Below, one piece after another: positions 1-64,000 of a stretch of DNA of 64,000 nucleotides. A program made the position numbers and the translations under genes. A model generated the notes under the pieces. That model was not told the DNA's origin and did no database searches. It saw only the letters and a list, made by a program, of their open reading frames with translations. The DNA is taken from contig CP142461.1 of NCBI GenBank assembly GCA_038049695.1, positions 25,179,001 to 25,243,000 on the forward strand, read 5' to 3'. Within the stretch, counting starts at the first letter, position 1. The number at the start of each line of letters is the position of its first letter. Source of the DNA: Cinnamomum chago. Lineage: Eukaryota > Streptophyta > Magnoliopsida > Laurales > Lauraceae.

Positions 1-6
1 ATATTC

Positions 7-1599
7 CGTACGACGCGCCCGAGGTTTGTGTTTTAGCCTTTTTAGAACAGAACTCCATAAAGTGTTTTCCAGACCCAAGATTCGCCGAAGCTCGATTTAA
101 ACCGAAAGGAATCTCGAAATAACCTACATTGGGCGACTCAACGCAGAATCCCTTCAATTGGATTTTGAGGCGAAAGACTAGAGCCTGACACCCGAAACCA
201 CCGGTAGAGAAAAACGCGATCCCGGATTTTTCCAGAGGGTGCATTTGGACCAAGAGTCGAATGAAACAAAGAGTAGAGTCAAGAATTTCGTATGGCTGCA
301 TATATGGTGTTTTCGTACAGAAGTTCCGTACGACGCGACCGATGTTCGGGTTTTAGCCTTTTAAGACGCGGAACGCCCTTAAGTGTTTTCCAAACCAAAG
401 ATTCACCCGAAACCTGTTTCAAACCGAAAAGAGTCTCGAAATAACCTAAAATGTGCATCTCCACCAAGAAATCCTTCAAATGGATTTCGAGGCATAAGAC
501 TAGAGTACGACAACCAAAACCCAATTTAGAGAAAAACACAATCCTGGATTTTATTTTGGGAGTATTTGGACCGAGAGTCGCATGAAACACAATGTAGAGT
601 CACCAATTTCTCGAAGCCGCATAGATTTTTTTTTCGTACTGAAGGTTTGTACGACGCGCCCGAGCTTCGAGTTTTGGCCTTTTTAGAGCGGAACTCCCAA
701 AAGTGTTTTCCAAACCTAAGATTCGCCCGAAGCACGATTTAAACCAAAAAGAATCTCAAAATAACCTGCAATGCGCTTCGCAACCCAGAAACCCTTCAAT
801 TGGATTTCGAGGCGTAAGACTAGAGTACGACACCCAAAACCCCATTTATAGAAAAACACTAACATGGATTTTCAGTAGGGAGAATTTGGAACGAGAGTCG
901 CAAGAAACACAGTGTAGAGTCAATAATTTCATAAAGCCGCATAGATTTTTTTTTCGTACAGAAGTTTCCTATGACGCGACCGAGGTTCGGGTTTAATTAA
1001 GCCTTTTCAAAACAAAACTACCAAAAGTGTTTTCCAAACACAAGATTCGCCCGATGCCCGATTTAAACCGAAAAGAATCTCTTAAATAGGCTAATATGAA
1101 AGTGAAATTCCAATAACCTACAATACGCATCTCAATCCAGAATCCCTTCAATTGGATTTCGAGTCGTAAGAGTCGAGTCTGACACCCGAAACCCCCATTA
1201 GAGAAAAACGCAATCCCTGTTTTTCGAGAGGGTGTATTTGGACCGAGAGTCGCATGAAACACAAAGTAGAAGTTCTGTACGACGCGCCTGAAGTTCGGGT
1301 TTTGGCCTTTTCAGACACAGAACGCCCTGAAGTATTTTCCAAACCCAAGATTCACCAGAAACCTGTATCAAACCGAAAAGTATCTCAAAATATCCTAAAA
1401 TGTGCGTCTCATCCATGAACCCCTTCAAATGCATTTCGAGGCGTAAGACTACAGTACGACACCCAAAACCCTATTTAGTGAAAAACGCAATCCCGGATTT
1501 CCTATACGGAGTATTTGGACCGAGAGTCGCATGAAACACAGTGTAGAGTCAACAATTTCCTAAAGCCGCATAGATTTTTTTTTCGAACAGAAGTTTCGT
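7..1599. repeat. Five-monomer higher-order repeat, copy 1
   Basis: Five distinguishable monomer types (A-B-C-D-E) start near 7, 330, 651, 971 and 1279. Type B has CGACCGATGTT and a TTTATTTTGGGAGTATTTGG variant. Type C has GCCCGAGCTTCGAG. Type D has CTATGACGCGACC and GGGTTTAATTAAGCC. Each type resembles its counterpart in the unit starting at 2241 far more than its neighbours. The D/E junction here carries a short LTR-like insert near 1079-1111 and lacks part of the following monomer. Confidence 0.8.
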
Positions 1600-2240
1600 A
1601 CGACGCGCCCGAGGTTTGTGTTTTAGCCTTTTCAGAATAGAACTCCATAAAGTGTTTTCCAGACCCAAGATTCGCTGAAGCTCAATTTAAACCGAAAAGA
1701 ATCTTGAAATAACCTACAATGGGCGACTCAACGCAGAATCCCTTCAATTAGATTTCGAGGCGTAAGACAAGAGCCTGACACCCGAAACCCCCGGTAGAGA
1801 AAAACGCGATCCCGGATTTTTCCAGAGGGTGCATTTGGACCAAGAGTCGAATGAAACAAAGAGTAGAGTCAAGAATTTCGTATGGCTCCATATATTGTGC
1901 TTTCGTACAGAAGTTTCATACGATGCGACCGATGTTAGGGTTTTAGCCTTTTAAGACGCAGAACGCCCTTAAGTGTTTTCCAAACCAAAGATTCACCCGA
2001 AACCAGTTTCCAACCGAAAAGAGTCTCGAAATAACCTAGAATGAGCATCTCCACCAAGAAATCCTTCAAATGGACTTCGAGGCATAAGACTAGAGTACGA
2101 CAACCAAAGCCCCATTTAGAGAAAAACGCAATCCTAGATTTTATTTTGGGAGTATTTTGATCGAGAGTCGCATGAAACACAGTGTAGAGTCACCAATTTC
2201 TTAAAGCCGTATAGATTTTTTTTTCGTACTGAAGTTTCGT

Positions 2241-3845
2241 ACGACGCGCCCGAGGTTCAGATTTTAGCCTTTTAAGAATAGAACACCATAAAGTGTTTTC
2301 CAAACCCAAGATTCGCCGAAGCTCAATTTAAACGGAAAACAATCTCGAAATGACCTTCAATGGGCATCTCAACCCAGAATCCTTTCAATTGGATTTCGAG
2401 GCGTAAGACTAGAGCCCGACACCCGAAACCCCCGCTAGAGAAAAACGCGATCACGGAATTTTCCAAAGGGTGTATTTGGACCAAGAGTCGAATGAAACAA
2501 AGAGTAGAGTCAACAATTTCATATAGCTGTATATATTGTGTTTTCGTACAGAATTTCCGTACGACGCGACCGATGTTCCGATTTTAGCCTTTTCAGACGT
2601 AGAACGCACTTAAGTGTTTTCCAAACCAAAGATTCACCCGAAACCCGTTTCAAACCGAAAAGAGTCTCGAAATAACCTAAAATGCGCATCTCCACCAAGA
2701 AATCCTTCAAATGGATTTCGAGGCATAAGACTAGAGTACGACAACCAAAACCCCATTTAGAGAAAAACGCAATCCTGGATTTTATTTTGGGAGTATTTGG
2801 ACCGAGAGTCACATGAAACACAGTCTAGAGTCACCAATTTTTTAAAGCCGCATAGATTTTTTTTTTCGTACTGAAGGTTTGTACGACGCGCCCGAGCTTC
2901 GAGTTTTGGCCTTTTTAGAGCAGAACTCCCAAAGTGTTTTCCAAACCCAAGATTCGCCCGAAGCACGATTTAAACCAAAAAGAATCTCAAAATAACCTGC
3001 AATGCGATTCGCAACCCAGAAACCCTTCAATTGGATTTCGAGGAGTAAGACTAGAGTACGACACCCAAAACCCCATTTATAGAAAAACACTAACATGGAT
3101 TTTCTATAGGGAGAATTTCGACCGAGAGTCGCAAGAAACACAGTGTAGAGTCAATAATTTCATAAAGCCGCATAGATTTTTTTTAGTACAGAAGTTTCCT
3201 ATGACGCGACCGAGGTTCGGGTTTAATTAAGCCTTTTCAGAACAAAACTACCAAAAGTGTTTTCCAAACACAAGATTCGCCCGATGCCCGATTTAAACCG
3301 AAAAGAATCTCGAAATAACCTACAATACGCATCTCAACCCAGAATCCCTTCAATTGGATTTCGAGTCGTAAGAGTAGAGTCCGACACCCGAAACCCTCGT
3401 TAGAGAAAAATGCAATCCCGATTTTTCGAGAGGCTGTATTTGGACCGAGAGTCGCATGAAACACAAAGTAGAGTTAACTATTTCGTATAGCTTCATATAC
3501 TGTGTTTTCGTATAGAAGTTCTGTACGACGCGCCCGAAGTTCGGGTTTTGGCCTTTTTAGACGCAGAACGCCCGAAAGTTTTTTCCAAACCCAAGATTCG
3601 CCCGAAACCTGTATCGAGCCGAAAAGTATCTCGAAATATCCTAAAATGTGCACCCCATCCAAGAACCCCTTCAAATGGATTTCGAGGCGTAAGACAAGAA
3701 TACGGCACCCAAAACCCTATTTGGAGAAAAAAGCAATCCCAGATTTCCTATAGGGAGTATTTGGACCGAGAGTCGCATGAAACACAGTGTAGGGTCAACA
3801 ATTTCGTAAAGGCACATAGATTTTTTTTTCGAGCAGAAGTTTCGT
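2241..3845. repeat. Five-monomer higher-order repeat, copy 2
   Basis: The same A-B-C-D-E order, at 2241, 2561, 2882, 3201 and 3525, about 1.6 kb long. Between this and copy 1 lies one extra A-B pair (1600-2240), which fits unequal exchange within the array. The type-specific words of copy 1 all recur here, including GGGTTTAATTAAGCC in type D. Confidence 0.8.
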
Positions 3846-6660
3846 ACGACGCGCCAGAGGTTCGGGTTTTAGCCTTTTCAGAATAGAACTCCATAAAGTG
3901 TTTTCCTAACCCAGGATTTGCAGAAGCTCGATTTAAACCGAAAAGAATCTCGAAATAACCTACAATGCGCATCTCAACCCAGAATCCCTTCAATTGGATT
4001 TCGAGGCCTAAGACTAGAGCTCGACACCCGAAACCCCTGCTAGAGAAAAACCTGATCCCGACTTTTTCCAGAGGGTGTATTTGGACCGAGAGTCGAATGA
4101 AACATAGAGTAGAGTCAACAATTTCGTATAGCTGCATATATTGTGTTTTCGTACAGAAGTTCCGTACGACGCGCCCGAAGTTCGGGTTTTGGCATTTTCA
4201 GACGCAGAACATCCTGAAGTGTTTTCCAAAACCAAGATTCACCCGAAACCCGTTTTGATCCAAAGAGAATCTCGAACGAACCTAAAATACGCATATTCAC
4301 CAAGAATCTCTTGAAAAGGATTTCGACGCGTAAGACAGGAGTACGACCCCCGAAACCCCCGTTAGAGAAAACCTCGATCCTAGATTTTTCTAGTGGAAGA
4401 ATTTGGACCGTGAGTCGCTTTGAACACAGTGTCGAGTCAAAATTTTTGTTGAGCCGCTTAGTGTAAGTATTTGTATAGAATTTCCGTACGATGCGCCCGA
4501 AGTTCGTGTTTTAGACTTTTCAGACGCATAACTCCCTGAAGTGTTTCTCCAGACCCAAGATTTGTTAGAAACCCGTTTTAAACAGAAAAGAATCTCGAAA
4601 TAACGTAAAACGCGCATCTCAACCTAGAATCCCTTCCAATGGATTTCGAGGCTTAAGACTAGAGTACGAGACTAGAGTACGATCCCCGAAACCTCCGATA
4701 GAGAAAAACAAGATCCCGAATTTTTCTCGAGGGACTATTTGGACATAGAGTCGCATGAAACACCGGGTAGAGTCAACAATTTCATATAGCTGCATAGATT
4801 GTGTTTTCGTACAAAAGTTTCGTACGACGCGCCTGAAGTTCGGGTTTTAGCCTTTTCAGACGCAGAACTCCCTAATGTGTTTTCAAAACCTAAGATTCAC
4901 CCGAAACGCGTTTCAAACCGAAAAGAATCTCGAAAAAACCTACAATGCGCATCTCAACCCAGAATCCCTTCAGGTGGATTTTGAGGCGTAACACTAGAGT
5001 TCGACACCTGAAAACTCCGTTAGAGAAAAATGCGATCCCAGATTTTTCTAGACGGAGTATTTGGACCAAGAGTCGCATGAAACACAACGTAGAGTCAACA
5101 ATTTCATATTGCTTCATATACTGTGTTTTCGAACAGAAGTTCGGTACGATGCGCCCGAAGTTTGGGTTTTAGCTTTTTCAGACGCAGAACGCCCTGCAGT
5201 GTTTTCCAAACCCAAGATTTATCCAAAATCGGTTTCAAATCGAAACGAATCTCGAAATAACCTCCAATGCGCATCTCAACCCAGAATCCCTACAATTGGA
5301 TTTCGAGGCGTAAGACTAGAGCACGACACCCGAAAACTCTGTTAAAGAAAAACGCAATCCCAGATTTTTTTAGAGGGAGTATTTGGACCGAGAGTCGTAT
5401 GAAACACAGTGTAGGGTTATCAATTTCGTATAGCTTTGTATACTGTGTTTTCTTACAGAAGTTCCGTACGACGCACCCGAAGTTCGGGTTTCAGCCTTTT
5501 CAGATGCGGAACGCCCTGAAGTGTTCTCAAAACCCAAGATTCACCCGAAACCCGTTTCAAACCGAAAAGAATCTCGATATAACCTAAAATGTGCATCTCA
5601 ACCAGGAACCCTTTCAAATGGATTTCGAGGCGTAAGATAAGGGTACGACACCCAAAACCCCATTTAGAGAAAAATGAAATCCCGGATTCTCCAGAGGGAG
5701 TATTTGGAGCGAGAGTCGCATGAAACACAGTGTAAAGTGAACAATTTCGTAAAGCCGCATAGATTTTTTTTTTGTACAGAAGTTTTGTACGGCGCGCCCG
5801 AGGTTCGGGTTTTAGAGTTTTCAGAACAGAACTCCCTAAAGTGTTTTCCAAACCCATGATTCGCCCGAAGCCCGATTTAAACCGAAAAGAATCTCAAAAT
5901 AACCTACATTGCGCATCCCAACCCAGAATCCCTTCAATTGGATTTAGAGGCGTAAGACTAGATTCCGACACCTGAAACCCCTGTTAAGAAAAACGTGATC
6001 CCGAATTTTTCTAGAGGGTGTATTTGGACCGAGAGTCATATGAAACAAAGAGTAGAGTCAACAATTTCGTATAGCGGCATATATTGTGTTTTCGTACAGA
6101 AGTTCCGTACGACGCGACCGAAGTTCGGGTTTTCTCCTTGTCAGATGCAGAACACCCTGAAGTGTTTTCCAAAGCCAAGATTCACCCGAAACCCGTTTCA
6201 AACCGAAAAGAATCTCAAAAGAACCTAAAATGCACATATCCACCAAGAATCCCTTCAAATGGATTTCGAGGCGTAAGACTAGTGTATGACACCCGAAACC
6301 CCCGTTAGAGAAAAACTAGATCCCAGATTTTTCTAGAGGGTGTATTTGGACCGAGAGTCGCTTGAAACACATAGTAAAGTCAACAATTTTGAAAGTCCTG
6401 GGATCCTAACCCTAGAGGGGGGGTGAATAGGGTGAGCAACAAATATGACCAATTTAGACAAATTTTAATTTCTTAACATAAACTAGCCACAAGTGATGAT
6501 TTACTAGACAAGATGCAGAAGCTAAGAAAACAATCACCACAAGCAAACACCACTACACAAAGATTTATCGTGGTTCGGCCTCAATGCCTACGTCTACTAC
6601 CTGCTTGTGATCCAATCACCCCACCGGATTTCCACTAATTATGCTTTGAAAAAGTCTAAC

Positions 6661-6784
6661 TGGCCCGAACTGGGGACCGGCTTCTGGCCCGATCCCCAGG
6701 GAGGACCATTGGATCCCAGGGCAGCCTGGGATCCAGTGGTCCTCCCTGGTGATCGGGCCAGAAGCCGGTCCCCAGTTCGGGCCA
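6661..6784. repeat. 124-bp foldback palindrome (60-bp arms, 4-bp spacer)
   Basis: The left arm is 6661-6720 and the right arm 6725-6784, with spacer GCAG. The arms are complementary at 58 of 60 positions by direct comparison; the outer end reads TGGCCCGAACTGGGGACCGG. It is GC-rich inside an AT-rich LTR. Other LTRs of the family lack it at this place, going straight from TTTCCACTATTTATGC into the GCTAAGCAATAACC repeats, so it is an insertion. I see no clear target duplication. It could be a foldback or MITE-type element or a hairpin-forming remnant. Confidence 0.8.
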
Positions 6785-7440
6785 AGTAGCAGTGTTGTTA
6801 TGCTTTTTACTAGGCTAAGCAATAACCTTTACAATGTTGTTTTTCCTAGGCTCAACAATAACCTTTACAGGATGCTTTTCAAGGCTAAGCAATAACCTTT
6901 ACAATGTGCTTTTCTTAGGCTAAGCAATAACTGTTGGAAAATTGGTGGGCCATTCAGTTAGGTTTCAAAAACTTTTGACCCACTTGATGCAGGGATCAAC
7001 TATCTAGAAGGCAACAAACCCAATCCAGGATGTAATCCCTCAAACTCATAAACCATGTACAGCAACATAACCTATCTAGAAGATAGAAAATAGCACATAA
7101 ACATGCAGCCACGAAATCCACAACATACAAGGATGTAGATATACCTTTGGAGCTTGGTAGTGCTCTAATGGAGGCTTTGAGTTCTTTCCTTGATGATGAA
7201 CACCTTCACTAATCAAATCAAAATCTCCATCACCCTTTGATCTTCCACGCTATGTCCCATATCAGATTCTCTTTTCTCAAGAAGATGGTGGGATCTCCAA
7301 GAGAAAAACCCTAAAGGAAACTAGAAGAGAAACTAGAAGAGGGAGAGGAAGAGAGGATTGCAACTCTTGCACACACAAATGGTTGGGCGTGAATCCCCAT
7401 ATAGAGCAACATTAGGGACATCCAAACACTCTCCTCTTCT

Positions 7441-7642
7441 CCTTTTATAGCATTGAAGCCACCTCCTCTTACTAATTGGAATAGAAGTCTTACTTCCATT
7501 ACAATTAGTTGCTTACTACATCACAATTAGAAGTCTTACTTCAAACATGATTAGTAACTTCCTCTTTTACCAATTAAAATAGAAGTCCTACTTCCATTAA
7601 TAATTAGTAACTTACTATTACCACTATTAGAAGTCTCACTTC
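7441..7642 (-). promoter_or_regulatory. U3 promoter of LTR B: TATA box with four GAAGT-N3-ACTTC repeats
   Basis: On the minus strand a TATA box (CTATAAAAGG, 7441-7450) is preceded by four 13-bp quasi-palindromes GAAGT-N3-ACTTC, at 7484-7496, 7530-7542, 7582-7594 and 7630-7642. The same arrangement occurs in the + strand copy at 16489-16697. Tandem enhancer boxes in U3 are known from copia elements such as tobacco Tnt1 and Tto1; an enhancer role here is inference. Confidence 0.65.
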
Positions 7643-8860
7643 AAATAGAAATAGTAACTTTCTATTTCCTTTTAGAGTTCTACTATAATTAGTATCTTTC
7701 TAATATATTGGGCTAGCGTGGGGACCACTAGGGATTCCTTAGAAAGCTGGCTCCAACTGGGACACGCGACCCCACATCTCATGTGCAATCCGGGCCCACA
7801 GTTAATTGCAAATAACTTCACTATATAAATGCAATTGCACTCTAGTCTTAGGAATATATTTCAATGAAGACCCTAAACTTCCCAATTACCACAAGTAGGC
7901 CCCTCCATCATTATCCATGGATCAATTGGAATAAATCTGTCTCATCCAATATTAGATCCACATCTTTGAAAGTCCTTGGGGATCCGAACCCTAGAGGGGG
8001 GGTGAATAGGGTGAGCTTCATTTATGACCAATTTCAATCAAATTTAACTTCTTAAAAACAAACTAGTCATAAGTGATGATTATCAAACAAAATGCGGAAG
8101 CTTAATAAAAACAATCACCACAAAGCAAGCACCATCACACAAGGATTTATAGTGGTTCGGCCTCAATGCCTACATCCACTACCGGCTTGTGATCCAACAC
8201 CCCGCCGGATTTCCACTATTTATGCTTTTCAATAGGCTAAGCAATAACCTTTACAATATGCTTTCCAAGGCTAAGCAATAACCTTTACATTGATGTTTTT
8301 CAAGGCTTAACATCAACCTATACATTATGCTTTTATAGGCTAAACAATAACCTCTTCAACCACAAGGTTGGTTATCTCTCTAATTTAGTGTCTAACATAC
8401 ACTTGATGGAGATTCTATTTAGCTCATTACAATGCCTATTAAATAGGCGGATATGGAAGTGTAAAACTAATACACACACACACACACTATGAATGCAAAG
8501 ATGAAAGTATAAGATGTGTGTGTGTGATGTCCTCAATCATTTTTAAAATGAAAGCTCATAAATGTATGCCTAAGGCTTTTGAAAGTTTTAGCTCAAAAAC
8601 ATTTATGATTGAGGAAGGAATGCAATCACATGTTAAAAGTAACAACTTGTTAATGATATCAAAGTTACACAAGTTGTATGAAATTAATTAGCTCTAAACA
8701 TGTGATGCATAGGGATGTCAATCAAATCAACATGTAGCTCAAAACATAAAAATAGATTTGATTGAAAAGATGGGACAAATCATATTTAATTATAAATACA
8801 ACTTGAAAGTGATATACCTATCAAAGTAAGGCAAGTTGTGAAACTTTAAAACAATAATAC

Positions 8861-9458
8861 ACATATGATTTGTAAAGATGTTGAATCCTAAACATAAGAT
8901 ATATTTGAAAGAGATTTTCTTATGATGGAAAAACAACAACCAAAGATTCAACCAAGTATATGAATCATGTTACATATTTCATTAACATGATCTACTTAGA
9001 TTTACCAAAGATAAAGTATTACTTGGATTGAATCAAATGGTGATGCATCCAAAACAATAGATCTATTCAAAGTATAAAACATGCTAAGGATACAACACAT
9101 CATAGTTTATCATGTTACTAAAGATTTACCTAAGATAAAACAAAACATGAAAACATATGATTTGTAAAGAAGTTGAGTCCAAAACATAAGATAGTTTTGA
9201 AAGTGATTTTCTTATGATGGAAAACAACAACCAAAGATTCAACCAAGTATAGGAATCATGTTACATATAATTTCAAAGGTTCTTTCATTAACATGATCTA
9301 CTTAGATTTACCAAGATTAAGTACTACTTGGATTGAATCATATGGTGTTGTATCCAAAACAATAAATCAACTCAAAACATAAAACATGTTAAGGACACAA
9401 CACAAACATAGTTTAACATGCTAGAAATGATTTACCAAAAATAAAACAAAGCATGAAA
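8861..9458. repeat. Tandem duplication (about 300 bp, two copies) inside LTR C
   Basis: ACATATGATTTGTAAAGA starts near 8861 and again near 9153, and ACATATGATT a third time at 9459. The two units share their order of landmarks: AAAACAACAACCAAAGATTC, a run ending AACATGATCTACTTAGATTT, and a late segment with AAAACATG. They differ by scattered substitutions and small indels. Confidence 0.75.
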
Positions 9459-9627
9459 ACATATGATTAAGGAAAGTAAAGCCTACTTGGTGATTTAACT
9501 TCATTAATCCAAGCTTTAGCTTTCCTAATGCTCCCCTTCATCCCTTTGTTCATTTCCCTTCTATTTGCCTCAAAACCCCTCAAGGAGGGCCTTAAAATTC
9601 CCAACTTTTGGCAAAGGAAAGAACTCA

Positions 9628-9805
9628 TATTTATAGCAAAAAGTGCCCAACGGCTAGTCCTCGGTCGACCTGCACACAGGTCTCGGTCGACCGGGATCAC
9701 ACAACGGCTATATTTCTGACCGTTAGACAGCCCCAGGCAATTTCTGCCTGCAGTGTTCCCGGTCGACCGGGACCACTGGGCCGGTCGACCGGCCACACTG
9801 CAGTG
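9628..9805 (-). promoter_or_regulatory. U3 promoter module of LTR C
   Basis: On the minus strand the TATA box GCTATAAATA (9628-9637) lies next to an AACGG box (near 9648). This is followed by GGTCGACC palindromes near 9662, 9686, 9760 and 9782 and an AACGG...GACCGTT inverted pair near 9702-9724. This order is repeated in every LTR of the family in the window. Confidence 0.7.
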
Positions 9806-10173
9806 GCCAAAAATTCCAACTTTTGCAATATTTGAAGGTTTTCTTTGTGGAACTTTTTGGGCCATATAATCAAGCTTAAAAACATGTTTTAAATCATTCT
9901 ATGGGTTTTAAAACATGAACCATAAAAAAGCCTAAAACATTTTGAAAGATTTTAAAACTCATAGGCTAGCTTGATTTTCTAAAACTCTTTTCAAATCAAA
10001 TGCATCCAAGTTTAAAAACAAATCATGCATAAATTGAAACTTTTACAAGTCTTAAAAACAATGCATGAATAAAACAAGATTTCAAGTTTATCTAAAACAA
10101 TGCAAGTGTGTGAATCAAATGATGCTAGAATGATTATGCATCCATCAAATTGCAATCTACAAAAACCCTAACA

Positions 10174-10276
10174 ATTATCCTTGAGCCCCAATTAATTATA
10201 GTAATCATTTGGTACCGATCCAATTAACTCTTAATCGGAATTACCACAAGTAGGCCCCTCCATCATTATCCATGAA
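10174..10276 (-). mobile_element. Rearranged piece of LTR B
   Basis: 10174 to about 10240 continues LTR B (ATTATCCTTGAGCCCC onward). At ...CTTAATCGGAATT the sequence jumps back to repeat about 35 bp of B (ATTACCACAAGTAGGCCC) already present near 7885. It then passes at about 10276 into unrelated sequence. This is where the 5' LTR of the + strand copia element should be; that LTR is absent. A deletion or template switch using the short shared AATT is likely. Confidence 0.6.
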
Positions 10277-11726
10277 CACAGCTCGACCACCGCCGGGGGA
10301 CACCCCCGGACCCCCTCCGCGAAGTGCATGTATTAAAAGGGTGGTTACTTTTGGCATCTTGTTTTTCCATTATGGTTTGGTAACTTGGTTTTGTGAGTTG
10401 CTTTGTTGTATGAGATACTAACTTGCAGGTGATAATGTCCTCTCCATATGGCCCACAAGTCTTTTGCTTTCTATTTATGGTGATTGGTTTATTTAAGGCT
10501 AAATGTAAAGGGCGTCATGGTTTCCTTGGTTTCCCGTGAAAGGGCAAGGCATGATGAATTTCCCTATAGCCCTTTTATTTCCAGTTTTAGATTACCATGT
10601 AAGTCTCATAATTGAGGCATAGGAATTTATGTAATTTTTCTAAATTTGTAAATTCTGGTGATGTCCGAGATAAAGAAGGAAAGCGATGTTGGACTCCTAA
10701 TCAAAGAGTTTGAAGATTACCAAAAGTGTTTTGGAGTTGCCCAAAGAGTTTGATGAACTCCAGAAGTTTTGGAAAGTCTAGAAGTCCAAGAAGTCTATTC
10801 CGCTTGGGCCATGTGGAGGAGAGGACTAGTTTCTATTTTTGCAACTTCTATTTATGGATGCATGCTTAAATTAGAAAACTTCCAGATCTGATCCAAACAT
10901 AGCAAGTTACTAAAATTGGTCAAATCAAATTAATTTTTGGAAAGAGTTCTAATTAGTGTTGATGACCCATGAGATGGACACATTGGTAACACTAATTTAG
11001 AAACTGAACTTTCCTTAAAATAACTTGACTTGGAACCAATCTTAGATCATATCATAAGATGATTTGATATTCATATATTCATATGTATACATGTGGGCCC
11101 TAATACCTTACAAAGAAAATCCTCAAATTCTAAATTATTAAGTGGGAGCGGGGCATTTATATTTAGAAATCCCCATGGTTTTCCACCATAGGTCCATTGT
11201 AAAGAAAGTATTAGCCTCGCGCCATCTTGAGAATGGCCGTTCCCCACGGAAGGCTTTTACTTGTCTGGTTACTAGATATGGATCTCCTATGGATAGTGTT
11301 GGTGAGACGGGGCGGAGGCCCACTCCCCAAGGAGGAGCTGCTCGCAACGGTTGTCATGCAATGCTAGTTGGTGGGTCACACTTAACTAAAATAATGATGT
11401 AGTATCCCCAAGGATTTGCCTCATGTATTTTAGAAACCGAAGATAATCGGGAGTCATTCATTATTTGGTATGAGATACCTAGATAATAATGAATAAAGGG
11501 GATCATGGAAAGTTAGTCTTAATCCTAATTTTGACCAACTTTGATCCGCACCAATCTAGGTGGTATTCGCACTCCCCAAGGAGGTATACCCCGGGGATTG
11601 GGATTCCGATGTATTCTAAATTTAGTGGTTATGAGGATTCCCACATAAATTTGGTAGAATACTAAACCCTAATGTCATTTAAATTCATTAATTGAATGTA
11701 TGGTAATGTGTTGTAGTTTTTAAAGC
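10277..11726 (+). other. Non-coding leader upstream of a decayed copia gag
   Basis: About 1.45 kb between the rearranged B piece and the copia gag start. I found no LTR ends, no primer site and no conserved coding signal. A perfect GC hairpin (CCGGGGG-ACA-CCCCCGG, 10293-10309) is visible near the left end, and two CTCCCCAAGGAGG words occur (about 11322 and 11571). It is most simply the long 5' untranslated region of the element at 11727, its 5' LTR having been lost. Confidence 0.45.
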
Positions 11727-13001
11727 ATGAATTCAAATACTTTCAGTCCACTTGCGACCATCCTCAACCAGAATAAGTTGATGGAATCCAACTTTATAGA
11801 CTGGAAAAGAACCCTGGATATTATCCTTACAGCTTCAGGATGCAGATATGTCCTTACCATACCCCCTCTTCCTGAACCTGAGCTTCATGCACCTCAGTAT
11901 GAAAAGGACCTTTACACCGAATGGACAAAAGACAATGAGGTAGCCAGATGTTTCATACAGGCATCCATGTCTAGTGTTTTACAACACCAACATCAATCCT
12001 ATAAGTCAGCATACGATATTGTATCGAACTTAAAGGAGATGTTTGCGGACCAGGTTAGACCTGCTAGGCAAGCTGCTCTGAAGTCGCTGATAAACACTAA
12101 GATGACTGAGGGAACCCCAGTACAAAAACATTTGTTGAAAATGAGTTTCGCACTAAATGAGTTAGATGTACTGGGTGTTACGATTGATAAAGAATCGCAG
12201 ATCGACATGATCCTTCAGTCACTACCGGATTCTTTCAATCATTTTGAGATCAATTGTAATAAATTGAAAATGACCATAGCTAAGCTTTCTCGCCAGCTGG
12301 TAGTGACTGAGGAAATCATGAAGAAAGAGAAAAATTCCCTCATGACAGAAAAGTCATTTGCTAGGACCAAGCCGAAAGGCAAAGACCGAGATAGCAAGAA
12401 GAAATCAGTCATCAAGGGTCTTAAGGTGGAGAATGGTTCTACTTGTAGTATGGCCAAGGCTAAGGGTACGGGAGTAAAAGGAAAGTGTTTCCATTGTGGT
12501 AAGACAAGACATTGGAAAAGGAGTTGTCCAGAATATCTGTCTAAGAAGAAGACCTCAGGTATGATTGAGTCACTTATTTCTGAAGTTAGTTTTACAACTG
12601 GTACTTCAGAATCTTGGTGTATGGACTCCAGGGCAACTGATCACATATGTAATTCGTTGCAGGGGTTCAGGGAAACCAGGAGGGTCAGTGACGGAGAAAT
12701 TATTGACAACCCAGGATCTGATGCCAAGGCAGAGGATGTTTCAGTGGGAGTTATTACATTATTTTTTTCAAATGATAAATTAATTTTGTCAGACACGTTA
12801 TATGTATCTTCTTCACGGCGGAATTCAATTTCAGTTTTTAGTATGGTGAATAAGAGTTATTCTATTACTCTTGGTACTGAAATTGTCATAAAGAGATACG
12901 GTACTTTTATGTATTCTGACAAGGTAATCAATGGAATTTATTTGTTAATCCCACAATGTATGAGATACATGGTACTGAAACAATTAATAGACCATCATTA
13001 A
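11727..13001 (+). pseudogene. gag: Copia gag and protease, 424-residue open segment of a dead element
   Basis: The N-terminal part resembles the plant copia Gag domain (SNFIDWKRTLDIIL near residue 20; then a helical region). A CX2CX4HX4C zinc knuckle follows (CFHCGKTRHWKRSC, about residues 251-264). The protease motif then reads WCMDSRATDHI near residue 296; the family usually has D-S-G-A, so the glycine is replaced by arginine, which would be expected to impair the protease. The ATG at 11727 is taken as start because it directly precedes the recognisable Gag sequence. The frame ends at 13001, before integrase. The sequence may belong to the Bianca group of Ty1/copia, but I am not sure. Downstream pol is broken, so this is a relic. 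Confidence 0.8.
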
Positions 13002-15420
13002 AGAGGAAATCACCTTCATCTGATCCAACAAAACTTTGACACTTGAGGCTAGGTCATATAAACCTAAACAGGATTGACAGGCTAGTGAAAGTGGTATTTT
13101 GCCTTCATTGGTGGTAGAACCAATGCCTGTCAGCGAATCCTGTCTGGAAGGCAAAATGACCAAAACACCATTTTCATCAAAGGGCAATAGGGCAAAAGAT
13201 TTGTTGGAATTAGTGTATACTGATATGTGTGGACCCATTAATGTCAGAGTAGTGGGAGGATATCTCTCCGTTGATTTTATGGGATACTCATCAGAAAATG
13301 GGATTTAATCCCAGTTGTCTGCTCCTGGTATGCCTCAACAGAACGGAGCAGCAGAAAGAAGGAACCAGACTTTTTTAGATATGATCAGGTCTATACTGAT
13401 TTTTTCAGGATTACCTATATCCCTTTAGGGATACGCCTTGGATACTGCGATGTACATACTAAACCTCGTACCATCTAAGTCTATACCTAAGACTACCCAG
13501 GAGTTGTGGACCGGACGAAAGTCTAGTCTACAACATTTACACATTTGAGGTTGTCCGGCACATGTGCTAAAGGTTAAGACGGATCAGTTGGAAGCGAAGT
13601 TGGAAGTATGCACGTTTGTAGGATATCCTAAATGAACTAAAGGTTGGTTATTCTATAATCCTAGAAAGCAGAAAGTGATGGTGAGCACTAATGCGGTTTT
13701 TCTGGAGGAAGATTATATGATAGACCAGAAACTTTTAGAAAAAGGTGATCTTGGAAGGAATTCAGGAGCAAACAATTCCAAATCCTAGTATGACCGAACC
13801 TAAGGAAGAAGTGCCCTTACCTAACCCAGTAATTACACCAGTGCCTTGTCATAGTGGGAGCATAGTCAGGCCCCCTGACAGGTTCTCGTTCTTGCGAGAG
13901 TCTTACGAGGCAGTCTCGGAAGAACCGGAACAATATCCCTGTAACTATGATGAAGCAATTAATGACATTAATTCGGGACATTGGCAAGATGCTATGAAAG
14001 CTGAGATGGAGTCTATGTACTCTAATCAGGTCTGGACACTTGTGGACTTGCCTGCCAATATCAAGCTTATTGGGTGCAAGTGAGTCTACAAGAGAAACAG
14101 AGGACCAGATGGAAGAGTTGAGACCTTTAAAGGTCAGGCTTGTTGCGAAAGGATATACTCAGAAAGAAGATATCGATTATGAGGAAACCTTCTCGCTGGT
14201 AGTCATGCTCAAGTCCATCAGGACACTCTTATCCATTACGGCTCATCTCGATCATGTGATTTGGCAAATGGATGTCAAGACGGCGTTTCTCAACGGCCAT
14301 CTTGAGGAAGACATCTATATGATGCAACCAGACGGTTTTATAGCGAGTAACCAAATGCAAAGAGTTTGCAAGCTGCAGAAGTCCATTTATGGACTGAAGT
14401 AGGTATCCCGAACCAAGAACATTCGTTTTGATTAAGAAATCAAGTCAGTTGATTTTTGTCAAAATCCGGATGAGTCATGAGTGTACATGAAAAGTAAGGG
14501 AGGCAGGGTAATTTTTCTAGTCGACGACATCCTTCTCCTGGAGAGTGGTATATGGATGTTGTCAACAGTAAAAGGTTTAGTTGGCTAAGACTTTTAATAT
14601 GAATGACTTGGGAGAAGCTAGACACATCCTAGGGATCAAACTCCATTGAGACCGGATAAATAGGATGATAGGCTTATCCCAATATGCGTACATAGATAAG
14701 GTACTAGTATAGTTTGCTGTGCAAGACTCCAAGAAGGGTATTGTACCTTTCAGGCATGGAGTACACCTTTCAAAGAATTAGTGTCCCAAGACACCTGAGG
14801 AAAAGAAGCAGATAAGTTGGATACCATACGCTTCGGGTATTGGTAGCCTCATGTATGCTATGCTTTATACTATACCGGATATCTGCCATGCATTGGGCTT
14901 AGTCAGCAGATATCAGTCTAACCTAGGTCCTAACCATTGGACTGTCGTAAGATGTGTTCTCAAATCCTTGAGAAGGACTAGAGATTACATGTTGATTTAT
15001 GGCAATAATGATTTGGTCCCAGTCGGTTACACATATTCTGACTTCATGTCAGATAAGGATTCCAAGATATAAACTTCTGGGTATGTGTTTATGCTATAGC
15101 TGCTTGAGAAGCAACTAAAGAAGCAGATTGGCTCAAAAGATTCCTTATGGAACTTGGAGTGGTATTTTTGGCAAGACAGCCGCTCACAGTTTACTGTGAT
15201 AACAGCAGGGCAGTCAATAAGTCCAAGGAACCCAGAAGCCAAAAACATGTACAGAGGTAGTTACACACGGTCAGAAAGATTGTGCAGAGAGGTGATACTG
15301 CTATCACCTAGATAGACTCTGCAGACAATCTGGGAGATCCCTTTACTAAGCCTTTGACTACCAAAGTCTTTGAGCAACATGTAGATGGGATGGGCATAAG
15401 ATGCAACCCTCACTGGCATT
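13002..15420 (+). pseudogene. pol: Copia pol remnant: integrase, reverse transcriptase and RNase H, many stops
   Basis: Fragments occur in copia order but in shifting frames. The integrase zinc region (HLRLGHINLNRIDR, about 13039) is followed by TDMCGPI (about 13222) and then directly by SAPGMPQQNGAAERRN (about 13315), so most of the catalytic core between them is deleted. Reverse transcriptase is seen as KVRLVAKGYTQ (about 14130) and WQMDVKTAFLNGHLEEDIY (about 14262), ending YGLK-stop at 14400. Traces of LVDDILLLE (about 14517) and RNase H follow. Several stops replace conserved tryptophan or glutamine codons. It cannot make a polyprotein. Confidence 0.85.
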
Positions 15421-15426
15421 GAGCCC

Positions 15427-15437
15427 AAGTGGGAGAT
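15427..15437 (+). promoter_or_regulatory. Polypurine tract of the + strand copia element
   Basis: AAGTGGGAGAT directly precedes the LTR start TGTTAG at 15438, the expected place and composition of a plus-strand priming site. Confidence 0.75.
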
Positions 15438-16488
15438 TGTTAGTTTTATGGTCTCAATACCAGTATATGATGAATAGATTGATTAATTTCTTTATTTATC
15501 AATATAATCATGCTTTCCTTTCATGAGATGAATGGTGATTTATTACTTAATGCAAATGACCAATATATATGACATAATGGTTCATGAGATGAATCGGGTC
15601 CCATTAGTATATTAGATGTGATATATGTATATGGATGAGATCCACATACGGGAGATATGTGTCACAAATCTTATACTTAAAATATCTTCACAACCAGTGA
15701 TGAGATTGGGCATCTCATCTGACAAGGTTGCAGCACTTTGATCACTATGAGATAGTGTGATTTGTCTCTATCATCAGAATGTAAGATTTTGGATCACGGT
15801 ACTGGTACATTGGATGTATTGAAGGACCATGAGAAGCACCTTATCAAATACTGTCTCGATTTAAGGATTGCTCTCATAATTCCCTAGCAATAGGCTCTCA
15901 ATCCTGAGACATTGATGAACTCAAGTTTCTGTCTATTCATTTGCTTTGAGTCACCAATGAGTGAGGCCAACTGTAGGTCAACACCTCGGTGTCTTGGGTT
16001 TATGGTAGTAGGACTGTGGGAACATGCAATGATCAAGATGGAATCTATCTACATTATCCCCTTGTGCCAATTAATGGATTTATCATTGGTAAGTGCGTAC
16101 CCATTCCGATTAAGAGTTAATTGGATCGGCACCAAATGATTACTATAATTAATTGGGGCTCAAGGATAATAAGATGTGGATCTAATATTGGATGAGACAG
16201 ATTTATTCCAATTGATCCATGGATAATGATGGAGGGGCCTAATTGTGGTAATTTGGAAGTTTAGGGTCTTCATTGAAATATATTCCTAAGACTGGAGTGC
16301 AATTGCATGTATATAGTGGAGTTATTTGCAATTAACTGTGGACCTGGATTGCACATGAGATGTGGGGTCGCGTGTCCCAGTTGGAGCCAGCTTTCTAAGG
16401 AATCCCTAGTGGTCCCCACGCTAGCCCAATATATTAGAAAGATACTAATTCTACTTGAACTCTAAAAGGAAGGTTACTATTTCTATTT

Positions 16489-16699
16489 GAAGTGAGACTT
16501 CTAATAGTGGTAATGGTAAGCTACTAATTATTAATGGAAGTAGGACTTCTATTTTAATTAGAAAGGAGAAAGTTACTAATAGTTGTGGAAGTGAGACTTC
16601 TATGGCAATTAGTAAGGGAGATGTTTACTAATTTGTAATGGGAGTTAAACTTCTATTTCAAATAGGAAAAGAGGATTTATGGGGGGCTATAAATAGAGG
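16489..16699 (+). promoter_or_regulatory. U3 promoter of the + strand B-type LTR
   Basis: GAAGT-N3-ACTTC boxes occur at 16489-16501, 16537-16549, 16588-16600 and, in degenerate form (GGAGTTAAACTTC), 16641-16653. They are spaced 48-53 bp and lead to a TATA box CTATAAATAG at about 16687. The matching minus-strand array is at 7441-7642. Confidence 0.68.
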
Positions 16700-17275
16700 A
16701 ATACTCCTCTCAAATTCGTGCATAATCATAAGAGCACTTTCAGCCCCCTTGTGCAAGAGTTGTACAAGTCATCATTGTTAGGGATTTTGTATTTGCAATT
16801 TGATGGATGCATTTTCACTTTAGCATCATTTGAATTTTCCCACATGCATTGTTTTAGAAAATCTTGAAATCTAGTTTTATACATGCATTGGATTTTAGAC
16901 TTGTAGAATTAATGATTTATGCATGTTTTGTTTCTAAACTTGGATGCATTTGTTTTAGAATCCAAACTCTTTTGAAAACCTAATTCTTTGTGCATTACTT
17001 TTGAGAAATCAAATTGAGGATTTAGGTTTACGCCTTGCATACTTTCATCATTTTCAGAATCAGTTTTGTATGCATTCAAATGTGAAAAGAGTTTTATGAA
17101 ATCAAGCAAGCCTTTGGTTTTAAAGTTTTGAATCATTTTAGGATTTTTATGATTCATGTTTTTAAACCCCTTAGAATGATTTAAAACATGTTTCCAAGCT
17201 TGGTTTAGTGGCCCAAAAATCCCCTCCAAGAAAAACCTTCTAATGTGGAAAAAATAGGATTTTTGGTCCCAGGCA

Positions 17276-17460
17276 GTCGACCTGCAGTGTGGTAGGTCGA
17301 CCTGCCCAGGGACCCAGGTCGACCTGCCACACTGCAGGTTGACTGGGCTCCTGAAGCTCCAACGGTCATTTTTCTGACCGTTGTGTGTAGCAGGTCGACC
17401 CCCCCTTTGCTAGGTCGACCTGCGACTAGCCGTTGGACTGTTTTTTGGTTTAAAAACCAT
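17276..17460 (+). promoter_or_regulatory. U3 promoter module of D (5' LTR)
   Basis: GTCGACC-type words occur near 17276, 17295, 17317, 17393 and 17413. Two exact matches to the mitosis-specific activator consensus YCYAACGGYYA are present: TCCAACGGTCA at 17358-17368, and its reverse-strand form TCCAACGGCTA at 17427-17437. A TATA-like GTTTAAAAACC follows at about 17448. MSA sites are bound by three-repeat MYB proteins in plant G2/M genes; use here is inference. Confidence 0.65.
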
Positions 17461-18085
17461 TCTTTTCCCATCTTTTTCAAGGGGCTTGAACCATGAACTT
17501 TTGAGACCATTTTGGAGCCAAAGAAAGGGGAAGAAGTTGGAAAGGCTAGAGGGTTTTTTGGAAATCAAATGGTTGAGTTTTAAAAAGGTACATCTTACTT
17601 GTCATTTTGATTTCCATTAAAATTAGAATCTATGCGTGTTTAAATGTTTGTATTTTCTTTTATGCATGATTTCTAGTTTGTAAAGAGATGTTTAGCAAAC
17701 TCAAAATCATCTTTGGTAAATTAGATTGGTTTGCAAACTCTCTTAACTAAATCACATACATTCTTAGATCTTATTATTCATACAACTTGTTTAGTTCATT
17801 TCTTCAAAGTTGTTTGAATCTTTTATGTGATTAGTTTTATCTTCAATCATCATTTTCTAAGCTTTGATTTTAAAATGCATCAAGCATTCACTTAGGAGCT
17901 TCATTGTAGAAATTGATTGAAGTAAAGCATTCATACACTTGTGCACACACTTTAGCTTGTTTTAGTGTATGTTTGTAATTTGTTTTAAACTTTCATATTA
18001 GCCTATTTTAGAGGCAAATACATTGTGCTTAAATTGTATCTCTTAGAGTGTTCTTTTGTGAAGACACCTTCTTAGAGAAATCTTT

Positions 18086-18250
18086 ATTTGTAAAGGTTAT
18101 TGCTTAGCCTAAGAAAAGCATTGTGTAAAGGTTATTGCTTAGCCTAAGAAAAGCATCTTGTAAAGGTTATTGCTTAGCCTATAAAAGCACATTGAGAGGT
18201 TGTTGTTTAGCCTAGAAAAATAACATTGTAAGGGTTATTGCTTAGCCTAT
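18086..18250 (+). repeat. About 33-bp tandem repeat in the D 5' LTR (five units)
   Basis: Units contain GGTTATTGCTTAGCCTA followed by AAAAGCA variants. The fourth unit is changed (GGTTGTTGTTTAGCC). The same repeat, in reverse, is found in LTRs A, C, E and, more diverged, Z. Copy number differs between LTRs. Confidence 0.8.
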
Positions 18251-18521
18251 TGAAAAGCATAAATAGTGGAAATCCGGTGGGGTGATTGGATCACAAGCCG
18301 GTAGTGGACATAGGCATTGAGGCCGAACCACTATAAACATTTGTGTTGTGGTGATTGCTTTTGTGGTGATTGTTTATAGTAGCTTCCGCATATTGTTTGA
18401 TTAATCATCACATGTGACTAGTTTATGTTAAGAAGTTAAAATTTGTTAAAATTGGTCATAATTGTAGCTCACCCTATTCACCCCCCCCCCCCTCTAGGGT
18501 TAGGATCCCAGGACTTTCAAT

Positions 18522-18534
18522 TGGTATCAGAGCC
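18522..18534 (+). promoter_or_regulatory. Primer binding site of D (initiator tRNA-Met)
   Basis: TGGTATCAGAGCC lies two bases after the 5' LTR. This word is the usual plant LTR-element complement of the 3' end of initiator tRNA-Met. The same site is found in E and in the gypsy element. Confidence 0.9.
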
Positions 18535-18623
18535 TCGTGCTCTATCTTATAGGATCAAGTGTTTGGAACTCTTGATTAGGTGTAGAAAAAACCTAGAGTA
18601 AAAAACCCTAGAGTTGTCCTTTC

Positions 18624-20051
18624 ATGAAAATCATTTGAATGGATTCCACTATGATAGATAGTTTAGATTCTTCTGTAGATTCTTCTTGACCCCTCTGTCT
18701 TCCTTCTAGTGGAGATTCAAACACTCAAATTATTGAATCTCAATTTGATTTAAAAGAAGAAGAAAATGAATATAATGAAGATGAACTTCAACAAGCATAT
18801 GAAGAATTATACACATTTTCTCTAGAACTTAATAAGAAAAACAATAAATTAAGAGAAGAATAAAAAAGACTAAACAAGGAGCTAGTCTCTTCAAAAGATG
18901 AACTTAGAGAGAAAGAAGAAGTAATAAATTGTGTAGAATCTAAGTTCATGATCTCTTTAAATAACCTATCTAACATTCAAGATGAACTAAAAGAATTAAA
19001 GATGGGTTATGATAATGTCAATAAGGAAAATTTAAATCTAAGAGATCAAATAAAAAGGCAAGATGTAGACATTGACAATTTAGAATCCAAGTTGATTAAA
19101 AGTAAGTTAAAAACCTTAGAACTTGGATCTAATGTTGTTAATGAACTTAATTTCAAATTAAAACTTGCCAATGAAGAGCTAATCAAATATAAGGAAATTG
19201 AAAATGAACTTTCAAAAGTCAAAAATGAAAATTCAATCCTTATAACCAAAGTCACTCAACTTGAAGGGTATAAACAAAAGTATGAGTGCAAGTTTACCCA
19301 AAGTGAAGAAAGACTTGAAAAATTATTTAGATTGGGTAAATCTAAAGGAGATAGGACGGGTCTTGGATTTAATAGGAATATGTCACATGACCCTAAATTC
19401 ACCAACACTTTTGTGAAAGGTGAGTCCTCTTTCTCTAGCACTCTTTCTCCTTTGCCCAAAACCAAATGTAATTATTGTGGCATTGAAGGGCATTTTACGT
19501 TTGAGTGCAAACTAAGAAGAAGAAGCCATGTGTCTAAACCCATTTTTGAACTCAAGAAGGAAGAATCTAAATCTATGAAGGGTAAGACACTAAGAAACAA
19601 AGAAGACTCCAAAAAGATTAAACAAGTCAAATCATTTAAAATGGAGTCTCCTAAGATAGATTCTAAAAAGTTCAAACAAGTTAAACCAAGCTTAAAAGAA
19701 TCTATGAACAAAAAGCTTCTCAACCTATCTCCCTTATATCAACCCATGAAAGAACTTTTGAAGAAAGTAACAAAGTTAAATTTAAAATTCAAAAGTCAAG
19801 TAAAGGGAGAATATAAGAAGAAAAGAAAAGTGAATCAATCCCCAAAGAAACAAACTCACCAACATCAAAAGACTAATCACCAATCTAAGCTAAATTTAGT
19901 CAAATCTAAATATCATGGTGATAAGTTTAAATTGAAAATTTATCAAGTCAAATCTCCTTTAGTTGATGAGAATTCTAAACTAGACCTCAAAGTTCAACCC
20001 ACTCAAGACCTTAGGTGGATTCCTAAAGTTATCTACTTAGACAAACCTTAA
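18624..20051 (+). pseudogene. gag: Gag-like gene of element D, inactivated by early stops
   Basis: The reading frame from ATG 18624 lines up with the intact 528-residue ORF of element E but has stop codons at its fifth codon, about 20 codons later, and near 18860. An open stretch from 18948 (367 residues) remains. It holds a long coiled coil (MISLNNLSNIQDELKELK onward), a zinc knuckle CNYCGIEGHFTFEC and a very lysine-rich tail ending ...RWIPKVIYLDKP. The coiled-coil unit of about 49 residues that is present twice in E occurs once here. The usual copia Gag N-terminal domain is not recognisable. Probable ancestral role: RNA-binding structural protein of the particle. Confidence 0.82.
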
Positions 20052-20067
20052 GGCCTTGAACCTTCTT

Positions 20068-21857
20068 GACCAACCTATTCTTTATAGTTAAATCTCTTTG
20101 TTGGTCATGTTGCATTTACATTTTGTTTCTCTATAGTTACATCTATTAAAATGCATTGTTTCTTTATGATCAATTGATTTTGTTTTCATGCACCATTCTA
20201 AGTTACATATCATGGTTTTCAAAATCATTTGATTATAATTTCATCATGATAGATTTGCTTATTGCTCATATTTAGTTATATGCCTTGCATTGCATTTCTA
20301 TACATGATCAATTGATTGTGATTTCAAAAGCTTTTATAGCTAGACTCTTCATGATCAATTGTTGTTGAATCATTTGTGTAGATATCTTGGTAAGATTTTT
20401 TGAACAAATGATTTGAATCAATTCAAGTTTTTCCATGGATTTCTAAGTTATACTTTTTTATGGAAAACCATTGTTTTGAAAAATCAACTTGTATGTGTCT
20501 CATTTAAGTTATATCTTTTAAAATACAATGTTGAAAATTGATCTTCAAAATCATTCTTTTTACGCTCATTGTTGGATTTTGTTTATCAAAATGACTTGAA
20601 GATTGGTTGAATGGAAATGCTCTATAACCTCATTAGTTATAATCTTCTAAGCATGTTCCATGTTCTCATTTCCTTTTCTTTTGGTTTCATTATCTTAGAA
20701 ATGGAAATGTGTGTTGTTTGCATCCTTGCTTATTTGTTTACATTCTTTTTTTTTTATGCAAATGACTATTGGTTCCATGTATGGTTGTGATCTTAGTAAT
20801 ATTTGTAGAAACCATACTAGAACCCAAATCCATCCTCTATGCTTTCTAGTCATATTCTTTTTGGATGGTTATGATGTTGATTCATGTATTTTCTCTTAGT
20901 GATATCATCTTTATACATGTTTCAACGTCATAGTAGTGATCTTAATCATATGAAACTCTTTGAAATCCATTCCTCGTATTTCTATATGTTTGATGGATAT
21001 CTTAGATGTTGAATTCATATGATTTTGACACTTTGGAAATTGCATGCTTTACCAAGTCATATTCTTTTGCATTGCAATTTACCTTGTTCATCACTATGTT
21101 CATTAGTCATATCATTATAAGTGATGAATATCCATTTATGTTGCTTTATGGAATTTTGTGTTTGTCACATCCTTGCTATTAATCATATTGTCATATTCAA
21201 TTGGTTTCATTTAGTATAACTTTCCATTGATTTCATATCCAATTGGTATCTTATCTTGTGTATGTGATAGACCTTGTGTACATTGGATTGGTCTTGATTG
21301 TTATATGTTTACATTCCATTATCATCATAATGTTCATGTTTGCCACCTCACTTGCTCATATAGGTAAATCTCATGACCACCATGTTTATGTATTCATAAT
21401 CTTGGTTGATTATTAGTTGAGGTTGGCTTCATGTTTGAATTTCATTTCACTCAACTTGCACTTTAATAAGTCATATTTATTGATTGAATGAAATGATTTT
21501 CAAAACCTTCATAGCATATGCTTTCCATAGTTAGATTATTTGTTGCTATGATTAATAAACCCCATTGCATCATGGATAGCTCTAATTTGGATTTTTCCTA
21601 ATAGTTATATTTTTAAATCCATTTTAGAGTGATTGTGTTTAATAGACTTATCTTTAAATCTCAATTGGTATTCTTTGTTTTTCCAATTGGTATCCATGAT
21701 TGTTTTTCTCATTAGACCTTGCTTTCTTTTGGTAATTTGATCATATTGTGCTCTATAGTTAAATGAATCTAATCCTTTCCTTGAAGTTGACCCTCATTTG
21801 GTTAAACCATCTTCTCCTTGCACCAAATAGTTATATCTTTGTCAAATGTTTGACAAA
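20068..21857 (+). other. Chain of about 20 consecutive stem-loops (non-coding, element D)
   Basis: It starts 16 bases after the gag stop. Inverted-repeat arms pair in series. Examples: GACCAAC 20068-20074 with GTTGGTC 20100-20106; TGCATTT 20111-20117 with 20149-20155; AATCATTTGT 20368-20377 with 20404-20413; TTTTCCAT 20429-20436 with 20460-20467; 20541-20555 with 20589-20603; 20771-20786 with 20810-20824; 19-nt arms 20871-20889 with 20913-20931; AATCATATGAA 20944-20954 with 21014-21024; 21037-21047 with 21069-21080; TTCATCACT 21087-21095 with 21120-21128; 21442-21454 with 21484-21496; CATAGCA 21510-21516 with 21544-21550; 21580-21594 with 21615-21629; TTTGTCAAA 21838-21846 with 21849-21857. 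Many loops hold TAGTTATATC or a close form. Element E keeps the same series. Function unknown. Confidence 0.8.
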
Positions 21858-22433
21858 AGGAGAGAATGGATTGAGGGGGAGTGTAAACCTTTATAGGAAG
21901 TATTAGTTTTGATCAAATTAACCCTTGGATTGCCTTTGGACCCTTAGAGACTACTTCCATACATGATAACCTGTTATGATTTTCATTTTCAATTTCTTTT
22001 GTTAACAGGTGCTACTAATAGGTATTTTCCTTGTTTCATGTGTGTAGGTACCTTTGCAATTTAATGGCAAAGGGGGAGAGAGCATTCAAGTTCTCAAAAG
22101 GGTGAAGAGAATGTCCAAGATTCCTAAGGGGAGAGAGAATGCATATCTTGCCAAAGGGAGAGAGAGGCATGGTCAAAGGGGGAGAGCAAATAGAAGAAAG
22201 AAAGCTTGGGAGCTAAAGAAGATGCTTGGCTAAAGAAAGAAAGAAGAGAAGAAAGCTTGAAGAATGATCAAGCTCCAAGCATCAAGAAGAATGAAGAAAA
22301 GAGCCCAAGAGCACAAGCTAAGTGGAGGAGCATCCAAGAAGATTTCAAGACTTGTCCAGCTTAGGGGGAGCTGAAGACTTAGTGTGTTATTTCAATGATG
22401 AGTAAGTTGCCATCAAATTGCAAAGGGGGAGAT
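21858..22433 (+). promoter_or_regulatory. 3' region of D with repeated purine tracts and the polypurine tract
   Basis: After the last stem-loop come several tracts resembling the polypurine tract: GAGGGGGAG (about 21872), CAAAGGGGGAGAGAGC (about 22069), AAGGGGAGAGAG (about 22118), CAAAGGGAGAGAGAGG (about 22153), CAAAGGGGGAGAGC (about 22174), TTAGGGGGAGC (about 22362). The last, CAAAGGGGGAGAT (22421-22433), abuts the 3' LTR and is the likely plus-strand primer. The words ACAGGTGCTACTAA near 22005 also occur, reversed, in element Z, linking the two families. Confidence 0.75.
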
Positions 22434-22933
22434 TGTTAGGGATTTTGTATTTGCAATTTGATGGATGCGTTTTCACTTTAGCATCATTTGAATTTTCACA
22501 CATGCATTGTTTTAGAAAATCTTGAAATCTGGTTTTATACAAGCATTGGATTTTAGACTTGTAGAATTAATGATTTATGCATGTTTTGTTTCTAAACTTG
22601 GATGCATTTGTTTTAGAATCCAAACTCTTTTGAAAACCTAATTCTTTGTGCATTACTTTTGAGAAATCAAATTGAGGATTTAGGTTTATGCCTTGCATAC
22701 TTTCATCATTTTCAGAATCAGTTTTGTATGCATTCAAATGTGAAAAGAGTTTTATGAAATCAAGCAAGCCTTTGGTTTTAAAGTTTTGAATCATTTTAGG
22801 ATTTTTATGATTCATGTTTTTAAACCCCTTAGAATGATTTAAAACATGTTTCCAAGCTTGGTTTAGTGGCCCAAAAATCCCCTCCAAGAAAAACCTTCTA
22901 ATGTGGAAAAAATGGGATTTTTGGTCCCAGGCA

Positions 22934-23090
22934 GTCGACCTGCAGTGTGGTAGGTCGACCTGCCACACTGCAGGTTGACTTGGCTCCTGAAGCTCCAACG
23001 GTCATTTTTCTGACCGTTGTGTGTAGCAGGTCGACCCCCCCTTTGCTAGGTCGACCTGCGACTAGCCGTTGGACTGTTTTTTGGTTTAAA
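22934..23090 (+). promoter_or_regulatory. U3 promoter module of D (3' LTR)
   Basis: GTCGACC words occur near 22934, 22953, 23029 and 23049. TCCAACGGTCA lies near 22994 and the reverse of TCCAACGGCTA near 23064. One palindrome unit present in the 5' LTR is missing. Confidence 0.62.
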
Positions 23091-23724
23091 AACCATTCTT
23101 TTCCCATCTTTCAAGGGGCTTGAACCATGAACTTTTGAGACCATTTTGGAGCCAAAGAAAGGGGAAGAAGTTGGAAAGGCTAGAGGGTTTCTTGGAAATC
23201 AAATGGTTGAGTTTTAAAAAGGTACATCTTACTTGTCATTTTGATTTCCATTAAAATTAGAATCTATGCATGTTTAAACGTTTGTATTTTCTTTTATGCA
23301 TGATTTCTAGTTTGTAAAGAGATGTTTAGCAAACTCAAAATCATCTTTGGTAAATTAGATTGGTTTGCAAACTCTCTTAACTAAATCACATACATTCTTA
23401 GATCTTATTATTCATACAACTTGTTTAGTTCATTTCTTCAAAGTTGTTTGAATCTTTTATGTGATTAGTTTTATCTTCAATCATCATTTTCTAAGCTTTG
23501 ATTTTAAAATGCATCAAGCATTCACTTAGGAGCTTCATTGTAGAAATTGATTGAAGTAAAGCATTCATACACTTGTGCACACACTTTAGCTTGTTTTAGT
23601 GTATGTTTGTAATTTGTTTTAAACTTTCATATTAGCCTATTTTAGAGGCAAATACATTGTGCTTAAATTGTATCTCTTAGAGTGTTCTTTTGTGAAGACA
23701 CCTTCTTAGAGAAATCTTTATTTG

Positions 23725-23962
23725 TAAAGGTTATTGCTTAGCCTAAGAAAAGCATTGTGTAAAGGTTATTGCTTAGCCTAAGAAAAGGATTGTGTAAAGG
23801 TTATTGCTTAGCCTAAGAAAAGCATTGTGTAAAGGTTATTGCTTAGCCTAAGAAAAGCATCTTGTAAAGGTTATTGCTTAGCCTATAAAAGCACATTGAG
23901 AGGTTGTTGTTTAGCCTAGAAAAACAACATTGTAAGGGTTATTGCTTAGCCTATTGAAAAGC
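23725..23962 (+). repeat. About 33-bp tandem repeat in the D 3' LTR (seven units)
   Basis: GGTTATTGCTTAGCCTA units run to the CATAAATAGTGG boundary. The two extra units lie near 23760-23830, where AAAGGATTG and AAAGCATTG variants alternate. Confidence 0.8.
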
Positions 23963-24642
23963 ATAAATAGTGGAAATCCGGTGGGGTGATTGGATCACAA
24001 GTCGGTAGTGGACATAGGCATTGAGGCCGAACCACTATAAACCTTTGTGTTGTGGTGATTGCTTTTGTGGTGATTGTTTATATTAGCTTCCGCATATTGT
24101 TTGATTAATCATCACATGTGACTAGTTTATGTTAAGAAGTTAAAATTTGTTTAAATTGGTCATAATTGTAGCTCACCCTATTCACCCCCCCCCCCTCTTG
24201 GGTTAGGATCCCAGGACTTTCAATCTTCCTCTCTTTCACCTTTGGTTCCTTAGAATTACTAGTAGGGTTTTCTCTTGAGGATTCCACCATCTTCTTGAGA
24301 AAAGAGATTTAATACGGGACATAGCGTGGAAGATCAAAAGGAGTTGAAGATTCTGAATTGGATAGTGAAGTTGTTCATCATCAAAGTAAAGAAATCAAAT
24401 TCTCCATTAGAGCACAACAAAGCTCCAAAGGTATATCTACGTCCTTGTATGTTGTGGATTTCGTGGTAGCATGTTTATGTGTTGTTTTCTATCTTATAAA
24501 TAGTATATGTTGCTGTACATGGCTATGAGATTGAGGGAATTACATCCTGGATTGGGTTTGTTGCATTCTAGACAATTGATCCCTGCATCAAGTGGGTCAA
24601 AAGTTTTTGAAACCTGTCTGAAGGCCCACCTATATTCAAACA

Positions 24643-25193
24643 GTGCGCACTTACCAATGATAAATCCGTTAATTGGCACAAGGGGATAATGTAGATAGAT
24701 TCCATCTTGATCATTGCATGTTCCCACAGTCCTACTACCATGTACCCAAGACACCGAGGTGTTGACCTACAGTTGGCCTCACTCAGTGGTGACTCAAAGC
24801 AAATGAAAAGATAGAAACTTGAGTTCATCAATGTCTCAGGATTGAGAGCCTATTGCTAGGGAATTATGAGAGCGATCCTTAAATGGAGACAGTATTTGAT
24901 AAGGTGCTTCTCATGGTCCTTCAATACATCCAATGTACCAGCACTATGATCCAGAATCTTACATTCTGATGGTCGAGACAAATCATACTATCTCATAGTG
25001 ATCAAAGTACTGGAACCTTGTCAGATGAGATGCCCAATCTCATCACTGGTTGTGAAGATATTTTAAGTATAAGATTTGTGACACATATCTCCCGTATGTG
25101 GATCTCATCCATATACATATATCACATCTAATATACTAATGGGACCCGGTTTATCTCATGAACCATTATGTCATATATATTGGTCATGTGCAT
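24643..25193 (-). mobile_element. LTR B, third piece
   Basis: Reverse complement of 15550-16105 of the + strand LTR (for example CTTACCAATGATAAATCC). It resumes LTR B directly after the end of the + strand copia element and stops at TGTGCAT (25187-25193), where the gypsy insertion begins. Confidence 0.78.
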
Positions 25194-27178
25194 TGTCACG
25201 CCCCCAAACCAGAACCTCGGGGGCGCGAATGGGATTAAGCATAGTTATATTTTTCTCCCAAGATCCGCGTGTGTGAAGACAATACATTCCAACATGTTCT
25301 GAATATTTCGCGGAAGCTTTCGTGGCGTGGCAACCCGGAGTCCGTGGCCATCGGATTCCGCTTCGTCCTCAACCTTTAGCATATAGCTATTATATCAAGA
25401 ATCATATCAGACTGGAGTAAACCATCACAACAAAGTACAGGGCTGACAGTAACAGGATATTACATTCCCATATATGTTCAAGTTACAAATTAACAATGTA
25501 CATTAATTAAGAATCCCAAGAAAAAGCCTAATAAAAGCCATACAACAATAAGCTATTAACCACTACCCCAAATATGACGTAGCTCCGATGTCAAGCTCAA
25601 TGTCTACATGACATAGCCGACAAAACAACCTGCAAAACATGGCTCCACAACCAACAAAAGCACTCATCTTGGGACGAAGAAGTCTGGACCTGAGTACCAA
25701 AAGTAGTGGGTCAGACACGACGGTCTGGCAGGTGGATAAAATGATAACAAATATACTGAAGAATAAACATATGATAAATCATGCTATTTGATCAAATGCT
25801 GCATATAATTACACGGTTGCAAAATCGTAGATCTCTGACAAAACATGTATTCGTTTCAAGCATGGGTAAAACATGAAGATCTAATAAAACATATGTTCAT
25901 TTACACCATCTATAAAAGCATAGATATTGGACAATCGGGTGTTCGTCTAAAACATGCATGAATATAATGGTATGACAAAACAACGTTCATTTGAAACTTA
26001 GGTAAAAGCATAAGTATTCAACAAATCGGGTGTTCATTTAAAACAATGTGTAAACAAAGAATTCTGACAAAACTAATGTTCATTTAAACATATTTCAAGT
26101 ATGGATATTTAACATATCGGGTATTCATTTAAAACAGGTATAAACATAGGAATCTGGCAAAACACGTGTCATTTAAAACATATTTCAAAGCATGGATATT
26201 TAATAATTCGGGTATTCATTTAAAACATGTGTAAACCTAGGGATCTGACAAACCAAATGTCATTTAAAGCAAAGCACGGATATTTAACAATTCGGGCATT
26301 CATTTAAAACATGTGCGTGTACAAAGAACAGTAAATAATATAATAATAACAACTGAATTCACCTTGGAGAATATTAACACTTGTTTAAATAATAACTTTC
26401 ATAAAGGAAATGGATCATTTATCGGAAACAAATAAGCAATATAAAACATGTCGGGTATCCAAGGAATCGGGAACTGGCAAGATGGCAATCACAAAAAGCT
26501 AAGTCCTCTATCACCGAAGTGACAAGAGTATAACGGGACGTTGGTCTCAGTCACACAAGGTGAGGAGACTCAACGCAAATCATATATACAATATAAATAT
26601 ACGGGAACGGGACCACGGTAGCGAACCGGGTATCGGGATGAGACCACGGTAATAACCGGGTTTCGGGATCCAAACTGCAGCTGGCGGGACGGGAGGGGAT
26701 CTCCAAGTCAGTGGATCAGACTGACAAGGTTATCCAAGCTTAGTGATGCTGACTCATAGGTCAAATAACAAATCGAGACATATGCAAGCAAATCAAGTAC
26801 AATAAATAAACGAGCAAGACGGGGGTGCTCAAAGGCACACTATCGTTTCATGTCGGGCAATACGTTTCGGGACAAATAACTGTTACTAGTGTAACTTCAA
26901 TGCTTTCGAGAAAACAAGTCATGTAATGTAAATCTTGGAGATGAAGGAATATAACGAACTATACCATTTCGGGAAAATATTGATTTCAAGATCTATTAAA
27001 GTGAATAGGGGTCCCGTATGTCGATTATTGAAATGACTTGGTACTCCTTGAGTTTGAAGACATTCCGGGCTCCTTATGCACTTCGGATTTTCAAAACTTC
27101 GAATGAGATCTTCGTGATATGGTTTCTTCCTCCAATGTTCTCGTACAATGCTTAATAAATGTCCTTGACATAGAGAGG
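25194..27178 (-). repeat. LTR of gypsy family X, partial
   Basis: 1985 bp from TGTCACGCCCCC to ...TAGAGAGG. Later parts (CTAAGTCCTCTATCAC, GGATCCAAACTGCAGCTGGCG) match LTR Y at 28099 and 28311, showing a family link, but the first third is different. The far end of this LTR type is probably 42286-42624. Confidence 0.7.
25845..26340. repeat. Minisatellite of 84-91 bp units in LTR X
   Basis: The word TCGGGT/C with TTCATTTAAAACA downstream recurs near 25935, 26026, 26117, 26208 and 26292. Each unit also has GGATCTGACAAAAC-like and GCATGGATATTTAA-like segments. About five degenerate copies; LTR Y lacks them. Confidence 0.75.
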
Positions 27179-27402
27179 TGTTGGAATATAGGTGGACCTT
27201 CCAGACAGGTTTCAAAAACTTTTGACCCACTTAATGTAGGGATCAATTGTCTAGAATGCAACAAACCCAATCCAGGATGCAATTCCCTCAATCTCATAGC
27301 CATGTACAGCAACAACTACTATCTAGAAGATAGAAAACAGAACATAAACATGCTTCCACGAAATACACAACAATCAAGGATGTAGATATACCTTTGGAGC
27401 TG
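27179..27402 (-). mobile_element. Fragment of a B-type LTR between gypsy LTRs X and Y
   Basis: It starts TGTTGGAATATAGGTGG and matches the first 220 bases of LTR B (6932 onward) in the same orientation, then is cut at GGAGCTG where LTR Y begins. It is preceded by AGAGG, a possible target duplication. The rest of this LTR is absent, as expected if it was lost in the X/Y recombination. Confidence 0.75.
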
Positions 27403-30400
27403 TGTCGCGACCCCGGACCGGGAATCCCAATCCGGGATCGGGACGCTAATGAATGAGATTGAAAGGGATATACTTCGACAATAAATCACTTATTTAACTT
27501 CCCACAGGTGTCCGCGGTGAGGATCTCACAACCATCAATGAATATTTCTTTTAAGTGCGGAAGCGTGTAGTAAATCAAATAGTCAAGCCATCCTTGGTCA
27601 TAAAGGCAATAATACAGCTTTAAAGAAACTGTATCAGAATGAGCAATGATCTATAGCATGTTACCCAAGTAAGTTAAAGTTTATACAAATATCTTTTAAT
27701 TACATTTCCCAAAAATAGAGGCCAACAAAGGCCAATATACAAAATACTTCCCCAAAATGGTAAGGTCTCTCATAACCATCAAACGTCTACATGACGTCAT
27801 CGGCACGCCACTCAATCAACTGCTGTGGTTCTACAACCGCCTCCTCAAGCTCCTCCTCGGGATAACCAACGACGGGACCTGGGTACCAAAGAGTAGGTCA
27901 AACACGACGGTTTGGCAAAAGGACGTAATTATAAAGACAATATGGAAATACATGAATTTACCTTCAAAACATGCAAACCTGTTTAAATAACAATTTCTAT
28001 GAACGTGATAAAACATTTATCCAAATACAAGGATGCAATGTAAAACATGTAAGGTGACCAAGGAAACGGGAAACAAGCAAGATGGCGACCACAAGAAGCT
28101 AAGTCCTCTATCACTACGGTGATAGAGCAAGTACTAGGCACTGATCTCAGTCACTCGAGGTGAGGAGAAACAGTGGATCTCATATAAATACATATACATA
28201 TATAATACTATACATGAGACCACGGTAGCGAGCCGGGCATCGGGGACCACAGTAGCAATCTGCGGCATCGGGACAAGACCACGGTAATGACCGGGTAGCA
28301 GGATCCAAACTGCAGCTGGCGGGACAAGAGGGGGATCTCCAAGTCGGTGGATCAGACCAACAGGGTTATCCAAGCTTAGTGGTGCCGACTCATAGGTCAA
28401 ATACAACCGAGACACATGCAATTAAATCAAGTACAAGAAATAATCAAGCGGGCAAGACGCGGGTGCTCAAGGGCACACTATCATATCAAAAGGTGCAATG
28501 CACTTCGGGTCAAGTAACCATTCCAAGTGTATAACAATGCTTTCGGGAAAACAAGACAAGTAGTGCAAATCTCGGGATCAGTAAAGTACTGTAAGCAATT
28601 GACATTTCGGGAAAATATCTATTTGAAATGGATAGGGACCCCGTATGTCGATCACATAACAATTTGGTACTCTTTGAGTTTAGGGACATTCCGGGCTCCT
28701 TATACACTTAGATCTTTTCAAAACTATGAATGAAATCCTTGTGATATGGTTTCTTCCTCAAATGGCCTCACACAATACCTAATAAATCTCCTTGATATGG
28801 AGGGGTTCCCAAAGAATATCCCCAATGCGTTGAAACAGTCGAACGTTGTCCCAAACATAACCTAGGCCGGACGACCCGCATCGCTCGAGCAGACTGTAGG
28901 GTTCGCTCGAGCGAGTCGCTCGCTGGGAAGGTTGTCTGGGTGAGTTCGCTCGAGCGAACTCATTGGGTCGTGCGGTTATTTAAATGCGTTCGAGCGAACA
29001 ACTCACTGGAATGAGTTCTGGGATGACCGCTCGAGCGAAAAAGGGTGCGTTCGAGCGACCAAGCCACTGGAATGCTCCGAACCCTTTCTGGACAGGTCGC
29101 TCGAGCGAAGTGTCATGGTCGCTCGAGCGAACTGTCCAGGAACAGATTCCGGACCAGTTCAGCTCCTCTCTATTTCTCCGTTTTACAACCTCCTTTTTGC
29201 CCTTCTTACACATCAAATGAGGAGTCTAAAACCCCATTCCAACTACTTCAAATCTCCAACCATATCCATCCCATTCTCCTCCATCAACCATACATTGAAA
29301 ACAAGGAAAAAGGGAGAAGGAAACCATTTCACAATATGTGCATTTGAAACAAAACAAGAAAGAATTAAAAGCTATGATCAAACACATCTTTGTAATCATA
29401 AATGCACTAACAAGGCTCTTCATGAGCATTTATTTCAAAGCAAGACAATAAATAGGCATGAGAGAGAATTAATGAAACCAACCACATTTCTCACAAAACA
29501 TTAAAAGCTCTAAAAGATCATATTATCCACTTGCCTCAAGTCTTCTAACAATTGAAATCAAGCTCTGACAAGTCTCCCAAGCAAGGAATCCAAGCTATGA
29601 CAAAAATCCCCAAAACAAACAAACCCTAAAAGAGTCAAAACCATGAAATAGCAAGGAAACCTTCCAATAATAAAGGTGGGGCTTCTCTATGGCCAAAGGA
29701 CTACAACTCTAGAAGATGAAGGGGAATACTTACTTGCAAGGTCCTCTAATGGCAATGGTAAGCTCAAAGGAAATCTTGAAATGGATGGTTTGCTCCACAA
29801 AAACTATTGAAGGAAAGCTCTCAAGGAGATGAAGAAGGTGATGGCCTCTAATCTCCTCTTGGTGCAAGTTTGGGAGTGGATTGAGTGATGGAAAGCAAGA
29901 AGAAGAAGGAGTTGCTCACAAAGCCCTAGTTCTCTCTCTTGTGCTGGAAAATGACAATGGAAGGGAAGGGTCTCCTCTTGTAGCAAGTGAGGAGTGGGCT
30001 CCACCACTAACAATCTACTTAGGCTGAAATCATCTCTCTCGGGACCTCGGATGAATTCGACGAAGAAGGAAGAAATGTTCGTCGAAATATCTAGTTTCCA
30101 AAAAGTATAGGTTTCGCGGTTTTCGGGAATATCAAGTTTTGGGTACAGATTTAGTGTGCAATGACTGTTTTACCCTCAAGGCTATGAAATCGGGTTTCGG
30201 GATCTCAAACGGGGACGGGATCAACATGAAAGTTGTAGGGATCATCAAAACGAGTAAAACGGGATTAAAATCATGAATGTAAAATCTCCGATAAATTCTC
30301 AAACAAAATGCAATGTCATGCAAAAAGGAACCTCCAAAGGGTCCTACTAACACAAGGCAATCAAAACTCTCCAACACTAATACGAAAGCTATACCAAACC

Positions 30401-30487
30401 CAACTAAGCCAAAAACACTAATCAAGCTTAGCACTAACACGCAACTTAATTAGCACTAATCGGGTTCACTCGGGTCGGGGTCTTACA
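27403..30487 (-). repeat. 3' LTR of gypsy Y (left side)
   Basis: 3085 bp, from TGTCGCGACCCCGGACCGGG to GGGTCGGGGTCTTACA. The first 245 bases are nearly identical to 42042-42286. It lies directly beyond the polypurine tract of the minus-strand element. It contains a GC-rich palindrome cluster at 28884-29132. Most of the rest (29151-30487) shows no recognisable feature. Confidence 0.82.
28884..29132. promoter_or_regulatory. Cluster of TTCGCTCGAGCGAA-type palindromes in LTR Y
   Basis: About eight copies of a CTCGAGCGA core lie near 28884, 28904, 28946, 28989, 29028, 29049, 29098 and 29120. The most complete, GTTCGCTCGAGCGAAC at 28944-28959, is a perfect 16-bp palindrome. A TTATTTAAATG word at 28977 could be TATA-like on the minus strand. 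By analogy with the copia LTRs this may be a U3 control region; direct evidence is lacking. Confidence 0.55.
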
Positions 30488-30503
30488 TCCTCCACCCCTT
30501 AGG
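30488..30503 (-). promoter_or_regulatory. Polypurine tract of gypsy Y
   Basis: On the minus strand CCTAAGGGGTGGAGGA directly precedes the LTR start TGTAAGACCCC. The pol stop codon lies within this tract. Confidence 0.75.
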
Positions 30504-30580
30504 GCATTTGGTCCTCCAAATGAAATATAAGACTCACCTCAGGTAAAAGATGTGGATATTTCTTCTGCACTTGGTCTCAT
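30488..30580 (-). pseudogene. pol: Last about 30 codons of gypsy Y pol, separated by copia Z
   Basis: The minus-strand frame continues the chromodomain-like tail interrupted at 37228. It reads ...KKYPHLLPEVSL... and stops in the polypurine tract. The 5 bases CTCAT (30576-30580), with CTCGT at 37223-37227, are the duplication made by Z. Confidence 0.7.
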
Positions 30581-32153
30581 TGAAAGTCCAAGATCGAATC
30601 CTAGAGGGGGGGGGTGAATAGGGTGAGCTCAAAGTCCTAGACCAATTTTAATTCTTTTAGCTTTTAAGTCTCTTATGCTTTGAAGGAGAATAAAGAAATC
30701 AACCAAGGGAGCATAATCCATAAAAAGAAAGCATAAAGACAATCACCATAACACAATCACATATAGTGGTTCGGCCAAATTGCCTACATCCACTCCCCGG
30801 TACACCTACCGGTATTCACTAACTTCAAATAAGGTTTAGGATCACTTCAAACCTTACAAACTATGCTTTTCAAGGCTAAGCATAAACCTTTACAACATAT
30901 GCTTTTCAAGGCTAAGCATGAACCTTTACAACAAGGAACTTTTCTCTTAAGAAATATGCCTAATAATGCATGGATAAAGAGAACAAGGAAATGCAATGAA
31001 GTGCCTCTTAATAGGCTAATTTGAAAGTGAAAAACTCAAGTTCTAGAACAATGCATGTGAATGACAAAGTTTATGTGAAATGCATTTACTAGAAAGTTAC
31101 TCTTTCTCTTTTTGAAAAGACACAATCTCAAATGTTTCAAAGATGATAAACATATGATTGAGAAAGAGTGAGTTGTCTAACACATGAGTTGGACAATGTG
31201 AAATATCTTGTTTTGAAAGAAGACAATTTAAAGTCTAGAAGGTTGATGTTGAAACAAGAAAACAAACTTCATGTGAAACAATGACAACATGTTGTATTCA
31301 TGGAATATGAGATTACTAAAGTATTAGACATGTTATGAAAGACAACATTTTAATATGAAAGCAACTTGTTAATCATGCATTGAGAAGAATCAAAGATTTG
31401 AACCAAAACATGATTGTAAAAAGACTATGGATTAAAGGAAGCACACCCATTTGAAGATCAAAGGTTCATTTAGTGGAATGGCTTCATAATCCCTTTGAAA
31501 ATGCTCTTGAGAAGTTGCTTAGCCTTGGCCTCAAAGGTCTCTCAAATCTCAGCAACTTTCTCCAACCAAAAAGCCACTTTTTATAAAGATAAAGTTGCCA
31601 ACGGCTAGTTCTCGGTCGACCTAGAAACAGGCCTCGGTCGACCGAGAAAGCACAACGGTCATATTTCTGACCGTTGGCATGTTACAGTTCAGGTTCTGGA
31701 AAAATGACTTCCAGTTGTCTCGGTCGACCGAGACCTGTATCTCGGTCGACCGGCGACACTGCCGGGAACAGCCCAGATTTTTGACAAATTAGAGAAACTT
31801 GTAACTTTTGAGGGCACCTTCCAAGGGACTTTTAAACACATCTACCAAGCATTAAATCATGACTGAAAGAAGATGAAAAGTGAGATTTTAAAGCCATGAA
31901 AACTCCCAAACACAATAATGAATTTAAAGTTAGAAACTTTGGAAAGCTTGGAAGGATTTTTGAAATCAAAGACTCCAAGAACTGAAGAGTCAACCTGAAT
32001 ATGAAAACCATGCATTACAATTGATAAAAACAAAGATTTAAGAAGTTGAAATATGCATGATGATCCTATGAATAAAACCATGTATGAATGAGAGGACAAG
32101 CTTATGAAAGTGAATGCATCCTATCAAATTGCAACAAAACAAAAGCTCTAACA
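30581..32153 (-). repeat. 3' LTR of Z (complete)
   Basis: 1573 bp. It has a nine-base G-run at the U5 end, GGTTCGGCC block, TGCTTTTCAAGGCTAAGCAT units (30862-30940) and promoter module at 31578-31757. The shared part differs from the right LTR by a handful of substitutions seen by eye, suggesting a fairly recent insertion. Confidence 0.87.
31578..31757 (-). promoter_or_regulatory. U3 promoter module of Z (left LTR)
   Basis: TATA-like CTTTATAAAAA (minus strand, about 31577-31587) lies next to CAACGG (31599), then GGTCGACC words near 31613, 31636, 31731 and 31744, with AACGGTC...GACCGTT at about 31653-31675. Confidence 0.65.
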
Positions 32154-32166
32154 ATCTCCCCCTTTG
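32154..32166 (-). promoter_or_regulatory. Polypurine tract of Z
   Basis: Minus strand CAAAGGGGGAGAT abuts the LTR start TGTTAG. It is identical to the tracts of D and E. Confidence 0.85.
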
Positions 32167-32543
32167 CAATTTGATGGCAACTCTTGAAGCTTGAACTCTC
32201 TTTCAATCTCCTTTCAAACTTGAGCAGCAACAACTTTGGATATTAAGGAGCTTTTGGATAATTAAGGAGCATTTGGATCTTTTGGAGCTTTGGATTTTCC
32301 TTGCGGGAGCGACGACAAAAGACGACCAACCTAAAAGCTAACACTCTAGCCAAAGCTACTCCCCCTCAACATAGGCAACCCTTGAATCTTCTCCCCCTCA
32401 ATTGGAGAACTCTCTCCCCCTTTGACATCTAATTGCAAAGGAGCCTGCCCATTAAAAATAAAACACATAACCTTGTTAGTAGCACCTGATTATAAGAGAT
32501 ATATAAAAATAAGATAAGGAACAGGTGATTAGCCAACAAGAAT

Positions 32544-33602
32544 TTAAAACACAGGGCAAGGGCCAATGCCCAATTGATGTCTCAAATTAATGAAACGATC
32601 ATTTCCAAGGGGTTTAGTGAACAAATCAGCCAATTGGGTATCTGTTGGGATAAACAACAACTCAATGGTGCCTTGGTCAGCATGATCACGCAAGAAATGA
32701 TAGCGAATGTCAATGTGCTTAGTGCGAGAGTGCTGAACAGGATTTTTTGAGATACTGATGGCACTTGAGTTGTCACACATGATAGGCATGCATTGTTGTG
32801 GAACATTATAATCTAATAAAGTTTGTTTCATCCACAACAGCTGGGCACAGCAGCTACCTGCAGCAATATATTTAGCTTCTGCAGTAGACAAGGATACATA
32901 ATTTTGCTTTTTGCTATGCCAGGCTACTAAGCAGTTCCCTAAGAAATAGCAGCAACCACTAGTGCTCTTCCTATCATCTATAGATCCTGCCCAATCTGCA
33001 TCACTATATCCAATTAATTGCAGAGTTGAGTCATGAGGATACCAGATACCATAATGAGAAGTCCCATTAATATATTTTATGATACGTTTAACAGCTTTAA
33101 TGTGAGACTCTCGGGGGTCAGATTGATACCTAGCACATATTCCAACGCTAAACGAGATATCAGGGCGGCTAGCAGTGAGGTAGAGAAGGCTTCCTATCAT
33201 GCTCCTATAAAGTTTTTGGTCAGCTTTTTTACCCTGAAGGTCACTAGAGATTTTAGTAGTGGATCCCATAGGATTGCAACTAGTCTTAGATTCTCCTAAG
33301 CCAAACTTTTTCACTATTTCTAGAGCAAACTTGGATTGACTAAGAAAGATACCTTGATCAGTCTGACTCACTTGTAATCCTAGAAAGAACTGAAGGGGTC
33401 CTACCAAACTCATTTCAAAAGTGGAGCTCATTAACTTAGAAAATCCTTGAGCAAGAAGATCAGATGTTGATCCAAAAACAATGTCGTCAACATATATCTG
33501 AGCAATGAGAATATCTTTATCAACCTTTTTAATGAATAGAGTCTTGTCCACATTCCCACACTCATATCCATTTTCAAGTAAGTGACTTGTCAGCTTTTCA
33601 TA
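32544..33602 (-). pseudogene. pol: Z pol, second part: reverse transcriptase catalytic end and RNase H
   Basis: About 350 codons in the same frame as the upstream pol ORF but separated from it by one TAG (33603-33605). The reverse transcriptase catalytic motif YVDDIVFG is at about 33475. Then come copia landmarks TASRPDISFSVG and HIKAVKRIIKYINGT, and RNase H with GYSDADWAG, STSGCCYFLG, LSTAEAKYIAAG and CDNSSAISISKNP. The tail ends LADLFTKPL...GIGPCPVF. Everything is open and looks functional downstream of the stop. 32167-32543 between this and the LTR holds purine tracts and ACAGGTGCTACTAA-like sequence shared with D. Confidence 0.85.
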
Positions 33603-35922
33603 CTAGGCTCTTGGTGCTTGTTTCAATCCATAAAGAGCCTTTTTCAACTTAAAAACATATTCTGGGTGATGAGGATCCTCGAAGCCTTGAGGTTGAGTAA
33701 CATACACATCTTCCTCAATTTCACCATTTAAAAAGGCACTCTTCACATCCATTTGAAACAGTTTAATCTTCATGCTGCTGGCATAAGCTAATAGTATTCG
33801 TATAGACTCCAATCGAGCTACTGGGGCAAAGGTTTCCTCAAAATCAATTCCTTCAACTTGAGCATACCCTTTGGCTACAAGTCTAGCTTTGTTCCTTATA
33901 ACATTTCCTGATTCATCCAGCTTGTTTTTGAAAATCCATTTGGTGCCAATTTGGCTTTTGCCTTCAGGAAGAGGTACAAGATCCCACACATCATTCTTTC
34001 TAAACTGATTTAATTCATCTTGCATGGCATCAATCCATTCAGACTTGGTTTCTGCTTCAAAGAAGTTCTTGGGCTCAATTTGTGAAACAAAGGAATAGTG
34101 AGCACACAGATTATGAACCTGTCTTCTTGTCATGACTCCTTTTGAGATATCTCCAATGACATTATCCAAGTTGTGATTTCTTAATAACTTTGTGGGCATG
34201 GTAGGGATTGAGGGAATCTCTTCTTCAATTTCAAATGAAATAGGCTGCTCAACTGAGGTCTCTTCTTCATCATGAGGAGCTTTCTTAATTTGATTAGTCT
34301 CATCAAAGACAACATGAGCTGATTCCATGACAGCCATTGATCTGAGGTTGAACAATCTATAAGCCTTGCTTTTATCAGAATATCCTAAGAAGATCCCTTC
34401 ATCAGATTTGGAATCGAACTTTTCAAGCTGCTCTCTATCTCTTAAAATATAGCACTTGCTACCAAACACTTTAAGATAACCCAGATTTGGTTTTCTTCCA
34501 AAATACAGCTCATAAGGGGTTTTGTTAGTGTTCTTTGTCAAATAAACACGGTTAATAAGGTAGCATGCCGTATTGATAGCTTCTGCCCATAAGTTGCGCG
34601 GGAGATTTTTCTCATTAAGAAGGGTTCTGGCCATTTCTTGAATAACTCTGTTTCTTCTTTCAGCTACTCCATTTTGCTGGGGAGTTTTTGGAGCAGAGAA
34701 TTGATGACTGATCCCATGGCTTTCACAGAAGTCTGCAAATCTTTCATTTTCAAATTCGCCTCCATGATCACTTCTTATCTTCTTAATTTTGCAGTCCTTC
34801 TCAACTTGAATTTTCTTGCAAATCCTTATGATATTATGTACTGCATCTGATTTTGCATGAAGAAAGGCTACCCATCCAAATCTTGAATAATCATCAACCA
34901 TCACTAGGATATACTTTCTCCCACCAATACTCTGAACAGGTGCAGGTCCAATGAGGTCCATATGAATGAGTTCAAGGGGACGAGAAGAGGATATATATTT
35001 TATACCTTTAAAACTTTTCTTGATCTGTTTACCCATTTGACAAGCCTTGCACAATTCAGATTTGTAATCATCTAATTTGGGTATTCCTCTGACAATTTCT
35101 TTCTTTGATAAGATCCTCATCAGTTTGTAATTAATATGTCCCATTCTTTGATGCCACAAATGATTTTCTTGAGCTTTAGACATTAAACACATGGATTCAT
35201 TCTCACAACATTCTTCTATGGTGTAGATGTTATCTTTAGTACGTAATCCAGTGAGTAGTACTTTGTGAGATTTCTCATCCAGAACTTTGCAAGATTTGCT
35301 ATCAAAAACAACTTTGTTTCCTTGGTCACACAACTGACTTATGCTCAAGAGATTATGCTTTAAACCATCCACAAGGAAAACATCTTTTAATGTAGGCATT
35401 TGATCTCCTCCAACACAGCCTTTTCCTATAATATGAGCTTTCCGATTATCTCCAAAAGACACATTACCTCCATCATAGTCCTCAAGAGTGATAAATCTAG
35501 AACGGTCTCCAGTCATATGCTTGGTGCAACCACTGTCCAAAAACCATCTAGAGTTTTCTTTAACTTTAAGAGCGGTTTGAGCAAAAAAATTCTTGACACT
35601 TTTCTCTTTTTCAATCCATGTAGCCTTAATGAAGGAAGAGGTAGAAGTCTTGGGAACAAACTTGAAATGAGCTCTAAAACTATGATTTTGAGACATCCTA
35701 AACTTAAAAGGACAGTTTGGAACTAGATGACCTATTTGATTGCAAAAATGACAAGTCCATCTAGAGGAAAAGAAGATTTTACCTATAGGTTTGAGGTGAG
35801 TCCTAGTATTATGTTGAAAGCTATTCTTCTTGCTACTAGAGGAGCATTCAAAACCTATACCATTCTTGTTACCAAAGACTTTATTCAAGCCTAACATTTG
35901 ATAGAATTTGTCATTGCCTAAG
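33603..35922 (-). pseudogene. pol: Z gag end, protease, integrase and first half of reverse transcriptase
   Basis: The open frame starts in LTR sequence (about 48 residues of spurious N-terminus up to 36065) because of the 5' deletion; genuine Gag starts near [11 protein letters not shown]. Counting from 36065: zinc knuckle [14 protein letters not shown] (105-118); protease [11 protein letters not shown] (174-184); integrase zinc region HLWHQRMGH...CKACQMGK (303-346); integrase D370, D433 and E469 in the D-x-D-35-E arrangement; reverse transcriptase from EWIDAM (676) through [11 protein letters not shown] (726) to [13 protein letters not shown] (769-781). It ends at QAPRA-TAG, where the family has tryptophan (33603-33605). 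Motifs are of the Maximus/SIRE type of copia. Without the 5' end the element cannot transpose by itself. Confidence 0.87.
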
Positions 35923-37222
35923 GTAAGCATAAACCTTTTCAAGGCTAAGCATAAACCTTTACAACATATGCTTTTCAAGGCTAAGCATGAACCTTTACAA
36001 CAAGGAACTTTTCTCTTAAGAAATATGCCTAATAATGCATGGATAAAGAGAACAAGGAAATGCAATGAAGTGCCTCTTAATAGGCTAATTTGAAAGTGAA
36101 AAACTCAAGTTCTAGAACAATGCGTGTGAATGACAAAGTTTATGTGAAATGCATTTACTAGAAAGTTACTCTTTCTCTTTTTGAAAAGACACAATCTTAA
36201 ATGTTTCAAAGATGATAAACATATGATTGAGAAAGAGTGAGTTGTCTAACACATGAGTTGGACAATGTGAAATATCTTGTTTTGAAAGAAGACAATTTAA
36301 AGTCTAGAAGGTTGATGTTGAAACAAGAAAACAAACTTCATGTGAAACAATGACAACATGTTGTATTCATGGCATATGAGATTACTAAAGTATTAGACAT
36401 GTTATGAAAGACAACATTTTAATATGAAAGCAACTTGTTAATCATGCATTGAGAAGAATCAAAGATTTGAACCAAAACATGATTGTAAAAAGACTGTGGA
36501 TTAAAGGAAGCACACCCATTTGAAGATCAAAGGTTCATTTAGTGGAATGGCTTCATAATCCCTCTGAAAATGCTCTTGAGAAGTTGCTTAGCCTTGGCCT
36601 CAAAGGTCTCTCAAATCTCAGCAACTTTCTCCAACCAAAAAGCCACTTTTTATAAAGATAAAGTTGCCAACGGCTAGTTCTCGGTCGACCTAGAAACAGG
36701 CCTCGGTCGACCGAGAAAGCACAACGGTCATATTTCTGACCGTTGGCATGTTACAGTTCAGGTTCTGGAAAAATGACTTCCAGTTGTCTCGGTCGACCGA
36801 GACCTGTATCTCGGTCGACCGGCGACACTGCCGGGAACAGCCCAGATTTTTGACAAATTAGAGAAACTTGTAACTTTTGAGGGCACCTTCCAAGGGACTT
36901 TTAAACACATCTACCAAGCATTAAATCATGACTGAAAGAAGATGAAAACTGAGATTTTAAAGCCATGAAAACTCCAAAACACAATAATGAATTTAAAGTT
37001 AGAAACTTTGGAAAGCTTGGAAGGATTTTTGAAATCAAAGACTCCAAGAACTGAAGAGTCAACCTGAATATGAAAACCATGCATTACAATTGATAAAAAC
37101 AAAGATTTAAGAAGTTGAAATATGCATGATGATCCTATGAATAAAACCATGTATGAATGAGAGGACAAGCTTATGAAAGTGAATGCATCCTATCAAATTG
37201 CAACAAAACAAAAACTCTAACA
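35923..37222 (-). repeat. 5' LTR remnant of Z (right side)
   Basis: 1300 bp matching 30858-32153. The U5 end, with G-run and GGTTCGGCC block, is deleted. The join to gag is at TGCCTAAGG/TAAGCATAAACC near 35922. The promoter module is retained at 36666-36826. Confidence 0.85.
36666..36826 (-). promoter_or_regulatory. U3 promoter module of Z (right LTR)
   Basis: Same order as 31578-31757: CAACGG, GGTCGACC repeats and an AACGGTC...GACCGTT inverted pair. A TATA-like TTTATAAAGATA word lies at about 36649. Confidence 0.63.
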
Positions 37223-37227
37223 CTCGT

Positions 37228-38564
37228 AATTCCCATGTTGGCTCTTCCGGTCCATGGTTCTCCCATAATACCTTTACCCACTGAATAGTCTGAGTCCTCA
37301 ACTCTTGTCCTTTTGTGTCGATGATCTCAACGGGCTTCTCTACATAGGTAGCATCCTCTCTGATCTCTAATGGTTCATGTCGGAGTACATGCGAAGCATC
37401 GGGAACATACTTCTTCAACATAGACACGTGGAAGACGTTGTGTACGCCGGATAGCTCAGGCGGTAAGGCTAATCTATAAGCCACGTCACCAATCTTGCTC
37501 ACAATGTCATATGGTCCAATGTATCTCCGTGATAGCTTGCCCTTCTGTCCAAATCTCAATGTTCCCCTTGTAGGTGACACTTTCAGAAAAACCTTATTTC
37601 CTTCCTTGAACTGTAGATCTCTGCGGTGGGAGTCTGCATAGCTCTTCTGCCTACTTCGGGACACTTTCAGATGCTCTTGAATCAACTTGATCTTGTCGCT
37701 GGTCTCACTGACAATAGTCGGTCCATGGAAACTGCGGGTGCCGACTTCTTCCCAACAAACAGGTGTCCTACACCTTCTGCCATACAAGGCCTCAAAAGGA
37801 GCCATTCCAATACTCGAGTGGTAACTGTTATTGTAAGCGAATTCACACAACGGTAGAGTCTCATCCCATTGAGTCTTGAAATCTAACACACAAGCATGTA
37901 GCATATCCTCAAGAGTCTGAATCGCCCTCTCTGACTGGCCATCTGTCTGAGGGTGATACGCTGTGCTAAACTGTAGTCTCGTACCCATAGACTCGTGCAA
38001 TGTCTTCCAGAACCTCGAGACGAATCTGCTGTCTCTGTCAAAAGTGATTGAAACTGGCTGCCCATGTCGACTGACGATCTCGCTGACAAACAAATCTGCC
38101 AAAGGTAGCATGTGCATCTTCTTCCCTGTCTTCATAGCAAGGAAATGCGCTGACTTGGTGAGACGGTCCACAATGACCCAAATCGCATCGTTGGCTCTGC
38201 TAGTCCTCGGTAATCTCGAAATAAAGTCCATGGTAATGTGCTCCCACTTCCATTTCGGGATCTCTAATGGCTGTAACAATCCTGGAGGCCTCTGATGCTC
38301 TGCTTTAATCAACTGACAGGTCATACAACGGGAGACAAACGCTGCAATCTCTCTCTTCATGTTGTTCCACCAAAATCTGCCCTTCAAATTCTGATACATC
38401 TTTGTGCTCCCTGGATGCATAGAGTACTTCATGTTATGACCCTCAGCCATGATGTCATTCCTCAAATCTTCAATGTTAGGCACACACTGACGGTCACGGT
38501 AGTACAAAACTCCATCAACAAAATGGAAGTCAGGACGTTCTGTTATATGCTCTGAAATTTTGGC
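37228..38564 (-). pseudogene. pol: Gypsy Y pol: integrase and chromodomain-like tail
   Basis: The open stretch follows a TAG at 38565-38567. Integrase zinc region: HPGSTKMYQNLKGRFWW...CMTCQLIK. Catalytic core: HITMDFISRLP (first D), ITFDRDSRFVSRFW (second D), AYHPQTDGQSERAIQ (E). Then FKEGNKVFLKVSPTRG, the GPYDIVSKIGDVAYRLALP domain, VFHVSMLKKYV and a chromodomain-like ending VKVLWENHGPEEPTWELR. At 37228 the frame is cut by copia Z. This arrangement is typical of plant chromoviruses such as Tekay/Del; the exact clade is inference. Chromodomains of this type can steer integration to heterochromatin, which fits the setting. Confidence 0.87.
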
Positions 38565-39026
38565 CTACTCTGGATCTTGCAACTGACTATCCTTGATCTT
38601 CTGAATGAAAGAAGGTTCTGACACTATCATATTAGCTAATAGTACACCCTTCCTCAGTGGCTGTAGGTCTAAACTCAACTCTTCAAATTGCTCAAAAATA
38701 CAAGTGCCACTAAGATTTGCCAAGCCTACTGATTTCCTACTCAAGGCATCTACAACTACATTGGCCTTCCCCGGGTGGTACTTGATTGGAAAATCATAGT
38801 CCTTGATATATTCCATCCATCTTCTCTGCCTCATGTTCAATTCTTTCTGCGAAAACAAGTACTGTAAGCTGCGGTGATCGGAGTAGACTTCTAACTTCTC
38901 TCCATAGAGGTAATATCTCCACATTTTCAACGCGAAAACAACCGCTGCTAACTCAAGATCATGGGTGGCATAGTTCTTCTCGTGATCTTTCAACTGTCGG
39001 GATCCATATGCAATCACTTTTCCTTC
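38565..39026 (-). pseudogene. pol: Gypsy Y pol: RNase H and linker
   Basis: 150 open codons between two TAG stops. RNase H motifs: [66 protein letters not shown] and ADALSRK (here VDALSRK). The upstream TAG (39027-39029) stands where relatives have glutamine; the downstream one (38565-38567) where a tryptophan is expected. The frame is otherwise unbroken, so only point mutations separate these segments. Confidence 0.85.
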
Positions 39027-40616
39027 CTACATCAACACGCAACCAAGTCCCACATTCGAAGCATCGGTAAAAATGGTAAAACCGCCGCTTCCGGATGGTA
39101 AAGTAAGGACTGGTGCTGTAGTCAATCTCTTCTTTAGCTCTTGGAAACTCTCTTCACACTGCTCTGTCCACACATATGGTGCATTTTTCCTTGTCGACTT
39201 AGTCAATGGTGACGCAATCGACGAAAAACCTTGCACAAACCTCCGATAGTAACCTGCCAATCCAAGAAAACTTCTGATCTCTGTTGCATTCTTCGGTCTT
39301 TCCCAACTCATAATTGCTTCAATCTTGGACGGATCCACTGATAATCCTTCTTTGGAGATGATATGTCCCAAAAATGCTACTTGATCCAACCAAAATTCAC
39401 ACTTGTTGAGCTTCGCATACAGCTGATTCTCTCTCAAGAGTTGCAGTGCAATCCTCAAATGCTCTTCATGCTCTTCTCTAGTCTTGGAGTACACCAAAAT
39501 GTCATCTATGAACACTACAACAAACTGATCCAGATACTCTACAAATATCTTATTCATCAAAGCCATCAACACTGCCGGTGCATTAGTCAATCCAAATGGC
39601 ATCACTAGAAACTCATAGTGGCCATACCTTGTCCGGAAAGCTGTTTTCAACACGTCTGATTCTCTAACTCTCAGCTGATGGTAACCGGATCTCAAATCAA
39701 TCTTCGAAAAGTATGATGCACCTTGTAACTGATCAAACAATTCATCTATTCTTGGTAATGGGTATTTGTTCTTGATGGTCATCTGATTCAATCTTCTGTA
39801 GTCTATACACAATCTCATCGAACCATCCTTCTTCTTGACAAACAAAACTGGAGCTCCCCATGGTGAAACACTCGGTCTCACAAAACCTTTGTCTAACAAC
39901 TCTTCCAACTGAGTCTTCAACTCTCCCAACTCTGCTGGGGCCATTCTATATGGTGCAATAGATATCGGAGTAGTCCCCGGTAATAACTCAATAGTGAAGT
40001 CAATCTCTCTAATAGGTGGTAAACCTGGAATCTCCTCCGGAAAAACATCTGGGAATTCCCAAACAATTGGGATCCCCTCCACCCCTTGGGACCGTTTATC
40101 CTCCGTGATAAATGCCAAATAAGCTTCACAACCACTTCTCAAAAGTCTATCAGCCTTCAATGCTGAGACAAACCCTGCATGAGGACTCCTCCTCTCTCCC
40201 TGAAACAACACCCCTGCTGGTGTCTCATCTAACTTGAAAGTCAGGGTCTTATGGAAACAATCCATTGTGGCATGGTACCCTGCCAGCCAATCCATCCCTA
40301 GGATGACATCAAAATCGAACATCTCTAAAAGAATGAGATCTGCGGTTAAAACCACTTCTCCTATCTGGACTGTGCAACTAGGATAAAATGTACTACAAAT
40401 AATTTGTTTGCCTACTAGGGTTGCCACAGTCAAAATAAACTCAAGTTCTCTAGCATGCATATCAATCAACTTAGCAAATTCATGGGATAAGAATGAATGG
40501 GTAGAACCAGGGTCAAATAAAATCTTAGCTTTTATCCCACAAACAAGGAGTGTACCTTCCACTACATTTCCCGCTGCCTCTGCATCCACTCTGTTGACTC
40601 CGTAGATTTGCCCTCG
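39027..40616 (-). pseudogene. pol: Gypsy Y pol: protease and reverse transcriptase
   Basis: The frame is continuous with gag except for a TAG at 40617-40619. Protease has [12 protein letters not shown] (usually D-S-G; here D-P-G). Reverse transcriptase shows [55 protein letters not shown] (first catalytic D), [10 protein letters not shown] and [11 protein letters not shown] (catalytic DD), followed by [11 protein letters not shown] and the thumb and connection region up to [17 protein letters not shown] before the next TAG. All core motifs look intact. About 530 codons. Confidence 0.88.
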
Positions 40617-41885
40617 CTATTGTGGCCTATTCTGTGCCTGTTGTGGCCTGCCTGGTGGTGCATTCCTATGTTGCTGAGGTGCACGCTGATTTGGGTTCTG
40701 TCCCTGCTGACGAGCTTGTTGTTGTGGTTGTTGCTGTAGTGGCCTTGCTTGATTCTGAACAACTATTGCATTCTGTGGTGCTGGTGGACGTTGTGCCCCT
40801 TGCTGTTGCTGTTGATTCTGTCTATTCTGTCTTGGACAATCTCTCATCTGATGGGCCATGGAGCCACATCTAAAACATGCTCCGGTGAGTGTACGACATT
40901 GTGCACTCTCATGAATCTTCCCACAATGGGTACAAACCAACGGGCCCTGTACATTTGGTTCTGTCCTCTGTCTCTTGTTCTGGTGGTTCCTTTGCTGGTG
41001 GTTCTGCTGCTGAGCTTGTCCCTTGCCTTGCATTCTGAGGATCTTATTGTGGAAGTTCTCAAACTTATAGGCTCTCTTGACTGCCTCATCAAAAGTGACA
41101 AGTAGTACTACCCCGGTGGCATCTCTCTCAATGAAGGGATTAAGCCCCTCAAAGAATTTGGCAATTTTCTTCTCCACCGTATCTACCAACTTTGGGGCGT
41201 ATCTAGATAATCTCTCGAACTTTGTGAGGTATTCGAGGACTGTCATGCTCCCTTGGACAAGCTGTTGAAACTCTATGGCCTTTTGCTTCTTGATATGAGC
41301 AGGTACATATTTTTCATGAAACTGCCTCTTGAAGTTTGCCCACACTTCTGCATCAGCCATGGTTCTATATTCTTCCCTAACCGTTTTCCACCATCTGTCC
41401 GCTAAACCAACAAAGAGGGATGATGCTAGCTTCACTCTATCTGCCCCTGTACACTGGAAAATCTCAAAAATGTTCTCCGTGTGTTCCAACCAGTCATCTG
41501 CAGCCAATGGGTCTTCTAATCCCAGGAATTCCTTCGGAGCTCTCTTCCGAAATCTCTTAAACAAGGCATTAGGATCATGTTGCCTTTGGTTTATGACTAT
41601 AGCTGGTTGAGGTTGGACCGGGTCTGGTCTCCTCTGTAAGACCTCAAGCAACTGTCTTTGCATTTCAGCCATTTCCTTAGCATGGTCTTCTTCCCTCTTG
41701 AGCATTTGTTCTTGCAATCTGGCCTGGTTTTCATTGGCTTGACGTTGCTGGTCCAGCATGGCTTGCATCGTCTCTTGGAACTGATTAGGTGGGTTGTTCT
41801 CCACAATATCCTCTTCTACCGGTCCAGTGTGATCACTGTTACTGCCAGAAGGAATGCCATTCACTATTCTCTTACGGGGAGGCAT
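40617..41885 (-). CDS. gag: Gypsy Y Gag (about 420 residues)
   Basis: The start is chosen at MPPRKR (ATG 41883-41885), the usual beginning of plant gypsy Gag, not the upstream in-frame ATG at 41930. Order: acidic/glutamine-rich N-terminus with coiled-coil potential (QETMQAMLDQQRQANENQ), the Retrotrans_gag domain (FLGLEDPLAADDWLEHTENIF, LFVGLADRWWKTVREE, FHEKYVPAHIKKQKAIEFQQ), then two zinc knuckles, CTHCGKIHESAQC and CFRCGSMAHQMRDC, and a long Q/N/P-rich tail. It ends at CAA-TAG-CGA, with pol following in the same frame. Role: particle assembly and RNA packaging. The frame is complete and undamaged. The element usually makes a single Gag-Pol ORF, so the stop may be a mutation or a readthrough site. 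Confidence 0.87.
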   Translation of the reverse strand: MPPRKRIVNGIPSGSNSDHTGPVEEDIVENNPPNQFQETMQAMLDQQRQANENQARLQEQMLKREEDHAKEMAEMQRQLLEVLQRRPDPVQPQPAIVINQRQHDPNALFKRFRKRAPKEFLGLEDPLAADDWLEHTENIFEIFQCTGADRVKLASSLFVGLADRWWKTVREEYRTMADAEVWANFKRQFHEKYVPAHIKKQKAIEFQQLVQGSMTVLEYLTKFERLSRYAPKLVDTVEKKIAKFFEGLNPFIERDATGVVLLVTFDEAVKRAYKFENFHNKILRMQGKGQAQQQNHQQRNHQNKRQRTEPNVQGPLVCTHCGKIHESAQCRTLTGACFRCGSMAHQMRDCPRQNRQNQQQQQGAQRPPAPQNAIVVQNQARPLQQQPQQQARQQGQNPNQRAPQQHRNAPPGRPQQAQNRPQ

Positions 41886-42041
41886 GATGCTGCAAAATAA
41901 ATTGTTAGCACATGATAATATAAGGGTCACACATTGCTCACACGATACTAGCTAACGAAAGATCTAACGAATCCTCGCCACGTCCTTAGGATTTCTAGTT
42001 TCTTTTAATTGCTTGAAACACGTTTCGCTCTGATACCAGTC
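41886..42041 (-). promoter_or_regulatory. Gypsy Y leader with primer binding site (initiator tRNA-Met)
   Basis: Minus strand TGGTATCAGAGC at 42027-42038, three bases inside the LTR that ends at 42042. About 140 bases of untranslated leader separate it from the Gag start. Confidence 0.88.
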
Positions 42042-42624
42042 TGTCGCGACCCCGGACCGGGAATCCCAATCCGGGATCGGGACGCTAATGAATGAGATTG
42101 AAAGGGATATACTTCGACAATAAATCACTTATTTAATTTCCCACAGGTGTCCGCGGTGAGGATCTCACAACCATCAATGAATATTTCTTTTAAGTGCGGA
42201 AGCGTGTAGTAAATCAAATAGTCAAGCCATCCTTGGTCATAAAGGCAATAATACAGGTTTAAAGAAACTGTATCAGAATGAGAGTGAAAAGACCGATTTT
42301 GCCCTCAGGGTTGGAAAAACTGATTTTTGGAGCTTCGAATGGGTACGGAGTGAACACAAAAGTTGTAGAGGTTAACAAAATAAGTCAAATGAGGCTAAAA
42401 CAAGAATTATCGGGAATTTCGAATAACCTCCCAATCACGCACAAAGTCACTAAAAGAACCCCCAAAGGGTCCCACTAATCACAAAGGCACTCAAAATTCC
42501 CCAAAACTAGAGAAAAACCATTCTAGCTCACAAACTCAACCCAACAAATACTAATCCCACTAAAAGAAACTAATCCACAAATAAAACAACACTAATCCAG
42601 GAAATTAGGGGTCGGATTCTCACA
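42042..42624 (-). repeat. Chimeric 5' LTR of the gypsy element (Y start, X end)
   Basis: 583 bp instead of about 3.1 kb. 42042-42286 matches the start of LTR Y (TGTCGCGACCCCGG...GTATCAGAATGAG). 42287-42624 does not follow Y closely, though it is loosely similar to its last 330 bases (CCAAAGGGTCC, near-matching GAAAGTTGTAG), and it ends with the X target duplication TGCAT. I read it as a recombinant between Y and X LTRs with about 2.5 kb lost. Confidence 0.65.
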
Positions 42625-42742
42625 TGCATGAAGTAATAAATCACCATTCATCTCATGAAAGGAAAGCATGATTATATTGATAAATAAAGAAATTAATCAA
42701 TCTATTCATCATATACTGGTATTGAGACCATAAAATCTAACA
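42625..42742 (-). mobile_element. LTR B, last piece (its TG... end)
   Basis: Reverse complement of 15438-15555. It begins with TGCAT, the gypsy target duplication, and ends AAAATCTAACA next to ATAAC, the duplication of LTR B. Confidence 0.8.
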
Positions 42743-43399
42743 ATAACCTTTACAAATGAAGATTTTCTCTAAGAAGGTGTCTCTTTAAGAACACTCTAAG
42801 AGATACAATTTAAGCACAAATGAATTGCCTCTAAATAGGCTGATATGAAAATGAAATTCAAACTACAAACATACACTAGAATAAGCTAAAGTGTGTGCAC
42901 AAGTGTATGAATGTTTTACTTCAATCAATTTCAACAATGAAGCTCTTAAATGAATGCATGATGCATTTTAAAATCAAAGCTTAGAAAATGATGATTGAAG
43001 GTAAATGCTAATCACATGAAAGATTCACACAACTTCAAGAAATGAACTAAAACAAGTTGTATGAATATTAAAGTCTAAGAACACATGTAATTTAGACAAG
43101 AGTGATTGCAAACCATTCTAATATTCCAAAGATGATAATGAGTTTGCAAAACAACTCTTTAAAAGCTAGAAATCATGCATAAATGAAAATACAAAGATTT
43201 AAACATGCATTGATTCTAATTTGAAGGGAAATCAAAATAACTATTAAGGTATACCTTTTTAAAACTCAAGCATTTGATTTCCAATGACCTTCTAGCTCTC
43301 TTGGCTTATTCCCCTTCCTTAGGCTTCAATGGAGTCTCAAAGATTCATAAATCAAGCCGTCAAAAAGGTTGGAATAGAATGGACTTTATAGGGAAAAAC

Positions 43400-43520
43400 A
43401 GTCCAATGGCTAGTTGGTCGGGTCGACCTGAGCCTGGCTTGGTCGACCTGGCCCAACGGTCAAAAAGCCCCAAAGGCTAGTTTCCCGGTCGACCTGGGCT
43501 TGGCTCGGTCGACCGGGTAC
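43400..43520 (-). promoter_or_regulatory. U3 promoter module of solo LTR A
   Basis: GGTCGACC words lie near 43420, 43440, 43486 and 43506. CCCAACGGTCA (43452-43462) is an exact YCYAACGGYYA match on the + strand. The TATA word CTATAAAGTCC (minus strand) is at 43381-43391, next to a changed box CCAATGG. Confidence 0.65.
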
Positions 43521-43850
43521 ACTGGCCTGGGTTGAGTTCCGCAGATTTTTCAAAATGCTGAAGGCCAGTGTGCCTTATGCATACAAAAATGATTCTAAAA
43601 ATGATGAATGTATGCAAGGCACAAACCTAAATTCTCAAATAGATTTTTCAAAATTAATGCACAAAGAATTAGATTTTCAAAAGTATTTGGATTCTAAAAC
43701 ATGCTTGAATCAAATTCATTTCAAAAACATGTGCGAATGCAAGTAGAATCCAAGATTCCAAAGTCAAACACTAAGAGCTCATGTGTGTGATCATTTGACA
43801 GTGAAGGTGAAGGTGCATCCATCAAAATTGTAACAAACAAGGACCTAACA

Positions 43851-46800
43851 AATTTCGTGTAGCTGCATTTATTGTGTTTTCTTACAGAAGTTCTGTATGA
43901 CGCGCCCGAAGTTCGGATTTTAGCCTTTTCAGAAGCAGGACACCCTGAAGTGCTTTCTAAAACCAAGATTCACCTGAAACCCGTTTCGAACAGAAAAGAA
44001 TCTCGAAAGATCCTAAAATACGCATCTCCACCAAGAATCCCTTCAAATGGATTTCGAGGCGTAAGACTAGAGTACACACACGAAACCTTATTTTCTATAA
44101 AAACGAGATCCTGGATTTTTCTAGAAGGAGTTTCTGGACCGAGAGTCACATGAAACACAAAGTAGAGTAAAAAACTTCGTATAGCTGCAGTGATTGTGTT
44201 TTCGTACAGAAGTTTCGTACGACGCGCCAGAAGTTCGGGTTTTAGCCTTTTCAGATGCAAAACTCCCTGAAGTGTTTTCCAAACCCAAGATTCACCCGAA
44301 ACCCGTTTCAAACTGAAATGAATCTCGAAATAACCTACAATGCACATCTCAACCCAGAATCCCATCAATTGGATTTCGAGGCATAAGACTAGAGTACGAC
44401 ACCCGAAACTCTATTAGAGAAAAACACGATCCCGGATTTTTCTAGAGGGTATATTTGGACCGAGAGTCACATGAAACCCAGAGTAAAGTCAACAATTTTG
44501 TATAGTTGCGTAGATTGTGTTTTCGTACAGAAGTTCCGTACGACGCCCCAAAGTTCGAGAAGCCTCTTCAGACGCAGAACTCCCTAAAGTGTTTTCCAAA
44601 CCCTAAGAATCACCAGAAAACCCGTTTCGAACCGAAAGGAGTCTCAAAATGTTCTAAAATGCGCATCTCAACCAAGAATCACTTCAAATGGATTTAGAGG
44701 CGTAAGACGAGAGTACGACACCCGAAACACCTATTAGAGAGAAACACGATCCCAGATTTTTCTAGATGGAGTATTTGGACCGAGAGACACATGAAACACA
44801 GAGTAGAGTCATCGATTTCATAGAGCTGCACAGATTAGGTTTTTGTACAGAAATTCCGTATGAGGCGACCGAAGTTCGGGTTTTAGCATTTTTAGACGCA
44901 GAACTACCTGAAGTGTTTCCAAACCCAAGAATCTCTCGAAACCCATTTCAAAGTGAAAAGAATCTCGAAATAACCTAAAATGCGTATCTCCACCAAGAAT
45001 CCCAACAATTGGATCTCGAGGCGTAAGACTAGAGTACGACATCCAACACCCCCGATCTCGGATTTCTCTAGAGGGAGTATTTGGACCGAGAGTCGCATGA
45101 AACACAGTGTAGAGTCAACAATTTTGTAAAGCCGCTTAGATTTGGTTTTCGTACAAAAATCCCGTACGACTTGCCCGAGGTTCGGGTTTTAAACTTTTTA
45201 GAACAGAACTCCCTTAAAGTGTTTTCCAAATCCAAGATTCGCCCGAAGCCCGTTTTAAACCGAAAATAATATTGAAATAACCTACAATGCGCATTTCAAC
45301 CCAGAATCCCTTTAATTGAATTTCGAGGCGAAAGACTAGAGTACGACACCCGAAACACCTATTAGAGAAAAAAGTTATCCTGGATTTTTCTAGAAGGAGT
45401 ATTTGGACCGAGAGTCTCATGAAACACTGAACAGAGTCAACAATTTCGTATAGCTACATAGATTGTGTTTTGATATAGAAGTTTCGTACGACGCGCCCAA
45501 AGTTCGGGTTTTAGCATTTTTAGACGCAGAACTCCTTGAAGTGTTTACCAAGCCCAAGATTCTCCCGAAACCCATTTCAAACCGAAAAGAATCTCAAAAT
45601 AAGGTACAATGCGCATCTCAACCCAAAATCCCATCAATTGGATTTCAAGGCGTAAGACTATAGTACGACATTCGAAACCTCAATTAGAGAAAAACGCGAT
45701 ACCGGATTTTTCTGGAGGGAATATTTGGACCGAGAGTCTCATGAAACCTAGAGTAGAGTCAACAATTTCATATAGCTGCATAGATTGTGTTTTCGTACAG
45801 ACGTTCCGCACGATGCCCCGAAGTTCGGGTTTTAGCCTTTTCAGACGCAGAACTACTTGGAGTATTTTCCAAACAAAAGATTCATCCAAACCCATTTCGA
45901 ACAGATTAGAGTCTCAAAATAATCTAAAATGCGCATCTTAACCAAAAATCCCTTCAATTGGATTTTGATGCGTAAGACTAGATTACGACACTCGAAACCC
46001 CTATTAGAGAAAAGTGCGGTCCCAGATTCTTCTAGAGAAAGTATTTGGACTGAGAGACTCATGGAACAGAGAGTAGAGTCAACAATTTTGTAGAGCTGCA
46101 TAGATTGTGTTTTCGTATAGAAGTTCCGTACGAAGTGCCTGAAGTTCGAGTTTTTGCCTTTTCAGACGTAGAACTCCATGAAGTGTTTTCCAAACCAAAG
46201 ATTCTCTCGAAACCCGTGTCGAAGTGAAAAGAATCTCAGAATAACCTAAAATGCGCATCTCCACCAAGAATCCCTTCAATTAGATCTCGAGGTGTAAGAC
46301 TAGAGTACAACACCCGAAACCCCCAATAGAGAAAAACGTGATCCCAGATTTTTCTAGAGGGAGTATTTGGACCGAGAGTCGCCAGTAACACAGCATAGAG
46401 TCAACAATTTTGTAAAGCCACTTAGATTTTGTCTTCGTACAAAAATTTCGTACGACGTGCCCAAGGTTCAGGTTTTAAACTTTTCATAACAGAACTCCTT
46501 TAAAATGCTTTCTTAATCAAATATTCGCCCGAAGCCCATTTTAAACAGAAAAAAATATCAAAATAACTTACATCGCGCATTTCAACCCAGAATCCCTTTA
46601 ACTGAATTTCGAGGCGTAAGACTAGAGTACAACACCCGAAATACCTGTTAGAGAAAAACGCGATCCTGGATATTTGTAGAGGGAGTATTTGGACTGAGAG
46701 TTGCAAGAAAGACAATGTAGAGTCAACAAATTCGTAGAGCCGCAGAGATGTTTCTTTCATACAGAAGTTCGTCCGTCTTGGCCGAAGATCGGGTTTTTGC

Positions 46801-49477
46801 TTTTTCATCCGCATAACGCCCTAAAGTGTTTTCCAAACCCAAGATTCGCCCGAAGGCCGTTTTAAACCGAAAAGAAACTCGAAATAACCTATAATGAGCA
46901 TCTCAACCCATAATCCCTTCAATTGGATTTCAAGACGTACGACTGGAGAACGACACCCGAAAAGTCCGTTAGAGAAAAACTTGATCCCGGATTTTTCTAG
47001 AAGGAGTATTTGGACCTAGGCACTCATGAAACACGAAGTAGAGTAAAAAAATTCGTATAGCTGCATAGATTGTGCTTTCATACAGAGTTCCATACGACCC
47101 ACCCTGAAGTTCGGGTTTTGGCCTTTTCAGACGCAGAACTCCTTGAAGTGTTTACCAAACTCAAGATTCACCCGAACCCCGTTTTGAACCGAAAAGAATC
47201 TCAAAATAACCTACAATGCGCATCTCAACCCAGAATCCTAGAGTACGACACTCGGCACCTTATTTTCTATTAGAACTCGATCCAGGAGTTTTCTAGAAGG
47301 AGTATTTGGACCGAGAGTCGCATGAAACGCATAGTAGAGTCAACAATTTCGAAAAGCTACACATATTGTGTTTTCGTACCGAAATTCCGTACGACGAGCC
47401 CGAAGTTCGGGTTTTAGCCTTTTCAGATGCAGAACTCCCTGAAGTGTTTACCGAACCCATGATTCACCCGAAACACGTTTCAAACCGAAAAGAATCTCGA
47501 GATAACCTACATGCGGATCTCAACCCAGAATCCCTACAATCGGATTTCGAGCCGTAAGACTAGAGTACGACACTCGGCACCTTATTTTCTATTAGAACTC
47601 GATCCTGGAGTTTTCTAGAAGGAGTATTTGGACCAAGAGTCTCATGAAACACATAGTAGAGTCAACAATTTCGTATAGCTACATTGATTGTGTTTTCGTA
47701 TAGAAGTTCCATCGACATGCTCGAAGTTCGGGTTTTAGCCTTTTCAGACGCTGAACTCCGTGAAGTGTTTTCCAAACCCATGATTCACCCGAAACACATT
47801 TCAAACCGAAAAGAATCTCGAGATAACCTACATGTGGATCTCAACCCAGAATCCCTACAATCGGATTTCGAACCATAAGACTAGAGTACGACACTTGGAA
47901 CCTTATTTTCTATTAAAACTCGATCCAGGAGTATTCTAGACGGAGTATTTGGTCCGAGTCGCAGGAAACAAATAGTAGAGTCAATAATTTCTTATGGCTA
48001 CATTGATTGTGTTTTCGTACAAAAGTTCCGATTTAGCCTTTTCAGACGCAGAACTCTCTGATGTGTTTACCAAAGTAATGATTTACTCGAAACCCGTTTC
48101 AAACCAAAAAGAATCTCAAAATTACCTAGAATGTGCATCTCAACCCAGAATCCATTCAATTGAATTTCGAGGCGTAAGACTAGACTACGACACCTGAAAC
48201 CTTATTTTCTATTAAAACTCGATCCCGGAGTTTTCCACAAGGATTGTTTGGGCCAAGAGTCTCATGAAACATATAGTAGAGTCAACAATTTCGTATAGCT
48301 AAATTGATTGTGTTTTCAGATAGAAGTTTCGTACGACACACCCGAAGTTTGGGTTTTAGCCTTTTCAGACGCAGAACTGCCTAAAGTGTTTTCCAATCCC
48401 AAGATTCACCCGAAACACGTTTAAAACCGAAAAGAGTCTCGAAATAACCTACAAGCGGATCTCAACCCAGAATCCCTACAATTGGATTTCGAACCGTATG
48501 ACTATAGTACGACACTTGAAACCTTATTTTCTATTAAAACTCGATCTAAGAGTTTTCTGGACGGAGTATTTGGACCGAGAGTCGCAGGAAACACATAGTA
48601 GAGTCAACAATTTCGTATGGCTACATTGATTGTGTTTTCGAACAAAAGTTCCGTACGACGCGCCCGAGGTTCGGTTTTATCCTTTTCAGACGCAAAACTC
48701 ACAGAAGTGTTTACCAAACCCAAGATTGACTCGAAACCCGTTTCAAACCGAAAAGAATCTCGAAATAACCTACAATGCACATCTCAACTGAAAATCGCTT
48801 CAATTGGATTTCGAGGCGTAAGGCTAGAGTACGACACTTGAAACCTTATTTTCTATTAAAACTCGATCCCGGAGTTTTCTAGATGGAGTATTTGGACCAA
48901 GAATCGTATTAAATACATAGTAGAGTCAACAATTTCGTACAGCTATATTGATTGTGTGTCCGTAAAAAAGTTCCGTACGACGCCCCGAAGTTCGGGTTTT
49001 ATTCTTTTGAGATGTAGAACTCACACAAGTGTTTTCCAAAGCCAACATTCACCAGAAACCCGTTTCAAAATGAAACGAATCTCGAAATAACCTACAATGC
49101 GCATCTCAACCCAGCATCGCTTCAATTAGATTTCGTAGTGTAAGCCTAGAGTACGACACTTGAAACCTTATTTTCTATTAAAACTCGATACTAGAGTTTT
49201 CTAGAAAGAGTATTTGGACCGAGAGCTGTATGAAACACTTAGCAGAGTCAACAATTTCGTATAGCTATATTGAAAGTGTTGTCGTACAAATGTTCCGTAC
49301 GACGCGCCCGAAGTTCGGGTTTTAGCCTTTTCAGACGCAGAACTCACAGAAGTGTTTTCCAAACCCAAGATTCACCCGAAACCCGTTTCAAACCGAAAAG
49401 AATATCGAAATAACCTACAATGCGAATCTCAACCAAAAATCCCTTCAAAAGGATTTCGAGGCATAAGAATAGCATAC
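43851..49477. repeat. Satellite array, block II
   Basis: About 17 monomers, with landmarks near 43897, 44219, 44540, 44860, 45166, 45488, 45810, 46130, 46452, 46771, 47094, 47391, 47711, about 48030, 48333, 48655, 48977 and 49299. Short monomers at 44860 and 47094 have internal deletions, and one near 48025 lacks the ACGACGCG segment itself. From about 47391 the monomers match the order of the 8-monomer unit in block IV. The LTR of element E interrupts it at 49477. Confidence 0.94.
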
Positions 49478-51412
49478 TGAAAGTCCACGAGGATCCTAAC
49501 CCTAGAGGGGGGGGGGTGAATAGGGTGAGCTACAACTAGTGACTAATTATGACCAATATTAAATTCTTAATATAAACTAGTCAAATGTGATGATTAAACA
49601 ATCAATATGCGGAAGCTAAACAAAACAATCACCACATAGCAATCACCACAACACAATATTTATAGTGGTTCGGCCAACGTGCCTACATCCACTACCGGCT
49701 TGTGCATCCAACACCCCACCGGATTTCCACTATTTATGCTTTTTCAAAGGCTAAGCAATAACCTATACAATGTTGTTTTTCTAGGCTCAACAACAACCTT
49801 ACAATGTGCTTTTCTAGGCTAAGCAATAACCTTTACAAAATGCTTTTCTTAGGCTAAGCAATAACCCTACAAGATGCTTTTCAAAGGCTAAGCAATAACC
49901 TTACAAGATGCTTTTCAAAGGCTAAGCAATAACCTTTACAAAGTTGATTTCTCAAAGAAGGTGTCTTTCTAAAAGATCACTCTAAGAGATTACAATTTAT
50001 GCTCAATGGAATTGCCTCTTGAATAGGCTAATATGAAAGTGAAAACTAAACTCACACAAACACTCTATGAATGCAAAGATGTATGCTTATGAGGTGTGTG
50101 TGTGATGGCTTCAATCAAGTTCAAAAAGAAGGCTTAATCAAATATATTGCTTAAAGCAATTCAAAGTTTAAAGCTCATAAAAGATTGATTGAAGTCTTAT
50201 GCAAATCACATGTATGAAATTCAACTTGTTTATGACATGAAAATCAAGGACTAACAAGTTGTATGAAAATGGCTAAATTAGAACATGTGATGCATGTGCA
50301 TGTTGTTTTCAAAACCAAATTAATTTAACTAATGCTTAAATGAATGAAAACAACAAACAATGTTTCAACCAAGTAAAAGACTCATGCTATGAAAGAAAAA
50401 CAAAGATTTTGTCTAAGCATGATTAATAAAGTTAACAACTTGGATTGAAAACAAAGGTGAAGAATCCAATCTTAATTAGACCAAAGATTAGAAGAAGAAT
50501 GGATTCAACACATCATAGTTATTATGCTAAATATCATATACCAATAGTTTAAACAAAGCACATAACTATGATTAATAAAGGTAGAGCTTACTTGGTGGTT
50601 TAACTTAATAATCCAAGCTTTAGCTCTCCTAATTGCCTCCTAGCCTTTCCAACTTCATCCCCTTTCAATGGCTCCAAAATGCTCTCAAAGGTTCATGGTT
50701 CAAGCCTTGAAAAAGGTTGGAAATGAATGGACTTTATAGCCAAAAAGTTGCCAACGGCTAGTTCTCGGTCGACCGAGAAACAGGCCTCGGTCGACCGAGA
50801 ACACACAACGGTCATATTTCTGACCGTTGGTGCTCCCAGGCAATTTTTGCCTGCAGTTGTCTCGGTCGACCGAGACACAGGGCTCGGTCGACCGACGACA
50901 CTGTCGGGCGAGTCCCTGGGCCAAAATTCCAACTTTTTCCATTTTCAAAGTTTTTCTTTGGTGGATCTTTTGGCCACTAAATCAAGCTTAAATAACATGT
51001 TTTAAGGTATTCTAAGATGTTTAAAAACATGAGAAACACAAAGCCTAAAATGATTCACAAGAATAAAACCAAATGCTAGCTTGATTTGAATACAACTCTT
51101 TTCAAAGACAATGCATACATAAATGATTCTTTTTGTGAAGAATGTATGCAAGACTCAAACCTAAATACACAAGATGATTTTCCAAATGTAGTGCACAAGG
51201 AAATAGGTTTTCAAAAGAGTTTTGGGTTTCAAAACTAATGCATCCAAGATTAAAACCAAAACAAGCATAAAACAAATACTTTTCCAAAGCTTAAAAGCTA
51301 TGCATGTATAAAACTAGATTTCAAGATATTTTAAATCAATGCATGTGTGTGAATTCAAAAGATGCCAATATGCAAATGCATCCATCAAATTGCAAATACA
51401 AAAGACCTAACA
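49478..51412 (-). repeat. 3' LTR of element E (full length)
   Basis: 1935 bp. G-run of 10 at the U5 end, GTGGTTCGGCC block, six GGCTAAGCAATAACC-type units (about 49745-49940) and promoter module at 50733-50908. Confidence 0.9.
50733..50908 (-). promoter_or_regulatory. U3 promoter module of E (3' LTR)
   Basis: TATA box GGCTATAAAGTCC (minus strand, 50730-50742). CCAACGG at 50751. Perfect palindromes TCTCGGTCGACCGAGA at 50763-50778 and near-identical ones near 50786 and 50859; a fourth, CGGTCGACCG, near 50884. AACGGTC...GACCGTT near 50807-50828. The TATA box lies about 10 bases from the first AACGG box. Confidence 0.7.
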
Positions 51413-51425
51413 ATCTCCCCCTTTG
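51413..51425 (-). promoter_or_regulatory. Polypurine tract of E
   Basis: Minus strand CAAAGGGGGAGAT directly upstream of LTR start TGTTAGG; identical to D and Z. Confidence 0.87.
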
Positions 51426-52029
51426 CAATTTGATGGCAACTTACTCATCATAGAATTTTCACACAAAGTCTTTAGCTCCCCCTTAGCTTGACAAGTCTTG
51501 AAATCTTGTTGGATGCTTCTTCTCTTAGCTTGGGCTCTTGGGCTCTTTTCTTCAATCTTCTTGATGCTTGGTGCTTGATCATTCTTCAAGCTTTCTTATC
51601 ATCTTCCTCTCTATGGCCAAGCATCTTCTTTAGCTCCAAGCTTTCTTTCTTCTATTTGCTCTCCCCCTTTGACCATGCTTCTTTCTCCTCTTGAGAACTT
51701 GAAAGCTTTCTCCCCCTTTGATGGATAGGAGATCTTCGAGTACTTGAACTCTCGAAATCTCTCCCCCTTTGATGAGTAGGAGATCTTTGAGTCACACTTG
51801 AACTCTCTCTCCCCCTTTGACATTAAATTGCAAAGGTACCTACACACATGAGACAAGAAGAATACCTTTAGTAGCACCTGTTAACAAATGTAATCGAAAA
51901 TGAAATACATAACAGGCTATCATGTATGTAAGTTAACTCTAAGGGCTCATTAGCATTCCAAGGGTGAATTTGATCAAAACTAATTCTTCCTATGAAGGTT
52001 TACACTCCCCCTCAATCCATTCTCTTCTT
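51426..52029 (-). other. 3' region of E with repeated purine tracts
   Basis: On the minus strand at least five CAAAGGGGGAGA-like tracts (about 51660, 51708, 51762, 51810) and GAGGGGGAG (about 52008) precede the true polypurine tract. ACAGGTGCTACTAA at about 51870-51883 corresponds to the D and Z sequence. No coding signal. Confidence 0.7.
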
Positions 52030-53773
52030 TTGTCAAGCTTTTGACAAGATATAACTATTAGATTCAAGAAGTAGATGGTTTAACCAAGTGAGGGTTAACT
52101 TCAAGGAAAGGATTAGATTCATTTAACTATTAAGCACAATATGATCAAATTACCAAAAGAGAGCTAGGTCTAATGGGAGAAGCAATCATGGATATCAATT
52201 GAAACAAACATATCAATTGAGATTAAAGGATATGACTATAAACATAATCACTCTAAAATGGATTCAAGAATGTTACTTATTAGGAAAAATCCAAATTAGA
52301 GCTATCCATGATATGGGGTTTACTCAAACATAGCATCAATCAATATTACTTATGAAAATCATATGCTATGTAAGATTTTGAAAATCATTTCATTCAATCA
52401 ATAAATATGACTATTAATGTGCAAGAATGAATGAAATGAAATTCAAACATGAAGCCAACCTCAAATAATAACCAACCAATATTATTAACACATAAACATG
52501 GTGGTCATGAGATATAACTATAAGAACAAAAGAGGTGGCAAACATGAGCATTATGATGCTAATGATGTGTGACATGGAATGATCATATTACTTATCAAGT
52601 TTAGTCCAAAGCACACAAGGTCTATCACATACACAAGATAAGATATCAATTGGATATGAAATCAATGGAAAGTTATACCAAATGTAACCAATTGAATATG
52701 ATAACATGAGTAAAAGCAAGGATGTGATAAACTTCCATCAAGCATCATTAATGCATATTCATCACTTTTAAAGATATAACTATTGAGCATAGTGATGAAC
52801 AAGGCAAATTGCAATGCAAAAGGATAAAGCTTTGTAATGCATGCAATTTCCAAAGTGTCTAGATCATATGAATTCAACACTAAGAAATCCATCAAACAAG
52901 AGATATAACTATGAAATACAAGAAATGGATTTCAAATAGGTTCATATGATCAAGAACACTACTATGAAGTTGAAACATGTATAAGGATGACTCCAAGAGA
53001 ATCTACATGAATCAACATCATAACCATCCATAAAGAAATGACTATTAGGCATAGAGGATGGATTTAGGTTCTAGTATGGTTTCTACAAATGAAACTAAGA
53101 TCACAACCATACATGGAACCAAAAGTCATTTGCATATAAAAAGAATAACTAAATAAGCAAAGATGCAAACAACATTCATTTCCAATTCTAAGATAATGAA
53201 ACCAAAAGAAAAGGAAATGAGAACATGGAACATGCTTAGATGAATATAACTAAAGAGGTTATAGAGCATTTCCATTCAAACAATCTTCAAATCATTTTGA
53301 AAAACAAAATCCAACAATGAGCATAGAAAGAATGATTTTGAAGATCAATTTTCAACATTGTATTTTAAAAGATATAACTTAATTGAAACACATACAAGTT
53401 ACACATACAAGTTGATTTTTCAAAACAATGATTTTCCATAATCAAGTATAACTTAGAAATCCATGGAAAAACTTGAATTGATTAAACAACAATTGATCAT
53501 GAAGAGTCTAGCTATGAGAGCTTTTGAAATCACAATCAATTGATCATGTAGAAATGCAATGCAAAACTTATGTGTGCAAAAAGCAAATCAACCATGATGA
53601 AATTATAATCAAAAGATTTTGAAAACCATGATATGTAACTAGAAAGGTGCATGAAGACAAAATCAATTGATCATAAAGAAGCAATGCATTTTATGAAATG
53701 TACTTAAAAGAAAACAAGATGCAAATGCAACATGACCAACAAAATGATTTAACTATTAGAGAATAGGTTGGTC
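52030..53773 (-). other. Chain of about 20 consecutive stem-loops (non-coding, element E)
   Basis: Same series as in D, in reverse orientation. Arms include TTGTCAA 52030-52036 with 52041-52047; TCATTTCATTCA 52385-52396 with 52428-52439 (12 perfect pairs); TTCATCACT 52758-52766 with 52791-52799; GATCATATGAA 52862-52872 with 52941-52951; GACCAAC 53734-53740 with GTTGGTC 53767-53773. Also seen by eye: AAATTGCAATGC with GCATGCAATTT (about 52806), GGTTCTAGTATGG with CCATACATGGAACC (about 53070) and TTTTCCAT with ATGGAAAA (about 53433). Loops often carry GATATAACTA, the reverse of TAGTTATATC. The array begins 15 bases after the gag stop. Confidence 0.8.
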
Positions 53774-53788
53774 AAGGTGGTCAAGACC

Positions 53789-55375
53789 CTAAGGTTTGTC
53801 TAAGTATTTAGCTTTAGGAATCCACCTAAGGTCTTGGGAGGGTTGAACTTTGAGGTCTATTTTGGGGTTCTCACCAACTATAGGAGATTTAACTTGATAA
53901 ATTTTCAATTTGAGCTTATCACCATGATATTTAGATTTGACTAAATTTAGCTTAGAATGGTGATTTGTCTTTTGGAGTTGGTGAGTTTGTTTCTTAGGGG
54001 ATTGTTTCTCTTTTCTTTTCTTCTTATTTTCTCCCTTTCTTTGACTTTTGAAATTTAGATTTAACTTAGTAAATTTCTTCAAAAGTTCTTTCATGTTTTG
54101 ACTTAAGGGAGGTAGGTTGAGAAGCTTTTTGTTAATAGATTCTTTTAAACTTGGTTTGACTTGTTTAACCTTTTTAGAATCTATTTTTGGAGACTCCATT
54201 TTAAAGGATTTAACTTGTTTAGTCTTTGTGGAGTCTTTCTTCATTTTTAGTGTCTTACCCTTCAAGTTTGATTTTACTTTCTTGAGTTCAAAGATGGGTT
54301 TAGACACATAGCTTCTTTTCCTTAGTTTGCACTCAAATGTAAAATGCCCTTCAATGCCACAATAATTACATTTTGATTTGGGCAAGGGAGGAAGAGTGCT
54401 AGAGAAAGAGGACTCACCTTTCACAAAAGTGTTGGTGAATTTAGGGTCATGAGACATATTCCTATTGAATCCAATACCCGTCCTATCTCCATGAGGTTTA
54501 CCCATTTTAAATAATTTTTCAAGTCTATCTTCACTTTGGGTAACCTTGCACTCATACTTTTGTTTATAGTTTTCAAGTTGAGTGACTTTGGTTATAAGGA
54601 TTGAATTTTCATGTTTGACTTTTGAAAGTTCATTTTCAATTTCCTTATAATTGCTTAGCTCTTCATAGGCAAGTTTTAACTTAGAATTAAGCTCATTAAC
54701 AACATTAGATCCAAGTTCTAAAGTTTTTGAATTACTTTGTGCATTAGACAAATTTTCATTTGAAATTGTCAACTTGGATTTTAAATAGTTAATGTTTTCA
54801 TCTTGTCTTTTAATTGTATCTCTTAGGTTACAATTTTCCTTTTTAAGCTCATCACAATTTATCTTAGTCTTATTTAATTCATCTTGAGCATTTGATAAAT
54901 TTTCCTTAGAGATAGACAATTTAGATTCAAGATTGTTAAAGTCTTTATCTTGCCTTTGTAATTGATCTCTTAGTTTTAGATTTTCCTTATTGACATTTTC
55001 ATAACCCATCTTTAATTCTTTTAGTTCATCTTGAATGTTGGATAGGTTATTTAAAGAGATCATGAACTTAGAGTCTAGACATTTTATAACTTCTTCTTTC
55101 TCTCTAAGTTCATCTTTTGAAGAGGCTAGATCTTTGGTTAGATTCATAGATTCTTCTCTTAAGCTTTTGTTTCTTTTATCAAGCTTTGTAGATAATGTAT
55201 ATAATTCATTGTAGGCTTGTTGAAGATCATCTTCATCATACTCATTTTCTTCCTCTTTTGAGTCAAATTGATATTCATTTAATTGATGGTTTGAATCTCT
55301 AATAGAAGGAAGAGTGAGAGGTCTAGAAGAATCTACAAAGTCTAGCCTAGTGGAGTCCATTCTAATGATTTTCAA
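53789..55375 (-). CDS. gag: Gag-like coiled-coil zinc-knuckle protein of element E (528 residues)
   Basis: Complete open frame from ATG 55375 (MKIIRMDSTR). Acidic stretch about 38-50 (SKEEENEYDEDD). A long coiled coil follows, about 50-290, with an internal repeat of 49 residues whose copies begin NLSNIQ (110), NLSNAQ (159) and, truncated, NLSNAQ (208). A CX2CX4HX4C zinc knuckle, CNYCGIEGHFTFEC, lies at 336-349. Then a very lysine-rich region, ending RWIPKAKYLDKP. The coiled coil plus knuckle resembles the C-terminal half of SIRE-type Gag; the usual N-terminal Gag domain is not recognisable. No protease or pol follows. It probably binds the element's RNA and joins particles made by an autonomous relative. 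The D copy is broken. Confidence 0.85.
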   Translation of the reverse strand: MKIIRMDSTRLDFVDSSRPLTLPSIRDSNHQLNEYQFDSKEEENEYDEDDLQQAYNELYTLSTKLDKRNKSLREESMNLTKDLASSKDELREKEEVIKCLDSKFMISLNNLSNIQDELKELKMGYENVNKENLKLRDQLQRQDKDFNNLESKLSISKENLSNAQDELNKTKINCDELKKENCNLRDTIKRQDENINYLKSKLTISNENLSNAQSNSKTLELGSNVVNELNSKLKLAYEELSNYKEIENELSKVKHENSILITKVTQLENYKQKYECKVTQSEDRLEKLFKMGKPHGDRTGIGFNRNMSHDPKFTNTFVKGESSFSSTLPPLPKSKCNYCGIEGHFTFECKLRKRSYVSKPIFELKKVKSNLKGKTLKMKKDSTKTKQVKSFKMESPKIDSKKVKQVKPSLKESINKKLLNLPPLSQNMKELLKKFTKLNLNFKSQRKGENKKKRKEKQSPKKQTHQLQKTNHHSKLNLVKSKYHGDKLKLKIYQVKSPIVGENPKIDLKVQPSQDLRWIPKAKYLDKP

Positions 55376-55461
55376 ATAAGCACAACTCTAGGGTTTAAAC
55401 TCTAGGTTTTTACACCTAATCAAGAGTTCCAAACACTTGATCCTAAGGGATAGAGCACGAG

Positions 55462-55473
55462 GCTCTGATACCA
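55462..55473 (-). promoter_or_regulatory. Primer binding site of E (initiator tRNA-Met)
   Basis: Minus strand TGGTATCAGAGC, two bases inside the 5' LTR (LTR edge 55476). Confidence 0.9.
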
Positions 55474-55475
55474 AT

Positions 55476-57253
55476 TGAAAGTCCACGAGGATCCTAACCC
55501 TAGAGGGGGGGGGGGGTGAATAGGGTGAGCTACAACTAGTGACTAATTATGACCAATATTAAATTCTTAATATAAACTAGTCAAATGTGATGATTAAACA
55601 ATCAATATGCGGAAGCTAAACAAAACAATCACCACATAGCAATCACCACAACACAATATTTATAGTGGTTCGGCCAACGTGCCTACATCCACTACCGGCT
55701 TGTGCATCCAACACCCCACCGGATTTCCACTATTTATGCTTTTTCAAAGGCTAAGCAATAACCTATACAATGTTGTTTTTCTAGGCTCAACAACAACCTT
55801 ACAATGTGCTTTTCTAGGCTAAGCAATAACCTTTACAAAATGCTTTTCTTAGGCTAAGCAATAACCCTACAAGTTGCTTTTCAAAGGCTAAGCAATAACC
55901 TTACAAGATGCTTTTCAAAGCTAAGCAATAACCTTTACAAAGTTGATTTCTCAAAGAAGGTGTCTTTCTAAAAGATCACTCTAAGAGATTACAATTTATG
56001 CTCAATGGAATTGCCTCTTGAATAGGCTAATATGAAAGTGAAAACTAAACTCACACAAACACTCTATGAATGCAAAGATGTATGCTTATGAGGTGTGTGT
56101 GTGATGGCTTCAATCAAGTTCAAAAAGAAGGCTTAATCAAATATATTGCTTAAAGCAATTCAAAGTTTAAAGCTCATAAAAGATTGATTGAAGTCTTATG
56201 CAAATCACATGTATGAAATTCAACTTGTTTATGACATGAAAATCAAGGACTAACAAGTTGTATGAAAATGGCTAAATTAGAACATGTGATGCATGTGCAT
56301 GTTGTTTTCAAAACCAAATTAATTTAACTAATGCTTAAATGAATGAAAACAACAAACAATGTTTCAACCAAGTAAAAGACTCATGCTATGAAAGAAAAAC
56401 ACATAACTATGATTAATAAAGGTAGAGCTTACTTGGTGGTTTAACTTAATAATCCAAGCTTTAGCTCTCCTAATTGCCTCCTAGCCTTTCCAACTTCATC
56501 CCCTTTCAATGGCTCCAAAATGCTCTCAAAGGTTCATGGTTCAAGCCTTGAAAAAGGTTGGAAATGAATGGACTTTATAGCCAAAAAGTTGCCAACGGCT
56601 AGTTCTCGGTCGACCGAGAAACAGGCCTCGGTCGACCGAGAACACACAACGGTCATATTTCTGACCGTTGGTGCTCCCAGGCAATTTTTGCCTGCAGTTG
56701 TCTCGGTCGACCGAGACACAGGGCTCGGTCGACCGACGACACTGTCGGGCGAGTCCCTGGGCCAAAATTCCAACTTTTTCCATTTTCAAAGTTTTTCTTT
56801 GGTGGATCTTTTGGCCACTAAATCAAGCTTAAATAACATGTTTTAAGGTATTCTAAGATGTTTAAAAACATGAGAAACACAAAGCCTAAAATGATTCACA
56901 AGAATAAAACCAAAGGCTAGCTTGATTTGAATACAACTCTTTTCAAAGACAATGCATACATAAATGATTCTTTTTGTGAAGAATGTATGCAAGACTCAAA
57001 CCTAAATACACAAGATGATTTTCCAAATGTAGTGCACAAGGAAATAGGTTTTCAAAAGAGTTTTGGGTTTCAAAACTAATGCATCCAAGATTAAAACCAA
57101 AACAAGCATAAAACAAATACTTTTCCAAAGCTTAAAAGCTATGCATGTATAAAACTAGATTTCAAGATATTTTAAATCAATGCATGTGTGTGAATTCAAA
57201 AGATGCCAATATGCAAATGCATCCATCAAATTGCAAATACAAAAGACCTAACA
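55476..57253 (-). repeat. 5' LTR of element E with a 157-bp deletion
   Basis: 1778 bp. Matches 49478-51412 except that the segment equivalent to about 50403-50559 is missing (join at GAAAGAAAAAC/ACATAACTATG, 56400) and the G-run is 12 instead of 10. The deletion lies about 180 bases downstream of the TATA box in the direction of transcription. Confidence 0.9.
56573..56750 (-). promoter_or_regulatory. U3 promoter module of E (5' LTR)
   Basis: Identical by eye to 50733-50908: TATA box, CCAACGG, TCTCGGTCGACCGAGA palindromes and AACGGTC...GACCGTT. As this is the 5' LTR it would be the promoter that drives the gag-like gene. Confidence 0.7.
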
Positions 57254-59068
57254 CATACGACTCTAGAAAGATTATTTTCTATTAAAACTCGATCCCGGAG
57301 TTTTCTAGATGGAGTATTTGGACCGAGAGTGCTATTAAATACATATTAGAGTCAACAATTTCGTACAGCTATATTGATTGTGTTTCCGAAAAAAAGTTCC
57401 GTACGACGCCCCGAAGTTCGGGTTTTAGCCTTTTCAGATGCAGAACTCACACAAGTGTTTTCCAAACCCAAGATTCACCTGAAACCCGTTTCAAACTGAA
57501 ACGAATATCGAAATAACCTACAATGCGCATCTCAACCCAGCATCGCTTCAATTGGATTTCGTACTGTAAGTCTAGAGTATGACACTTGAAACCTTATTTT
57601 CTATTAAAACCTGATACTGGAGTTTTCTAGAAAGAGTATTTGGACCGAGAGTTGTATGAAACACATAGTGGAGTCAACAATTTCGTATAGCTACATTGAA
57701 AGTGTTTTCCTACAAATGTTCCGTACGACGCGCCCGAAGTTCGGGTTTTAGCCTTTTCAGACGCAGAACTCACAGAAGTGTTTTCCAAACCCAAGATTCA
57801 CCGGAAACCCGTTTCAAACCGAAAAGAATCTCGAAATAACCTAAAATGCGAATCTCAACCTAAAATCCCTTCAATAGGATTTCGATGCGTAAGAAAAGCG
57901 TACGACTCTAGAAACATTATTTTTCTATTAAAACTCGATCCCGGAGTTTTCTAGAAGGAGTATTTGGACAGAGAGTCACATGAACCACATAGTAGAGTTA
58001 ACAATTTCGTATAACTACATTGATTGTGTTTTCGTACAGATGTTGCGAACGTCGCTCCCGAAGTTCGGGTTTTAGCCTTTTCAGACGCGGAACTCACAGA
58101 AGTATTTTCCTAACCCAAGATTCACCCGAATCCTGTTTCAAACCGAAAAGAATCTCGAAATAACCTACAATGCGAATCTCAACCTAGAGTCGCTTCAATT
58201 GGATTTCGAGGCGTTAGAGTAGAGTACGACTCTAGAAACATTATTTTCTATTAAAACTCGATCCCGGAGTTTTCTAGATGGAGTATTTCGACCGAGAGTG
58301 GTATTAAATACATATTAGAGTCAACAATTTCGTACAGCTATATTGATTGTGTTTCCGTGCAAAAGTTCCGTACGACGCACCGAAGTTCGGGTTTTAGCCT
58401 TTTCAGATGCAAAACTCACACAAGTGTTTTCCAAACCCAAATTCACCCGAAATCCGTTTCAAACTGAAACGAATATCAAAATAACCTACAATGCGCTTCT
58501 CAACCCAGGATCGCTTCAATTGGATTTCGTAGTGTAAGACTAGAGTACGACACTTGAAACCTTATTTTCTATTAAAACTCGATACTAGAGTTTTCTAGAA
58601 AGAGTATTTGGACCGAGAGTTGTATGAAACACATAGCAGAGTCAACAATTTCGTATAGCTACATTGGAAGTGTTTTTTTACAATTGTTCCGTACGACGCG
58701 CCCGAAGTTCGGGTTTTAGCCTTTTCAGACACAGAACTCACAGAAGTGTTTTCCAAACCCAAGATTCACCCGAAACCCGTTTCAAATCGAAAAGAATCTC
58801 GAAATAACCTAAAATGCGAATCTCAACCTAAAATCCCTTCAATAGGATTTCGAGGCGTAAGAGTAGCATACGACTCTAGAAACATTATTTTCTATTAAAA
58901 CTCGATCCTGGAGTTTTCTAGAAGGAGTATTTGGACAGAGACTCACATGAACCACATAGTAGAGTTAACAATTTCGTATAACTACATCGATTGTGTTTTC
59001 GTACAGATGTTGCGAATGACGCTCCCGAAGTTCGGGTTTTAGCCTTTTCAGACGCGGAACTCACTTAA
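57254..59068. repeat. Satellite array, block III
   Basis: Landmarks near 57403, 57725, 58047, 58372, 58693 and 59016. It continues block II in phase: 178 bases before and 145 after element E make one period. Confidence 0.93.
57403..59068. repeat. Three-monomer higher-order repeat (about 968 bp)
   Basis: Monomers at 57403, 57725 and 58047 match 58372, 58693 and 59016 in order. The first of each trio has CCGAAGTTCGGG with TTTCGTA(C/G)TGTAAG; the second CTACAAATGTTCC or similar; the third ACAGATGTTGCGAA with GTCGCTCCC or GACGCTCCC. Spacing 968-969 bp. The second copy is cut by the DNA element at 59069. Confidence 0.78.
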
Positions 59069-60155
59069 GGGCACGTTTGGCAAAGGGCATGACAGTGGAA
59101 TCCTCTCCATTTTCCACGCTTTTGCGGATTTTCCATGTTTGGTTGGGAGAGGATTTTGAGAGGAATGACATGAGTTTTCCTCTCATGTGATTATTTGCAC
59201 AATCAGACCTCCCCCCCTAGGAACCAGTGATTCCTTGAATGAGTGGAAAGGCGGAGCTACAGTATATGAACAGTGACTGAGACGTTAATGTGGTCTTGGC
59301 CGGTTTTTGCATTTTTAATGCATCTTTTGAGTCCTACAATCAAGATCCAAACCGTTAATAATGTTTAAACAATCCAAAACGGCCATGTCACCAAATTTCA
59401 GCCGTTGATTTATCTTAGATCTTGAGATATATGCAAAACTGTCCAAACCGTTAAAATGCCATATTCTGTGATGCAGTGGGCAAAAAACGGGATTAAATAC
59501 AGTCCCTTGTTTTCAATTTTCCGGTTCCTGTGGGCCCCAAAATCAAGATCTGAACCGTTAATTGTGTTAAGAAGGTCCATAACGGCTATGTCCCAAAATT
59601 TCAGCCGTTGATTCATCTTAGATCTTGAGATATTTTCAAAACCGTGAGGGACAGTGACAGTAAAGGTAAGTAGTAATGTGGCCCTAATAAGTTTTTGCTT
59701 TGGGAATGTACCTTTTAGATTCCCTAATCAAGATCAAAACCGTTAGTCATCTTTAAAAACTCCAAAACGGCCACTTCACCAAATATCAACCGTTAATTCA
59801 TCTTAAATCTCCAGATATGTGCCAAAATGTCTTACTATGCAAACTATTATTGAAAACAGTCCGTTTTTTCTCATTTTTGGGTTTATGTGGGGTCCACGAT
59901 CAAGATCAAAACCGGTCATTAGTTCTGGATGGTCAAACACGGTAAGGTGACCAAATTACAACCGTTGATCCTTACTTTATCTTGAGATATTTGTATAAAC
60001 ATCAATTGAATCATACATTCTACAACTTATAAGAATCCTCCCTCCATCCAAACATGGAACTTTCATTGGGAATTCTACTTGAGGATTGTGGCTTTCTTTG
60101 GAGATGGAGAGAATCCTCTAAATATAGGATTCTTCACCGTTTACCAAACGTGCCC
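59069..60155. mobile_element. Non-autonomous PIF/Harbinger-like DNA transposon (1087 bp)
   Basis: Terminal inverted repeats: GGGCACGTTTGGCAAA at left and GGGCACGTTTGGTAAA (reverse complement) at right, flanked by TAA on both sides (59066-59068 and 60156-60158). A 3-bp TTA/TAA duplication and a GGGC...GTTTGG terminus are typical of PIF/Harbinger and Tourist elements. No transposase ORF is visible. Subterminal GAATCCTCTCCAT/GGATTCTCTCCAT sequences occur at both ends. Removing it with one TAA restores satellite phase. Confidence 0.85.
59339..60005. repeat. Four degenerate internal repeats in the PIF/Harbinger-like element
   Basis: ATCAAGATC(C/A/T)(A/G)AACCG starts units at 59339, 59542, 59727 and 59899 (spacings 203, 185, 172). 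Each continues with AACGGCCA-like, CACCAAAT(T/A)TCA and AACCGTTGATTCATCTTA-like segments and GAGATAT. They fill most of the interior. Confidence 0.78.
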
Positions 60156-63100
60156 TAAGTTTTTTCCTAACCCAAGATTCACCCGAATCCCGTTTCAAAC
60201 CGAAAAGAATCTCGAAATAACCTACAATGCAAATCTCAACCTAGAATCGCTTCAAATGGATTTCGAGGCGTTAGAGAAGAGTACGACTCTAGAAACATTA
60301 TTTTCAATTAAAACTCGATCCCGAAGTTTTCTAGCAGGAGTATTTGGGCCGAGAGTCATATTAAATACATAGTAGAGTCAACAATTTCGTACAGCTACAT
60401 TGATCGTGTTTTCGCAAAGAAATTTCGTAAGACGCGCCGGAAGTTCGGGTTTTAGCCTTTTCAAACGCAGAACTCCCTGAAGTGTTTACCAAACCCAAGA
60501 TTCACCCGAAATCCATTTCAAACCAAAAAGAATCTCGAAATTACCTACAATGCGCATCTCAACCTAGAATTGTTTCAATTGGATTTCGAGGCGTAAGACT
60601 TGAGTACGACACTTGACACCTTATTTTCTATTAGAACTCGATCCCGGAGTTTTCTAGAAGGAGTATTTGGACCGAGAGTCGCATGAAACGCATAGTAGAG
60701 TCAACAATTTCGTAAAGCTAAACAGATTGTGTTTTCGTACCGAAGTTCCGTACGACGAGCCCGAAGTTCGGGTTTTAGCCTATTCAGATGTAGAACTCTC
60801 TGAAATGGTTACCGAACCCATGATTCACCCGAAACACGTTTCAAACCGAAAAGAATCTCGAGATAACCTACATGCGGATCTCAACCCAGAATCCCAATAA
60901 TCGGATTTTGAGCCATAAGACTAGAGTACGACACTAGCCACATTATTTTCTACTAGAACTCGATCCAGGAGTTTTCTAGAAGGAGTATTTGGACCGAGAG
61001 TCGCATGAAACGCATAGTAGAGTCACCAATTTCGTAAAGCTACACATATTGTATTTTCGTACCGAAGTTCCGTACGACGAGCCCGAAGTTTGGGTTTTAG
61101 CATTTTCAAGTGCAGAACTCCCTGAAGTGTTTACCGAACCCATGATTCACCTCAAACCCGTTTCAAACCGAAAAGAATCTCAAAATAACCTAGAATGCGC
61201 ATCTCAACCCAGAATCTATTCAATTGGATTTCGAGGTGTAAGTTTAGAGTACGACACTCGACACCTTATTTTCTATTAAAACTCGATCCCGGAGTTTTCT
61301 AGAAGGAGTATTTGGTCCGAGTCGCAGGAAACACATAGTAGAGTCAACAATTTCTTATGGCTACATTGATTATGTTTTCGTACAAAAGTTTCATTTTAGC
61401 CTTTTCAGACGCAGAACTCTCTGAAGTGTTTACCAATGTAAAGATTCACCCGAAACCCGTTTCAAACCGAAAAGAATCTCAAAATTAGCTAGAATGCGCA
61501 TCTCTTCCCAGAATCCATTCAATTGAATTTCGAGGCGCAACACTAGACTACGACACTTGAAACCTTATTTTCTATTAAAACTCGATCCCGGAGTTTTCCA
61601 GAAGGATTGTTTGGACCGAGAGTCTCAGGAATCATATAGTAGAGTCAACAATTTCGTATAGCTAAATTGATTGTGTTTTCATATAGAAGTTTCGTTCAAC
61701 ACGCCCGAAGTTCGGGTTTTAGCCTTATCAGACGCAGAACTGCCTAAAGTGTTTTCCAAACCCAGGAGTCACCCGAAACACGTTTCAAACCGAAAAGAGT
61801 CTCGAAATAACCTACATGCGGATCTCTACCCAGAATCCCTACAATTGGATTTCGAGCCGTATGACTAGAGTAGGACAGTTGAAACCTTATTTTCTACTAA
61901 AACTCGATCTAGGAGTTTTCTAGACGGAGTATTTGGACCGAGAGTCGCAAGAAACACATAGTAGAGTCAACAATTTCGAATGGTTACATTGATCGACTTT
62001 TCGTACAAAAGTCCCGTACGACGTGCCCGAGGTTCGGTTTTATCCTTTTCAGACGTAAAACTCGCAGAAGTGTTTACCAAACCCAAGATTGACTCGAAAC
62101 CCGTTTGAAACCGAAAAGAATCTCGAAATAACCTACAATGCACATCTCAACCGAAAATCGCTTCAATTGGATTTCGAGGCGTAAGACTAGAGTACGACAC
62201 TTGAAATCTTATTTTCAATTAAAATTCGATCCCGGAGTTTTCTAGATGGAGTATTTGGACCGAGAGTCGTATTAAATACATAGTAGAGTCAACAATTTCG
62301 TACAGCTATATTGATTGTGGTTCCGTGCAAAAGTTTCGTACGACGCCCCGAAGTTCGGGTTTTAGCCTTTTCATATGTAGAACTCACACAAGTGTTTTCC
62401 AAACCCAAGATTCGCCCGAAACCCGTTTCAAACTGAAACGAATATCGAAATAACCAACAATGCGCATCTCAACCCAGCAACGCTTCAATTGGATTTCGTA
62501 CTCTAAGACTAGAGTACGACACTTGAAACCTTATTTTCTATTAAAACTCGATACTAGAGTTTTCTAGAAAGAGTATTTGGACCAAGAGTTGTATGAAACA
62601 CATAGTAGAGTCAACAACTTCGTATAGCTACGTTGAATGTGTTTTCGTACAAATGTTCCGTACGACGCGTCCGAAGTTCGGCTTTTAGCCTTTTCAGACG
62701 CAGAACTCACATAAGTGTTTTCCAAACCCAAGATTCACCCGAAACCCGTTTCAAACCGAAAAGAATCTCGAAATAACCTACATTGCGAATCTCAACCTAG
62801 AATCGCTTCAATTGGATTTCGAGGCGTTAGAGTAGAGTATGACTCTAGAAACATTATTTTCAATTAAAACTCGATCCCGAAGTTTTCTAGCAGGAGTATT
62901 TGGGCCGAGAGTCGTATGAAATACAACAAATTCGTACTACATTGATCGTGTTTTCGCAAAGAAATTCCGTATGACGCGCCGGAAGTTCGGGTTTTAGCCT
63001 TTTCAAACGCAGAACTCCCTGAAGTGTTTACCAAACCCAAGATTCACCCGAAACCCATTTCAAACCAAAAAGAATCTCGAAATTACCTACAATGCGCATC

Positions 63101-64000
63101 TCAACCTAGAATTGTTTCAATTGGATTTCGAGGCGTAAGACTTGAGTACGACACTTGACACGTTATTTTCTATTAGAACTCGATCCCGGAGTTTTCTAGA
63201 AGGAGTATTTGGACCGAGAGTTGCATGAAACGCATAGTAGAGTCAACAATTTCTTAAAGCTACACATATTGTGTTTTCGTACCGAAGTACCGTACGACGA
63301 GCCCGAAGTTCTGATTTTAGCCTTTTCAGATGCAGAACTCCCTGAAGTGTTTACCGAACCCATGATTCACCCGAAACACGTTTCAAACCGAAAAGAATCT
63401 CGAGATAACCTACAGGCGAATCTCAACCCAGAATCCCTACAATCGTATTTCGAGCCGTAAGAGTAGAGTACGACACTCAGTACCTTATTTTCTATTAGAC
63501 TTCGATCCAGGAGTTTTCTAGAAGGAGTATTTGAACCGAGAGTCGCACGAAACGCATAATAGAGTCAACAATTTCGTCAAGCTACACATATTGTGTTTTC
63601 GTACCGAAGTTCCGTACGAGGAGCCCGAAGTTCGGGTTTTAGCCTTTTCAGATGCAGAACTCCCTGAAGTGTTTACCGAACCCAAGATTCACCTCAAACC
63701 CGTTTCAAACCGAAAAGAATCTCGAAATAACCGAGAATGCGCATCTCAACCCAGAATCTATTCAATTGGATTTCGAGGCGTAAGTCTAGAGTACGACACT
63801 TGAAACCTTATTTTCTATTAAAACTCGATCCGGAGTTTTCCAGAAGGATTGTTTGGACCGATAGTCTCATGAAACATATAGTAAAGTCAACAATTTCGTA
63901 TAGCTAAATTGATTGTGTTTTCATATAGAAGTTTCGTTCGACACGCCGGAAGTTCGAGTTTTAGCCTTTTCAGAGGCAGAACTGCCTAAAGTGTTTTCCA
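60156..64000. repeat. Satellite array, block IV
   Basis: Landmarks near 60429, 60752, 61075, about 61390 (segment deleted), 61695, 62018, 62340, 62660, 62971, 63294, 63618 and 63942. It runs to the end of the window, so the array extends beyond it. Confidence 0.94.
60429..62970. repeat. Eight-monomer higher-order repeat (2542 bp)
   Basis: The monomer at 60429 (TTTTCGCAAAGAAATTTCGT) recurs at 62971, and 60752 recurs at 63294, both 2542 bases apart. 61075 matches 63618. In the next unit the deleted monomer (61390) is skipped, since 63942 corresponds to 61695. Part of the same order occurs in block II from about 47391. Confidence 0.78.

Follow-up and report, generated by a model that had tools for sequence, protein, structure and literature searches.

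The window analysed here, a 64,000-nt stretch of the Cinnamomum chago genome, contains two related long terminal repeat (LTR) retrotransposons, element D on the plus strand and a second copy, element E, on the minus strand (49478–57253). Element D is bounded by a 5′ LTR (16774–18521; ends from alignment, good to a few bases) and a 3′ LTR (22432–24224, placed by alignment with the first) that are 96% identical (16 substitutions over 1,723 aligned sites). E, whose LTRs differ at only 2 of 1,776 sites, is a very young copy. The 5′ LTR of D is followed directly by a primer binding site seen in the sequence, TGGTATCAGAGC (18522–18533), which we take to be a match to initiator tRNA-Met, and then by a gag open reading frame with a CCHC knuckle (18948–20051). 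The D frame is open over 367 amino acids and is interrupted upstream, given that gag in E (53789–55375, minus strand) encodes 528 amino acids; the knuckle scores under the curated Pfam cutoff in both copies (zf-CCHC_3, E = 0.00079 in D). Gag is under constraint—variants shared by at least 3 of 30 copies, 3 of which are identical tandem copies, occupy 41 of 314, 31 of 315 and 74 of 315 sites at codon positions 1, 2 and 3, respectively. After gag come an array of hairpins (20052–21862) and a 3′ region (21863–22431) with few hairpins and several AGGGGGAG purine runs, the last of which, at the 3′ LTR, is presumably the polypurine tract. The homologous array of E (52026–53788, minus strand; lower end approximate) is 87% identical to that of D. 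No open reading frame of 120 amino acids or more was found across 20052–22431, by which a coding function of the array was rejected. D has two LTRs and gag as its sole protein gene, with no protease, integrase, reverse transcriptase or RNase H; both D and E are gag-only, non-autonomous LTR retrotransposons of the TR-GAG type. From the primer site, the purine run and the look of Gag, these elements without pol may be placed tentatively in the Ty1-copia (SIRE-like) lineage. The earlier note had hairpins replacing pol in D; the interval from gag to the 3′ LTR is indeed free of pol, whereas the replacement of a pol is an interpretation.

The hairpin chain in D is real and non-random. With pair spans of up to 110 nt, the stretch 20052–21860 folds to a minimum free energy of −391.3, compared with −284.1 (s.d. 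11.9; lowest, −307.0) in 100 dinucleotide shuffles (z = −9.0). Ungapped inverted repeats alone yielded 16 hairpins versus 9.0 ± 2.4 in 20 shuffles (maximum, 14). When hairpin loops were forced to at least 12 nt, 27 hairpins followed one another end to end; all but one had 7 or more pairs, and one was unstable. The earlier claim of about 20 stem-loops with little spacer after the gag stop holds for the chain and its spacing, with the number nearer 27. Hairpin 1 (20067–20107; stem TGACCAAC/GTTGGTCA, loop motif TAGTTAAATC) is retained in the six aligned sister copies. The fold then places hairpins 2 (20111–20155), 3 (20164–20238; 23 bp), 4 (20243–20308), 5 (20309–20361), 6 (20365–20416; missing from copy E), 7 (20418–20479), 8 (20484–20534), 9 (20536–20608), 10 (20611–20661; replaced in the gag-less copy L009 by a different stem with pairing retained), 11 (20665–20711), 12 (20713–20766), 13 (20771–20824), 14 (20830–20868), 15 (20869–20933), 16 (20935–21032; 31 bp), 17 (21035–21083) and 18 (21085–21130). 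The remainder comprises hairpins 19 (21142–21216; weaker), 20 (21234–21307), 21 (21335–21433; branched in the free fold), 22 (21434–21504), 23 (21509–21551), 24 (21579–21630), 25 (21661–21690), 26 (21762–21798; unstable with ΔG of +0.4, and doubtful) and 27 (21814–21862). Other arrays fold similarly, with z of −9.4 in E (about 52001–53788) and −10.4 in the copy L062; z was −4.3 for positions 3925–4638 of L009, a part mostly without counterpart in D, and only −0.7 for a stretch of the copy L051.

Stems change far less than the sequence between them. On the D structure, 63 of 1,019 paired sites (6.2%) and 120 of 705 unpaired sites (17%) are substituted between D and E, a rate about 2.7-fold lower in stems (Fisher's test, P = 1.7 × 10−12), and the reverse reading gives 66 of 979 and 117 of 745 (P = 3.3 × 10−9); circular shifts of the pairing mask reached the observed difference in 0 of 1,808 cases for D and 2 of 1,762 for E. 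Taken by hairpin, the stem changed less than the loop in 19 and more in 7 (hairpins 20 and 27 included), one being missing from E, and the loops also carry indels. Across 41 copies, diversity was 0.050–0.071 in stems versus 0.121–0.134 in loops for 11 of 11 reference copies tried, with a stem-finding score that treats G·T and A·C alike. Stems were also spared among sister copies in five of six directed comparisons by the shift test (at most 14 of 425 shifts reaching the difference; Fisher's P below 0.015 in three), stem conservation being absent in the sixth, and a coding control showed no sparing of pairs (70 of 419 versus 57 of 347). The array stems appear to be under purifying selection on pairing.

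The earlier note had treated a lack of covariation as evidence against the chain, and on this point the comparisons divide. Double changes to Watson–Crick pairs exceed global permutations mostly because changes cluster, and permutation within hairpins is the fairer test; by this test, seven of the ten directed comparisons of D/E-like with gag-less copies show an excess of standard pairs (at most 3 of 1,000 permutations), whereas D versus E alone shows no excess of retained pairs (269 and 303 of 1,000). A tree-aware test, of low power because the stems hardly vary, found just 1 of 292 pairs covarying at E < 0.05, namely the closing pair of hairpin 23 (AT in 20 copies, TA in 15 and TT in 6). RNAalifold on the 41 copies predicted 295 pairs, in which 98.7% of cells are standard, and ten pairs carry at least two two-sided changes; we do not take this structure as proof because it was chosen with those same sequences. 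Four of these ten (20541–20603, 20543–20601, 20554–20591 and 20667–20709) differ in exactly the seven gag-less copies, over a stretch in which the alignment of these copies is loose; three of the four belong to hairpin 9 and are changed on both sides. Among the 41 copies, the hairpin 3 pair 20166–20236 is AT in 25, GC in 7 (six gag-less copies and L045), GT in 4 and another combination in 3. With 14 diverse copies, RNAalifold retained hairpin 1 (7 pairs, with one one-sided change and one break) and a 6-pair helix that spans doubtful columns.

Many loops share a degenerate motif near mid-loop, TAGTTATATC (by eye, about WAGTTAHATY), as the earlier note had claimed. It occurs with at least 8 of 10 matches in 12 of the 27 D loops (null mean, 1.6; maximum, 7; 500 shuffles) and in 14 of 38 loops of L009, leader and LTR end included (null mean, 1.8; maximum, 7; 500 shuffles). 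Fifteen places in the D array reach this threshold (20085, 20134, 20273, 20506, 20634, 20794, 20847, 20897, 21104, 21298, 21361, 21528, 21602, 21756 and 21828), 14 of them within hairpins, whose spans together take up most of the stretch; the sites listed previously were recovered, two of them at corrected positions (20848 and 21109 were off by 1 and 5). In hairpin 1, the loop core hardly varies. The arms of one hairpin are unrelated to those of another (likeness of 0.27 versus 0.31 predicted by composition), which argues against an origin of the array by simple tandem duplication. The first eight genome places of the 10-mer (L001–L008) included none in such an array.

The family to which D and E belong is a very abundant retrotransposon: the exact 7-bp stem of hairpin 1 with TAGTTA in the loop occurs at 4,151 places in the 1.06-Gb genome (control, 0). 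Seven fetched gag-less loci (L009 and six others) retain the array, and 22 of 40 scored places match the whole leader-plus-first-part query (self included); the gag-less relatives have LTR sequence, a primer site and an interior in which gag was not found. In the two sister copies checked, a second frame with Transposase_32 lies further on. A genome search with a Gag homologue, in which 85 of 8,306 candidates were scored, listed an open frame of 451–534 amino acids for each of 130 rows, a number of these frames containing internal stops; the matches listed contained only gag-sized frames and no autonomous gag-pol partner. No relatives were found in the viral contigs or other genome contigs searched. 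Two homologues of Gag emerged from a protein search, P0001 (71%) and P0002 (64%), both known from protein alone and with Gag ending at the same place; the CCHC knuckle of P0002 is above the Pfam cutoff (24.4 versus 20.8).

What stands of the earlier interpretation is a conserved, non-random stem-loop chain in a gag-only LTR element; among the roles that it proposed, packaging or Gag binding fits best because the gag-less relatives keep the array. We favour, with a probability of roughly 40%, a reading in which the array is a cis-acting ladder of stem-loops, maintained by selection in a TR-GAG-type element, that gathers Gag for packaging. The stretch after gag would be a non-coding chain of about 27 stem-loops with pairing under purifying selection, each stem having its own sequence and many loops carrying the common degenerate motif. 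Within the full-length transcript, this ladder would act in cis: its rungs would be repeated sites of low affinity on which Gag collects, bringing the RNA into virus-like particles assembled with Pol from a helper. Recognition would fall to the loop, with the stem merely holding it. Extending this reading to the whole family is more tentative: a modular ladder of loop-coded RNA stem-loops might be a portable entry ticket into Gag particles, with about 27 rungs in gag-coding copies, about 32 in gag-less 'parasites of the parasite' that would have dropped gag, and a few before the second open reading frame of sister copies, the direction of gain and loss being conjectural.

The folding excess that the earlier note placed after gag is present there and extends beyond it, and the whole RNA may instead be selected as a hairpin chain—for resistance to decay or silencing, or for compaction—of which the array is the part free of coding constraint and the motif a side feature. 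Excess folding runs along most of the transcript: besides the array, it is seen in the 5′ LTR, at a z of −11.0, and in gag, at −6.7 and −6.9. Pairing appears constrained outside the array as well: divergence is 9.1% at paired versus 19.1% at unpaired third codon positions of gag (P = 0.014; not significant at positions 1 and 2) and 22.7% versus 28.7% in the LTR (P = 0.005), where pairs are retained beyond local permutation (3 of 1,000 and 0 of 1,000). Moreover, columns of the motif vary just slightly less than the rest of the loop, a difference short of significance (variability of 0.109 versus 0.137 over 19 hairpins, P = 0.10; 0.111 versus 0.130 over 12 hairpins, P = 0.64). However, pure compactness does not need a motif enriched near mid-loop, the stretch 21861–22431 has no clear folding excess (z = −0.9), and a single very strong palindrome (17270–17353, about −67 kcal/mol) contributes a large share of the LTR excess. 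We consider selection on the structure of the entire transcript somewhat unlikely.

The sites could also serve a host RNA-binding protein, in the manner of a transport element for nuclear export, translation or stability, with Gag uninvolved. A motif on interchangeable stems would be equally selectable by a host protein and the array is retained in copies without gag, but neither a host factor nor a known site emerged: the 13 Rfam matches across 16700–24300 (up to E = 1) are all below their gathering scores. Most of these lie within the LTR palindrome, and microRNA precursors were rejected on this basis. A host-protein role seems unlikely.

Rather than in RNA, pairing might matter in single-stranded cDNA or in both strands, through strand transfer, cDNA compaction or pausing of reverse transcriptase. 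Consistent with this, the D array departs from its shuffles to a similar degree on the two strands (z of −10.1 for the minus strand and −9.0 for the plus strand), and with wobble-neutral detection the stems of seven arrays contain G·T no more often than A·C (27 versus 32; composition predicts about 1.5:1). In contrast, the motif lies mainly in one orientation (at least 7 of 10 matches, 19 forward and 6 reverse in the 27 loops of D, and 22 and 10 in the 38 of L009), and G·U is in slight excess in hairpin 1, where matched arms hold 122 wobble and 83 A·C variants (binomial P = 0.008, related copies being counted as independent). A similar excess is seen in most single-copy structures, which are built on columns filled in half of the copies and so leave aside the extra part of gag-less copies: G·T to A·C ratios among shared variants ranged from 22:24 to 26:11 (12 copies), from 9:9 to 21:4 (8 copies; P < 0.05 in 3) and from 12:12 to 22:7 (11 copies). 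The RNAalifold structure of 41 copies gave 13 shared G·T variants and no A·C, a split that fades with single-copy structures (35:19 for D, and between 26:30 and 35:12 across 12 copies). Selection at the level of cDNA is quite improbable, and the array looks like a repeated handling signal that probably acts in RNA. Least plausible by far is a functionless by-product in which template switching during reverse transcription makes inverted repeats and single-stranded loops mutate more; inverted repeats in the LTR and gag, indels in loops and the one count without strand preference agree with it, but template switching would not be expected to lower stem substitution as between D and E, folding excess is absent from the window's pol, gypsy and satellite sequence (mean z of +0.4, +0.1 and +0.2 over 120-nt segments, versus −1.5 in the D array), the hairpin 1 stem is exact at thousands of places and the loop motif is left unexplained.

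To our knowledge, little is known of how plant LTR retrotransposons choose RNA for their particles, or of what non-autonomous copies need for copying in trans. In this family, nature has run part of the experiment through deletions: the hairpins persist in copies that lack pol, and in some that lack gag too, and a cis-acting signal is therefore directly testable in a laboratory plant system. A hairpin chain with a common loop also provides a search pattern that is invisible to protein-based annotation.

The gag-less relatives, with LTR sequence, a primer site and an interior without detected gag, resemble LARD and TRIM elements, but differ in that the interior consists of hairpins homologous to the array of a family that encodes gag; a paper on LARDs reportedly describes a conserved predicted RNA fold. 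Genome-scale ordered RNA structure occurs in RNA viruses, and D resembles it in its folding excess across LTR, gag and array; it differs in having one non-coding block composed almost purely of hairpins with a common loop motif. Among the matches listed in a literature search on ordered RNA structure in retrotransposons, none concerned LTR elements by title. TR-GAGs (terminal repeat with GAG domain) are defined as plant non-autonomous LTR retrotransposons (PMC9784723), and D is like them in having an LTR at either end, a primer site, a purine run ahead of the 3′ LTR, a single gag frame and no pol. It differs in the hairpin array, of which the available portions of TR-GAG accounts make no mention, the terms 'stem-loop' and 'secondary structure' being absent from those of PMC9784723. 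Satellite tobacco necrosis virus (STNV) and hepatitis B virus carry dispersed RNA packaging signals, many stem-loops with a common loop motif, and in STNV a preferred loop sequence favours assembly whatever the sequence of the stem. The D array likewise has many stem-loops, a common loop motif and interchangeable stems; the viral signals lie in small genomes and are assembly-tested, whereas the array is one chain, with loops mostly of 12–35 nt, known from sequence. If the entry-ticket reading is true, the ladder would be to a retroelement what multi-site packaging signals are to small RNA viruses.

Folding and ORF analyses of element D (16774–24224, plus strand), which has LTRs of ~1.75 kb, a primer site (TGGTATCAGAGC; we take its tRNA assignment and the PPT label as assumptions) and a Gag ORF ending at a stop at 20051, revealed no ORF of at least 120 aa between the gag end and the 3′ LTR; a hairpin array lies directly downstream of gag (20052–21862). 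The minimum free energy of this array is −391.3 kcal/mol against −284.1 ± 11.9 for 100 dinucleotide shuffles (z = −9.0), confirming the non-random chain of stem-loops that the earlier note had read there. When loops were forced to at least 12 nt, 27 consecutive hairpins were obtained, 26 with at least 7 pairs, so the chain stands and the proposed count of about 20 is revised. Ungapped inverted repeats numbered 16 (9.0 ± 2.4 in 20 shuffles). The array of the second copy, element E (49478–57253, minus strand), folds comparably (z = −9.4, 24 shuffles). E lies between two blocks of a large tandem satellite that occupies 1–6389, 43847–49472 and 57284–64000 (repeat step ~320 bp from self-matches). 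The window, which belongs to contig 11 of the genome, also holds, on the minus strand, a Copia-type pol element (30866–37222; LTRs 99.4% alike; pol in two ORFs, 32544–33551 and 33603–36065) and a Gypsy-type element (37107–41930) encoding an aspartic protease and RT at 39027–40589.

The stems of the array are under constraint. The LTR pairs differ at 2/1776 sites in E, a very recent insertion, and 16/1723 in D; both elements are therefore young, most D/E divergence dates from the time when their lineages were still copying, and the pair thus provides a good test of selection. Reading the D structure on E, changes fell at 63/1019 paired and 120/705 unpaired sites (Fisher 1.7e-12), and reading the E structure on D, at 66/979 and 117/745 (3.3e-9); shifting the structure along the sequence reached the difference in 0/1808 (D) and 2/1762 (E) shifts. 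In 19 hairpins the loop had changed more than the stem, in 7 the reverse held, and one further hairpin is absent from E. A coding control lacked the paired/unpaired difference (70/419 versus 57/347). Across 41 aligned copies (two of the 43 extracted were identical tandem copies and were dropped), the structure derived from the alignment itself gave a diversity of 0.037 at paired and 0.121 at unpaired columns; single-copy stems of 11 references (G.T and A.C weighted equally) gave 0.050–0.071 and 0.121–0.134. In these 41 copies, shared variants fell in 40 of 590 paired array columns against 462 of 1381 unpaired ones, under a structure chosen for conservation; in gag, variants common to at least 3 of 30 copies (a different copy set, including three identical tandem copies) occupied 41/314, 31/315 and 74/315 sites at codon positions 1, 2 and 3.

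Loops are shared across unrelated stems. The motif TAGTTATATC occurs at 8/10 positions or better in 12/27 D loops (scored with 4 nt either side; mean 1.6, maximum 7 in 500 shuffles), bearing out the reading that many loops carry a common sequence, although D's count is partly circular because the motif was derived from D. The gag-less locus L009 gave 14/38 loops (null 1.8, maximum 7) over a 2,690-nt stretch including LTR end and leader; this count is less circular because much of its ~720-nt stretch (288 nt in D) is without counterpart in D. The motif sits near mid-loop (0.51 in D, 0.55 in L009). Motif columns tend to be better conserved than the rest of the loop, a trend short of proof (diversity 0.109 versus 0.137, p = 0.10, in 19 hairpins at ≥7/10; 0.111 versus 0.130, p = 0.64, in 12 at ≥8/10); the immediately flanking columns rank with the most diverse (0.195 upstream, 0.222 downstream), and hairpin 1 has a near-invariant loop core with variable flanks. 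Genome-wide (1.06 Gb, 14 contigs), the exact 10-mer occurs at 13,278 places (3,614 for the reversed control); none of the first eight places fetched (L001–L008) lay within such arrays, and all twelve stretches chosen for motif clusters (L009–L020) match D.

The array is also kept without gag. Seven loci (L009, L012–L015, L019 and L020) run from primer site through a ~210-nt leader into the array (L016, too incomplete, was left unclassed), with 32 hairpins in the homologous stretch of L009 versus 27 in D. The array query yielded 6842 first-look candidates, and 36 of the 40 scored cover it whole at ≥90% (self included); the L013 query (leader plus first part of the array, 1,544 nt) gave 22 whole matches among 40 scored, self included. 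A search with a Gag homologue, in which 85 of 8306 candidates were scored, gave gag-sized frames only (451–534 aa in 130/130 rows), some with internal stops. Of 12 post-gag stretches, three carry a D-like array (L053, L061 and L062, two with a deletion), eight form a related sister group by blastn (L051, L052, L054, L055 and L057–L060), and L056, downstream of a 470-aa-type gag, had no blastn match to either. Six aligned sisters share hairpin 1 (one wobble in L051, one mismatch in L052), and stems were spared in 5/6 directed comparisons. Their first 431 nt gave z = −0.7 (L051), −3.0 (L052), −4.8 (L057) and −3.1 (L059); after ~450 nt follows a region (z = −2.1, +0.7, −4.3 and −0.9, respectively) coding a second, Transposase_32 (Pfam) frame in L051 (1291–2199) and L057 (1257–2201), a domain linked to ORF1 of Athila elements in PMC11728184. 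Regular same-strand copy series, perhaps LTR-sharing tandem arrays, occur at C2:41000878–41014107 (spacing ~5.7 kb), C1:52392662–52406190 (~5.9 kb), C1:18726131–18736859 (~5.3 kb), C9:32407325–32428123 (~6.4 kb) and C1:39944117–39954355 (~3.4 kb).

Covariation in the array is weak. A tree-aware test, self-written after R-scape with 12 simulated null alignments, singled out just one of 292 structural pairs (E<0.05), the pair that closes hairpin 23, its power being low because the stems vary so little. When D/E-like copies (including L010, which is truncated and in which gag was not seen) were compared with gag-less ones, pairs stayed standard beyond a null redistributing 3′ changes inside the same hairpin in 7/10 directed comparisons (≤3/1000; the others 37, 46 and 169 per 1000). 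E on L009, for instance, kept 442 pairs (null 427, maximum 439) with 12 Watson–Crick double changes (4.5 in the null), and some hairpins have rebuilt stems around a similar loop (for example, D 20611–20661 and L009 4043–4089). D versus E alone gave no kept-pair excess (269/1000 and 303/1000), so the covariation check named in the earlier note is passed only in part.

Over short times loops change fast and stems slowly, and different hairpins carry similar loops on stems of unrelated sequence, a pattern that would suit a bounded loop motif carried on freely replaceable stems. The likeliest role is recognition and packaging by Gag, to which we give roughly two chances in five. Next ranks an ordered structure of the whole transcript, with the array possibly its least restricted stretch, given the folding excess and lower paired-site divergence in LTR and gag: z is −11.0 for the LTR, much of it carried by one palindrome of ~−67 kcal/mol, and −6.7 (D) and −6.9 (E) for gag, and divergence in paired versus unpaired sites is 22.7% versus 28.7% in the LTR (p = 0.005) and 9.1% versus 19.1% at gag third codon positions (p = 0.014). 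The 3′ region (21861–22431) has no hairpin excess (z = −0.9). In 120-nt windows, mean z was −1.5 and −1.2 for the D and E arrays, −1.1 for D gag and −1.4 for the LTR, −0.6 at 24300–27000 and −0.5 at 28900–30800, with no excess in the pol (+0.4), Gypsy-type (+0.1) and satellite (+0.2) stretches. The palindrome, a 37-bp hairpin of AGGTCGACCTGC repeats in the D 5′ LTR (17270–17353), contains sub-threshold microRNA-family matches. Genome-scale ordered RNA structure, like LARD, TRIM and SIRE, is used here as a background label.

A host-protein site, which the same alike loops and gag-less copies would also fit, comes after transcript-wide structure, followed by a role of pairing at the cDNA level. 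Selection on plus-strand RNA should tolerate G.U more than A.C, and the evidence is mixed. Neutral detection in seven arrays gave 1580 Watson–Crick, 27 G.T, 32 A.C and 149 other positions (G.T:A.C expected from composition, ~1.5:1). For variants in at least 3 copies, G.T:A.C ranged from 22:24 to 26:11 in outer stems (structures of 12 copies), 9:9 to 21:4 for pairs of probability 0.8 (8 copies; p<0.05 in 3) and 12:12 to 22:7 in neutral stems (11 copies). The best-matched test is hairpin 1. Its two arms are perfect reverse complements of each other, and the exact form occurs at 4151 places in the genome (control 0); 5′-arm transitions, giving wobbles, add 122 places (control 11) and 3′-arm transitions, giving A.C, add 83 (control 7). 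This preference for G.U (p = 0.008; 0.013 once controls are subtracted) is suggestive only, because related copies are non-independent. The array as a by-product ranks last, the constraint on its stems counting against it.

The proposed recognition by Gag has parallels in viral assembly. Such a hairpin array is not described in the titles and abstract openings surveyed, a literature with most subscription papers outside it. The nearest worked examples are satellite tobacco necrosis virus, in which a particular loop sequence is favoured in assembly whatever the stem (PMC3593212), and hepatitis B virus, with its loop motif RGAG (PMC7612645).
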